DNA from: Jaapia argillacea MUCL 33604
Taxonomy: Eukaryota; Basidiomycota; Agaricomycetes; Jaapiales; Jaapiaceae
DNA: 59,089 bases
Reading direction: 5' to 3'
Assembly: GCA_000697665.1 (NCBI GenBank)
Contig: KL197749.1
Coordinates: forward strand, 1-59,089
The notes below the pieces were generated by a model. It had not been told where the DNA came from and did not search any database. It saw only the letters and a program-made list of their open reading frames with translations. Numbering within the stretch: position 1 is the first letter of the stretch; the number at the start of each line of letters is the position of its first letter. Shown here piece after piece: positions 1 to 59,089 of the stretch. Made by a program: the position numbers and the translations under genes.

Positions 1-1037
1 ACAGCCTGGGTTTGGACTAGCGGGCATGCAAGAAGAAGGGTCAGAAACGAGTGTTCCATCAAAATAACTCTCTGTGTTCGCACAGGCTAAAATGATCGCC
101 ATGTCTCTCAGACGTGGAAGGGGAGCTGCAGGTGGACTATCGATGAGTTGGTTCCAATTTGGAAAGACGTTGGGTATTTTGGAGTGCGACCCTGATGCCA
201 ACGACTCTGCGTCCGGTAGTCGTCAGCTCAGGAGAGGCCGGGAACGCTTGTGGAAGTGATTTCAAAGGTATCACCTCGGGCTCGTGCTAGGCGGGGGGCG
301 AAGTGTCGGTTCATCGCCGTCAGAAGATTGGCTCAAGTCAAACGTGGTTCCCCATTTATCCGTACAGTACTAAACGTGGCCTAGTCCCTTCGAGTCTGAT
401 GGAAATACGCTGGCGATAATTTATTGCAGTGGATCTTTCTAGCACAAGGACGAACTTCGCACAGACCAAAGACGAGATGCCCACACCAGGTAACGCCGAC
501 TGAGTTCTCTGCCTGTGGGCCAGATCTGGATGAAAGGCACGATGGCAAATGTTGAACGCGAACCAGGCCGAGGGTGCAGTCGTGGCAAGCGGCGCCAATG
601 TTCCAACGATATAAGGTTGGACCCAGAGAGGGAGTAGGAGTCATTCCGACTAATCTACGATGGAAGCTACACATGAGTGGATGGGTACGAAGGGGGCAAT
701 GGAAAAGGGGCACCACCGGAACGAATAAGATATGCACATCAATACAAAGTACAATATGTGGGTGAAATGATGCTGGACGGGTCAGTGTGATACGATATGG
801 ATATAGTTTGAACCGATTCTATGCGATGAATTCGAAGTGCGATTGTAATGGGAAAATGCGCGGGGAACAAAGGAGTATGCAAGTCCAATAATGTGTAGTA
901 AGGTTCGGATGGGTGTCGCTAGTGAAGTGGCTGTAGTGAATGGTGTACGAAAAAAATGTGTGAAGATGCAAGTGAAGTGAATGAAACATGCCACAAGTCA
1001 TTACGAAAGACGCTCATTAAACATTATCAAAACATAA
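1..1037. other. No supported gene; 3' flank of the cyclin gene
   Basis: I see no coding signal that I can support here. Open frames are under 120 codons on both strands, overlap one another and have no recognisable motif. Nothing with a tRNA A/B-box pair or an ordered repeat stands out. The right end is the 3' flank of the minus-strand cyclin gene that ends at 1038. Confidence 0.5.
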
Positions 1038-3355
1038 TTATTGATACCTTCGTCCCCTCTCTGATGGCCATTGAAAGTGACCAAAGTCGGGCGACGTCCC
1101 CTCGTGGGATTGGGGGGCGGACGACGGTTGGCGGTGCTGCAGAATGCCATAAGCTGGCCGCGAATAAGCGGGAGAAGCATAAGCATAAAATTGCACTCCC
1201 GGCGGCCCTGCATTGGCAAATGGGGCGGGGCTACTGGCCATCATCGACAAATGAGCTGGCGACTGTGATTTAGCTTGAGCGGCATGGCGGAAGGCTTGGT
1301 CGGGTGGCGATATCGGGCGATACGAGGTGTTTGGCATGCTCGCTCTCCTCCAACTATCGTTCTCCTTATATTGCTGAACTTGAGGTGGAGGTGGCAGATT
1401 CAATGGCGGAACAGCGGAAGATGTGTGCATGTCGACCATAGGACTCGTCGATGCGCTTTGTACTACCATCGGGATTCTTCCATTGGTTGTCCCATACCCG
1501 TGGTCGTTCCCGTATGAATGATGCACGGGGTACGAGTACTGTTGAGGATGAGGGCAAGACGCGAGCTCGGTTGTGGCATAATACGAGTTCGAAACGGGAG
1601 GAGGAGCTTGGTGATAACGAAGCTTCGCCTTTCGCGGTCGATTGGGAGTTTCATCGTCAGATGGTGAGCATGCGAGAGAATAATAGTACAGATTCTGCAG
1701 CATCTGTAAGATGCGACGAAATAATGAAAGTAGGGAAACTGGCTTACTTGAGGCGCCATATTCTGTCTGGGGGGATCCACATGGTAAGGAGCAGCCAAGG
1801 TCTGTTGCTTCGAAATACCACCCGAAGAGAACTTCGCGTCATCGACGGTAGATCCGCACCCGCTCAAGCTCATCTTCGAAAACCCTTTCAAACTCTCAAG
1901 GGGACTCGCACCGTTACCACTCCCATGCCCACCTGAGTGCTGATCTGGAATCTCGAGCGACAAACCCATATTCGTCGGACGTTTCGCAGGCCGAGGAGGA
2001 GCGAGGGAAGTGGAAGAAAACGTCGCGGATGTCGGTGAGAAGGCAGTCGTCGCTGAACGTTTTGAACCAGGAGGAGGGAGAGGATTTGATGGAGGCGTCT
2101 CGAATTGTGAAGATTCAGCGGCAAGAGGAAGCGTCGAAGGTGGAGGTGGAAGAGCGAAGGTGAATGGATGGTACGAGGGTGACGTGGATCGCGCACGGTG
2201 TCTTCGCCCAGTGGAAGTCGTCCGTCTCGTGTATCCTGTCGAAGGGACATTCGGCCTTTGTCCTGAACTCCTTCCAACCGCCCGAACTTCTCTGGCTCTT
2301 CCGCGATTAAATCTCCTCGAATCTTTCTCCTTCGCCATTACCAAACCCTTCAAAAGATTAAGCCAGGATTCGTACGTCTGTTTATCTACATATAAATTGA
2401 AGTCTATACCGAGTAAAAACTCGCGCTCCATTCGATTAATTTCAGAGAGGGATATTGAAGAAATTTCGGACCACGTCTTGTTGGTGTATGTATTACTGCG
2501 AGCGAACATATAGCGTAAGAAAGGGAATACCCAGTAAGATCAGATTGACTTACTCGTCGACGAACTTGTTCGCCATCATCAGCGCTGCGACAGCCACTCG
2601 AAATTCGCTCCCCGCTTGCCCATTCGTAAACCGGTTTCGTTCCTTTAACCTATAGATATAATGCAGTGACAGCACGATCACCGATTGGCTAACTTGGGTC
2701 GTTTCGAGGAGTTTTTGCATGAATGAGACGAAAGCAGGGGTAGCCACGAGCTGCAGTGAAGCAGTCGCGGGATTACTCTGAGGAATGTACTGGGGAGGCG
2801 ATGATGTTGATGATGGTGAAGGATTGGACGAGCGGTTCGAATTCGACTCGGCGAACCATAGATAACAAATCATCTCACAAGTCTTTTCAGCAATGAAGTG
2901 CGCCGAACGTTTTTGCGACGAGGTAAACCAATCGACAAGGTGGGGAACGGGTGATGGGAGGGACGGCTTTTCTTGCCGGAAGTCATCGAAACGGGGGAGG
3001 GAGGATACAGGCGGTAACCGCGATGAACCCGCAACAGGTGCGTCGTCCATTGGGGGTGTGGTCACTGGCACAAGGGTGAGACGAGCCACTTGAAAGATAG
3101 AAGGAACTCACAAGGTGTCATGCGAGAGATTGCTTGGTCAAACTGAGTGATCGGAGGTAGTGAAGGCACCTGCTGAGGCTTTTGTATCCTCCGAGAAGGG
3201 GCAGACGAAGGGGGTGTCAAAGGCAACTCAAGTTTAGGTTGGCGCCAGGTGGACCAGGTGGCGGTAATCTCAGCAGGCATTGATGGCAAAGTAGGATGCA
3301 TGTTATACGATGAGGAGGGAGTATGGGGAAGGGAGGGCGGTGTGTAGAGAGCCAT
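1038..3355 (-). CDS. PHO85-type (Pcl1/2-like) cyclin
   Basis: Cyclin partner of a PHO85/CDK5-like kinase, with roles in G1 entry, polarity or phosphate and nutrient signalling. Four exons (3355-3112, 3064-2554, 2495-1748, 1703-1038) are separated by introns of 47, 58 and 44 bases; the exon sum is 2,169 bases, or 722 residues. Exons 2 and 3 carry the Pcl cyclin box. A first helix has HLVDWF, then VIVLSLHYIYRLKE. The diagnostic ANKFVDDNTYTNKTW motif is rebuilt exactly across the 58-base intron, followed by the ISLSEINRMEREFLLGIDF helix. The N-terminal ~110 residues and the long C-terminal tail are Pro/Ser/Thr/Gln-rich low complexity, as is common in filamentous-fungal Pcl proteins. The start is the first ATG of a Pro-rich leader. 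Family assignment is strong. Which Pcl subgroup it belongs to is inference, so I give no symbol. Confidence 0.9.
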
Positions 3356-6300
3356 GTCGATTAAACCAGAGGCAAGTCCGAGAATCTATGCCGACGAAAG
3401 GTAGAGAGATTTGGAAAAGAAAGACAGACTAGGAGCGGTCCATAGAGTAGTAGGGAAAGTATTTAATGTTGGTAGGATACGAGAGAAGGGAGCGGGAGTT
3501 GCACGAAAAATGAGAAACGGACATTTTTCCGCTTAGAGACAAACAGGAGAAGCAGGAAAAAGGGTCGACGCTCCGAGACCGAAAGGGTCAACGTTAACCG
3601 GACATGTCTTCCGCCAACAGCTCGGAAGGAAACCACAGAGCACACGACGCAAGTAAAAAAGATCAGCGAGAGATTTCATGTCAGATTCGTCCTGGATCAC
3701 CCTCCCATCAATCACCCTGCACTCCCGCCTTTCCTCTCCTTTTTCGTACATCCTTCACACTTGCGTAAGCATACACGGCATTTCGGCAGAGGGGACTTTC
3801 CTGGGATTCCCCATAGTCTCTCCAAAAAACTCGACTGATTTGGTAGCTGACAAATACTCCTCTTTTCCACGCACACATAAATTACTCCTAATTTTCGTGT
3901 TGCAAACCTTTCCGCCCATGGGCCGCTCTTCCCGTAAAACATCCATCCTCCCCTCCGTTCCAAGCTCCAGCTGTTCTCGTAGGTTCCGTGGCCTATTCTG
4001 GTTCTCAATGATGCTCTGACCACTCCGCCCAGCATCTATACATTACCAATATGGTTCGCCTCGTTACCGCATCTTGGGCTGTCCCTTACCTTGGCTTCTC
4101 TATTCACCCCTTCGTGGACGATCGTTCGTTTGGCGACCTTTGTCCGAGTCAACTTGTTCTCCGCTCCACGCGCCTCTCAGCACGGCCTCTTCCACACACC
4201 CAAGTTAGCCCTATCAACGTTCACACTATTGTGCGGAGTTTCCTCACCAAGGCCCTCATCAGAAGATGCCATGGCAATTCGATAAAACCATAACCACGGA
4301 CTACCCTCAAAGCGCGCCACTGTCTGGATCATGCCCTGAGCTTGAGCTTGTCATCCCCCTTTGTTTCTCCGATAAGAGAATGGCTTCGCGAATATATCTA
4401 TTCCCTTCATCTTGACACCCCTTCCTCGCCTCATCGGCAATAGCTAAATACACGAGGCTCCGTAATGACATTCCACCCCTCGATCATGGCATTGATTGTC
4501 GCCGACTAAGGCCAACCCACAGTCGGCATGATACAACGTTCTCGTCACTACATTTTTCAAACGTCGCGCAGCATTCACAGCAGCCAGCTTTCAATAACTC
4601 GGCAACCTCACCATTGTATCGGTCCGTCCTTTCGTCGACACTTTTGTCATCTCCGCAGGCGCCTTGCGCCACGGCAACGACAAAGGTCAATGCCAGCATG
4701 TTGTTAGGTATAGCCCCTCGATCCATTATACTGACAAAACCAGTCATTCGCATTTATTCGCGAGATGATGACCCTTTGAATCTTTTTGGATATTAGGCGC
4801 TCCCCCGCGCTAAACCGTTCCAGAACGAACCCTGGTCTGGATATCGTACAGAGTCTTGCCGCCGATTTCGTGGTCGACTTTAATTGTTACACCTGGTATT
4901 TGCCTGATTTAGTCAGGACTGTTATCTTAGGGTTAAGTTTTCACCAACGTTTTCTGACGCGGAAATCCGTTTTTGTACAGCGTCCCTTCTGATAGGGAAG
5001 CGGCGTTGTGGGTCCAGCCATGAATGTCACGTTGGTAACGGTTACAATCCGGACCAAATTGCCCGATCCCAATTTCTTGTCTAGCTTCTTCTCTCGACCA
5101 CTTTTAGTAGGCGATCACCAAGGCATGACAAAGGAGATGGTCAGAGATTCAATCTGATCAAAGGCTGGGCACAATTCTCTAACAAGGCAGGTCAAATCCA
5201 GGCTGAAGGTAAGACATCCTATCAGCCTTTCCAGTTGAGATCTGCTTTGGCGATATCAAGCGTGGTGAGGAACTGACGTGGAACTGGTGCATACGTCGAA
5301 ATCTGGGCTTGTGTTTCCTTAGATCGCATCCCATGCAACTCCACATCTACATCCGATGGGTAGAAGATATCACAACGGGCAGTGCGCCGGACATCGATAT
5401 CCAAAACTTTTTTTTTCACCGCTTGCGAGACGAACAAAGGTCTCGGAGGCATGTCCAATGACATATGGGGCGACCCCGACCCGCCGGATATCCAGCGTCA
5501 TGACAAGTAGAATGAACGGGTCGACGGAGGTGATCAGATCCAGGCATGCGGCATTTGATGTTCATCGGAGCTCGCAGCACAACTCCCCCTCCTCGGATTC
5601 GAAAATTGTACCTACAAAACTCGTACTAGAGATGCATTATCCTCTCGTGACCACCGCGTAGCTGGGACGGGGAATCGGATTGACTCAACTCAGTCCCCAT
5701 ATCCAACCTGGCCGAAATATGATACTTAGTGTATTGGAAGGGGATTTCAGGGTTGCAGCTTGTTCTTGCAGCTAAGAGCCAACCGATAGCTTCCGTTCAA
5801 CGCCACATATCAGGTCGCCTGCAGGTTGATTAGATGAAGAACAATTACAGAGTACGGGGAAGCGCCTGACGGCGAGGCTGGGCGGACGATGATCGCACAT
5901 AGAGAAGGCTGGTAAGATGCATTTACAAGCCACGATTATCGATGTTGATGGTTTGAAAGGAGGGTCTGAACTCTGTATTGTTGTTGGTGTCGATGACGGC
6001 GCATCCAGAGGGGTCCGAGATGTGGCGTCAGGGCGAGAGAGGAGATAGATTTTGAGATCGGTTCACATCTCCGAAGGAATGAGACTAGTACTAAGGTGGG
6101 ATATTGAACCGCTGGCCGTGGAGAGTTTGTTCCAGTCGCAGCGACGAAGTTACGGCTGTGGGTCCACATCACTTACACTCATAGCACGGTAACTCTGCTG
6201 CGACTTCCTACTTACGCAAGGCAGTCATTTGTTGGGTATCGAGGGAAGTACTTGGAGGGTGACATTTTGACGCGGGGTGTATCGATGGGACTATGCCCGT

Positions 6301-7927
6301 ATGGGAATCAAGCATGGGCGGAATTTAGAGTAACTGCAAGAGAACGCCACTCGACAACCTGTGAGTTTCGCTGAGAAAATATGGAACTTTACCCCGCGGA
6401 TGCCCGTTAGTACATTCTTCTCCTCATTGCTGTCTCAGCCTGTCAACTACGCCCCGAGCAAGTAAACATGGCATAGGCAGCGTAATATTGGAATGCTCGG
6501 AGTCGGGATGGGAGGACCCATACAGCTGCCACGATTCACGGAGTCCTGGAAATGGAAAATGAAACGCCCCAGTCTAGGGTTAGCGACCTCAGGTAGGGCC
6601 GCTAGCCCAGACGCGTAATTGACTCACTATTCTGGAGAACCCAGGTAAACTACGCTACCAAAGGGATGTCGCGGATGAATGGGAAGAACTAAAAGGAAAT
6701 GTACCTGCGCTCAGGCTATTCCACGGACACATCCGGCAATGCCACCTTTATGGTGTTTGTCTGAAACGCAAGGTCCTGGGAGTAAGAATCCACTGGGTTC
6801 CGTAGGAGCGAGAGACCGGCCATCTATTAGAAAATCCTTTCGTGGTTCGGAAGGGGCTTGCTTCTGAAGATAAATTGGGCTCAAGCTGCCTGAGAGGACA
6901 ACTTTAACTACACCTTGACGGCAGCCGAAGTGTCCCTGTCCCAAGGAACCGTATTGGTCTGATCTCCGGCTTCTATGCGGACGCTAGATGTGAGAGGGAC
7001 GGCTGTGGGTATCTTCAAAGTCCGGTATCTTCAAGTACTGTCAGTTAAGTGCGAGCGGGAATTTTACGAACCCCGCCATAATTCAACAGGATTTGTCTCA
7101 CGACCACTCAGGTACCTATCACGGGGGGATGAGACAGGAGACGAAAACAAGCCACAATTAGATGGGTCTTGAGCGAAAAATAATCAGAGATGCATCGAAC
7201 CCCAATCCCCAGGAGGGAGACCTTCAGCCATCCGAAGGGCTTCAGTATCGGTACCTTGGGGCAAAACCGGATGCAAGAGGAATTGTGGTGGCCCCGCGGC
7301 CGGCCACGGTGAGAACAACACAAATCGAAGGCGGAGGTAAGGCGAGACAATCGTGATTAAGACCCGAAAATAGTGTTAAGAAATTCCGGGACGCACACCA
7401 AGGCACGAGGAGGGCATAATGGCCTGGAAAGACAGCGGCGAGGATGAAGGTGGAGAGGCTTAGGCCAGGTGGAACATCGGTGCCTTGTTCTTTTCACAGG
7501 GGGAGTACGTAGAAGGGGGGCGAGAAAAATCGTGGGACTCGGTGAAGCAACTTCGAATCTACCAAATCAGGCCGCGGTAGATGAGGGGAGATGAAGCTGG
7601 GCACGAAGAAGCATCTAGAAGGAATCTCAAGAAAACAGATCAATGAATCTTTACCTTCGACTCGGATTTGAACAAGCAGATTTGAACAATATGAGCGGCG
7701 ATGCTAGCTGATCGGGTATTACAGGTAATGGATTCAAAGAGCTTACGAACACAGCAGAGGCAATTCGGTTCAACCCGATTTTGTGGTTCGTCGGAGACGG
7801 TCAGGATATGGTGCAGCTTACGGCAACCACGGTCAGGCTACCATGATGACGGGATAAGTCAACCATCGGACTTCAAAACAGAGGGATGTGTCTGACCTAC
7901 GGCGTGGGTCGCGATAGAGTGTGATTT
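3356..7927. other. 4.6-kb gene-poor stretch
   Basis: 3356-4050 is the promoter and leader side of the cyclin gene. Beyond it I find only short overlapping frames under 120 codons on either strand, none with a recognisable domain or a convincing exon chain. A run of compatible plus-strand frames at about 4051-4796 could hide a small gene or a decayed one, but I could not join it through good splice sites. No tRNA, ordered repeat or terminal inverted repeat was seen by eye. This is the longest unexplained stretch in the window. Confidence 0.4.
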
Positions 7928-8132
7928 CTATCCTTGATTGGGAGGGTCGAAAGAATCTTTGCTCGCTCTCAGCGAGCTAAGTTCTTGGGCTCTCAGCCGT
8001 GCCAAATTTGATTCTAAAAAAGCTTGGTAGAAGAAGTAGCCAGAGCTGACACCGGTTACTGTAGCAAGCAGCGTGAATAGATGGACGTACAGGAGAAACA
8101 TTAAACTCACGGACTCCACAGAGAATCGTCAT
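7928..8132 (-). CDS. Possible 50-residue one-pass membrane protein
   Basis: A two-exon model (8132-8111 and 8058-7928) joined across a 52-base GTGAGT...CTACAG intron gives a 50-residue protein. It starts MTILCG, with one hydrophobic segment (LTGVSSGYFFYQAFL, about residues 8-22) followed by a charged helix (ESNLARLRAQELSSLRASKD). The small size, single N-terminal helix and charged tail resemble small inner-mitochondrial-membrane or assembly-factor proteins, but I recognise no family. The gene is divergent from SPO22/ZIP4 with 422 bases between start codons. Evidence for a real gene is the clean intron and the in-frame junction; upstream exons may be missing. Confidence 0.4.
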
Positions 8133-8554
8133 ATTTCGGTTGAAACGCATGAACCGAGTGCCGATGAGTGCTGCAAACCAATACAAGCATAGCAGATAGC
8201 TGGGTCAAATCACTAACAGGGAGTTTGGGAAAAGATTGACAAACCTCCCACTAAACCAGATGTAATTCCGGCAAAGGTTCCGTCCCTGCGGGCATCCTGC
8301 TCCCGCTATTCAGGGGATACTGAGCGGAAGCCAAGGTAGCTCTCACCTTGCTACACTGTACAATGGAATCCGGGCTGGATTGTGTTGATGGTTTTGGGAT
8401 GGCGTTCAGAGCCATGGTAGAGTGATACTAGAACGAATGCTGGTCGGGCTCGGAGGGTGAAGTGAAAACGCGTCGGGTCACAGTGTGACGCATCGTGACC
8501 CGACGGTCCACGGGTATCCGCCAACGTCAATTTCGCTATTCCGCGTCGCCCATC
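8133..8554. other. Intergenic, possible divergent promoter
   Basis: Upstream region of SPO22/ZIP4 and of the possible micro-membrane protein on the other strand. I see no further gene. No clear TATA box or repeat is visible. Confidence 0.35.
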
Positions 8555-11500
8555 ATGTCCGCGCGCAAAAGCAAAAAATCGAGCATGTCGAGTCTCAGGG
8601 AGTTACACGACTCTATTATGAGTATGATTCTTTCCAGTGCTGTTTCCATGATCCCCAATGGTGACCGCATTGACTGCTTGGTAGACCTTCTCGTCAAGAT
8701 CAAGCCGAAACTGGAGAATGTTGGAACCCCGTCCGATTCTCTGCTAGAAGATCTGTTCCATGTTGCTGCGTTAGCGGAATCCTTTACGGAGCAACGCCCC
8801 AAGTCAAACAGGGACTGGATTGACCTCGCAGATTCCCTGGATAGAGAAGGTGCGTTTTCATTTGCTGCCAAGCTCCGACTTCTGATCATGGTGCGGTAGG
8901 CGTTGCCTTGTGGAACGGGTCTGGTCACGTACGAGAGGGCTCTCAGGGTACTATCCAAGGTGTGATCGCAGCCCGTGAGTTACGGTTTGGAATACATTCG
9001 TCGCATTTTTCTCACAAATACTCTGCGACAAGTCAAATATGCTGGCTATCGCCTAATACAAGCCGGCTTAGAGCAGAAGCCGGGGATTGAGAGTGAGTTC
9101 CCCCCTAAACACGCCACAACCGATCCTGAGTCCGCCCTAGCTCTGATCCATGTTCTCCAATTGGCGAGTAAGACCGGGAGCGCTCTATTAGGTTCGTGTG
9201 GGTGTTTCGGTGATATCTCTACCATTTGCACAGATTCAATGACCCCTCGGCATCAGAAGCAGGGAAAAGGGATGCTGCTGCCAGCGTCCTTGGGTGCGCA
9301 GCCAAGGTTCGTTTGATAATCTTTTGTATCCGCGAGAATCGCGCTGATGATATAAGCCGTTCCACGCCAAACGAAAAGTTTGAGGAGTCGCTGAAGTCCG
9401 CAAAGGATCCGGAGGGCTTGTATCAGCAAGCCCGGACACGCGCGACATTCCTTTACTATTCTAGCCGGATGGAGGCCGTGAGTTATGCGCTTCAACTCAC
9501 ACTCAATTCGCGCATCTTTCTCACACTGTCTAGGCTTGGAGAGAAGGAAACGAAGGCGTGGCCCAATTTATGCTCCAAAAGCTCACCGGTACGTTTTGCT
9601 TGTTGGAAAATTGGAATGCTCGTGGTGATATCGTTGCACGTGATATCACAGAAAACGAAGCCCTCCTCGCCCTCCTTCGAGCCTGTGACGTAAGTCTTTT
9701 GTCGTTGTACGAACGTGATGCGCCGATTAACGAGTATGCGTACAGCGTGAGCGTCTCGCTGCTAAGGTCCTCGAGATAGGTAAGGGAATGCTCCGGAGCA
9801 CTCCACGAGGAGACGCAGGGACAACTGTCGATGGGATGAAAGCACAAGAGTCCGTCAGATGGATGCGCAAAGCATTCACCTTGATTGAGCAACTCGAGGA
9901 TTCGGCATCGCCCGGGCTATCAGAGTTGAAGGTGCGATTCCTTTGAAGTTCCAGACCCGAGACATTGCTGCGTGTCTTTTGACTAAATTGGGTCATTCAG
10001 CGATCCATCTTGAGGAGTTTAGGTCAGTAGACGCGTGGCAACGTCGTTCCCCCTGTTTTGGGCTCACACGTCCTTTCAAAGCCAGGGCATATTTCCTCGC
10101 GTCGACCCACGATCCGGAGAACTTGAATCGTGCAGAGGCTTCCCTACAAGAACTGATTACATCTATTGATGCATCTGCGGAGCATGTAAGCACTCCTAAT
10201 TACTGCTGAGACGTTGTGAATCACCGTATTGTCTTTCGCTTAGGCGACCTCTGAGTATCAACAACTGCGATGGATGCGATTAGCAGTTCTGAAACGCCAA
10301 AGAGCTTCGGACTCGACGCTGCTGGAATGTGGGTCATCTCCTAGTACCAATATATTCTCTGGCTGGAATTTCGGCCCAGCCCTCAAGTCTATCATCGACC
10401 ACATCAATTTTGGGGAGACCACCGTCACCGAGTTAGTTACCCTTTTTTTTTCTCGATCATTCCCTTCTTACCCTTCTCACAGTATTCTCCAAGAATTGCG
10501 AACGTTGGCACAACAACAGTGAGAGGCTTTCCCTCACGGATACTCGGACCTCTTATCTCGTTTCCACAGTGCTCTTGTCACAGCTGTCCACCAATATTGT
10601 CTCCGTCACGCTCTGGGATCCCCGGATGGTTCCCCCTTCATTGATCGGCTGCTTTTCTCCCTAGTGCACCACACCTCGAAAGATGAAGTTCACTCCAGGG
10701 CGATGAGTGACCTGGAGACCGCATTCTCCTGTAAGTAGTATCATGCCATTAGCAGAACCGAGATAAACCTAATCACCGCGGCAGACCTCCACGAAGCAGG
10801 ATTTGAACTCCCCAAAGTCTCCGCCACAGCCTGTCTAACGGTTTGTCATCTCTGGATAAATCATCATACTCACCTCCATCTGGGGTCCATAGCTTCTTTG
10901 GCAGTTTGGTGATCGTCAGTACCAGGCTAAGAGGTGGCCTGACGCCGCCGGTTGGTTCTTATTAGGCACTCACAAAGTCTTTACCAACTTGGCTCCCTTG
11001 AGTCATGGCAAGTGTTATCGGAAGGCAGCTCTTTGTCACATTCAGCAACGGGAGTATGCGAAAGCCCATGCGGTGATCCGACGCTGCCCCGTCAGCGAAG
11101 CTTCGACTTTTTACGTCGTTTTCCTCACTGCAGTTCATCAAGGTCAGGTGTCCCAATATGCAATTTGTCGCACGCTAAGGATTGTGCCTTTTCTAGGGCT
11201 CGAAGATGAAGGTTTGTCCGCCCTTGTGCATCCATCGCTCTGTTACGCATTGTTCCGAGATGCCCGCCTAACATTGGACGCTCAGCTGTCAGGGCAGTCA
11301 GCGATATGGTGAAGTCTGCCGACTTTGACAGGAAGATGCTCCTTCTAGCCACGCAGGTCGCTCACGAGTCAGACCTCAAGAACGTGCTTCTTTCAGTCCT
11401 TGAGGCCCTTCTCAAGACAATTCACGAGGAGGCCATTGATGCCGAGATAGAAGCGATGACAATCACCCGATGTACCGTCAGACTCGTGCTAAAGCTTCTG

Positions 11501-13188
11501 GCTGAACCTCTAGCGACCAAGTGAGCCGGTTCATCGACAACTGTTTGATCGTCCGACCTCACGATCTCGAAATTTAGGAGGGTGCTAGTTGATGTCATGG
11601 TCCGACATTTCAGAACCGGTAAGAATGTCCCTCATATGGCCCAGGAACATCTGTAGATTTGATGATGCAGCGAGGTCCATGTGCGAAGTCGCGACATCCC
11701 GAAACAGAGCCGCGGTTATTATCAAAGACATATCGTGGCTTTGGAGGACTGCGTACAATTGTGCGGTCCAAGGATGTTCTGAGTGGGAAAATGCGGAAGA
11801 CCAAGTTTCTGACCTTTTCGATGTTTCTCGAGAGGCGAGACGCATCTCATTATTTCCTCAAAACGAACTCACCCGTGTTACAGCTTCTCGAGCTCTACTG
11901 CCAAAGCACATTGCTTGATTTAGACCCTGAGGCATATCTGACCATGATCCACGCCTCGTTCGCCGCAATCGTGGGCCGTGGTGCGTTGAATACTTCACAG
12001 AGCCTTTCAACTCACTGACAGCGCTTCAGTCTACACCTTACGCCAGGCTACGGATAATGGGTCCCCCCGAGTCAGTATTCGTCCCTACTTCGGTTTCTTA
12101 ACACCCTTTCATCCATATCTTCCAGGAGGATCAGCTCCGCCCCATCGCCGCGGAGATTACCGCTCGCAAGGCGAGAATCTTGGATATCTTGGACAAACAC
12201 AAGATCCAAGCTAATTATGACGTGGATCGTGTTCGGTCGTTTCTTCGTATCCTACTGATATTCGAAACGGAGATACTTTGTCAGTTGAAAGAGTGGAAGG
12301 GGGTAGCGAAGATCGTGACAGTACGTCCTTACGACATTGACAAAAGTCCTTCGTTGGCTCACAGTAGCCGACTAGGATGTCACGACATCAGATTTAGCTA
12401 TAATTACATTCGAAGCCATAGCAGATATACTGGTTCGTCCCTTTCAGTCCTTTGTGGGTTTTACTGACACAAGAACAGTGGGTGGAGCAAGATTGTCCGG
12501 TTGATGGTAGGTGGTTGATGGCTTAATTTTTTTCGACAAGCTATTCATCCCTGACATAGTGCTCTACACGACCCTCGAGGTATTCATTCCCTCGTCATCC
12601 AGTGCGCCACCTAACCTTCATAGGCCATCCTTCACACTAGTTTGGAGAGGGACGCGCTTTCAGTCCAAAAGTTCTCACGTTGGCTTCGAGCAATTGTCAC
12701 CATTCTTCTATCGAGGAATGCACCTCTGGATCGAACCAAAGCTATAGGGTATGTTGAGCAAGCAACAACGGTGCTGGACGATTCTGGTAGTGACAATCAC
12801 GACGAGGTTTGCTTCTCCTCCCGAGCAAGCTACATTGACTAACGGTTGAACGTCAAGACTTACCCCATGGATGAACGACAATGGTTGCTCGGAACAGCTT
12901 ACAACACCGGGATTGAATGTCTGCAGTTCGTCGCATTTTTCCATCTGTTCCGGTGTTGTGGGGAGTCGACACAATTTATCCTTATGATTCTCCAGCGCTT
13001 CGCTCCTTGACGAGGCCAAGCGATGGTTTGAAGCTTCGACTGTCATTTGTCGGTTTGTCGTCGATGGTCAACGTCGAGCTGAAAAGGTGTGCCCGTTTTC
13101 GACTTTGTCGGCTTATTGTTAACTCCGTGTGTAGATTTCGGAAACGTACTCGCAACTACTCGCCCGTTATGCCCCTTCGTCCAACTAA
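8555..13188 (+). CDS. SPO22: SPO22/ZIP4/TEX11-like meiosis protein
   Basis: Meiotic TPR scaffold of the ZMM/synapsis-initiation group, which promotes class I crossovers and synaptonemal complex assembly. The gene is cut into many small exons, and the protein (roughly 1,000 residues) is read by chaining them. Key blocks are RLIQAGLEQKPGIE and LIHVLQLASKTGSALL near 9050-9190, KAQESVRWMRKAFTLIEQL near 9840-9900, and RAEASLQELITSIDASAEH near 10130-10185. Further on are CYRKAALCHIQQREYAKAH near 11010-11070, DFDRKMLLLATQVAHESDL near 11320-11380, and the C-terminal DERQWLLGTAYNTGIECLQ near 12870-12926. The last exons, after introns at about 12927-12988 and 13087-13134, end at the TAA at 13186-13188. 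The start is the first ATG (MSARKSKK). The family match is by recognition of the SPO22 domain pattern. Most exon borders were checked only locally. Confidence 0.85.
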
Positions 13189-13416
13189 ACATCAAGGAAA
13201 TGACAATGTCGTGTGACTCAGGCGTCCTCAAGACTCGTCCAGTATTCTGCCACCTCTGTGTCCTTGCTCTGTCTGTTCTTGATGCCCCCACTGTCCGCTT
13301 TGTCGACCTCAAACACTTCGTGGACTGGCTGCTCCCTTTTGGATGTCTTGTGTTACATCCTGTTAACTTATTGTATTATTATAATGAATTTTCGCAATGC
13401 GATATTCACTTGATCA

Positions 13417-15550
13417 TCATGGTGCGAAATCCTTCAGATGGTACAACAAAACCCTCCCCCTACTGTTACCCAACGCCACATACTCGCTGCCGGCAGCGAA
13501 ATCCATTGCGGTCACATGTCCCAACGGCGTGCTCGCCGTTGGCCAGTTCGAGAACGAGGTCAAGGATGGGAGGTGAATCTGCGCAGCGATATTAGCTATA
13601 TGAACAAAAGAAAGGACGGCAGTTAATGGAAGGACGTACCATACGCATTTGATCCTTTTTGGTATTGCTGGCAATCGCGAGAAGCTGAGAATCGTGGTTG
13701 AAACAGAGGGAAGAGATCGAAGTAGTGAGGTTCCCGATCGTCTTGAGCGATTTTGGCGGTTTCAAGGAAGAGGTGGAGGAAGCAGTGGCTTCAAAGCCAT
13801 AGACGTTGACGAAGCCAGTCGTGGACCTGCGGGATTGAGCAGTTAGCGTCATATCAATAGCGAGGACAATCTGGATAGAACTCACCCAATGGCGAGGTAA
13901 CTACCACGTTTATCACCGCCCATAACCCGACTCCCAAACCCACCATCATCCTTCCACTTCCTCACGCACTTTCGTTCGCCTACATCCCAAACATAAACCT
14001 CCGAGTCTTCTCCCAGCGTCAACAACTCTCGACCTTGTCCGCTTAACCCACTACGACCCTGCCCCCACCATAAGCTCTTCACCCCAACATTCATCTTCAC
14101 ACTGCCAACGACTTGCCCAGCACTGCTCTTCCAGTCGACGAAATAGACGTAGCCACGTCTGCCTGCTACGGCGAGGACTTCGCCAGTTGGACTGAAGGAT
14201 GATATTTCCATGCTTGTGGAGGTCGCTTCGTTGGTGCTGTTGAAGGTGGTTCCCCATAAACCGCGAGGAGACCGACGGGTTGTGCCGGATTGGAGGTCAT
14301 GAGTGTAATAAAAGGGTCGAGGACCCGCGAGGAAGATGGAAGAGCCTGTTGGATGGAATGATGCCGTCGTGATGGGGAGAGAAGGTATATGTAGAGTTTG
14401 GAGATGAGGGTTTGAGTGACCGTCAACCTTGGAGGATAAATTTAGACATGTACTCCAGCGGTCGAAGGCGAGGAGGAAGAGACGTACATGGAATAATCGT
14501 AACCGCCGATCTGAACTTGCGGCCAATAAGACTGGTATTCGAGGCGAAGGATGAAATTGAACCGCCTTGATCTCGCCCTCTGCTTTCGCAGACAAGTTCG
14601 CATCTCGCAATCTCTCGATATCCAGGGCTCCTTGGGCGATTACCTTCGCTTTCCTCTTCACCCCATCCGATAAAATTCCTCCCGTCGAGTTCATCAAATC
14701 ATCCATAACATCCCTCTCTTCGTCTTCGTCCCCATCCTCTCTTCCACTACCACTTTCTCTCCTCCGTTTTCCTTTATCCTTTCTCCGCGCATTCAAAGCC
14801 CACTCCGGAGTAGGATTAATCTTCTCATACTGTCTCCTCAGTCGTCTCTCGTATTCCCTGCCACCAACTGAGTCTTCGTCGGGAGCGTCTCGGAGCTTGC
14901 GGAGACGAGATGAGAAGAGGGATACTTGAAGGGCCGTGTCATCTGGGTCCTGCCAAGCTGGAGGTTTGTGTTTGTTGGAAGTGATTTTGAGGGGGGGGTG
15001 GGATGAGGAAGGGTCCTGTGGTGGGTTCTCACTGTTAACGGATTCGTCATCTGATTCCTGTGAGTGTTCGTCGTCGGAGTCACGGTCGGACGCTTGGCTT
15101 CCAGATGCCTCATCGGACTCTACCTCGTCGAGACCAATATCTGCATCGAATGCTGGGGCATCGAGAGGAGAAGGGACGGACGGTGCGCCGTCATCTACAA
15201 AAAAAAGCTGGGATGATGAAGTATCATAATTCAGCTTGGTCAACGAACTGCAAAATAAGTGAAGCAAGTCCGCTACTCACATCCGTATCAAGCAGATTCT
15301 GAAATACTCGTCCTCCCCCATCTTCCACTCCGTCCTCATCCTCGTCTTCTATTACAACCACATGTCCCCCGTTCTTTTTCGAACCGTCAGGTGGAACGTA
15401 TTTCGTCCCGAAAAGCATGCTCTCCAACCTCCGCTCCTCATCGTCCTTTTCTGAATCGTCTAGCAAGTTATTGTTGAAAGATTTCGAGCCAAGGGGATTG
15501 CTTTCAGAGTTTTTTGAGGTCTTTTGGCGTTTCCTGGCATGTTTCGCCAT
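13417..15550 (-). CDS. UTP18: U3 snoRNP-associated WD40 protein UTP18
   Basis: UTP-B subunit of the nucleolar small-subunit processome, needed for 18S pre-rRNA processing. Five exons (15550-15281, 15207-14488, 14427-13886, 13826-13640, 13578-13417) total 1,881 bases, or 626 residues; introns are 73, 60, 59 and 61 bases. The N-terminus is basic (AKHARKRQKTSK), then acidic. The UTP18 signature block follows: QDPDDTALQVSLFSSRLRKL and GREYERRLRRQYEKINPTPEW. A WD40 propeller comes after it, with blocks such as AVQFHPSPRIPVLLAASSDRR, LTLGEDSEVYVWDVGERKC and YLAIGSTTGFVNVY. It ends in GNSRGRVLLYHLKDF. Several splice junctions rebuild family-typical sequence. The gene is convergent with SPO22/ZIP4, 228 bases apart. 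Confidence 0.95.
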
Positions 15551-15983
15551 GGCGGTTCAAGGATCGGTGGTCAGAAAGGCAGTCTCGACAGTGTAAATGT
15601 GTTTTCAGAGTTTTGGACTTGGTGAAGAAAAGTTTTGGGATGTTTGGTGCCACAATTGTGTTTGGGCGTGATTGCATGTCCAATGAACGCTCCATCCCAA
15701 CTCCATCCTCTGCAGAATTGGTTCACATTTTTGTGCAGTGTGACGAATATATATCAGGTTTGAGTCCTCCGCGCTGCATAAACGGCTGTGCTATATCGCT
15801 TCACGCTTGGTCGCGATCGATAAAGGCTGCAGGGGAATATCCCTCTGCTTCGAACCCATTTGTTGATTATCGCTTGCCTAACACTACTATGCAAGCGGCA
15901 GTTGCAAACCACGAGGCAGTTCCTGGTCAGCCTTGCAGTCTTCAGTTGACAGAAACTAAGTTTACCAAGCGCTCATAATAGAC
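15551..15983. other. Intergenic between UTP18 and F-box gene 1
   Basis: Shared upstream region of the divergent UTP18 and F-box genes. An AT-rich TATATAT run lies near 15748-15755, about 230 bases upstream of the F-box start. It is too far upstream to call as a TATA box without transcript data. No gene seen. Confidence 0.35.
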
Positions 15984-17483
15984 ATGGACTTGCTTGGAAT
16001 CCTTCGCACAGGGTACCCACCCCAAGCCGTGGACGTCCCTCGCCTCCTTGAGCACATCTCTTTCGCAGACGCTGATATCTCTGCTCTCAACTCCCAAATC
16101 CTGGAACGGAGAGCACATATCGCTCAAATCATGGAGGAAATCACGGTCCTGTCAGCCCAAGGAGAACTGCGCGCCCGGCAAGTTTTGCCCTACAGGTCGG
16201 TCTTCGCGCCCGTCCGGCGCCTACCAATGGAGATATTGACTGAGATCTTCGTCCATTGTCTCCCCGACCCTTCGGCCTTTGGTTATCCAGAAGCCCGAAG
16301 GACCCTTATGCATGTCTGCTCGTCATGGAGGGAGCTGGTATGTTCTACACCACGATTATGGTCGACGATTCTGGTGAACGGTCCCAACGACGCGGAAGCG
16401 AGCTTGGAGCATATGAATGCATGTTTAGCCAGGTCGGGTACTCATCCCCTGAACATCTTCGTAACCCACCTCGAGGGGAGCCCGGCGTCGTCAGAAATCT
16501 TGTCTCGACTAGCTCGTCATGCGCACCACTGGCGGTCCATGGAGTTGGTGGTGGGCGACGTTGAACTACTTCAGCTCTTCTCGCTTGTAGACGGAGCGGG
16601 ACTGCAGATGCTTCAACGGTTCGATCTCGATATCATACAGGCTTCCGGTACCGCAGCCACTCGGCGAATCCTCAATGGCCTAAATTTCCTCTTTCACGCT
16701 CCCCGCCTTCACGATGTCCAGATCAGCTCAAATATGCAGGACATGGCCATACCGGATCTTCCATGGTCGCAATTGACTCGATTGGACCTCCGTCTATCCC
16801 CACTCTCCACCTCACATATCCTCGACATCCTCTCCAAATCTCCCAACCTCACAGACTTCTCGACCATTATCACCGCGTACCTGAACCCATTGGAAACGGT
16901 GACAATCCAACCCCTCGTGCATGCCAATCTCAAATACCTAAACCTCGTCATCTCAACCAACTTTCGTCACCTTTTCAGCCGCCTCACTCTACCCAGCTTA
17001 GAGCGTCTGAGAGTGCATTGCCGCACACACATAAGCCGTGGGGAGTCAGATTGGGGAAACCTTTCTTCTTTCCTCCGACGCTCCGCACCGCCACTTGACC
17101 AACTCAACTTACTCTTGTATTGGATCCCCGAATCCGACCTTCTCGACTGCCTCACCTACGTGCCGAGCCTTACCCGGTTCCATTGCACCGCAGACGTCCA
17201 AATTGATCACATCCTCAAGGCCATGACAATTTCCTCCAAGAGCAAAACCGACTCACACCCGGTCGTTCTTCCTCGCCTCGACACGCTTATCCTTCGCGGT
17301 CCCACATTCGCTCCCCAATCTCTCACCGATATGGTCCTGTCACGATATGGCGACACATTCTCATCGCCTTCGTCGCTGCGCCAAGTTAGATTGGACGTTG
17401 CAGACGAGATCGAGGAACTCGAAATCTCTACTCGTTTGGCCCCACTCCGCGAACTTGGACTTGGGCTCTTCCTATGGCCTTGA
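15984..17483 (+). CDS. F-box/LRR-like protein (F-box gene 1)
   Basis: Single-exon 499-residue F-box protein, a probable substrate adaptor of SCF (SKP1-cullin-F-box) ubiquitin ligases. Order: an N-terminal amphipathic coiled-coil helix (about residues 20-65; ISALNSQILERRAHIAQIMEE), the F-box (about 72-96; APVRRLPMEILTEIFVHCLPD), the TSSWRELVCSTPRLWS-like link helix common to this mushroom family, then degenerate leucine-rich repeats to the C-terminus (LPWSQLTRLDLRLSPLS; SLTDMVLSRYGD). It starts at the ATG that opens the uninterrupted frame. It is convergent with F-box gene 2, 239 bases apart. Substrate unknown. No breaks are seen. Confidence 0.88.
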   Translation: MDLLGILRTGYPPQAVDVPRLLEHISFADADISALNSQILERRAHIAQIMEEITVLSAQGELRARQVLPYRSVFAPVRRLPMEILTEIFVHCLPDPSAFGYPEARRTLMHVCSSWRELVCSTPRLWSTILVNGPNDAEASLEHMNACLARSGTHPLNIFVTHLEGSPASSEILSRLARHAHHWRSMELVVGDVELLQLFSLVDGAGLQMLQRFDLDIIQASGTAATRRILNGLNFLFHAPRLHDVQISSNMQDMAIPDLPWSQLTRLDLRLSPLSTSHILDILSKSPNLTDFSTIITAYLNPLETVTIQPLVHANLKYLNLVISTNFRHLFSRLTLPSLERLRVHCRTHISRGESDWGNLSSFLRRSAPPLDQLNLLLYWIPESDLLDCLTYVPSLTRFHCTADVQIDHILKAMTISSKSKTDSHPVVLPRLDTLILRGPTFAPQSLTDMVLSRYGDTFSSPSSLRQVRLDVADEIEELEISTRLAPLRELGLGLFLWP

Positions 17484-17722
17484 CAACGGCTTTCAGCTTG
17501 ACACCATCTCTGTATCTCACTCATCGACTTGAGCATACGACTATGTTCTTAATCCGACTCATGAATCCATAAATTGTACGATTATGATTTCACAGAGGGT
17601 AGCTTGTATTATGTTACAGAATCCGGCAGTTTTTCGTAATCATACTCTCCTACGGAGCACATGGAATTCCCCCGCAAGCAACGCCTACTTCACTTCTCGC
17701 GGTGGAGTATCACCCTCCGAAA

Positions 17723-19470
17723 CTATCTCAAATTGACGACCAACCCATCCTCGACGAAATCCGCCAAGAGGGCATTCAGCTCCCTTCCAAATGACGCATC
17801 GCACTCCACAGTCAAAGACCTCACTTGGGAGACTTCAACTTGTGAAGAGGATCCTAGGTCATCGCCGTGGCCTCTGCCAGAATCGATCGTAGCGGCTCGA
17901 TGGTGTTTCTGCCATCGTGAATGAACCATATGCGACAAAGCACGGGCGGTGAACGCTGGTTGTCCTCGGACGACGAATTTCGTCAAGCTTGGCAGCGGGC
18001 AAGTCGCGTCGGTCGGAGATTCTCTAGTCAAATGTTTGAGAGACCCGTCGGTGATGACAGGTATCGCTCTATTGACGACTTCCAAGGAAAGCAGGGAAGG
18101 GATGCATCGGAGACAAGCAAGAAAGTCCTCTTCTAACATGTGTGGTGTGGATAGAGAGAGCTTCCTTATCTGACACGAAGATCTCGCCACGAATTCATCA
18201 AACCTCCACCCGACGAAGTGACCCCTATCCAAAGTATCTGGGATCTGAATCTCCAAAACTCTCAGTTTTGGAGTTTGTAAGGATTCGATGAGATGAGTGA
18301 GAGGAACGGACGACACCACACGGAGAGTCTCTAGCTTGTTGAACGGAGAGGGAATTACCCCCAGAGGATCTGTTCGGGGCCATTGGCTGAGAGTGAGGGT
18401 GCAATGGATGACATTTGGACAGGACAGGAGGATATGTATGCAATCGTCAGCGGTGAGGCGGACACCGGGGGCATCGAGGATGGCAATGCGCGTAAGACGA
18501 GACCATGGTAGAGATCGTAAACGTGGCTCGCTAATTGGAGGAGAGAATTCGAGACCCCGCAGGCGAGGTGAAGATCGAAGGAAAGATATGCGGGAGATGA
18601 AATGCCGTGATTCTGTCCACTCGTCAACTGGTTGAATGTGGAAGGATTCCAGGAGCGGAGTTGAGCCCTTCGGGAGGTGAAAGAGCTGTTTGATGGAGGT
18701 AGGAGGAAGGTGTATGGAGATGTGTTGCCATTGGCGTGAATATGATATAAGGCTATCGAGGACTCCCATAACGGAGGGAGAGCTCTCTGAGAGCTCTGAA
18801 ACCTCAGCAACGAGACGGACTGACAAGGGTTGAGATGACCCTGCACGTGATAGCCATGTCTGTAGCAACAACTTGTATGATGAACGATCCGAGACAGCCC
18901 GGTTTAGCGGATAAGGCCTTCTTATTGTGAGAGAAAGTGAAGTCCATAAAACGGGCGTGGACAGGGCAATAACTCTCCATGAATGACAAATCTGACAAAA
19001 CACCAAAGGCGCTCCATTCGAATACGGTACGACGAACCTCGAAGACTTTACTCGTGTAGCCCTTCCTATCGACTGCTTTGGGAGACAAAAAACGAAGATA
19101 CGGCCTAAGATCTCTGGAGGGAGTCGTCGGATGGGTGCCTCTAAGGAATGGTAACCGTGTATTTGCCTATCCAGACCATCTCGATATGTCTGAAGCGGGA
19201 TAGGGAGGAAGTGCCTTGGAAACCCCGAGCGATGGGCTTGTTCATCGAGGTCTTTGATATCCTTTTCGAACTCCTTCACAGCAACCCGGAGGTTCGTGGT
19301 TTCGCATGAGGAGGGATAGCGCCCGGAACGCAGGATGTTGAAGACGTCGGGTGACTGAGACCATTCCTCTGGGGAGAAATTCAACATATCACCAAGGCTC
19401 GTGGGTGGAAAGGCTACGTACTTGACCGAGATGCAAACGAAGGGACAATATCTGCCAAATTCCAGTTCAT
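17723..19470 (-). CDS. F-box/LRR-like protein (F-box gene 2)
   Basis: Probable SCF ubiquitin-ligase adaptor. My model has a 49-base first exon (19470-19422; MNWNLADIVPSFASRS), a 53-base GTACGT...CCCCAG intron (19421-19369) and a long second exon. The total is 1,695 bases, or 564 residues. Without that intron the first in-frame ATG is at 19387. The protein has RYPSSCETTNLRVAVKEFEK and a coiled helix, the F-box (APIRRLPPEILGRIFVFCLPK), a CHSWRVIALSTPVLWTSLSL block, LRR-like repeats (LPWSRLTRIAILDAPGVRLT) and a C-terminal LSHMVHSRW block shared with the other F-box genes here. The frame is intact. Confidence 0.87.
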
Positions 19471-19477
19471 TTTCCAC

Positions 19478-20484
19478 CTCCTCAGTGGGCGCCTTCTACG
19501 AATTAAGGAAAGTTGGTCGGTTCCCTGGAATTTGAATTTGAATCTGAAGGATTGAGAATGGTAGACGAGCAGATTTTATGATTGAGGGTTAGAGTTGGGG
19601 TAGAGTTCCCCCGCCGGTCATGGTCATAACTGCGCTCCCGTGTCCAATGGATAAGCGCGGGAGGAAAGGGCGAGTCACGACTCTGGTTGTGAGATTTCAT
19701 GCCACGAATTGAACGTGGACCGGTATATTTTCTGTCTCCGAGTCGCAGTACTGTCGCATCTATTCTTCGGCCTGACCACATACAGTATATACGTCAGTAA
19801 TATGGATGGCATTGCTCTTCTGACGGAATGACCGTTGGGTCGTCAAGAACAGGTATGGTATGGGAAGTAGCCGACCGTGGATAAGGGAAAAAGTACAAGT
19901 CTCGTACTGGTACAGGAAGGGGGTGGTTTGGGCTAGAAATCACGACAGGAGGATATCGAGGCATTGTGGTAAATTGAGTGGGTGTAAGTACGCCTCCGTC
20001 AATCCCTGGAGCTCTCATCCAGCACACTGCATCTCAAAGCGATCGTTCACGGAGGGGCACAAGCAGCGCGACCTGATTGCAGACGGTACCAGTCGGACCA
20101 GGTGCTTTGAGGGAGGGAAGGGTTGTCTGAATCGGCACTTGAAGTTCCTCATGTGAGCCACCCTCTTTGTCTCTCCGAAGCTATGAGACTGGCCGCGAGT
20201 TGGAGGACTTTCTCTGGAGAAATTAAATCACTGTCCTCTTTGTCGACGGTCGTCAATCTGACGTTCAGAACTGAACGAGGTAAAGGATTGGACTGACCAT
20301 CACTCGGCTCCTGAGTCGGCCGTCGTTTGACGATTCGTCCATCGGATTCATTAACTTCGTGCACTTCTAATATCAGTTTACGGACGGAACATAATGGACT
20401 TAAAACACTAACCAGTTGGCTTTATGGTGGAGAAATCTTGGACGAGTATTCTCCCGTCACCTTCGTCACCTTCGCAGATATCTG
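19478..20484. other. Unresolved, possibly small minus-strand exons
   Basis: Minus-strand frames at 20364-20149 (starts MHEVNESDGRIVKRRPTQEP) and 20027-19794 (Pro-rich, ends in a stop at 19794) look compositionally like the tail of a membrane protein. They could be the 3' exons of the gene at 20485-21733, because a GTTAGT...ATATTAG intron candidate lies between 20415 and 20365. I could not make one continuous model and do not claim a gene. Confidence 0.25.
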
Positions 20485-21733
20485 TCAGTTCTGCGCATTG
20501 AAGGGGATGTGGGAATCAAAATACGGACTGAAAGTGACAATGACGGTTTCGCGGAAGCCGGTCAGCATATTGGTGTGCGGTCCTCTATCATCCCCATCAA
20601 GCGAAGCAGGCTCCTCTGTACACCTCGCCAACGAAGGCAGGGTGACAGGACTATCAAGATACCAAGAAGGAGACGCCTCCGGTTCGGCTGAATGGAGTTC
20701 GGTAGTAGCATCAGCTGTGGGGGTGGAATCTTTCGACTGTGAATTCCTCGTGCGAAGCACGTCATTGGGCTTCAGTTCGTGGATGGACGAGCGGTGGTAT
20801 GGTAATTGTGGAATTTCAGGAGCGCATTCCCCTCGTTCGGCAGACACTTGGCTGTCGGAGTTAAAGTAGTGTTAGACAAGCAGAGTGAGCAGATGTGAAT
20901 GAATAAATCAAACCGGGAAACCTGCTTCCGCATTCCCAGACATATATTCAGTATATCATCCTTGATTGACCTTGGACAGGGAGTGGAGGGTGAGAGTCGA
21001 AATAACCACCAAATTATCAAAGAACACCTCACCATGACGTAGCAATGCCTGCTGATATGGAAAATAGGCTGCTAACCAGAGCGATACCTTTATGGCCAAC
21101 GACAACTGAATAAACAGCCGCGAAAGTGCTTCCGATGGTGACGATGAGACCAGCTATCACTCTCTGACACTGTGGTGTGCTCAAAGCATGAAGTGAGAGG
21201 GGTGTGTGCAAGCTGATGGTCATTGATCGAATGAAGGACAGAACATGAATTCCCACTCTATATATTCAATGTCAACATTTAGCGCCAGGGGTAGTGCATT
21301 GTACTTCGCATTGCATATATTGTCTACAAAGTGGAGAGTAAGCGCTAGTTCCATGGAGACGGGTCCTTATTTGGCGTGGATCCACAAGAATCCGCAATCA
21401 CTACAATGTGAACTCGAGGGCGATCAGCAGGCAGCGGAAACAATCAAAGAATAAACAATTACCTGCTTTGTCGAAGGCGCTGAGCTTCGCAACGATCTGC
21501 CCAACTAGCCTTCATCTGTAAGGAAACAAATACATAGGTGGCTGTAAGAGGCGAAAAGCACTCTATCGAATAATGGGTGTGTGAACTGTCACTTGTCACT
21601 TTAGAAACCATCCGCCAAGCATTGTGCGTTCTCGGGTTATTGCATTGTGGAACTAAGGATGTAGACAAACCAGCCGAATGAGAACTACCGGATTGGTACG
21701 TATGCAAGGTAGATGCCAGCGAAAGACATGGTG
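20485..21733 (-). CDS. Putative multi-pass membrane protein, exons unresolved
   Basis: The best-supported part is 21256-21029, where two strongly hydrophobic segments (RVIAGLIVTIGSTFAAVYSV and IALVSSLFSISAGIA) are separated by VVGHKG. Downstream on the same strand, 20847-20485 reads as a hydrophilic Ser/Thr/Glu-rich tail ending in a stop. Upstream, a candidate first exon begins MSFAGIYLAY at 21733, followed by small exon candidates that I could not phase with certainty. This pattern (several helices, then a cytosolic tail) fits the many uncharacterised basidiomycete membrane proteins. I recognise no family. It may be decayed. Confidence 0.3.
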
Positions 21734-21893
21734 ATGGTTATCAACAAATGCAACGCGTCTGTGATGGAGGAAGCTGCTCTATAGCGACCTTATAGATGGT
21801 CAGAAATTTCAAGAAACGTGGCTCTCGGGGGGAGTCCCAAGAGCGAGACACACCTTTGAATACGAAGTCAATGGAAGCTGATGGGTCTGAGAT

Positions 21894-23250
21894 TCACGAC
21901 GCGACATCTAAAGTCGAACTGGGATTCGCCTGAACTGGGTCAAGTTCATCACCCAGCCAGAGCACCAATCCTTCCTCGACACAATCCTCTCGCCCAAGGA
22001 ATGGTTCTGAAGGGATATAGTTTTCGATGTGTATGAAAACCCGCTCTAGGCGAGACACGCCCGTTGACGGGGTGTTAACCTTCCATCGAGAGCGAACCAT
22101 GTCAGAGAGGCCCCCTCCGATGGCAAAGTCCGTCAGTTTGGGGACGATATTATCCACAGGAGACCCATCGTCCACGGTCAGACGAACGAAAAGATCGTCT
22201 GTCATCGAATTCCAACATCTGAAATATATCAGACAGGGTGTCTTCTCCAAGCGAGCCAAGATGTCTATGACCTCAATGACAAATATGAATGTCAAAGATT
22301 TCAGCACGCAGGATGAACGAGCAATAAGAGCGAGGAATGAGTCCTTGATCCCACGTTTGTCCCCGAGATTAACCAGTCGGATGGTGGACAACTTAGAAAG
22401 GATGATGTTGTCCAGGAATGAGCGCATATCGATATTGGTCGAGAGCTCCAGTCTTTCCAACTCCGAGAGGAGGAAAGGCTGAGACAACAGCTCAGGCGGG
22501 TCTGCGTCGAATCTGTAAGGGAGAGCTAGAGTACATTTGGCGAGTCTATTGCATTGAAGAAGAACACGCAGACAATCTTTCGCTCCAAATCACGTACGGG
22601 GAAGATTGAGGGCGGGGTCGTCAATTGTTGCCATGGCAAGGAAATATGAGTGATGGGGATGGGAGCGAAGATGTCGACATCTCGTAGGCGGCTAGCTGAG
22701 GCGAGGAACTGAGGACGAAGCGTCCAAACCACCCTGTCCCACTCGACTTCCGAAGTTTTGCGTTCACAAATTGTAAGACTCTCCAACAATGGGACATGGA
22801 GTACATTCGCCAGTTTGTCAAAGCATTCTCCCCGGAGGCTGAGTCTGATATGTTTCCATCGTGGCGCGTTAGGGATGAAAGGATCGAGGCAAAGGATGGC
22901 ACTGTCGTTGGTCACATCCTCGCCAAGTTTGTCTGGCCACACGAGCGTGATGGATAATGGTTGTCCTCCAGAGCGTTTGAGCCACTCATGCACAATTAAG
23001 ACGGCGTTCTCGTAAAATGCATCATCAGAGGGTACGATCCATGAAAACGAGCGGCAGATCTCCGAGCATGCAAGACCGACCTGTCTCCACGGCCTGCATA
23101 TCTGCGCAACGAGAAGGGCTCCTCGTCACTTCTTGGGACAAGAGTGTCGGTGGTGTTTAACGGTGATGGGAGGCAGTAGAGAAAGACTCCGAGAGCAGGT
23201 TGGGCGGTAGTATCAGATGTTGATGAAGCTCGCGGAGGAACGACCGACAA
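21894..23250 (-). pseudogene. Broken F-box/LRR gene
   Basis: A relic of the same F-box family, read on the minus strand. 23250-23070 carries a degenerate F-box (LGVFLYCLPSPL). The frame then shifts by one base before the conserved link helix, which is in the next frame (ALLVAQICRPWRQVGLACSE, near 23130-23060). 22993-22600 has the WLKRSGGQPLSITLVWPD block and LRR-like sequence to SLPWQQLTT. 22487-21894 resumes with LLSELERLELS and the family C-terminus (LSDMVRSRWK; EDCVEEGLVLWLGD). An intron candidate between the two long parts does not join in phase, and part of the LRR region is missing. Frameshift plus internal loss argue for a pseudogene. A sequencing error could explain the frameshift but not the loss. 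Confidence 0.7.
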
Positions 23251-23786
23251 CCAGCAACTTCTGTCAAGTTACAGAGTGAGAACTACGCGTGAGACTAGTA
23301 CTACAACAACCAGACTCACAAATCTCAAATGAAGACGAACTTGACGTAGTAAAGGTGATGGAGACAAAGCAGCTGAACCGCACCAGAGACGAAAAAACCA
23401 CGGGGGTCCGGATATTGGCATGCACGCGACAAGCCTGCTCTAGTTGGATTTCCACCATCTCGTGGGAGCAGCCATTAGGGAACTCGTCTCTGTTCTTGGT
23501 CTTCGATATCTCATGTTCCTGAGACGCTGAGCCGGTTGGCTCGTCGGCGCAAGGCAAGAGTTCTACCTCGCTACCTCCTGACAAATCGCACCGGTCACGG
23601 TATCTGAATGTCAACCGTAGCGGGAACCAGGTTCTTCGCTATACCGACCCAGGGATCTCACGCAATCTATATTGAGGGCCTCGTTATCCTCAAGAACCAA
23701 TATCCACATGGTCATAATCTAATCTTGACACTAGGACTTGGCTCCCGAAACATTTCGCTCACCTACTCTTGACTTGCCATTCCCTC
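23251..23786. promoter_or_regulatory. Carboxypeptidase upstream region (duplicated elsewhere)
   Basis: No gene is seen between the F-box relic and the carboxypeptidase. The last ~175 bases (23611-23786) are the carboxypeptidase promoter and leader. They have a clear second copy at 33725-33916, sharing GGGAACCAGGTTCTTCG, TCAAGAACCAATATxCACA and the TTTCGCTCACC segment just before the start codon. Confidence 0.5.
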
Positions 23787-25948
23787 ATGTTCGGTGTCTC
23801 TACTAGTCTACTGGGCCTCCTCGGACTGTCCTTGTCCGTTGCTAACACTGCAAGTGGATATTCGCAAACTGGACGATCGCTATTCACCTTCAATGGACCT
23901 TCGGACGGCTTTGGCAGCCGTTCAAAGGCACAAAATGACTTCAAAATGAGTTCCTACGATGAAGGATTGTTCACTCCTCTCGGGTCCTTGAACGCCTTAT
24001 CGTCAGATTCCTTCACGACCCTTGGCCATCCGGCTTTTCCTAACTACAACGTGAGGGTCAAGAAATCGGACTTTTGTGATGGTACTGTTGGGTTCGTCTT
24101 ATCTTTCCTATCTCATCCTATGCTCGCCTACTTAAATCGAACGGTATTAGGGCGTACACGGGATACATCGACATTGAAGCTCGTCATTTGTTCTTCTACT
24201 TTTTCGAAAGTCGAGGCAACCCCGATAAAGACGACGTGATATTCTGGACGAATGGAGGTGGGTCAATATACAGGACTATATCACTGTCATCTAACGGCTT
24301 CGAAAAGGTCCCGGTTGTTCTTCATCCATTGGTTTGTTCATGGAGCTCGGTGCGTCCTCGTAGCTTCCTTCGCATCCCCGTCAAGCTAGACTCAATATTT
24401 CTTCCCCAGGCCCATGCAGGGTGACCCAACCCAACGACACTTCGTTCAACCCATACTCCTGGAACTCCAACGCCAATGTTTTCTTCATCGACCAGCCAGT
24501 CGGTGTTGGCTTTTCTTACGCCGAATATGGCGAGTATGTCGTGAGTCTATTGCTTGCGTTACGCGAAGGTCTCGATAACATCTTATTGTTGTCTTCGTAG
24601 AGCACAACTGAAGAAGCTGCCAAGGACATTGCCGCGTTCGTATCCATCTTCTTTGAGAATTTCAATCAGTTCAAAGGAAGGCCTTTCCACATGGCTGGAG
24701 AATCTTATGGTGTAAGTTCTCATTTACGCAAAGGACTCATAACTCATAGTTCTTCACATGACAGGGACGATACATCCCTCTATTTGCTTCTCAAATATAC
24801 GACCAAAATGCACAACTCGTTGAAGCCGGTTTGGCTCCGATCAACCTCAAGTCCGTGATGATTGGTATGACTTTGGTGCCCTCGTCTTTTCACCTTCCTG
24901 ATGTTTCACCTCACCAGGAAATGGCTTGACGGACTTTGCTACATCGGTCCTTTCCTACTACGATATGGTATGCACTGGAGCGTCCGTTGATCCTATTGTT
25001 GACATCAGGTGTGTTCGATAGTTCCCATTAATTCGTCTGGCAGCAGCTCATGGATCACACCATTAGCACTTGCGTGCGCATGAAACAAGCTGTGAGTTGA
25101 CCATGGAGTAAGACGACCTCGTCTTGATATACTGACGCTGGAAATTGTTCCCAGGTGCCAAGGTGTCAGAAACTCATGAAGAAATCCTGCATCGACATGT
25201 TCGATCCCATCAGCTGCGACGAAGCTATGGCCGTATGCGGATTGGAGCTTCAGAATCCCTTCCATGCAACTGGCAAGCCTCTCATATCGTCTTCGCCCAT
25301 CATGTTCTGACATTTGACCAGGTAAGAACCCGTACGATATCAGCAAAGACTGCGAAGGTCCCATCCAGGAAACACTCTGTTATCCTGTCACCAAGTTCGT
25401 CAAATATTTAGGTCACCAACTCGCTCTTACTAATTCCCTACATCCACAAACAGAGCCATAAGTCAATACCTATCCCGTCCCGACATCCGTTCCCTCCTTG
25501 GTGTCGACCCTTCCATCCCTCAGAACTTTTCCTCCTGCAACCACGCCATCAACGCGGATTTCAGCCTCGCCCAAGACAGACTCCATCCCACCTACCTCTA
25601 CATCGCCGGTCTTCTTGAACGAGGTGTCAAAGCCTTGATCTATGTCGGAGCGTACGACTGGATATGTAATTGGGTAGGTAATGAGAGGTGGACTTTGGCT
25701 TTGGAGTGGAGTGGACAAGAGGAGTTTGGGAGTGAGGGTTTGAGGGAGTGGATTGTTGATGGGGAGGTTGCCGGGAAAACGAGAAGTGCGAAGGGGTTGA
25801 CTTTTGCTACTATTGCTGGGGCTGGACATATGGTTTGTTCTTTTCGTCAGAAGTTGTTAGTTATCTGATGGCGTCTCAGGTACCGTACGACAAGCCAAAG
25901 CAGTCCTTGGAACTGGTGAACAGGTGGTTGAAAGGTGTAAAGTTGTAA
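23787..25948 (+). CDS. Serine carboxypeptidase (S10, CPY-like)
   Basis: Secretory or vacuolar serine carboxypeptidase that removes C-terminal residues. An N-terminal signal segment (about residues 3-20, [13 protein letters not shown]) is followed by a short propeptide. The first exons are 23787-24091, 24151-24257, 24308-24349, 24410-24540 and 24601-24711, in phase throughout, with several further exons after them. Conserved S10 elements are the oxyanion region NGGPGCSSS rebuilt across the second intron, [16 protein letters not shown], and nucleophile GESYG (Ser codon 24703-24705) followed by GRYIP. The Asp lies in [15 protein letters not shown] and the His in GAGHMVPYDKP. Cysteine-rich PRCQKL...[17 protein letters not shown] fits the CPY insertion. 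Stop TAA is 25946-25948. All triad residues are present, so it looks functional. One donor is GTTCGT, which is unusual. Confidence 0.93.
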
Positions 25949-27239
25949 AACGGCGATTCTGAACACTGCTTTGGAGTGGAAATGGGTAGGGACGTCCTTT
26001 GACGTGGTTTCTACAAGAATATATGGCGAAACCGCAAGAGCGTCGACGACCCTAGATAGGAGAGGGGTATGAAACGAGAATCAATTACGATGATATCACC
26101 CCCAAGCTTGTCATTGTGAAACCAGATCGTCGAATTCCCGTCGCTTCATGCCATGCCTTTCCGAACAATCGTTATTCCCCTCCCCTACCTCGTCCACCAT
26201 CATAGCGACCCTCGTCGCAGCGCTGAAGATACGTCTTTCCATTGACTCTACAACACCACACCTCGTTCTTAAGTCCTTCTCCTTCGCATTGTACGATAAC
26301 CACTCAACCACGTGGTCCACTCCCGAAGTAACGACAGCCGCCCACTGAAGCAAATGGGTCAACACATTGTATACCCAGATTCCAAGTTGCTCTGGTCCCG
26401 TCTGAATAGGATTTGGATTTCTGGTTGAGAGTTGCCCCCGCCCCTTCACCTTTCGTCGGTCCGTTCCAGTCTAAGGGGGTTTAGGTGGGGGCTTGTGCTT
26501 GGGTCATGTTGGAGGAATGTTGCTGAAGTGGCTGAGTCCGCCGACTCTAAGACATTGAGCGAAAGAACGTCCGATTCACAACCAAGCTGGATATGTCTGG
26601 CACAAAGTTGACAACCAGACATGATTATCTTCATCTTGTGTCGATTCATCGGGTCTATCCCATCAATTCACCACATTTTTTTTTTAATAAAATGACGTCA
26701 AAGTATACTGGAAATTGAGAACTTCCATCCTCCTAACTCCACCGCCGGTCACACACCAGGGAAATCCTCACCATCTGAGCACAGAACCACACAACTTCAA
26801 TGCCGGATACTACTTTCCACCATTTAGGCTACTTCATCCGGTATTCAGTTAGTGATAATTTCAAGTCCCTTAGTATGAAATTAATGCTCACCGACCGCTC
26901 CTCCGTTGGCCAACCTCAGGGATGCAACATCAACTACTGCTTCGAGCCTGCATCAGGGCTAATGACTGTGGTCTCGGCCGGCGGGGGTTGGGACGGGACA
27001 GTACTCGTACCCCTCGTACCCTGCATAGCCTTGATCCCGGAGTAGTTGACCGGGATAAAGAAGGTGGTGGAGGCTGAGGTCGTTAGAGGCATCAGTAGCG
27101 TTAACCATCGGTACGAAGGGATGTTTTAAGGACTTACGAGGAGAGATCATCCTTGGGTTGTCTGCTTGTGTTGGTTGATGAAATTGATGGGGTGCGAGTT
27201 AATCATCACTCTTGTACTTATACCTTGCTCGATCTGACT
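25949..27239. other. Intergenic 3' of the carboxypeptidase
   Basis: 25949-26100 is the carboxypeptidase 3' flank, with a diverged copy at 38052-38205. A minus-strand frame of 112 codons at 26111-26449 (GIWVYNVLTHLLQWAAVV, then a charged part) could be a small gene but has no recognisable domain, so I do not call it. The rest shows nothing convincing. Confidence 0.4.
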
Positions 27240-27770
27240 AAGCATGGCATTCACGTCGGAATGATCGCAAAGCAATTACCTAGTGTTCGTAAGTAAAAGT
27301 TGAATTCGACAGGAACGATCGCAGAGCAATTGCACGGCGTTCGCAAGGCATTGTCACCCTATTGATGGATGGCATGATCCCAAGTTCAAAACCACAATAG
27401 AGGGACCTTTTAGAAGTAAGCATAGCCGTCACGTCGGAACGATCGCAGAGCAATTGCACGGCGTTCGCAAGGCATTGTCACCCTATTGGCAGATACCATG
27501 ATCACAAGTTCAATGGAGGGGCCTTTTAGAACTAAGCATAGCAGAGAAATTGCACGGCGTTCGCAAGGCATTGTCACCCCATTGGCGGATGCCGTGATCC
27601 CAAGTTCAAAACAACAATGGAGGGACCTTTTAGAACCAAGCACAGCACTCACGTCGGAACGATCGCAGAGCAATTGCACGGCGTTCGCAAGGCATTGTCA
27701 CCCTATTGGCGGATACTATGATCACAAGTTCAAATCGGATGCCAATAGTAGAAGAACCTTTTGGAAACGT
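27240..27770. repeat. Tandem minisatellite, unit about 104-120 bases
   Basis: Four clear copies and one degenerate copy of a unit containing GATCGCAGAGCAATTGCACG, GTTCGCAAGGCATTGTCACCC, a GATCCCAAGTTCAAA-like element and GGGACCTTTTAGAA. The conserved core begins near 27318, 27438, 27542 and 27662, giving spacings of about 120, 104 and 120 bases. An older copy (GATCGCAAAGCAATTACC) begins near 27263. The third copy lost its leading GTCGGAACGATC segment. Copies differ by a few point changes, so the array is not brand new. It sits in the intergenic gap 3' of the TPR-CHAT gene. Confidence 0.9.
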
Positions 27771-28221
27771 ACTTGCTCGGTCAAGGGCTGCGGTAGATTC
27801 TTGAGCGGTTACGTGGTCAAGTGACTGTTATCAAGAGTTCGTTGCAGAGGCAGAATTACCAGTGGGTTGCGGCGCATGGGAAGTGCCATACGTCCAGAAA
27901 GTCGACCTCTAAAAGGGACGAGCTTCGAATATCGCGAGGGTCAGCGGACAGGAGAAGGTGTATGAACATTGCCGGGGCTCGGATACCGTACAGACAGAGC
28001 GGTGGAATGCAGAACCTAACAGACAAGGCCGACGACGATACACCGCCGCGAAAATCACGCAGTATCTATCGACATTGCTTGCTGGTGACGAACTAGATTT
28101 GAACTCTGCAGCAACCGACGACTCGGTTTTCGAGGAGACGGTCCTCAAGAGAGAACTGATAGCAGGAGAGGCGTCAGTGGGTGCGTGACTACGTTGATGT
28201 CTGATACTAAATAGGACCTAC
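27771..28221. other. Intergenic between minisatellite and TPR-CHAT gene
   Basis: Short open frames only (under 95 codons on both strands). No domain or splice chain recognised. It contains the 3' flank of the minus-strand TPR-CHAT gene. Confidence 0.4.
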
Positions 28222-31200
28222 TCAAGCACCAATGTGGACGTACTGAATCCAGCAGTCCAATGGAACACCTTTCAGGCGGATGGCCTGCATAGCTAGACTT
28301 AGAGCCTTTGCTGCGTCCCGAAAGTCTGCAGCACCATCTGAACGGAACATGTACTTGTAAAATTCCGTAGCGAGTTCTGGCCCAATGTGATCAGGCGCTT
28401 GCCATAGTGTACCAACGACACTGCGAAAGCCAGCGAATTGTAGAGCCGATGTGATATGTATCACTTCGTCTGGAGCACCATTTGTATCGGCAGCGGCTGT
28501 GTGGCAGGCAGACAGAAACGCAAATTCAGCGTTTGGCAGTCTTGCGGTCGTTATCTCGTGCACAGTGAGGTGGCGGCCGTAAAGCTGTAAGAAAGATTTG
28601 AAGGGCTCTTTATCACGATGACCGTGGCAGGTGAAATGAGTCCACTGGTGCCGCTGGAGATGGCGGAGAACGGATTCGGGGGTCGCTTCCGCACCAACAA
28701 GCGTAGTCACAAAGGAGCCAAGGGCCTCTACACAACGAAGTTCTGCTTCTGCTTCTCGAAGGTCGTCTGAAGGTTGGCAAACCGCAAGGAGTCGGGGCGA
28801 GCAAGGTGGTTGTATGAGACCAGACCTGGCTCTGATCAACGCGGAAAGTGTGGGGGTATATGAGCAGACATAGAGATCAGGTAGGTTTATCGCTCCACGA
28901 ACGTACTCGCCTGCAGCATGCAAGGGGAGGCCACACAACACCGAAGTTGGACACAACCAGATATGGGCCATCCGGGGTACATTCAGCAAGGCGAGTTCCT
29001 GGTGAATGGGAAGCATGACATGATACCACAGCGCACGAAGGACTGGGGTAATCTGCTTCGACCGATCTGGGTCGTCGGATCCTATTGCGCTAAAGAGCTG
29101 AGCGGAACACCCATGTAGGGAGTCTAAGCTCGCACTGGGAAGAGGCACGATGACTGGAGGGTTCGAGCCTTGGAGGATAAGAGCGTCCGAACGGTATTGA
29201 CTAATGTTGATCACGACAATCACAGATTTCACCGCAACCTGTTGGAGAGTAGAATATGGGACCGCCTTCAGGAAATCCTCGAAGCCTCGAAGCTTTCTGA
29301 TCTTATCAACCACATCATCCCATTCCTCCGATAGAAGACGGTGATCTCGCATCCTGGTGTCTCGGGCGATGTTATGATCTTCATGAATCTCTCCTTGCTC
29401 CAGGGACGAGGCCTTGGGGTCAGATTCGATCAGTGTGGTGATGTGTTCAAGTTTTGCAGATACGTCCTCAAATTGCATGCAGAGGGAAGAGTCGGCATCA
29501 CGGAGGGCATAGAGAGATTCGCGATAACCTTGCAACTTGGACCAGAGAATCGTACGGCCATGTTCCAACTTCTCGAGCGCCATCTCAGCCTTCCTTTCCT
29601 CGATTGCAGAGGCGGCTGCATCACAGGCAAGTGACTTTCCCTCCGCACCGAGAAATTCTTGCTGTGTGACAACGTCAGGACAAGTGGCGAGGCATTTGTG
29701 CAAGAGGGCAAGTGCACGGGAGTAGGCATGTGAAGTAGAATGGTGGCGATGGCGAATCGCAGAGGAGATCCATTGGCGAGTTGCCTTGAGTTGCTCAAGT
29801 GAAGATGCAGCCTTATGGTAGGCAGCGTCCGCGAGAAGGTCAAATGCTTCTTCGGGGTAGTTTGCTGGAGGGGGACCGGAAGGAGCTTTCCCCGCTAGAA
29901 GTGTTACGGCAAGCTCCGTCAAGATCGACAAAGTGTTTCGGTGGTTATCGGGTAAGCAAGTCCGGGCTTCCCTAAGCCTATGAATCCCCATCTTCAAGTC
30001 ATTCTCGTCCCCGGCGTCTTGATATCGGCGACGAAGAGCAACTCCCATATTAGCGAGGGCAATAGCGCGGTCAGGCTGATGGTCATTGAAGAAACTGAGA
30101 GCGTCGTGATGATAGCCAATGGCAGTGTCCAAATCCTCCATCTTCCCCAAAGACTCGTAACGTGATCGAAAGGAACAGCCAAGGCTGTCAAAGGTGCATC
30201 CACGCCTTGAATCCTGAGCTGGCATCAGATCGAGAGATTCCAGCTGAAGTTCCAGAACTTCATCTAACGTAGATTTCCCAAGTTGTCCCTCGTATTTTTC
30301 AAGAGCATAAGCAAGAGCATTGAGGGATATAGAACGGCGAGAATGACCAGCAGGGCGCAGACTAAGCGCCTCTCTGGCGTGTCCGACCATCTCTTTCAGA
30401 TCTCCAGTCTGGCCCGAGTGCTGGAACCTTGAACCAAGGGCTCCAGAAAGGTTCCCAAGGACCCGGGCGCGCTTGTCGTCTCCTTCAGGGAGCAGACGAA
30501 GGCACACGCGGTAATATTTAATCGAGTCCTCCAAATGTTCCAACTGGCCTGAATGGCGATATCGAGTCCAAAGGCGGCTGGCAAGTCCATTACAGATGGC
30601 CTCGCGATCCTTTCGACTGACACTGGGAGTGATATCGAGGGCTTCTTGAGAACATCGAATTGCTTCCTCTAAATCACGGAGCTGACCAATGCCGGAGTTG
30701 AATCGGCGCGCGAGGTAGGAGGAGAGGTGATCGAGAGTCGCAGGACGGAGGGTATGGCCTGGGGAACAGAGAGTGAGAGCCTCGGTACAAATCTTGATGC
30801 CCTCCTCCAAATCATTCATCGAACCAGAATGGCGACATCTCCTCCTGAACAAAGACGACAGGTTCAAGAGAGCCTGTAAGCGGTCAAGTGTGTCGATGGA
30901 AGGGAAGTTGAGGTCCTCGCGAAGGATTTCAATTGCCTCTTCGAGGTCACCAGGCCGACTTGAAGAAGTTCCCCATCGCAACTGGAGTGACCTGACGAGA
31001 TTACGGAGAGTCGAGTGATGATGAACATGATTAGAAGGACGGAGAGCGAGAGCCGCACGGCCATGAGCGATGGATTCATCCAAGTAATCATGCCTTCGAG
31101 AAAGGGTAAAATGTTTGGTGAGATGACGATTGAGGTCGAAGAGCACTTCATCTCGACCTGGCTCTCCGTCTGGTCGGAGATCTAGTGCCTGTCGATCACA

Positions 31201-32604
31201 TTCAATCGCATGCTCCAAATCCCTCATCTCGCCTCTGTCCGTGAAACGGTCATAAAGTCGCCGCGCCTGATAGTTGTACTCGAATGCGAGCCCTCGACGG
31301 TTCACAGTACTGTCCAACTGGTCACGGAGGGGACATGCCACACACTGGCTTTTGTACTTTATGGCGCTCTCTAGATCATTCATTGAACCAGAGTGATCAT
31401 AGCGGGTTTCAAAAGCTTTGGCAAGATGTGTGAGAGAGGTCTTGCGCTCTGGATCGCCAACAGGACGAAGATTAAGTGCTTCGCGATGTAGTCCAATCGC
31501 TTCCTCCAAATCACCACTCTGATCAGGAGAGGCCGTGTATCGGGAATCAAGTGCGATGGCGAGGGTGGTGAGAGTAGAGACACGTTCGTGGTGACCAGCA
31601 GGTCTGAGGACGAGAGCCTCCTGGGCACAAGATATCGATTCTTCCAGATCCTCCTTCCGACCACAAAGCTGGTAGCTTTCTCTGAGGTGATGGCTGAGGT
31701 CGTACAGAACCTCATCCCGCCTTGGGTCACCCTCTGGTCGCAGATCTAGTGCCTTGCGGTCGCATTTGATCGCATGCTCCAACAGCTTCTGCTGGTTCCC
31801 GGACAAAAGAAAGCGCTCATAAAGTGTGCGACTTTGATACCGATACGCGACAGATTTATCCCGGCGAGGTATAGTATCGCCACCAGGTTGGTTGGGTAGG
31901 AGATCAAGATTCACATGTGTGAAGTTGACGAGTTCCTCTAGGTTACCTGAAATGTCGAGTCGCGAGTGAAGGGCGGACAGCAGGTTGTGTCGATCGGGTG
32001 ACTGGCCCAAGGGGCTGATGGGCGGAAGAGCAAGAATCTCGAGACGATATTCGATTATCTCCTCGAACTCGTCCCCACTACCCGAATGCTGCTGCTGCAT
32101 TGTCAGGGCGTCGGCCAAGCCTTTGAGACAGTCGGCTCGCTCAGGGTGTCCAACAGGACAAAGACTGAGATCATCGCGATGGTATTTGATGGCATCCACG
32201 AGGTCATCGATCTGGCGAGACTTTCTGAATCTGGTACAATGTCTGTTGGCCAGGTTCCTCAGACACGAGGGGCGAAGCGGGTGACCGGCGGGGCATGCCG
32301 CAAGGGCGTGCCGAGCATGGGTGATTGATTCTTGAATGTCCTCCATGTCGTCAGAGAAACGAAAACGGTGCTCGAGATGACGGCTCGAGCGGAGGAGCGC
32401 GTCAACACGAGCGGGATCTTCGTCAGGCAGAAGAGCAAGCAATTTACGGTCTGACTCGATCAGTTGCCCGAATTCCTCGGCTGATTTAAGCAGACTAGAT
32501 GTGATGCCCTCCGGGGATATGTCTCTATTTATCTCCGTCGGCTGCTCTGCGGTTGAGGGAGGAATACCGGTCGAATCGAAGATGCAAGGAGATGGTGGAG
32601 GCAT
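28222..32604 (-). CDS. TPR-CHAT protein (caspase-like fold peptidase)
   Basis: A single uninterrupted 1,460-residue frame. The first ATG in good context (MPPPSPCIFDS) is 32604; an earlier in-frame ATG at 32646 adds 14 residues. From about residue 70 to 970 there are many (about 14) degenerate TPR units with the signature RY...SG...DLEEAI...REAL.LRP.GH..R...L..LA. A helical linker with EKLEHGRTILWSKLQGYRE follows. The C-terminal ~300 residues are a CHAT domain with both catalytic positions kept: His in HFTCHGH (codon 28624-28626, residue 1327) and Cys in FLSACHTAA (codon 28504-28506, residue 1367). It ends WIQYVHIGA. CHAT domains belong to the caspase/separase clan. Bacterial TPR-CHAT proteins act as effector proteases in defence, but the function in mushrooms is unknown. 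A small membrane-protein gene lies directly upstream on the same strand. Confidence 0.92.
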   Translation of the reverse strand: MPPPSPCIFDSTGIPPSTAEQPTEINRDISPEGITSSLLKSAEEFGQLIESDRKLLALLPDEDPARVDALLRSSRHLEHRFRFSDDMEDIQESITHARHALAACPAGHPLRPSCLRNLANRHCTRFRKSRQIDDLVDAIKYHRDDLSLCPVGHPERADCLKGLADALTMQQQHSGSGDEFEEIIEYRLEILALPPISPLGQSPDRHNLLSALHSRLDISGNLEELVNFTHVNLDLLPNQPGGDTIPRRDKSVAYRYQSRTLYERFLLSGNQQKLLEHAIKCDRKALDLRPEGDPRRDEVLYDLSHHLRESYQLCGRKEDLEESISCAQEALVLRPAGHHERVSTLTTLAIALDSRYTASPDQSGDLEEAIGLHREALNLRPVGDPERKTSLTHLAKAFETRYDHSGSMNDLESAIKYKSQCVACPLRDQLDSTVNRRGLAFEYNYQARRLYDRFTDRGEMRDLEHAIECDRQALDLRPDGEPGRDEVLFDLNRHLTKHFTLSRRHDYLDESIAHGRAALALRPSNHVHHHSTLRNLVRSLQLRWGTSSSRPGDLEEAIEILREDLNFPSIDTLDRLQALLNLSSLFRRRCRHSGSMNDLEEGIKICTEALTLCSPGHTLRPATLDHLSSYLARRFNSGIGQLRDLEEAIRCSQEALDITPSVSRKDREAICNGLASRLWTRYRHSGQLEHLEDSIKYYRVCLRLLPEGDDKRARVLGNLSGALGSRFQHSGQTGDLKEMVGHAREALSLRPAGHSRRSISLNALAYALEKYEGQLGKSTLDEVLELQLESLDLMPAQDSRRGCTFDSLGCSFRSRYESLGKMEDLDTAIGYHHDALSFFNDHQPDRAIALANMGVALRRRYQDAGDENDLKMGIHRLREARTCLPDNHRNTLSILTELAVTLLAGKAPSGPPPANYPEEAFDLLADAAYHKAASSLEQLKATRQWISSAIRHRHHSTSHAYSRALALLHKCLATCPDVVTQQEFLGAEGKSLACDAAASAIEERKAEMALEKLEHGRTILWSKLQGYRESLYALRDADSSLCMQFEDVSAKLEHITTLIESDPKASSLEQGEIHEDHNIARDTRMRDHRLLSEEWDDVVDKIRKLRGFEDFLKAVPYSTLQQVAVKSVIVVINISQYRSDALILQGSNPPVIVPLPSASLDSLHGCSAQLFSAIGSDDPDRSKQITPVLRALWYHVMLPIHQELALLNVPRMAHIWLCPTSVLCGLPLHAAGEYVRGAINLPDLYVCSYTPTLSALIRARSGLIQPPCSPRLLAVCQPSDDLREAEAELRCVEALGSFVTTLVGAEATPESVLRHLQRHQWTHFTCHGHRDKEPFKSFLQLYGRHLTVHEITTARLPNAEFAFLSACHTAAADTNGAPDEVIHITSALQFAGFRSVVGTLWQAPDHIGPELATEFYKYMFRSDGAADFRDAAKALSLAMQAIRLKGVPLDCWIQYVHIGA

Positions 32605-32632
32605 TGTAAGATGTAGAGAAACAGAGGAGGGA

Positions 32633-33513
32633 TCACAGTCTAACATGACTCAAGTTAACACATCGAATTCCGTAGTTAAATAGGCGAGAGATGAACACAC
32701 CCTTCTCAAGGCCCGGCAGCAGTAAAGGCTGATGATCCCCTGCTTTGGACTCAACCTCCATTGCCTCTTCCATATTCCCCGCCTTCTTCGATGGCACAGG
32801 ATTCCCACACAGCCACAGCCACAGTAGCAGAGGAATCCTCGTTAATAAGCGCCAGAAGAAGGAAAATAGCATGTGGCCCAGGTTGTCGGGGTAGGGAACG
32901 ACCTTGGAGTCCTTCACAATAGTCGCTGATGTGATGACATACATAGATGTAAGAATCCGTGAGATGAGGCAGCCGAAGATGGAAACGCACCAGGCCCATG
33001 AGGTACCGAGTCTCCAATCGGTAGAGGCACGATTTTTTCACGGTCGATGGGCTCCTCAGAATCCATGCCCAATTCCCGAGGAAAATCCTCCACCGTGACT
33101 CCTCCTTCGTCGTAGATAGTGAAAGAATCCCCTCTGGTCTTTTCGCCGTCGTCGGTACCGTCCGACGGATCACGCCTTTTCTTAAAGGCAGTGTCCGTGT
33201 CCGCGATACTTGGTTGGAGTAGGTTGGGAGCATCGAAGGGCTGGGCTGGGATCCTTAAAATCAGTACTGCAACGAATTCACGTATATTCCAATTCAATGG
33301 GAGCTCACCCTGTTCAAGGGATGCTGATACGGAGAGCTGACGCAGCGCTTTCCCACCAGGTTCGATAATTCCAACCGAATCCTTCTTCTCATCCGGATCG
33401 TACAAACGATCACAGAGCATACTTCGTTCGCTGTCGTATTCAGAAATACCTCCTCTGGAATCCCCACTGTGCCGGTGTTGGTTCGGTGGGCGAGGGGCAT
33501 CATTGGGCGCCAT
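32633..33513 (-). CDS. Small membrane-protein gene or 5' exons of the TPR-CHAT gene
   Basis: The first long exon starts at ATG 33513 (MAPNDAPRPPNQHRHSGD). It is hydrophilic and acidic (RRDPSDGTDDGEKTRGDSF; EDFPRELGMDSEEPIDREK). A probable intron begins GTACCT near 33022 and ends TGTGAAG near 32925. After it the frame continues in phase with DSKVVPYPDNLGHML and one very hydrophobic segment (FFWRLLTRIPLLLWLWLCGN), then EVESKAGDHQPLLLPGLEKG. Read through, it stops at 32633, overlapping the first in-frame ATG of the TPR-CHAT frame. A 61-base GTGTGT...ATGTTAG intron (about 32705-32645) would instead join it exactly in phase to the TPR-CHAT frame. I recognise no family. Confidence 0.5.
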
Positions 33514-33724
33514 GTTTCAACACTGCCTTTGAAGGAAACTGTTGTGAGATAAGAGGACACAGGCTAAGGAGGTATTATCGTCATTGGGAGGTGGATGATT
33601 GAACAAGAAGATGGAAACGCACAGTACCGGGAGGTAGAGGGAAGTAGGCGGGTGGAGGCTTGCCCAAGTCGACTGAGCGCTCAAATACGCCTCGGGGGAT
33701 CAACCAAGCACTGCATCAACGTAA
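33514..33724. other. Upstream flank of the membrane-protein gene
   Basis: The 5' flank of the minus-strand gene at 32633-33513. No gene or repeat is seen. The carboxypeptidase-promoter copy begins at about 33725. Confidence 0.4.
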
Positions 33725-33918
33725 TCAACTGTGGAGGGAACCAGGTTCTTCGGTACTTATCCCACCGGTAGTGCATCCAAGAGCCTGAGATCTGACAATC
33801 ATGTCGAGGGCTTGTTATCCTGAAGAACCAATATTCACAGTGGTCGCTGGTATCGACCGCCAGCGGGACTTCGCTTCCTTGGGGCTCCCTTGACATTTCA
33901 CTCACCCATTTGCCATTA
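33725..33918 (+). pseudogene. Carboxypeptidase promoter copy, left part of a split pseudogene
   Basis: Aligns with 23611-23786, the upstream region of the intact carboxypeptidase. Shared blocks in the same order are TCAAC.GT.G.GGGAACC, AGGTTCTTCG, GTTATCCT.AAGAACCAATAT, and TTTC.CTCACC...TTGCCAT just before the insertion. Identity is clear but reduced by many substitutions. The copy is cut at the TA dinucleotide (33917-33918) where the Tc1/mariner element begins, and continues at 37654. Confidence 0.85.
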
Positions 33919-34250
33919 CAGCCATTTGCGGAACATAGGGCGCGGCGTGAAATTTCCGGAAAGAGCCCAAATTTTGAGCTTTTCGTACACAGGCTATAAC
34001 TCAGTGAATACACGTCCCCTTCCCCTAAAAATTAGAGCAATCGAACGGCGTTGCGAATGCGCAGACGCACGTCGTTTCAGATTTTCGAAAACGTCGGTTT
34101 TTGACTCCGGCAGAAAAGCACCCCCTCCCGAGAGTAAACATCGATTTTCGCGGGCGCATCTCAACGTAGCGGTCCAAAAATTAGATAGCGAGCACCGCGC
34201 TGTCAATGCGCAGACGCTCCGTATTTTTGTTTGGCAAAAAGTCGATTTTT
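33919..34250 (+). repeat. Left terminal inverted repeat
   Basis: Inverted copy of 37322-37653. It starts CAGCCATTTGCGG and contains two internal AATGCGCAGACGC sub-repeats (near 34055 and 34205) and ends near GGCAAAA..TCGATTTT. The open frames that begin MRRRSVFLFGK in both repeats are products of this non-coding sequence. Confidence 0.93.
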
Positions 34251-34358
34251 TCGATGGGTCTAATACACAGCTCTGCCGGATCCAGCAATCTGTGGCTTCC
34301 TTCTCACCACATCATTGGTTTCGACATATCTCGGCCTCGAAGTCTACACTTACATATC

Positions 34359-35537
34359 ATGCCTCGAAAAAAAAACCCTCTTGCCGCCCGTAAGGTATAT
34401 CATCGGGATCTGAAGCAGCGTGTCATCTACCAAGTGTACACTCTCGGACTGTCGACTACCGAGGTTGCCATTTCACTCGACATGCCACTGCGAGTAGTCC
34501 AACGTGTCCTCAAGATGTGGAGGGAGATTGGGGAGGTCTGCAAGGACAGAACCCGACTGGGGAGATCCCCATTGATGACCACTGATGCAGTTCGAGTATG
34601 TGCATCTTGATTGTATTCTTAGTCAAGTAAACTAGTACTGATATTTCTTTGCCCATAGCTGATGCTTGGACTGTTGGAGCACACTCCAGACATCTTCCTT
34701 GATGAGATACAGGAGCAACTTGAAGAACAACATGGAGTTCAGGTTTCCCTCTCCACAATCTGGAGAACTCTCAAGAGGCTTGGAATATCTTCAAAGCAAG
34801 TGAGTAACCGACATAGCTCAGTCTCATCCCAGTCCCAGTAACCTGGTAACCAGCTCTCAAAGGCAGCTCGGGAACGTTGCGAGGATGCCCGCCGTGATTT
34901 TGTACTTGAAATAGGACACGAGCCTCCCGAGAGGATTGTTTGTGCCGACGAGAGTGCAGTCAATATCCTGACATCGTACCGAGAGAATGGCTGGTCCTAC
35001 CATGGGGTTCGTGCACGAAAACGGGCATGCTTTGTTCGAGGAACACGGTAAGTTTGTCTCAATACTCTTTGATATGACTTCCCCTGAGCTCCCCTAGATA
35101 CTCCTTATTGCCAGCAATCACAATTGATGGGATCATTTACAGTCACGTCAAAGTTGGTGGATATAATGGTGATCAGTTCCTTGACTGGTTAGAGGGTTTG
35201 CTTGAGGTAATGAATCCATACCCAGCTCCCCGAAGCGTGCTGGTCATGGATAACTGTAGAATTCATCATGTTGAGGGAGTGGAGGAGATGTGTGAAGAGA
35301 AGTACACCCCCTTCCCTGGTAGCCATTCTGATATTTACTCAACTAATTCACAGGGGTGTCAGACTTGTCTACCTACCTCCATATTCCCCAGACCTCAACC
35401 CAATTGAAGAATGTTTCTCCTTCATCAAGCACTACATCCGTCGACACGGTGAAGAGTTCGTAATATTGTGGAGTTTGGAAATCCAGATGAGCCATATGTT
35501 TTCCTCTATGGTGTACTGGATCAGGTCACACCATTAG
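34359..35537 (+). CDS. Tc1/mariner transposase (DD34E), C-terminus frameshifted
   Basis: Cut-and-paste transposase acting on the flanking inverted repeats. Five exons (34359-34595, 34659-34799, 34854-35047, 35098-35301, 35354-35537) give 319 residues. The N-terminus has a basic helix-turn-helix DNA-binding part (LGLSTTEVAISLDMPLRVVQ, then a second HTH with VSLSTIWRTLKRLG). The DDE catalytic core has the first Asp in IVCADESAVN, the second in LVMDNCRIHH, and the Glu in YSPDLNPIEE, with 34 residues between the last two after splicing. Near 35459 a one-base deletion moves the frame, so the last ~40 residues are replaced and translation stops at 35535-35537. The original ending is still readable in the next frame up to 35575. 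The catalytic core itself is intact. Confidence 0.9.
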
Positions 35538-35591
35538 CTTCGAAGGGGTGGTTTCATCATTCTGGATACATGTAATTCATAGTACAAGTTG

Positions 35592-37201
35592 TTACTGGCG
35601 CTTTCCTTTTGCCCGAGCAATCCTTTTCATCTCATCCTTGACCTCCTTCAAGAGAAACCGTGCATTTCCTGCAGACATCTTGAACTCCTCGCCAATCAAC
35701 CGATCCTCTGTGAAGTCTGCGATCTCGTTGATATCAAAAAAGTCAGCATTTTCAAATGTGTCCATATATTGGGCAAGACTGCACGTTTCGGGTATTGTGC
35801 TATCAAAGAGGTAAGAAAGTCGGCAATGGATGGATAAAGGCCTCCTTCTGGTGCAGGTGGATCACTTGATGGGATTGGGAGTGGATCACGGGTGGTGGAT
35901 GGAAGTGGAGCTACCATGGAGGAATGATTCACCAGGCTCATCCTGTTATTCATCATCATCGCTAGCATGCTGGGAAATGCCATCCCCCACATGTCAGACA
36001 TGGGAGCTGGAGATACCGGGGTTTGAGGAACTGGTTGAGATGTAGGAGTGATAGATGTGGGGGTAGATCCAACTCCGTGAAAGGCACTAAAGAGCGGACT
36101 CTTGGGTGGTGAATGTAAAGTAACACCATGGGTGTTCAAGGCCTACAGACCGTGAATGCAAGCAGATAAGATGAAATTTGTCTGAACGTACCAGAGACAT
36201 TGCCCATCCACGACGCTGGTTCATCGAGAGGGCTACATGCTGCCCACTCTTATCAATCTTGCAGTACAAGGAGGGCCCACATTTCTGGCAGGTCGATAGG
36301 GTATTCTCAAGACTCTCCAACATCTTTTGTTCCCGCTCCAGCAAGTCATCGTCATCTCTGCCATCATCATCTCCAAGGTCATCGCTGTAATCGTTGTCGA
36401 GATCGATTAGTGCAGGTGCCTTCTTCCAGCCTCTCTTCCCTCCCACTGAGCTCGCTGTCTGGGGGGCCTTGCGCTTGCTAGTACAGCTGCGAAGTGAAAG
36501 CAAATACTAGAGAAGATCATATATCTCCATTTCTTGGTGGAGATAAGAGAACTCACAATCTCGGGGACTATGATCATCACTGGGACACTTAGAGCTGTAC
36601 CACCTTTCTTTTTGCCCGCTTCAGCCTGCTCAACCGACTCTAGGCAACCCTCCCAGTCTCCTTCCACACGTAGGTTGAAAGTGGGGGCCTTGGCCGAGGC
36701 ATTTGACAGCTTGTATGATAACTCAGGCTTTCGAGCAACATCCTTGCATCCAATGGTCTCGTGAATAAGGTCGAGAGTGGTCTTGAAATCAGCATCACAG
36801 AGCTTGATTGTAACACGCTGCGTGCCATCACTCAATGCCTGTGGGATCAGAAGCACAATCTCTTCATAGGCCAAACCCATTTGAGCTGCTCAAACAGGTA
36901 ATGAGGGACCGAGCAACTTACTTTTCTCGGGTTGAGGCTTCTCGATGATTGGCTCAATGACATCAGGTTCCTCCGCCTTGGACCCATCCTGCAGCACAAG
37001 GACAACCTTCTTTCTCTTCTTTGGGAGAGGTCTGGGAGGATTGGGTGGTGTGGCATCAATGTTTCCTGGATCGGAACACTTTTCGCCGTCACTAGGCTGA
37101 GAATGTGTGAGCGGATCGCCGGGAGGAGCATGTGAGTCACCTTCTGCAACCGAATGAGATCGAAGCTTCCGTTTTGAAGAGGTGGAGCGACCGTTGCCCA
37201 T
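35592..37201 (-). pseudogene. Accessory gene carried by the transposon (SAM-like C-terminus), frameshifted
   Basis: A multi-exon gene within the element, not related to transposases. It starts at ATG 37201 (MGNGRSTSSKRKLRS). Exon 1 is basic, with PRPLPKKRKKVVLVL, a likely nuclear signal. A 36-base intron follows, then a globular exon with MGLAYEEIVLLIPQALSDG and the block KLCDADFKTTLDLIHETIGC. After another intron comes an acidic run (DLDNDYSDDLGDDDGRDDDD), then STCQKCGPSLYCKIDKSGQH and LNTHGVTLHSPPKSP, then a Pro/Ser linker. It ends in a helical segment (LYPSIADFLTSLIAQYPKRA, then DFFDINEIADF and SAGNARFLLKEVKDEM) that looks like a SAM-type fold. A one-base shift near 35777 separates these last two parts. 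The stop is at 35592-35594. This architecture recurs in hypothetical proteins of mushroom genomes, from memory. Function unknown. Confidence 0.65.
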
Positions 37202-37321
37202 AGATAATGAGATAAATAAGCAGGTTTTGCGCAAGTGGTGTCCGAGATCGTAGTTATGGGGAGAGCAAGGCTTGCCGCGGCAACTTCGCTCCCAACCGTG
37301 AATCCTTCCAATCTGGTTTCG

Positions 37322-37653
37322 GAAAATCGATCTTTTGCCAAACAAAAATACGGAGCGTCTGCGCATTGACAGCGCGGTGCTCGCTATCTAATTTTTGTAC
37401 CGCTACGTTGAGATGCGCCCGCGAAAATCGATGTTTACTCTCGGGAGGGGGTGCTTTTCTGCCGGAGTCAAAACCCGACTTTTTCGAAAATCTGAAACGA
37501 CGTGCGTCTGCGCATTCGCAACGCCGTTCGATTGCTCTAATTTTTAGGGGAAGGGGATGTGTATTCGCTGAGTTATAGCCTGCGTACGAAAAGCTCGAAA
37601 TTTGGGCTCTTTCCGGAAATTTCACGCCGCGCCCTATGTTCCGCAAATGGCTG
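37322..37653 (-). repeat. Right terminal inverted repeat
   Basis: Reverse complement of 33919-34250 with a few substitutions, for example in the GTCGG/GTCGGG and TACACAGG/TACGCAGG segments. It ends CTATGTTCCGCAAATGGCTG immediately before TA. Confidence 0.93.
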
Positions 37654-38205
37654 TAATATTACCCTGCTGTTTGGCGTCTGCCCGGGCTGTCCTTTTGATG
37701 GCTGATTTTGCAACTGGATATTCACAAAGGGGACAATTGCTATTCACTTTCAATCGACCGTCTGACGAGTATTTATTGTCGTGTTATTGATATATGGATG
37801 TTTGTAGGGTGGATCAGGTATGTATTGTCACTGTATTTTAATATCACGAGTCCCTGGCGTGCAAGGAGGAGTTTTGGAGTCCTTCTCCGCCTGGACCGCG
37901 GCTTGATACTCACGTTGGTGTGGTCTGCCGTGGTTCGCTGGTACTGCGCCTGAGCGTGAAACCCCCCAAAAAAAAAATTCAGGCATCGAGCTGATCACGG
38001 TTAGCTCTCCAACGTCGCTGATCTTCATCGCAACCAGTCTGTACCTCGGATCAACACCGCTTTGCAAAGAAAAGGGCCCAGCGATGTCCTCCACTTTGAC
38101 GCGGCTTCAGATACTGATGTGGCAAAACCGCAGGAGGGTCAATGACACTAGATAGGAGAGGGCGTAGGAAACAAGAAACTGTCATGATTGCATCATCTAC
38201 TTACA
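37654..38205 (+). pseudogene. Carboxypeptidase pseudogene, right part
   Basis: Continues the copy interrupted by the transposon. 37656-37775 aligns with 23780-23905, the start of the intact carboxypeptidase. It includes the signal-segment region and the GYSQxGxxLFTFNxPSD block in one frame, but the start codon is lost. After about 37775 homology to the coding part stops. 38052-38205 then aligns with the 3' flank at 25961-26100 (GAACAC.GCTTTG; GGCAAAACCGCA; CTAGATAGGAGAGGG). About 2 kb of coding sequence is therefore missing. 37776-38051 matches nothing I recognise. Confidence 0.85.
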
Positions 38206-38472
38206 CAACATCACGCACAAACAAGAGAGTGTGTGGGCATTAACCTCCCGGTGCCTTCAGTCAATGCGTTAGAATTTCATCGTCATAAGCACTGCCAGGA
38301 CCACCTTCGTCGACAGGAGATGTCTTCGCAGTGGTCTGTGATGGGAATAGATGGATGGAAGTGACCAGTCCAACCGACCTCTGACGGATATATCAACGGT
38401 GAGGCCCGGGTGGCGGGGTGGAGTAACGCTGGATGGCCACCGCACAAGAAGCAGAATCTGGATTCATGTGTG

Positions 38473-39125
38473 TCACCGAGTGTCCTGTGGAATATCGTGT
38501 TCGCTGAGCATCTCTCGCAAAACATCTGAGACCTGCTTATGTAGATCTTCTGTGTTGACGCTGAGCAAGCAAATAATAATAATGATATGAGCTGGAGGAA
38601 CGTACTAGCTCGATTAACGGCGCCGATATATTCTGCATTAGCTTGAGTCATTTCGTCCTCAAGGTGCTGCAGTCTCTTGGCCTGCATACTCCGCCCATTA
38701 GGACAAGACGGATGACGGATGGATTGAGAAGTGGGCTCACCTGTTCTTCCTCCATCTCAACCTCGGGTAATGATTGTATCAAGTATTCAATTTGCTTCGC
38801 CTTGACCACCAAATCTGTTACCAGCTCCTTCTTGTTCGCTAGATATTCCCGTGTTCAATGCTTAGGTTCACGCCACAGGATCTCAACCGCACCATCGAGG
38901 ACGTCTGGCGCATCGTACTTCTCCGCGGGCCTCTGCTTCGTCACAGGAACGTCCTGACTGACCTGCAGGAAATTGGAACGCGTTGTTAGGTATGCAATGC
39001 TGCTGGACATGATGGTCAAGAGCTACGGGATCAACAAGTCAATCTTCTTGGAAATATATAGTGTAACCTTCAAAGAAGTCACTGACCTGTTGGATCTCAT
39101 CTTGAAGTTGGGTTATCCTGTCCAT
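38473..39125 (-). CDS. MED21: Mediator complex subunit 21 (MED21/Srb7)
   Basis: Middle-module Mediator subunit that pairs with MED7 and links activators to RNA polymerase II. Five exons (39125-39087, 39022-38893, 38838-38741, 38681-38606, 38549-38473) total 420 bases, or 139 residues. The protein is almost entirely the MED21 family: MDRITQLQDEIQQLLTIMSS, SSIAYLTTRSNFLQVS, DVPVTKQRPAEKYDAPDVL, ANKKELVTDLVVKAKQIEYL, and the C-terminal coiled coil LQHLEDEMTQANAEYIGAVN. Every splice junction rebuilds conserved sequence. It is divergent from RTF2. A decayed second copy of the 3' part is at 42855-43114. Confidence 0.96.
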
Positions 39126-39349
39126 ATGAGATAGTTCCTGCAGCATTTCGCTGCTCAAAGGGAGCGGGACGAGCGTGTTCTGCTAACCAGTGAATTTCGG
39201 TGTGTAGATTGACACGGTCCGGGATGGACCGCATACCCTTAGTCATCACTTTCTGGACTTGGTCCCAGCCTCCCATCGTAGCCTCACCGTCCTTGTCTCT
39301 TACCACCATCTGCCAACCGCTGCTTCGCTCCTCGGAAGACTCGTTAGCC
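39126..39349. promoter_or_regulatory. Bidirectional promoter of MED21 and RTF2
   Basis: The 224 bases between the two start codons must hold both 5' regions. An antisense open frame crosses it (39402-39097), but it overlaps both genes' first exons and has no domain. I treat it as chance. No distinct TATA box is visible. Confidence 0.6.
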
Positions 39350-40456
39350 ATGGGTAATGACGGAGGAAGCATCCCAGATCGTCGTGACTTAGTTCGCACC
39401 AAGAAAAAGGTGTGTTCATCTACTTCTGCTCCCTAGCCGGAACTAACACGAACCAATCACAGGCTGAACAAGCCGATAAAGCGAACCAAACCCGGGCGAA
39501 ATGGTTCTTCTGTGCGCTGTCCAAGGTGTGTATTCTCTTCCAGTTATGCATTGGTGCGTTCCTTACCGAATATGACAGCGTCCACTTCAAGAGCCCGTCG
39601 TATCATGTCAGTTGGGCAGATTATATAACAAAGATGCACTCGTGGAGTATCTGTTGGATAGGTCGGCGTATGGTGATGGAGAGGCTATCTGTGGGCACAT
39701 ACGATCACTGAAGGTACTACTACTCCACTATCTTCGTCCGGACTAGTAGTCTAATCTCATGACGAATAGGACGTGAAAACGCTCAAGCTGACCACCAACC
39801 CTACTAAATCCACTGCGGCTACCGCCATCGCAGACTCTGAGGACTCACGACCGCAATTCGTGTGCCCTTTGACCTTTAAAGAGATGAACGGCTCCCAACC
39901 ATTCGTCTATATCACCGCCTGCGGTTGCGTCTTCTCTCAAGCTGGTCTCAAATCAATGGGCCCTTCAAAGGAAGGCAGTCGGAGTCCGAAAGAGGACGAG
40001 GCTGTGAAAGACGATAAGGGCAAGGGCAAGGAAGTGGACGCAGCAGATGCTGAACTCGATTTATGCCCACAATGCGGCGCAAAGTACAGCAAGTCAGCGG
40101 ACATCATCATTCTCAACCCCACCTCCGAAGAGGAGGAGAAGATGCGCTTCGCTATGGAGCTTCGTCGAGCATCAGAGCCAGCCAAGACGAAATCCAAGAA
40201 ACGGAAAGCTGCAGCCGCGGATTCAACTGAGCCTCCGACAAAGAAGAAACACCAAGTTCATTCGAATTCACCGGCACCAAGCACGAATCCGAATGTCGCT
40301 GCTACCAGTAGAGCGGTTGCGCAAAGTTTGGCTGTTGAAGAAGCGAGGAGGAAGGCGGGGATGAGCGATGCGGTCAAATCATTGTATGGGGATCCGAATG
40401 CGCCAAAGAGAAAGGAGACGTTCATGACTATGGGGACCTTCACGAGGTACGCGTGA
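39350..40456 (+). CDS. RTF2: Replication termination factor 2 (RTF2)
   Basis: RTF2 stabilises paused replication forks at termination sites in fission yeast and affects replisome composition in animals. Four exons (39350-39409, 39463-39525, 39579-39713, 39770-40456) total 945 bases, or 314 residues. The start MGNDGGSIPDRRDLVRTKKK is the family N-terminus. An imperfect RING/U-box-like first half has CALSK, RPLQEPVVSCQLGRLYNKDA and ICGHIRSLKDV. The second half has FVCPLTFKEMNGSQPFVYIT, ACGCVFS and DLCPQCGAKYS. A basic Lys-rich stretch (KTKSKKRKAAA) and the conserved end SDAVKSLYGDP, then FMTMGTFTRYA, complete the protein. A decayed copy of the last exon is at 43115-43480. Confidence 0.96.
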
Positions 40457-40621
40457 GTTGCAATTGGTGTTCGTCGCGTTGTGGATTGGTGTATATCATC
40501 TGTATTTCACTCGTTATCACATTCATTTCTTCGGTCGCCAGTTTGAGCACATAATCCTGCCTTTACACTGGCTACGAGAGCTAACCCACGACGACTACTT
40601 GGGCTCATCGGCAGATATACG

Positions 40622-42568
40622 TCAAATCTGATTTCGCAACCTTCTGGCAACCCGCTGTGGGTCAAACCTGGGGAACTCGTATCCACCAGGGCATGGGTGA
40701 TCGCTTCCAGATAAGCGTTCGACCTGATCCTGTGATTTATCATGATGAAGAGGTCGTTTGTACAGGTGCTGCACATGACACTCACCTTTGCTAACGCAGA
40801 GTTCCAAATTTTGACCCCCTCGATGTGACCGTCCCATTGTGCACTCCTCCGGTTCCCGGAAGCGGCTGCCCCGAGGCATAAACGGGGCTGTAGACGAGAT
40901 AAGATATAATATATAACCGTACAAGACGCAAAACGAATGCCCACCTGCTCGGCAAGGCAAGGACCAGCCGCCTTGTTGATACCAACGCTCTCATATTCAT
41001 TCCCATCCACATAAAGTCTCAGCCGCTCCGAATCCCGCACCAAGACGACGTGGTACCAGGCGTCGAGTGCGATGCGCTTCATAGTCTTGGAGGACACGGT
41101 CAGAACGTTACCAGGATCGCGGCCTCCGTGCTGGAGGGCAGCTGTGAAATAATATTCTCCGTTTGGAATGAACAGATTAATGATGCTCCTGTCCCACTCG
41201 GCACTTTCGATGCTCAATAATGTGGCGGTGTGTCCCCGCCCACCGGACAAAGCCCAGCAAGCGATGGTGAAGGGGGAGTTGATGTCGAACATGGATTCCA
41301 GCCAATCTTCAAAGACTCCACCTCCGTAGAAGTCGTCCCGAGTTCCATAACACCTAGAAGATCCCATGGAATGACACTCCTGTTATAGTTAATCCAAATT
41401 ACAATGTGAACAGACCAGGTGGTGAATCTCCCGCGAAACTCGTAAATGGGAGGCAGCGAAGAGGGCATGGGCGCAATTGAGGTGGTGAGAAGGAGCATCT
41501 CTTGATAGAGCCCACTATGTTGATCTTTCAGAAGATCCAAGGTTGAGCAAACTTGGTTGATCTTGATGATCTCCCTGGACGACGGATCTCCATTACTTCT
41601 GCCAGCATCGCCAAGGAGAGGAAAGATGCTTACCACAACTGGTCATTATCTACAGTATCGTGCCAGCTCTTCCGCTCGGTGGTATTTATCAGAGATGATT
41701 TACCACCCTAAACATCGAGATAAGCGAGGGGCAGGTAGAAATTAAACCATACCCACCACGACACGGACCGTGATGGCCTGTGTTATCTTGCGGTATGTGG
41801 CTAGTTCATCGTCGGATAATACGTTTTCGGAAGCACTTCCAATACCATACTGAGATGGGTTGATGCTGAACGCTGCATTGAGAATTCGTTCATTTGCTGT
41901 AGCTCTCTGTGCAGGTCAAGTCAGTGGAATGATCAAGCCATCAACGAAGCTGCTTGGACTAACCAAATCCTCCGAGAGCGTCGCCGAGCTGATAAAGCTA
42001 GCGCCCAGCTCAACGCTCAACGGAATGACTTGCCCCCAATATTCGAGGACACGTTTGGCCTGGTCCGATGAACCAGAATTCACAGCGTCCTCCACACCGC
42101 TAAGGAACTTCGAATTTGGCTCCAGTAGACTGGGTTCCGCATTCAAGATAATACGAGGATAAACGTGACGATTGACGGCGTGGAGAGAAGAGCTGGAGGC
42201 CGTGAAGACATTCGTGAGGTCTGGGCTTTGGGATACATCAGGGGTATTGATGTAAGGAATGCATAACGAGGCAGCGTCCCTGGTGAAGCCCGTCACGTAG
42301 AGGGAATGAAAAGTTTTTGAGGAGGTGATCTCGGTGGAACTCGACACTTCGTTTTTCGATTCGACAGTCAAGGGTACGTCTTCTGGATATATGGCGACTT
42401 ATTCAGGGGGAAAGTGTAAGCCAGGGCCTCGATGTAACTGCAAGCCAGACAGGATGTGGGAGCGAGTGATCTGTGGTAGTAAGATTAGTATCAGAAACGA
42501 CAGCCTATTGGGCGCTCACCGACAAAGGCCTGTCGATCTGCCATCGGTTCAGCCCCCGACACCTCCAT
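40622..42568 (-). CDS. Putative MACPF-like plus LamG-domain protein
   Basis: A multi-exon minus-strand gene with candidate start ATG 42568 and a stop at 40622-40624. The N-terminal part has a block ending in a KRVLEYWG...VELGASFIS motif (42100-41960). This resembles the Tyr-Gly...Leu-Gly-Gly core of membrane attack complex/perforin (MACPF) domains, but the second Gly is not conserved. A linker with NAAFSINPSQYGIGSA and a helical stretch (41560-41450) follow. The C-terminal half is a concanavalin/LamG-like beta-sandwich (SPFTIACWALSGG; DAWYHVVLVRDSERLRLYVDG; WDGHIEGVKIWNSALAK). Introns with GTGGGC...CTACAG and GTGAGT...ATCACAG borders lie in the LamG part. LamG is fairly sure. MACPF, and hence any pore-forming role, is tentative. 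No break is seen, though the first exons are only roughly modelled. Confidence 0.55.
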
Positions 42569-42854
42569 AGCTTTGAAGATTGGATAGCAGAGAATACTGG
42601 ATAGTTGTGGTACAGTGGCGGTCAGGCAACTGTCGCTAGGCGTGGTTTAGGTACAACACCGCAGAATCAAGCGCCTCCATCGTATCAAGCGGAGAAAGTC
42701 AACTGATCTGGAGATATGCACCATCACCGCATGTCTTCTGAACACACAAGGCACTGATCAGCAATACCCAAGTGGAAAAGCGCAGTAAACCATCCAGATT
42801 GGTATACTGGGACACAAACCTTGAGTACTATACGAGGAACAAGGTCTGGTTGAG
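42569..42854. other. Intergenic; no gene seen
   Basis: Upstream flank of the LamG gene on the minus strand. No ordered signal is seen. Confidence 0.35.
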
Positions 42855-43114
42855 ATTTTCTGTGTCGACACAGGGCTAGCAAATAACCGTATTGGTATGA
42901 GGTAGAGGGACGCACTAGCTCAATTGACGGCGCTGATGGATTCTGCACTTACTTCAATCACTTCGTCTTCTGCTCAAGTCACCTGGCCTACAGATTCCGC
43001 CCATCAAGACGGGAAAAACGGCGGATGGATTGAGGGATAGGCTCACCTGTTCTTCCTCCACCTCCACCCAGTCAGGTAACGATTGGATCAAGTATTCAAT
43101 TTGCTTCGCCTTGA
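42855..43114 (-). pseudogene. MED21 fragment (duplicate)
   Basis: Aligns with 38545-38805 of intact MED21, covering exon 5 start, intron 4, exon 4, intron 3 and most of exon 3. Shared runs include GGCTCACCTGTTCTTCCTCC, AAGTATTCAATTTGCTTCGC and TAGCTC.ATT.ACGGCGC.GAT. Introns are present, so this is a DNA-level copy and not a retrocopy. Several indels destroy the frame. At 43114/43115 the homology jumps directly to RTF2. Confidence 0.85.
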
Positions 43115-43480
43115 TACCAAAAGACGAAATCCAAGAAACAGAAGGCTGCGGCCGTGGATTCAACTGAGCCTCTGACAAACCAGAAACACCAAGCTGATTC
43201 AAATTCCCTGAGCATGAACCCGAATGTCACTGCTATAGAGCAGTTGCACAAGTGTGGCTGCTGAAGCGAGGAGGAAGGTGGGGACGAGTGAGGCCGTCAA
43301 ATCGCTGTATGGTGATCCGAATGCGCAGAACAGATCTAAAGGAGACATTCGTGACTATAGGGTCGTTTACGAGGTATGCAAGAGTTATGGGTTTTCTGTC
43401 AATGTCGTGTTGTGGATCGGTGTAAGCACTGGCATCAATCGTATTTCCCCAATCACATGGATTTCGACGGGCATGGGTTC
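43115..43480 (+). pseudogene. RTF2 3'-end fragment (duplicate)
   Basis: Aligns with about 40190-40530: the Lys-rich stretch, the conserved RTF2 C-terminus (GAGGAAGG.GGGGA.GAG, then TGTATGG.GATCCGAATGCG) and the 3' flank. Small deletions and substitutions break the frame. Joined tail-to-tail with the MED21 fragment in the same relative order as in the intact locus. Confidence 0.85.
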
Positions 43481-43674
43481 GGGGTACTTGTGATGCATTG
43501 ATGGGAATTACTGTTCTCCCTTTCAAGTCGTTATAAAGGAATTAGATGTCGCCACGGTGGTGAACAGATTCAGAGCCTTCAACAGGAGATGATTTGTACG
43601 ATGCCCAAAGCAATATAAAAAACGAAGGAGGCGTTCGGAGCTTCCCAATTCGATATTGATCACCTCGTGCGTTA

Positions 43675-45507
43675 TTATGCCTTTACATCCTCCTTGACGT
43701 CTCCCAAAACCTCTCCAACCTTGACCTTTTGTCCAGCTCCGACCTTGAACTCGAAGCTTAACGGAGCTTCGAAAACCAGTACAACGGTACTCCCCAAGCA
43801 AAACCCACCCATCTCTTCGCCCTTATTCAGTGGTTTTCCACCAAGGATAGGTGAAGCAGAAGAGTAGGTGGCTTCTGTGTAGGTGCCAGGGGGTGGGTGC
43901 GAACGGCGTGGGTGAAGTTCGTTTGTCCGAAGCGCCTGGAAAAGGGATCAACAAGGTGTAAGGGAGGAGCGAGGAAGAAAGAACCTCACGGAGTCAAAGT
44001 TGATCTTGATGCTCCCGACGTTGGTGGCCCCTACGGGTACCATGCCAAAAAAGCCATGTTTCCACCTTCCCAGCAACGCCACGCGTTCGTTGAGGACGAA
44101 CAAGTTCTGCAGTCGTTTCGCCATGTACGGCGATACCGAGAATAATTCACCTATCAAGGCAAGCGGTTATTAGAACGAGTCCAGTCAAGGGTTCTCTGAG
44201 AAAGGATTCGCACCTACGAAATGTCTCCGTTTTTGTACAATCCATGCAGTGGGACTGTGGAAACGATGGTAATCTCCAGGCGCCAGGTAAATCACAACGA
44301 AATTCAGAGCATGTCCTTCCTGCACGTCACTTCCTGATGTACTCCTTCTCCGCAAAGCTGGTCTGACGCCCATTTCGTATGCCACAGTTGCGTCGTGGGC
44401 GAGGTTATCCTGAACCGACTGGGACGGGTCAAGATGCGTCTGGTCGGGAGTTTGAGTTCCAGAAGACGACGGTGACGGAGTCGACGTAGGTGTTTTCCGA
44501 GGTTGATGTTGTTGAGATTTCGTGGAACCAGACCCGAGTAGGTTACCCAAACTGTATTGGATCCCGTTCACGTTAGCAAACTCTTCGTCTGTCACAACCT
44601 CATGGTTCTTGTTGTCGTGATGCTCGGTCTTCGGGATCTCGATGACTGTCGAGGATGGCGATGAAGGGTTCTCAACTCCTAGGAAGGCGTCTAGGGAGTA
44701 GGTTATCCCTTTCACCTGTTCGACGTGCAAGTCCGAGATGGTCCCAAAGTGAAGGACTTTGCCGTCCGCAGGGCTGACCTGGATTCAAGGCGTCAGCAAG
44801 AATGATTCGTGGCGGACTGAGGCATGATAGAAACACACCAAGACACTATCGGCTATGGGCCTCACACCATCCTTCAACCGCCTATAAAAGAAATCGCCGA
44901 GGCTCTTGTACTGCGTCAGATCTGTGTTTTCGATTTCGTCGAGGTTACATCCGAATATGTAGGAGTAGAGCCGGAAGCCGAATGGGCGGAACCAGACAGG
45001 TAATTCAAGAGAGTTGAGGTAGCCCCATAGTCGGGAAAGGTTGCGTAGAGGAAGAGCTCCCAAGACGTGTACCTGGATGTGGAGAAACCAAGGAGTTGAG
45101 AAAGATTGAATGGAAGTTATGATAGTCCAACGCACCTGCCATGGGCCCTTTAACTTTACTACCTCATTTCCATGCTCGTCCAGATGAACCTCCTTCCCTG
45201 TGTGATTTTTGCGATAATCAATAGCTACGAGGAGTAAAGCCCCGACAGCTAGAGGAAGAGGGTACCATTTCGTTGGAGTATCCTTCCACGCAGCAGAGAG
45301 CCTTTCTAACAAACATTTTTTATGGGTTTCTTTCCTGGACAATCCAAAAGGTGTGTACGAACGGTAAAGAGGACGAGATTTGTCCTTTGCCGATTCTGGT
45401 ATGGGATTTGTGGTGTAGAGACGATAGGTTGCTCTGCTTAGCCGGATTACAGTTGCGAGGTGCAGCCTTGGGACTGGCTTCAGTAACGAGCTTTTGGGAG
45501 CAAGCAT
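43675..45507 (-). CDS. PSD1: Phosphatidylserine decarboxylase, mitochondrial type
   Basis: Converts phosphatidylserine to phosphatidylethanolamine at the inner mitochondrial membrane. Five exons (45507-45136, 45072-44839, 44778-44214, 44150-43990, 43935-43675) sum to 1,593 bases, or 530 residues; introns are 63, 60, 63 and 54 bases. The N-terminus is a basic presequence ([20 protein letters not shown]), followed by a membrane segment ([17 protein letters not shown]). Conserved PSD blocks are [64 protein letters not shown] and [17 protein letters not shown]. The self-cleavage motif LGST, which yields the pyruvoyl cofactor, lies in [18 protein letters not shown] Ser/Thr/Pro-rich insertion of ~70 residues after [10 protein letters not shown] is longer than in yeast Psd1. 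Looks intact. Confidence 0.95.
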
Positions 45508-45939
45508 TACTGGAACATAGACAGTATTCGATGGCTGTCTGCTTTGCGGTCGGCCAACTGGAAAACGATTCCAAGGAGTGGAAAGTATTCAGAACAAGTA
45601 CAGTTTTTGTCCCGTTGCGACTTTGATGTGGTACCACGACGTCACTTCACGATGCCGTTAACCGAGCTTGAACCGAGCCTGGCAGCCTGCCGAAGATATT
45701 CGCAACCCGGTTCTCTGCTTTCATCAACTTCAACCATTACAGAGGATTACAGAGCGGTATGTTGCTTTAGCTTCCACCAACGTCCGGGTAGAATTGACTT
45801 ACGACAGTCATCAGTGCACTCAGATATGTCGACTTCGAAGTCCGAGCCGGGTTTCATTCGGAACCAGGAAGTCGAGCCGCGAACGCGACTGACATGACCT
45901 CCCAGAGTCGTGGGCGACGTACTTTCATCACGCGAACAT
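45508..45939. other. Intergenic, PSD promoter side
   Basis: 5' flank of the minus-strand PSD gene. Short plus-strand frames here have no recognisable domain. Confidence 0.35.
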
Positions 45940-46500
45940 CGATTCCACTGGCTGAATAATCGGGTATCTCACTCGGACGGGAAATGGCTAAGGGAGGTCG
46001 ACATCTCCCTCCTATACATAGGGCGGGCCATTCCTTCAGTTGGAGGATTTCAACTCAAGGCAACACCTATGAGCAGCGTACCATTGATGCAATGGTTGCT
46101 CCACCGCTCAGGCCACATTCGCTTTCATCGTGGTTGTCTAACCATTACCGCGTTTTCATCGGCTATCGACTGCCTCCCCCAGAGCGTTGCCTCGAAATCT
46201 TCACCCCGCACGCCGGATGCTGTAGAGAGTCAAACCCAGTCCCCTCGTGGAGTCCTAGGGTCCTATGCTTCCAAACTGCACGCCCTTGCTTGAATGTGTT
46301 GACACGCGGGGGCTTCCGGCTTGCGAATATCTGATCCACCCCACGTCGCACCCCGCCTTCACTCTCTGCTTGGTTCCTGTCAGATCCAGCTTCATTGGAG
46401 GCAGTTCACTAGTTTGTCCCTCGGTTCCAGGTTGCGAGGCCAGTGCCCAAGTTTTCTTCAGGAATACGGTGTCCACAGCAACGCCGTCGATACCAACCTC
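45940..46500 (+). pseudogene. Decayed F-box/LRR gene
   Basis: Several blocks of the F-box family occur in the right order but in different frames. GKWLREVDISLL near 45983 parallels SRWREVALRTPSLW in F-box gene 3. MQWLLHRSGH near 46090 parallels QRWLQRSGGRP. CTPLLECVDTRGLPACEYL near 46275 parallels GTPLLESIKIQALP. HWRQFTSLSLGSRL near 46395 parallels LPWAQLTSLHFGVGF, followed by a C...FLQE segment matching CLQKLQE. The F-box itself is not recognisable. Frameshifts and stop codons lie between the blocks. It is closest in order and wording to the intact neighbour at 48793-50127, so it is probably a tandem copy of it. Confidence 0.7.
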
Positions 46501-48792
46501 GCATTCCTCGACAACCCCTTTGTCCAACGATTGTATCGTATCCGCTGTCGTGGCGAGGGAACCAGAGTACCACTTCTTTCCGCAAACGATCCTCCCGCAG
46601 TGCCTAGATCCTAGGCTCTTTGCGCCATTCCATAACTCCCAGCAGTTTATGGGTGTTGTTGGGCTGCAACATTTGAATTGGTCCCCCCGCGCTGAAAAGC
46701 CTCGCGGTTCTTATGTACTTTATGTGTGGCATGGCCATGCTTGCCCCGCGAGAATGACCTTGTGTCTCTACTCAATCAACCCAGGTTCGTTCTGTGTGTA
46801 ATTTCCCCCTTGATTCGTCCCTGAAAAATAAAATCCTCTGCAGAAGACCGCAAGCTACGGTAGTCTGGCCACGATCTCAACCTGTCATTCCCGCATCACG
46901 GTCGAACTCATCGTTTCTTTTCAAAGCAACTCCTACTTATCCGAAGGCGCCCGACAGACTCCTCCACCCGGTCCGGCCACTCTTCCTCATCCGGAGAATC
47001 TTACACCATGGTCGACGTGAAGGCTCTCTTCCATACTCCACCGTGCCAAATGCCATCTCCGTCGGAAGGGTCACTCATATGATATATCGGACTTCCCCGA
47101 CCACCCTACTTCCCGCCAGCCCCATCTTACTTCATTCATTGGGGTCTCACCATCTACCTCGATGTCAAGCCTCGCATCCGTCGGGACCCTGTATTCCTGT
47201 CCATGGTCTCCCAGATCGATCTGGCCATTCATGATCGTAACGTATTCAGAACCCTTCACCTCAACGGACAGGAACTTCGAATTTTATTCGGAACCCCTAC
47301 GTCTCTGTGTCAGCATTGCCGACCATTTCAGCGAACAATCAATGCCCTTCATAGAAGGGTTAACTCCCCCCTTAGATGTCTTGAAGTGGCGGATTTTCTT
47401 GCGCCAGACGCTGGGTCGTCTTTCCATCCGGCGCTCGGATCGTCACGGTGTCGCAAGGAATGGATCCAAACACCATACACCCCCTTAACTCCAGCGGGCG
47501 AGTTCTCATGCTACGAGATTCCCATAGCAACTGCCTTCACGGCATTCGCCTGCATAGTCGGTTTAGCTTCTATCGGATTCAACTGCGCTGGAGGTAGTTG
47601 ACTTGTGTTTCGCTCGATGTCGGGCCTCTGGACGGTCCACGAGCCCGTATCTGACGTTTCTTCGTACCAATCTTGTGAATTGCGAAGTGGTTATCCTTAG
47701 ATCGACATGAGTCTTTCCAGGCTTGCTCCGAGACGCGACACCGCCAAAACCTCCCCTGCCTTGTGTCCACAGCGATAACGTCGTGATCGGCCCTTCGTTC
47801 CTCGACCATCTGTCCAATCATTCCATCACTTTCCGGCGGCAGACGGCGAGATCGGGCGCTAAGCTTCTCGGATCAAACGATCCTCCCACACCATGAAGAT
47901 CCCGAATCCCTTTATTCCACTCCACAACCACCGGCTGCAGATGGTCATTTTTAGACCCAACACCAATGCTAGAAGAACCCTGACTCGCCTTGTCCATGCA
48001 TCGTGATTGACTTGTCCCCACCGACTGCTTAATGGAGTTTTTAGTCGCTCGTTCCTCGAGCGATGAGGTTGAATCTTGCCTCGTTAGCTTCAGCACGTGC
48101 TCCCAAGCCTGTCGTTTTCGTTGGGTAAATTCTAATACTGCCACTGGAGATGACCTTCAAGATAGTTGTCGGGCCCTTTGGTATGTACGGCAGGGCTATG
48201 ACCATGTTACAATATTGATGGCCAATGTCAACCCTTCGTTCGTCCTTTTAATATCTGCGTCATTTCTCCCATCATTTCCATCACTCCGCAGGGATACCAT
48301 GAATGCTATGGAAGAAAATCGTATAACCCCCAAGCTGTCCCAGCCTGTATTAGTCGCGCGCGACTGCGACCATGACCATCGTCATTTCTGATTCCCCATG
48401 CCAGATCCGAATAACCTTCGGGCTCACTCACGCCTAGCGCCCGAATATCCCGGCCCATAGTTGACCACCATCAAACCTAATCGACGAAGAAGCACTAAAC
48501 CGCCCCTCCATTTCCAAACCTCTGAGTGTGACACCGACTTGCGGTTTTGGAATCGGGGCTTGACATAAGTGTTGTAGACTGTGGACCTTTGAGGTGCTTG
48601 ACCATTTAATGATTATGTGTCACAACGTCATTTCCATGGTTGCAAATCCCAGTTTTATTCCAACCAACTCTCCTCCCCACGCCGGTTGAACTGGGATCAC
48701 TTTGGAGCCTAGATTCGTCAGGTCGGTATGTTCCATTGGCTCTTGAAGTATTTGTGTCCACTCACTTTGGATATTGCCCTTCCCAGAGGACA
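46501..48792. other. Degenerate stretch upstream of F-box gene 3
   Basis: Short frames only. 46501-47600 may contain further F-box decay, for example VFRTLHLNGQEL-like words near 47230, but I could not anchor it to a domain. A minus-strand frame of 108 codons at 47818-48144 has no known motif and no neighbouring exons I could join. The upstream in-frame extension of F-box gene 3 from 48640 has no ATG before 48793. Confidence 0.35.
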
Positions 48793-50127
48793 ATGCCTTC
48801 CTCGAAACAGCCTTCATCGCTCAACGATCACGCATCAAAGGATCCTCTTCTCGAATCGCCCATTCGCAAGGTTCCAGCTGAAGTACTGTCGAAGATCTTC
48901 GTTGATAGTCTCCCAGACGACAAGTTCATGTCTCCCGACGCGAACGCGACGCCTCTCCTCGTCACGCAGATTAATAGTCGTTGGAGAGAGGTTGCCCTGC
49001 GAACTCCCTCCCTATGGTGCTCGTTCGACTGGAAAGTGTCGCATACCAGGGACATATATATGGCTCAGTCGTTCACTGTGCAAAGGTGGCTCCAGCGCTC
49101 GGGTGGTCGTCCACTCTCGTTGCGCTTGATCGCCTCTGAGCATCACCCATCGACGGATTATGGACCATGTTCTCCGGAGCATTGTCTCCAAATGGTGATG
49201 CCGTACGCGCAGCGCTGGAAGATTCTCGAACTATATCTCCCCGCACATTGGTGCAGCTGTCTTCAGTACCTCGACTCAATGGGCACTCCACTGCTTGAAA
49301 GCATCAAGATTCAAGCACTTCCAGAAGGCGCGAATCCCGCTTTCCTCGCCAAGGCTCCACGCCTTTCCCATGTTGACCTCCGCTTCCCCTTTACGACCCA
49401 CTCGACCATACTTCCCTGGGCACAGCTGACCAGTCTTCACTTTGGTGTCGGGTTTCCGGGCCTCGTCACCACAGAATGTCTTCAGAAACTCCAGGAATGT
49501 ACCAGTCTCTTGCACTGCACCCTCATCGGCATTGCACAGGTGGATCCTTCCATGGATAGCCCCGTAACTCTACCGAAACTTCAGTCGCTATTCCTCCACG
49601 CCGCCGTCGACGTCGCTCTACTTCTTGACAGCCTTCTTCTGCCAAAACTAGAGCAGCTTCGCCTCTCCTACCCTAGTGGCGTGGATCCATCCCCAAGCCG
49701 GCCTATCATCTCTTTGATTGAACGGTCCTCATGTGTCATAAAGCACCTTCGACTCTCAACCCAATTTTCCAGCGACGAGGGGCTCTTGGACGTATTGCGG
49801 AACACTCCGCTACTGGAGACCTTGAAAGTTGCTGATGAGGACCTCGTGCTATCTGCACACTTTATGGAGCGTTTAACGATTCATCCTGTCATTGGTGACG
49901 ACCCCTCGGACCATGCGTCTCATATGCTTCCAAACCTTAGGTACCTGTACCTCAAAGGCAACGTCACCTCCTCCGCTGTCGAACTTGCTCAGATGGTTCG
50001 TTCCCGTTGGAATACCACGAGGCTCGAGGAGGTCCATATCACATCGAGTTCAATCTCTGAGGCCCTGGAATCCTCTTTGAAATTGGATGACTGTATCGAT
50101 GCAGGATTGATCTTCGTCGTCGAGTAA
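48793..50127 (+). CDS. F-box/LRR-like protein (F-box gene 3)
   Basis: Single-exon 444-residue F-box protein, a probable SCF ligase adaptor. I start at ATG 48793 (MPSSKQPSSLN). The frame is open 153 bases further upstream but without an ATG, so an upstream exon is possible; relatives in this window carry a coiled helix there that is lacking here. The F-box is at about residues 18-40 (ESPIRKVPAEVLSKIFVDSLP). It is followed by TPLLVTQINSRWREVALRTP, RWLQRSGGRPLSLRL, LRR-like units (LPWAQLTSLHFG; LPKLQSLFLHAAVDV) and the C-terminal LAQMVRSRWNTTRLEEVHI block. The frame is intact. Ends 765 bases from the stop of the truncated dynein gene (convergent). Confidence 0.87.
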   Translation: MPSSKQPSSLNDHASKDPLLESPIRKVPAEVLSKIFVDSLPDDKFMSPDANATPLLVTQINSRWREVALRTPSLWCSFDWKVSHTRDIYMAQSFTVQRWLQRSGGRPLSLRLIASEHHPSTDYGPCSPEHCLQMVMPYAQRWKILELYLPAHWCSCLQYLDSMGTPLLESIKIQALPEGANPAFLAKAPRLSHVDLRFPFTTHSTILPWAQLTSLHFGVGFPGLVTTECLQKLQECTSLLHCTLIGIAQVDPSMDSPVTLPKLQSLFLHAAVDVALLLDSLLLPKLEQLRLSYPSGVDPSPSRPIISLIERSSCVIKHLRLSTQFSSDEGLLDVLRNTPLLETLKVADEDLVLSAHFMERLTIHPVIGDDPSDHASHMLPNLRYLYLKGNVTSSAVELAQMVRSRWNTTRLEEVHITSSSISEALESSLKLDDCIDAGLIFVVE

Positions 50128-50891
50128 TTCTCCTCGTTGCCAGAGTCACCTGTTGGTTGTGAGCCCAGTTTCTATTGCTTTCCGACTCCCTATTTTGTCG
50201 AGCATAATTGGTCTCTTCCACTACAGTTCATGCGTCGTCCCGCGTTCCTCAAATATGACAATGATTTAAGGGAGATCGGGATTTGCAGCGACCCACGTTT
50301 TGGAAAGAGTGCAAGAATGTTAAGATCAAGCTTGACATCGTTGCAGACTCGACCCTCCTAGTCACACCATCCTCCCTGTGCTGGCCCACTGCGCAACCTC
50401 TGGGCCTTCACCTGTGCGTGGAGCGAAGTTGACCTATTGTGGGACCACTCTCGGAGCACTTTTGCCACATCGTACGCCAAGGTACCTTTGACTTGAGCTT
50501 ACCTGATTGGATGCACGACTCGAGGGTACACTCGTCAAGATGCTTTGCGAAGCCAGGGCTTGGGAAGAGTTCAGGTTGAGAGTGTTACTAACGTGTGATC
50601 AAGAACCATCCTCGTTGACGGATTGTCAGAACGAAGGTTTGGTTTCCACTCGATGTCAAGTGCGACCAATATTTTGCTCTACACCGTCCTTCAACCGTTG
50701 ATACCGTCGATTGCAATCCTATAATCCACGCTGTACAAGTAGATCATGAAATGTGTTCCTCCATTAGTCATTATAATGAACAAATACAAGATCCGAGAAT
50801 GCAAAGAGTGTAGGAGGTACATAAGTAAGTGCGGGAACATGAAAGTAAAGTAAGGAATGACTGTGGGCGTACCTCACCCATTAACGAACGC
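50128..50891. other. Junction zone between F-box gene 3 and truncated dynein
   Basis: No gene or dynein-like sequence is found on either strand. In particular the minus strand lacks the conserved block expected next in a dynein tail (TFITFVQDLK-type). Somewhere in or at the edge of this interval dynein homology is lost. Confidence 0.5.
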
Positions 50892-53800
50892 TCAATATCT
50901 ACGAGAACTTCCCACTAGACCTTCTATCGAATGATGCTCCAGGTCGTTCCTCGCCTTCAGGATGGCTGCGTGCATCTCCTTCATCGCATTCCCAAGCTTC
51001 TGGCCAAACCTATTCATGATATCCCGCTGCCATGAATCGTATTTCGCGTTGACTCTGGATTGGACTTGTTCGTAGTCGATGACGCAAACTCCAAATGACT
51101 TTTGAGTCTCTGAGGTATCGAATGTCGATCGTGCCTTCTTGATCTCCGTCAGCAGTTGCTGCCAGTGGGCCAGGGAGTCCCCGAGACGGTTAAAGACATA
51201 TTCTGCCTCGAGGTCCCATAGCGACTGGAACTGAAGCCATTTGCCGACGTAGTCCTTCAGTTGTTGTACCTTATTCTCGATAAGAGAGAATGGGCGTTCG
51301 AGGGTATTGTCGGGGAAACGTGTTAACTACATTGTCGCATATCAGCACTTGATACCAGAGCGACAATATGCAAACCACTCACCAGCGATGTGTAAGATGT
51401 TTCTGCCACAGCAACGCCTTGCATTTGCAACCCGATCTCATATCGTGAACTCTGGATTCGTCGAAGTCGACACACAATGCCTGTAATGGCATGGGGTTGT
51501 GAGTTCGAGAGGTACAACGACGACAAAAACAAGCCAACCTAGCCAGTCGTGCAATTGCCGTACCCATGTGTGGCGCGCGTGTTCTATCGGTGGATCCAGG
51601 AAAATCACCTGGTTCTGTATCCGGATCTCGTGGACGATAGGTTTCAGAGTCATACTCCCTTCGAGGGCCTAAGAGAGTGCATATACTCAGTGAATGGCCA
51701 ACACGCAGAAGCGAGCAGTCATACCTTCTCATCCTTAAGACGCTTGTCGCCTCGACGTTTGTTTGTGATATCTCGTAAAGCGACCGTATCTCGTCGACTA
51801 TCTCCATCATCAGCCCGATCGAATTCCGTGCACCAAACCTGGATTATATGCGACAGCCGATGCAAGAGAATTCCCTCAATCTGTTTGTCGAGTTCGGCTA
51901 CCCAGTGATCCAAGTTGGCGTAACCTTCGAGGTTCAGCCGGTCGATCTACAGGTGAGGAAGAGGGGCCTAATTAGTTGGCGAATAGGGAAACCAGAAAGA
52001 ATCTCACAGCGGCTTGGATCTTGCCAAGAAGTTCGGAAAACGCTTCGCTTGTGTACGGACATGTGGCTAGATCTTCAACTGCACGGGAGATGTCTTTGTA
52101 CAGGTCAATCACGTTGTTTGTCTTGTCCTAAGCCCATTATCTATATGAGAGGAGTCGATGATGGCACCAGCATATAGCTCACCTGAAGGACTGACACCAC
52201 GCTAGCAAACTCTCGAACAAATTGAATATGACGATTGTCTCCTCGTCCATCAGCAGTCGAGACGTATCTTGCGGTATCATACTGATTGACAAAGTAATCC
52301 CATCGAATGTTCATGCCTAATCAAACCCATCAGAACGCAAGAACAATGTGAACAAAAGAGAGTTCAACGCACCTCTCGAAACCATTCTCTGAGCTTCATT
52401 CCTGTACTCCGCCACAAGCCACTCGATCCCCTTATTATTCTCCACCAAATCCAACGTCTGGCCATAAGTCCTAACAGTCTCCATCAAACTAACAGCATGC
52501 GGATAAACCCTCTTCGCATCCTTGGCCATATTCGTAATCGCATGCGGTACCTGGAAGTTCAACCACAACAAATTCCTCACTTCCTTGAAAAGCGTGATAA
52601 TCTGTGGATCAAAATTGACAGCCAGCTGGAATCCACCTCCTCGTAATCGGATGATCTCGAAGAGACGACCGTTGACACCCATATCTCGTCGATTGATATC
52701 GTGGAGCCACGCATCGTAGACAGGTCGAGTATCAAGTTTCTTGCGGAACGCCGCGGATTCGGATTGGAGTTTCTGACCTTCAGCATATAGTTCCCAACCT
52801 TTACCAAGGACGTCTTCAACTCGTTTCATATAGGTGAGGAGTTGTCGCTCGATTTGACGCGCCCAAATGATAGCGCCAGCTATTGGTGGTAGGTCCCGCA
52901 TTTGCGACATGTGATAGGCTTCCGAGAATCGATATTGTGTCTTGAACTGTAACCGTTGGTCCCAGTCAGCCGTGCACCAACGATTTATGAAATGGATATG
53001 CCAAACCTTGTCGTGCAACCGCTTGATATCCTCCTTCACGGAATCGATAAGTTGGGTCTGGTATTCTTGAATGGCTCCCCTAATCTGGAGCGAATGTCAA
53101 CTGCCATCCATCCAGACAAGTCAGGAAATCCCACCTTTGGTCGAACGAAAAGAGCATTAAACTTCGAAAAGACCCTAAACATCTCATTCGCATTCCTCGC
53201 CGTACCCAACCTATCCCTCAAACGCGCAATAATCTGATTCTCAACCCTCGCAACCCGCTCATTATACGCATTCTCAGCCGCAACCCAAATCTCCGTTCCC
53301 TCTAATCAAGTGTCAGCTCCAAGGTCATCAACCAACCAAACGCACACTCAGAACTCACCAACAGAAACATCCAAAACATCAATCCTCTTCATAACCTCAT
53401 AAGCCTCCTTAACCTCTTCCTCCATATCCATCCCACCAACCTCCATCCCCCCAAGCCCCTTCGTAGGCCCAGTCATAACAGCCAACTGCTCATGCTGTTT
53501 CCTCCAATCCCTCAAATACCTAACCCTCTCCTGCAACTTCGCATGGGCAGCCACAACCTTAATCGGAATGAACTTTTCAGCTCTCTTCCTCGTAACCTCC
53601 CTAGCAACATTCGTAAACTCCTTAATCAAATCTTCCCACGTTCGGAATATCGTCAGAGTTTGAGTGAGTAGGCGTTCGAATGTGTCGTAGGGTTGGAAAG
53701 GGAGTCGGTGGGAGGTTAGGACGCGGAGGAGTTGGTCGTTAAAATCTCGTGAGATCGCTTCGACTAGAGGGAGTGCGCGACGGATTGGGTATGGGGATAG

Positions 53801-55347
53801 TTTGAGTTTGCGGTTGATATGACCAAAGATGAGAACTAGAGATTCTTGGATTCTGTCGAGGTCTGTAGCGGAGAGTAATTCGTTCAGCGGGAATTCTTTC
53901 ATAAGTTGGTTGTACTTGTGGACTGTCCCCCAAAAAATAAAAACCATCAGCAAAGACCACCTGAAACCAGATGAGGGGGAAACGCGCACGCACCGACATC
54001 GGTAGCATCCTTCAACCCAGTATCAGCAATAAAACTAACCGTAGCATGAAACCTCTTCGCGTTCCTCAAACAATCCATAACCATCCCAACCTCCTCACTC
54101 CTCAGCTGAGCCTCGATCCCTTCCAACGCCCTCTCCAAACTCAACCAAAAATTGATCTCCTGACTAGCCGTACCACTACTAACATCCCTACTCAATTTCG
54201 TCACGGCTTGTATGCTCTTGATCCACGCGTTCACGTGAGAGTGAAGGGTGTTTAGGAAGGTGGAGTCTGTTAGGAGTTTGGGGGGGATGTGGGAGAGGGA
54301 GGGACGGGAGTTTGATGCGTGGGCTTGTTCGACGGCTTTTTGGATGACGGGGTGGATTATTAGGTGCGTTTCGGGGATTTCGACATTTTGTTGGAGGTGG
54401 AGGAGTGAGAGCTCAAGTTCGGCGAATTTCTTCTTTGTCATCGGGATACCTAATGTGAGAGAGGAGTAGGTCCATAAGCCAAATGAAAGATGACATAGAC
54501 GCGTAACACTCACCCATCTTGGTATCACCACCATCCTTCCCTCCGCCACGTGCCCCGACGAAAGCATCAAACCATGGCTTGACACCGTTACTCACTACAG
54601 CGTGTAAACTCTCGTAAGGTGTCTCGTCTCCACCGAAAAGATTCAAGATATGAAGTTGTGATGCGAGTGGTGTGATAGGATCTAACGTCGGTGTCCGTTT
54701 GATGAGAGCGATGGTCATAACGTGTGAAGGGGTATACGTCAATTGCGGTGATAGCTTGTAAAGAAATGATGGTGGTGCATCCTCTATAAACGCGTTCAGT
54801 CGTTCCGATACCCACCCGAATGAGATCCAACAAGCAGCTCACCTTCGACTTCATCCCTCACTTTCACAACATACATCACACCACCCCCTTCAGCCGCGAA
54901 CCTCGACACTCGCTCATCAAAGTCATCATCAAACAAGGATTCCAGATCTTGAGGGGCAGCGCCGATCAGAGGTGGCAGCAGAGCAAACAAGTAATCGCGA
55001 AAAATGGCCGAGTCGAAAGCTGCCGCGGCTGTAGTTGTCGTAGAGGCAATAGTAGCAGTTTCCATTGGCCCGTCGGGTGAATGTAAACCATTGACACCGT
55101 TCGTTCCGTTGGTAGGCGGTAGAGGGGTCAAGGGTGGTTCGGGAGTGGCCATGACGCGTTCGGAAGAGGACCTCGACGATATTGAAGGGGCAACAACAGC
55201 CTCTGTGGGCTCTGATGGTCCTACAATGCTGCTTAAGCTAGCGATTCTCGACTTTGAAGACTTTCTCGAGGCCCAGGAGAGGAATCGTGGAAGAGTTTTG
55301 CGGTAATTTGAGAAATAGTACTGGGTGTGGGTTGATTCAGCAGACAT
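50892..55347 (-). CDS. Cytoplasmic dynein heavy chain, N-terminal tail only
   Basis: The protein starts [20 protein letters not shown] at ATG 55347 and reads through about a dozen exons as a fungal cytoplasmic dynein tail (DHC_N1): [95 protein letters not shown] and [20 protein letters not shown]. The last exon (from about 51328) gives [20 protein letters not shown] and [16 protein letters not shown], then reads into intron-like sequence and stops at 50892-50894. That is about 1,250-1,300 residues; complete heavy chains are about 4,500 and carry six AAA motor domains. No motor exon is found in this window. The tail exons have no frameshift that I can see. It may be a truncated duplicate or one side of a rearrangement. 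The tail alone could dimerise and bind intermediate chains but cannot walk. Confidence 0.88.
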
Positions 55348-56214
55348 TTTTTGGAGGTTGAGGGCATATTGGATTCAGTGAAACTTACGAAGATATGGCG
55401 AGCTTTGCCTGCTGCTCGATATCCCAACGAGGTTTACGCACGACCAGCGCCTTGCAAGTGAGGTGGAGATTGGAGGCAACGACTGTAACACCGTGACCAA
55501 ACACTCCCAGTTTGGCAGTACCTCCGTATGTTTTTTCTTGCTTCTGACGCCCATGTCCCGATCAACCCTGAAGTCACTATCGAATCAATATCTATCCTGG
55601 AGGGCAGAATACTGGAGACTATGATAGCTGCTACTGAACTTGTGTCCCTGTTATTTTCCGCTGCACCACAAACGCGAGGTCGTGCTCCTATATTTGAATC
55701 CACCCAAGTTGCTCAAATCACCTTGCACCTAGGCCAGAATACCTTCGCAGAAGGTCGTGGCATAGTGATCACCTCTCCCAAGCAATAGTATGTCCTACAG
55801 GTTCGGCCGGTCGCGTTCTAGCTCTCCTCTGATTTGTTTGTTGTCCGAGATAATCCCCACAAGAGCATGTCATTTGAATGAGGTCAAAGGTCGACCCGGT
55901 CAACCTCCTAGTTCTCAGCTCAAGTAAATTATCGATGGATGTCTGTGTACGACGAGTCGGATGACATTATGTTTCGGCATTGACACCAAATCGACAGCTA
56001 CAATCATTAACATACCTCCATTACAGTCGGCTTTCGCAGTATTGCTTCCTCGGGTTCACACAATCGTAGTAGAAAACACAAATATTCATTCTCATCGCGT
56101 ACAAAACGCAATCATACAAGAATCCTTCAGGCATCGTAGCCATCCCAAGGACGTGAAAATCAGAATCCAACAAAAAAGCGAGAAATGGTTGCCAAAAATT
56201 GCCCAAGACCGAAG
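55348..56214. other. Intergenic, dynein promoter side
   Basis: 5' flank of the truncated dynein gene. A plus-strand frame of 86 codons (55528-55788) has no known domain. A minus-strand frame at 56218-56021 is Cys-containing (VFYYDCVNPRKQYC) and is discussed with the next feature. Confidence 0.35.
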
Positions 56215-56469
56215 TCAAGAGACGTGTTCGGATGTGTAATTTGCAACTAGCAAAAGACTGTGCTTCGGTAAAGACCTCACTAGCGACAGTACGTGCCCGA
56301 GCACAAGAGATGAAAGTAGAAGAACTTCAGAAGAAGTCACTTTATAGAGGAGGTGGAGGGTGCACGGACCAGGGCATAATTTGGGAGTGTTTGGTTGTGG
56401 CGGACCCGACATGACTCCCGCAGGAACGGAAAGAAGCAGTGCCAGTGAAAGCAGTACTTGAAAGTACAT
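56215..56469 (-). CDS. Possible small secreted protein (first exon)
   Basis: Opens with a textbook signal segment (MYFQVLLSLALLLSVPAGVM) followed by SGPPQPNTPKLCPG. The rest of the frame may be intron, since a GTCCGT donor and a TTGCTAG acceptor lie near 56370 and 56248. The next exon could be 56246-56021, which holds DFHVLGMATMPEGFLYDC and several Cys. The junction I tried does not phase, so the gene model is unproven. I recognise no family. Confidence 0.3.
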   Translation of the reverse strand: MYFQVLLSLALLLSVPAGVMSGPPQPNTPKLCPGPCTLHLLYKVTSSEVLLLSSLVLGHVLSLVRSLPKHSLLLVANYTSEHVS

Positions 56470-56780
56470 TTACTTATACCTAGCGGCAATGCCAGTCACT
56501 TTATCACAGCTATAATTCTACTCAGTCCCGCGTAAAATCTGCGACGTAGCCTCGTCGCTCCCCAGAATTCAGTATCTCATCACTCCCGCGAGAGGTAGAA
56601 CGTCAGTCGACTCTAGATCTCCTTCATGAGTAGATTCAGTACTTTGACAGTCCTTAACTTCCACATTCCAGTATGACTCCTTCGTCTAATAATTCTCCCG
56701 TTCACGATCTCCCATCCATGTATTCCCTTTTACGAAACAATTAGATCCCAGAGGATCAAGTCGCCCGGATACGAGATGAG
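56470..56780. other. Upstream region of F-box gene 4
   Basis: May contain the first coding exon of F-box gene 4. ATG at 56673 opens MTPSSNNSP, and a 45-base GTTCAC...CAATTAG interval joins it in phase to IPEDQVARIRDEM just before 56781. The donor is non-canonical, so I leave it out of the gene call. Confidence 0.35.
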
Positions 56781-58265
56781 ATGCTCCAGCGGGAATCCCA
56801 GCTTGACCTGCTGAGGCAGAACATCGCGGAGTACTGCCGTAAATTAGCCGAATGGGAGGCCCAAGAGGAAACTCAAGCAACACAGGTTCTAGTAGAACGA
56901 TCTCTTCTCGCACCCATCCGAAAGCTACCACCCGAAGTACTGGCAAGGATCTTCATCCTTTGCCTTCCCGATGCAGAATATGTCCCCGTCGACATCACGA
57001 CTATGCCATTACTCACATCCCGAATCTGCTATCATTGGAGGGAAGTTGCTCTGCATACACCCGTATTGTGGTCTTCGATGGCCTTATCCATCCCAAGCTC
57101 CCCTTCCCTCCGCCAATCTTTGTCTTTCCCGAACATCCTTCGTTTATGGATGACTCGCTCAGAGCCCTACCCCGTATCCATCCGGATCGGCCGTACCTCC
57201 GGGTACTCGAGTAATTTCATCCTCACTGCGATGCATGTCGTCGAGGTTGCAGCTCAATATTCACACCGTTGGAAGCGCATATCCCTCCAACTACCGAGCT
57301 TCTGCCTCTCGCCTCTCACTCAAATCCACAAATCCGATACTCCCATACTGGAAAACTTGTCACTCAACAATACAGCACCGGACCCTACTCACCATCTCGC
57401 CACTCTCACATTCCTGACGTCGCCGTCTCATCTTCGTGAATTATCCCTATCAAACCTCCCCCAAACGGTGTGGGATATTGGTGATAGTTTTCCTTCGACG
57501 CAATTGACGAAGCTGCATATATTGCGGGGTACTGGCGCCCGGTGCTGGTCGGCATACGAATGGCTCAAAATCCTCACTCTCGTACCCAATATCACCGAGT
57601 GCATCGCCCATATTGACAACTTTCCTGACAGGGACCCTTCACAACGTCCACCCAGACCAATAGGTACACTCGAACTGCCACATCTATGTTCATTAACTCT
57701 GAACATTCGCGGTTCGAACGTATTGGAACATTTCCTCGGAGGGCTCGTCCTCCCCCAACTATCATACCTCGAAATCACCGGCGAAGATCCCTGGCCTCAA
57801 TCCCCGCTTCAATCTCTAATAAATCGATCCTCCTGTTCACTTCGCACCGCGATATTCCACGCTGGGTTATACGACCCTCAATTATTTGTTCTCATGCCAT
57901 CACTCTCGCGATTATCTCTTTCCACACACCCTTCCTTCGGTTGGCTCGGTATCCAACCGAACCTGGTCCCAGCCTTGACCATATCTCCTTTCAAGATGCC
58001 AATACGCCTTCCCCAGCTGGAAGAATTATCGTTATCAGGTGACCTCCAGTTTTCAAAGGAGTCACTCTGTCGATTGATTCGATCGAGGTGGGGTTTCGAG
58101 CCTGGCGAGTTGTCGTGTTTGAAGACTATTGTCATCAAGCCGCATCCCAATTGCGTTTTTACTCGCGATGAAGGTTCCTTGGGATTGGAAGATTGCGTCA
58201 AGGAGGGGTTGGAGCTCGAGGTCCTTGATCAGCATGAGGACGCGTGTTCCACGCAGGGCAACTAA
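56781..58265 (+). CDS. F-box/LRR-like protein (F-box gene 4)
   Basis: Probable SCF ligase adaptor of 494 residues in one exon from ATG 56781; a short first exon may precede it. An N-terminal coiled helix (MLQRESQLDLLRQNIAEYC) leads to the F-box (about residues 50-72; LAPIRKLPPEVLARIFILCL). Then come LLTSRICYHWREVALHTPVL, LRLWMTRSEPYPVSIRIGR, LRR-like repeats (STQLTKLHILRGTGARC; LPQLEELSLSGDLQFS) and the C-terminal LCRLIRSRWGFEPGELSCLK block shared by all F-box genes here. Intact, with no premature stop. Confidence 0.88.
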   Translation: MLQRESQLDLLRQNIAEYCRKLAEWEAQEETQATQVLVERSLLAPIRKLPPEVLARIFILCLPDAEYVPVDITTMPLLTSRICYHWREVALHTPVLWSSMALSIPSSPSLRQSLSFPNILRLWMTRSEPYPVSIRIGRTSGYSSNFILTAMHVVEVAAQYSHRWKRISLQLPSFCLSPLTQIHKSDTPILENLSLNNTAPDPTHHLATLTFLTSPSHLRELSLSNLPQTVWDIGDSFPSTQLTKLHILRGTGARCWSAYEWLKILTLVPNITECIAHIDNFPDRDPSQRPPRPIGTLELPHLCSLTLNIRGSNVLEHFLGGLVLPQLSYLEITGEDPWPQSPLQSLINRSSCSLRTAIFHAGLYDPQLFVLMPSLSRLSLSTHPSFGWLGIQPNLVPALTISPFKMPIRLPQLEELSLSGDLQFSKESLCRLIRSRWGFEPGELSCLKTIVIKPHPNCVFTRDEGSLGLEDCVKEGLELEVLDQHEDACSTQGN

Positions 58266-59089
58266 TCTTAAGCTAGGGAGCCTGCACCGCTGTTGATCTG
58301 AACTGTCCGAAGGACTGGAGTCGAGCCCAGGGAGGCTACCTTGCCTCTGTCCCTAACTCTCCAGGATGGTCGTTTCCGCCCTCGTGGGGCATAAAGTACA
58401 ACCGCGACTAGATATCGCACTTGGTGGCCGACGAATACTGGACGATCATGTCGGCCCCCGGCCCTCAGCTCTCATCCCCTCAATGTCCATCTTGATTCCT
58501 GATTTCACCTGACTCACTTGGGCTGACCTCTCGAAATTCGAATATCTATCTCACACAACTATCACTTCTTGTCACTTGGATTGGATTGAAGATTTGAAGT
58601 GACCTTATTTCTGTCTGTAGCACCAATTTCAGTGGTTCTCTGAATTTACATTGAAGCCGACGAGACTACTCGGCGAATTTCACGATTGTCTCGGGGTTAG
58701 CGGCCAGAATCTATGGGACCACAGAGGAGGACGTCAGGAAACCATTTGAACGCAGCGAGGAAATATATTCGAGAAGAATGATTCAAGAATAATTTGTCGA
58801 AGTCGTTATGTGGTCACGTTTGCCACCTGTGGCGATCGTGCCCTGTCTGACTCTCCCCCAAGGGGTGGACACCGGAAGATGCCGAGACCCGGGGTAGGGG
58901 GGTACACCACCATACCGGGGGGATGTTTTCCAGAGGTCAATTCAGAGGCACGACAACGGTCTCGCACTCGAGGTCACCTTGTCATTGATTGAGGTCGTTT
59001 TGACGTACCTAGCGCAAATCAATTGAGCATCAACTGATCTCGTATGTCCGTGCGACGTTTGACACTCAGACCTCAACGAGACATTTCTT
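58266..59089. other. Intergenic, right edge
   Basis: No supported gene. A G-rich patch (58857-58922) is the only compositional oddity. Any feature that crosses the right edge cannot be judged. Confidence 0.4.

Follow-up and report, generated by a model that had tools for sequence, protein, structure and literature searches.

Tc1/mariner elements are textbook one-gene transposons, and they serve as tools since the transposase suffices. The locus analyzed here raises the question of why such an element should hold a second gene inside its inverted repeats. It lies in the window, the whole stretch of 59,089 bases that was studied, which forms the start of contig C41 in a 43.7-Mb assembly. The sequence-only reading of this DNA took the second gene for an unrelated, host-like gene that one element may have captured. 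The reading favored here, with moderate confidence, is that the window element belongs to an old two-gene Tc1/mariner (IS630-type) lineage whose second protein is probably a transposition helper.

The window element and its two genes

The Tc1/mariner (DDE_3, DD34E) element is 3,735 bp long and occupies window positions 33919-37653. The left terminal inverted repeat (TIR; 33919-34249, plus strand) starts with CAGCCATTTGCGGAACATAG and is preceded by a TA at 33917-33918, and the right TIR (37323-37653, minus strand) is followed by a TA at 37654-37655. These TA dinucleotides were read from the sequence and set the element boundaries at 33919 and 37653. The inverted arms are 97% complementary over 335 nt with the flanking TTA included (33915-34249 and 37323-37657) and are about 331 nt long without it. 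The terminal 20-mer CAGCCATTTGCGGAACATAG occurs once per element end, against a chance expectation of 0. A 42-nt direct repeat is present inside the right TIR (37355-37396 and 37504-37545, 74% identity, spacing 149) and is mirrored in the left TIR. Internal direct repeats within TIRs, the IR/DR layout, are known from some Tc1 elements, and the 42-nt repeats are candidate protein-binding sites.

The transposase gene is on the plus strand at 34359-35575 and has five exons (34359-34595, 34659-34799, 34854-35047, 35098-35301 and 35354-35575) with hand-placed splice sites. Its product matches DDE_3 (E = 3e-30), HTH_32 (1.1e-8), HTH_33 (1.1e-8) and HTH_23 (7.1e-7) in Pfam, and a hand count on the protein gives 34 residues from the second D (VMDN) to the E (NPIE), corresponding to DD34E. 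The second gene lies tail to tail with the transposase gene, inside both repeats, on the minus strand at 35592-37201. Its four exons (37201-36922, 36885-36557, 36506-36192 and 36142-35592) also have hand-placed splice sites, including the start of exon 3. Both genes, the repeats and the TA sites are observed directly, and they bear out the sequence-only reading in its description of a Tc1/mariner element with inverted repeats and a convergent, multi-exon second gene. Overlapping open frames reveal one apparent frame break close to the 3' end of the transposase gene (near 35459) and another toward the 3' end of the second gene (near 35783), so the window copy may be inactive or mis-assembled.

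The DDE_3 transposase with its N-terminal helix-turn-helix and DD34E, the TIRs and the TA target place the element in Tc1/mariner, and it departs from the usual form of the superfamily by its second gene. The usual form is 1.3-2.4 kb long with a single ORF (PMC4188875), whereas the window element has two genes in 3,735 bp.

The second protein has a lysine-rich N terminus and a C-terminal helical block; between them are an alpha/beta-looking block, a candidate zinc knuckle and a Ser/Pro-rich linker. The lysine-rich runs, read from the translations, are KKRKK in the window protein and KKRKR in that of a relative, L050. The alpha/beta-looking block A (36557-36883, minus strand) was aligned with three other elements and is ubiquitin/PB1-like by eye only; its single-sequence structure model has a mean pLDDT of 39, which is too low for use. 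Block B (36192-36341, minus strand) contains the candidate zinc knuckle as the motif C-x2-C-x5-C-x7-H..L....WA..[IL], and a GT splice donor follows directly after it. Block D (35592-35839, minus strand) is the C-terminal helical part, recognized by alignment and a single-sequence model, and has the frame break inside it. The C-terminal 63 residues were modeled from the single sequence as three helices with a mean pLDDT of 67.5, and the best Foldseek match had E = 5.1. The sequence-only reading suspected a SAM-like bundle at this end; Pfam gave no SAM match, the PDB profile search no significant one and the fold search no usable one, and this part of the claim stays a suspicion. The second protein has no match in Pfam, SAM or Myb/SANT included, and none of its matches to PDB profiles is significant (best E = 0.36, with a TP63 chain at E = 0.92). 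Pfam, PDB profile and fold searches thus detect no recognized domain in the second protein.

Elsewhere in the window, TPR-like units repeat, by eye, along a 1,475-residue open frame (28222-32649, minus strand), whose C-terminal SACHTA motif resembles CHAT-type proteases. Long open frames at 15960-17483, 17723-19495, 48613-50127 and 56745-58265 look, by eye, like F-box/leucine-rich proteins.

Copies and relatives of the element in the genome

A second copy of the window family starts at C30:438904, after TTA, and is cut off at 440543, where the contig ends. The repeat is present, the second gene is oriented as in the window, the copy's flank differs from the window's, and its transposase would fall beyond the contig end. 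The earlier claim that a non-transposase gene inside the repeats moves with the element is upheld by this copy. The DNA of the window second gene was matched only in the window element and the C30 copy.

A search with the transposase protein gave 52 matches, which we count as 22 loci. The loci read were the window, 17 others (L039-L055) and three deletion derivatives, with the weak locus C22:54938 left out. The second gene is present in 16 of the 18 transposase-clade loci (window and L039-L055) and is always convergent with the transposase gene and downstream of it. This recurring arrangement is a direct observation. It answers two points raised by the sequence-only reading, namely whether the second gene travels with the transposase and whether most family members lack it: both genes are carried by 16 of the 18. 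Fourteen of the 16 carriers are recognized by at least two conserved blocks, L048 by block D only and L051 by block B only. Some blocks were not delimited (for instance A in L040, L051 and L053, and C in L051, L053 and L054). In the remaining two loci, L052 and L055, neither the second gene nor the repeats were found.

Fifteen loci have both ends assigned, and 12 of these carry the second gene (window, L039-L047, L049 and L050). The ends of L041, L042 and L047 are judgment calls from short, imperfect arms. The two-gene elements span approximately 2.9-4.4 kb between assigned ends, and the ends mostly read TA-CAG[CT], with TA-TTGCC in L049 and TA-TAGCG at one end of L041. The other three loci are deletion derivatives of about 1 kb without a second gene and without the transposase past exon 1 (L017 at C6:351394, L018 at C8:980472 and L019 at C9:441262; ~0.9-1.0 kb). 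Their repeats are 66-67% identical to those of the window, and judged by sequence they are putative relatives with internal deletions that belong to a sister family, of which no full-length copy was seen. In L046, positions 84-1420 hold 107-nt inverted arms 1.1 kb apart, just inside one element end; the pair is possibly a nested insertion that makes L046 4.4 kb long. L054 is surrounded by 339-nt inverted arms, 95% alike, at 2250-2587 and 6807-7145 in transposase-forward numbering, and these are as long as the window's.

Single-gene Tc1 elements, of use as controls, are found outside the clade. L056 (1600-3172, C28) and L057 (1309-2902, C22) have TACACTGAGGG ends, repeat arms that span 1,573 and 1,594 bp, and one Tc1-type transposase each. 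In the DDE_3 loci outside the clade, L056, L057 and L058, no second-gene block scored better than E = 0.07. Weak DDE_3 matches at C48 and C25 fall outside the loci examined.

The sequence-only reading also raised the case of a gene at one conserved chromosomal locus around which the element had inserted. Protein searches of the genome with five kinds of second protein, at a threshold of E <= 1e-3 and with counts that are lower bounds, matched at least 16 loci, 15 of them with a transposase plus C30, which is cut by the contig end. No second gene standing away from a transposase was detected at this threshold, with C30 undecidable because its contig stops too early. The searches are not very sensitive, having overlooked L051 at C9 and given C18 only E = 0.09, and a distant host copy may have escaped them. 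The C18 match (C18:93077) was considered as a free-standing host copy and rejected, since a decayed convergent transposase adjoins it; it is a real second gene by block A (2e-11), block B (2.6e-7) and block D (1.2e-8). Other sub-threshold matches are at C4:1583313, C6:593113 and C14:562976 (E = 0.35-0.76). Two scans of viral contigs found no relatives.

Relationship, divergence and selection of the second genes

The features common to the second proteins across elements are the C-x2-[CH]...C...H...WA..I motif, the GT donor and a PP..F block. The window protein does contain the CQKCG...GQH motif pointed out by the sequence-only reading, whose C, C and H are found again in relatives. These three residues of block B are invariant in eight chosen aligned sequences; L042, L043 and L045 have lost the Cys/His motif. 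In 10 of 12 copies, a GT splice donor begins at the codon that follows the motif end W[AC]..[IL], the exceptions being L043 (ATAAGT) and L046 (ATGAGT).

The blocks were first picked by eye, and held-out profile tests were run for this reason. Profiles with each family left out were used to search 6,064 six-frame ORFs (331,877 residues) from the window and 25 loci, and the results comprise the best six or fewer matches below E = 1 per test. Held-out block A recovered L039 (4.9e-7), L050 (4.5e-7), L054 (1.5e-6), L045 (0.0045) and L041 (0.035), and missed L049 among the matches listed. It placed the window and C30 genes correctly but weakly (E = 0.23 and 0.14), and the window received no score from a block A profile built on three relatives. 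Held-out block B recovered L040 (1.2e-10), L053 (9.7e-5), L050 (2e-4) and L049 (0.0015), was weak for C30 (0.56), L054 (0.79), L051 (0.88) and L043 (0.99), and missed L039 and L045 among the matches listed. With the block B profile built without the window, C30 (0.56) ranks 17th and the window (0.83) 19th; above them are 15 matches in other second-gene carriers and one stray stretch of L046 (0.078).

Held-out block C recovered L043 (5e-5), L044, L041 and L040 (0.023); among the matches listed it missed L039, L045, L049, L050 and the window gene. The held-out profiles of block D recovered L045 (3.3e-17) as well as the L041-L044 group (2e-5 to 3e-9), scored L054 at 0.52, and also matched L046, L047 and L048, none of which was ever in training; they missed L039, L040, L049, L050 and the window gene among the matches listed. 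The listed window matches of blocks C (0.91) and D (0.58) below E = 1 all fall outside the second gene. Other stray matches were to L046 near its end (block B, 0.0015-0.88, stretch 137-229), to L052 (block C, 0.032-0.87) and to the wrong strand of L054 (block C, 0.43).

Shuffled sequences, 5,000 for each gene, were scored with held-out block B. No shuffle scored as high as L040, L049, L050 or L045, and the numbers as high were two for L043, three for the window, four for L039, six for L051 and seven for L054. A spliced B+C profile from seven other elements, with the window left out, scored the window at 17.2 bits (best domain 16.3); 0 of 5,000 shuffles reached this score, and the next match among those listed, a shuffle, had 5.9 bits. 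An hhalign comparison of the window protein with three relatives gave a probability of 4%, with 1 of 100 shuffles as high. No test of the window is stronger than the spliced B+C profile, and the family membership of the window gene rests on the joint evidence and on no one block.

These results bear on the proposal of the sequence-only reading that a host gene was captured by the window element alone and is carried as cargo. The second gene is without a recognized transposon domain, outside the window element its DNA was found only at C30, and block by block it matches the genes of other elements weakly, all of which the cargo proposal would accommodate. Three findings speak against that proposal: other lineages of the transposase clade contain convergent genes with a matching layout, the spliced B+C profile matches the window, and the searches turned up no copy without a nearby transposase except at the C30 contig end. 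Capture by this element alone is accordingly given very little credence; the recurrence of similarly arranged convergent genes across many diverged elements is the reason to reject a single capture of a host gene.

Identity between families is 27-58% for the transposase and 11-50% for the second protein over chosen blocks. The distance matrices of the two proteins are correlated across 12 elements (Mantel r = 0.80) and across two choices of eight families (r = 0.75, P = 5e-5, and r = 0.69), with all P <= 1e-4. The parallel divergence is observed directly; physical linkage by itself would also produce such agreement. The low identities leave room for separate origins, as would follow if different Tc1/mariner elements had repeatedly and independently captured one host gene family. 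Orientation, place, block order and splice donor are nevertheless all common, the distances are parallel, and the searches of this genome found no host gene of the family, which makes repeated capture very unlikely.

Over 350 codons, after two gap positions were dropped, 27 synonymous and 18 nonsynonymous changes separate the second genes of the window and C30. The resulting dN/dS of 0.19 (Fisher P = 8e-8) indicates that the second protein is under purifying selection. By eye, several of the replacements between the two copies exchange Arg for Cys, His, Gln or Trp, the pattern expected if CpG sites decayed once the copies had inserted. In the L041/L043-L047 group, diverged pairs gave the second gene dN/dS values of 0.08 and 0.11 (two pairs computable, two saturated) and the transposase values of 0.07-0.09 in four pairs, all diverged pairs being at very high dS. 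Six close pairs gave 0.30-0.78 for the second gene and 0.70-1.45 for the transposase, values expected of copies that decay after insertion.

A dN/dS well below 1 between the window and C30 would also fit a second protein that was co-opted by the fungus and conserved through host selection. The copies are dispersed with differing flanks, however, and L048, L053 and C18 look decayed; selection is likewise expected of any gene that an element needs while spreading. Co-option is scarcely probable on these grounds.

Comparison with known systems and the role of the second protein

Two-gene elements in which a DDE transposase is accompanied by a second protein for DNA binding or import are known as PIF/Harbinger, En/Spm (CACTA) and Mutator. 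The Myb-like protein of PIF/Harbinger and TnpA of En/Spm are second element proteins that help to assemble or localize the transposition complex. These elements differ from the window element in that they belong to other transposase superfamilies, and no Myb/SANT, Harbinger or TnpA-like domain is among the Pfam matches of the window element.

Parallels within the superfamily are found in ciliates. A survey (PMC7325037) states that DNA elements may hold additional ORFs, describes the Tec and TBE elements of ciliates, and notes a site-specific recombinase in Tec. The TBE elements are ciliate Tc1/mariner elements with three ORFs, one of them reversed, that encode a 42-kD transposase, a 22-kD product and a 57-kD zinc-finger/kinase protein, and all three are under purifying selection (dN/dS 0.1-0.3; PMC4724952). 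To this extent the window element resembles TBE and Tec as a Tc1/mariner element with an extra gene and, as in TBE, a gene in reverse orientation; it differs from TBE in having two genes, and Pfam detects neither a zinc-finger/kinase nor a recombinase domain in it. KDZ elements are fungal DNA transposons reported to have accessory genes frequently (PMC12477816). They are much larger than the window element and have another transposase. The same paper describes TcMar-2_Ec32 of the brown alga Ectocarpus as a 4.4-kb autonomous Tc1/mariner element, in which the addition is a domain fused to the transposase, whereas the window element has a separate second gene. No report of a two-gene Tc1/mariner element in fungi was found in the open-licence literature, which was covered mostly by title and start of abstract, with repeat databases outside its scope.

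The conservation of the second gene in an old family suggests that its product serves the element and is not a stolen host gene. The sequence-only reading had allowed that the gene might help its element, and an element helper is still the best guess; its description of an unrelated, host-like gene captured by one element does not hold, with the gene in 16 of 18 loci. In the mechanism we propose, the element would move by cut-and-paste; its two genes read inward from opposite ends, the DDE transposase gene from the left repeat and the second gene from the right. The second protein would be a nuclear helper of transposition, as the lysine-rich runs, the candidate zinc knuckle and the long repeats with their internal direct repeat lead us to infer. 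Its likeliest role would be to bind the repeats, the transposase or both, so that the transposition complex is assembled or localized; the exact biochemical step is a guess.

A stronger form of the helper reading is held only tentatively. The fungal lineage may be an obligate two-protein transposon: its second gene would date from the origin of the lineage and would encode a multidomain protein from a new family that binds DNA or the transposase and is needed for transposition. Such a system would, to our knowledge, be the first of the Tc1/mariner superfamily outside ciliates.

The main rival to the transposition helper is an ancient and conserved second gene that is dispensable for cut-and-paste and protects the element by anti-silencing or steers its insertion. 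VANC of VANDAL elements, which counters silencing, provides a precedent. Protection would agree with a gene that is conserved, selected and regularly carried, and that is constrained at least as much as the transposase among recent copies (0.30-0.78 against 0.70-1.45). The second protein has no domain or link to chromatin that was found, and we regard protection or steering as unlikely, while sequence alone would not separate protection from a helper of transposition.

With its conserved second gene, this fungal lineage can be used to test whether Tc1/mariner elements evolve dependence on a helper. According to the sequence-only reading, hypothetical proteins like the second protein recur in mushroom genomes. 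If these are transposon-borne, a class of hypothetical proteins would be explained as products of transposon genes, which annotation ought to mask.
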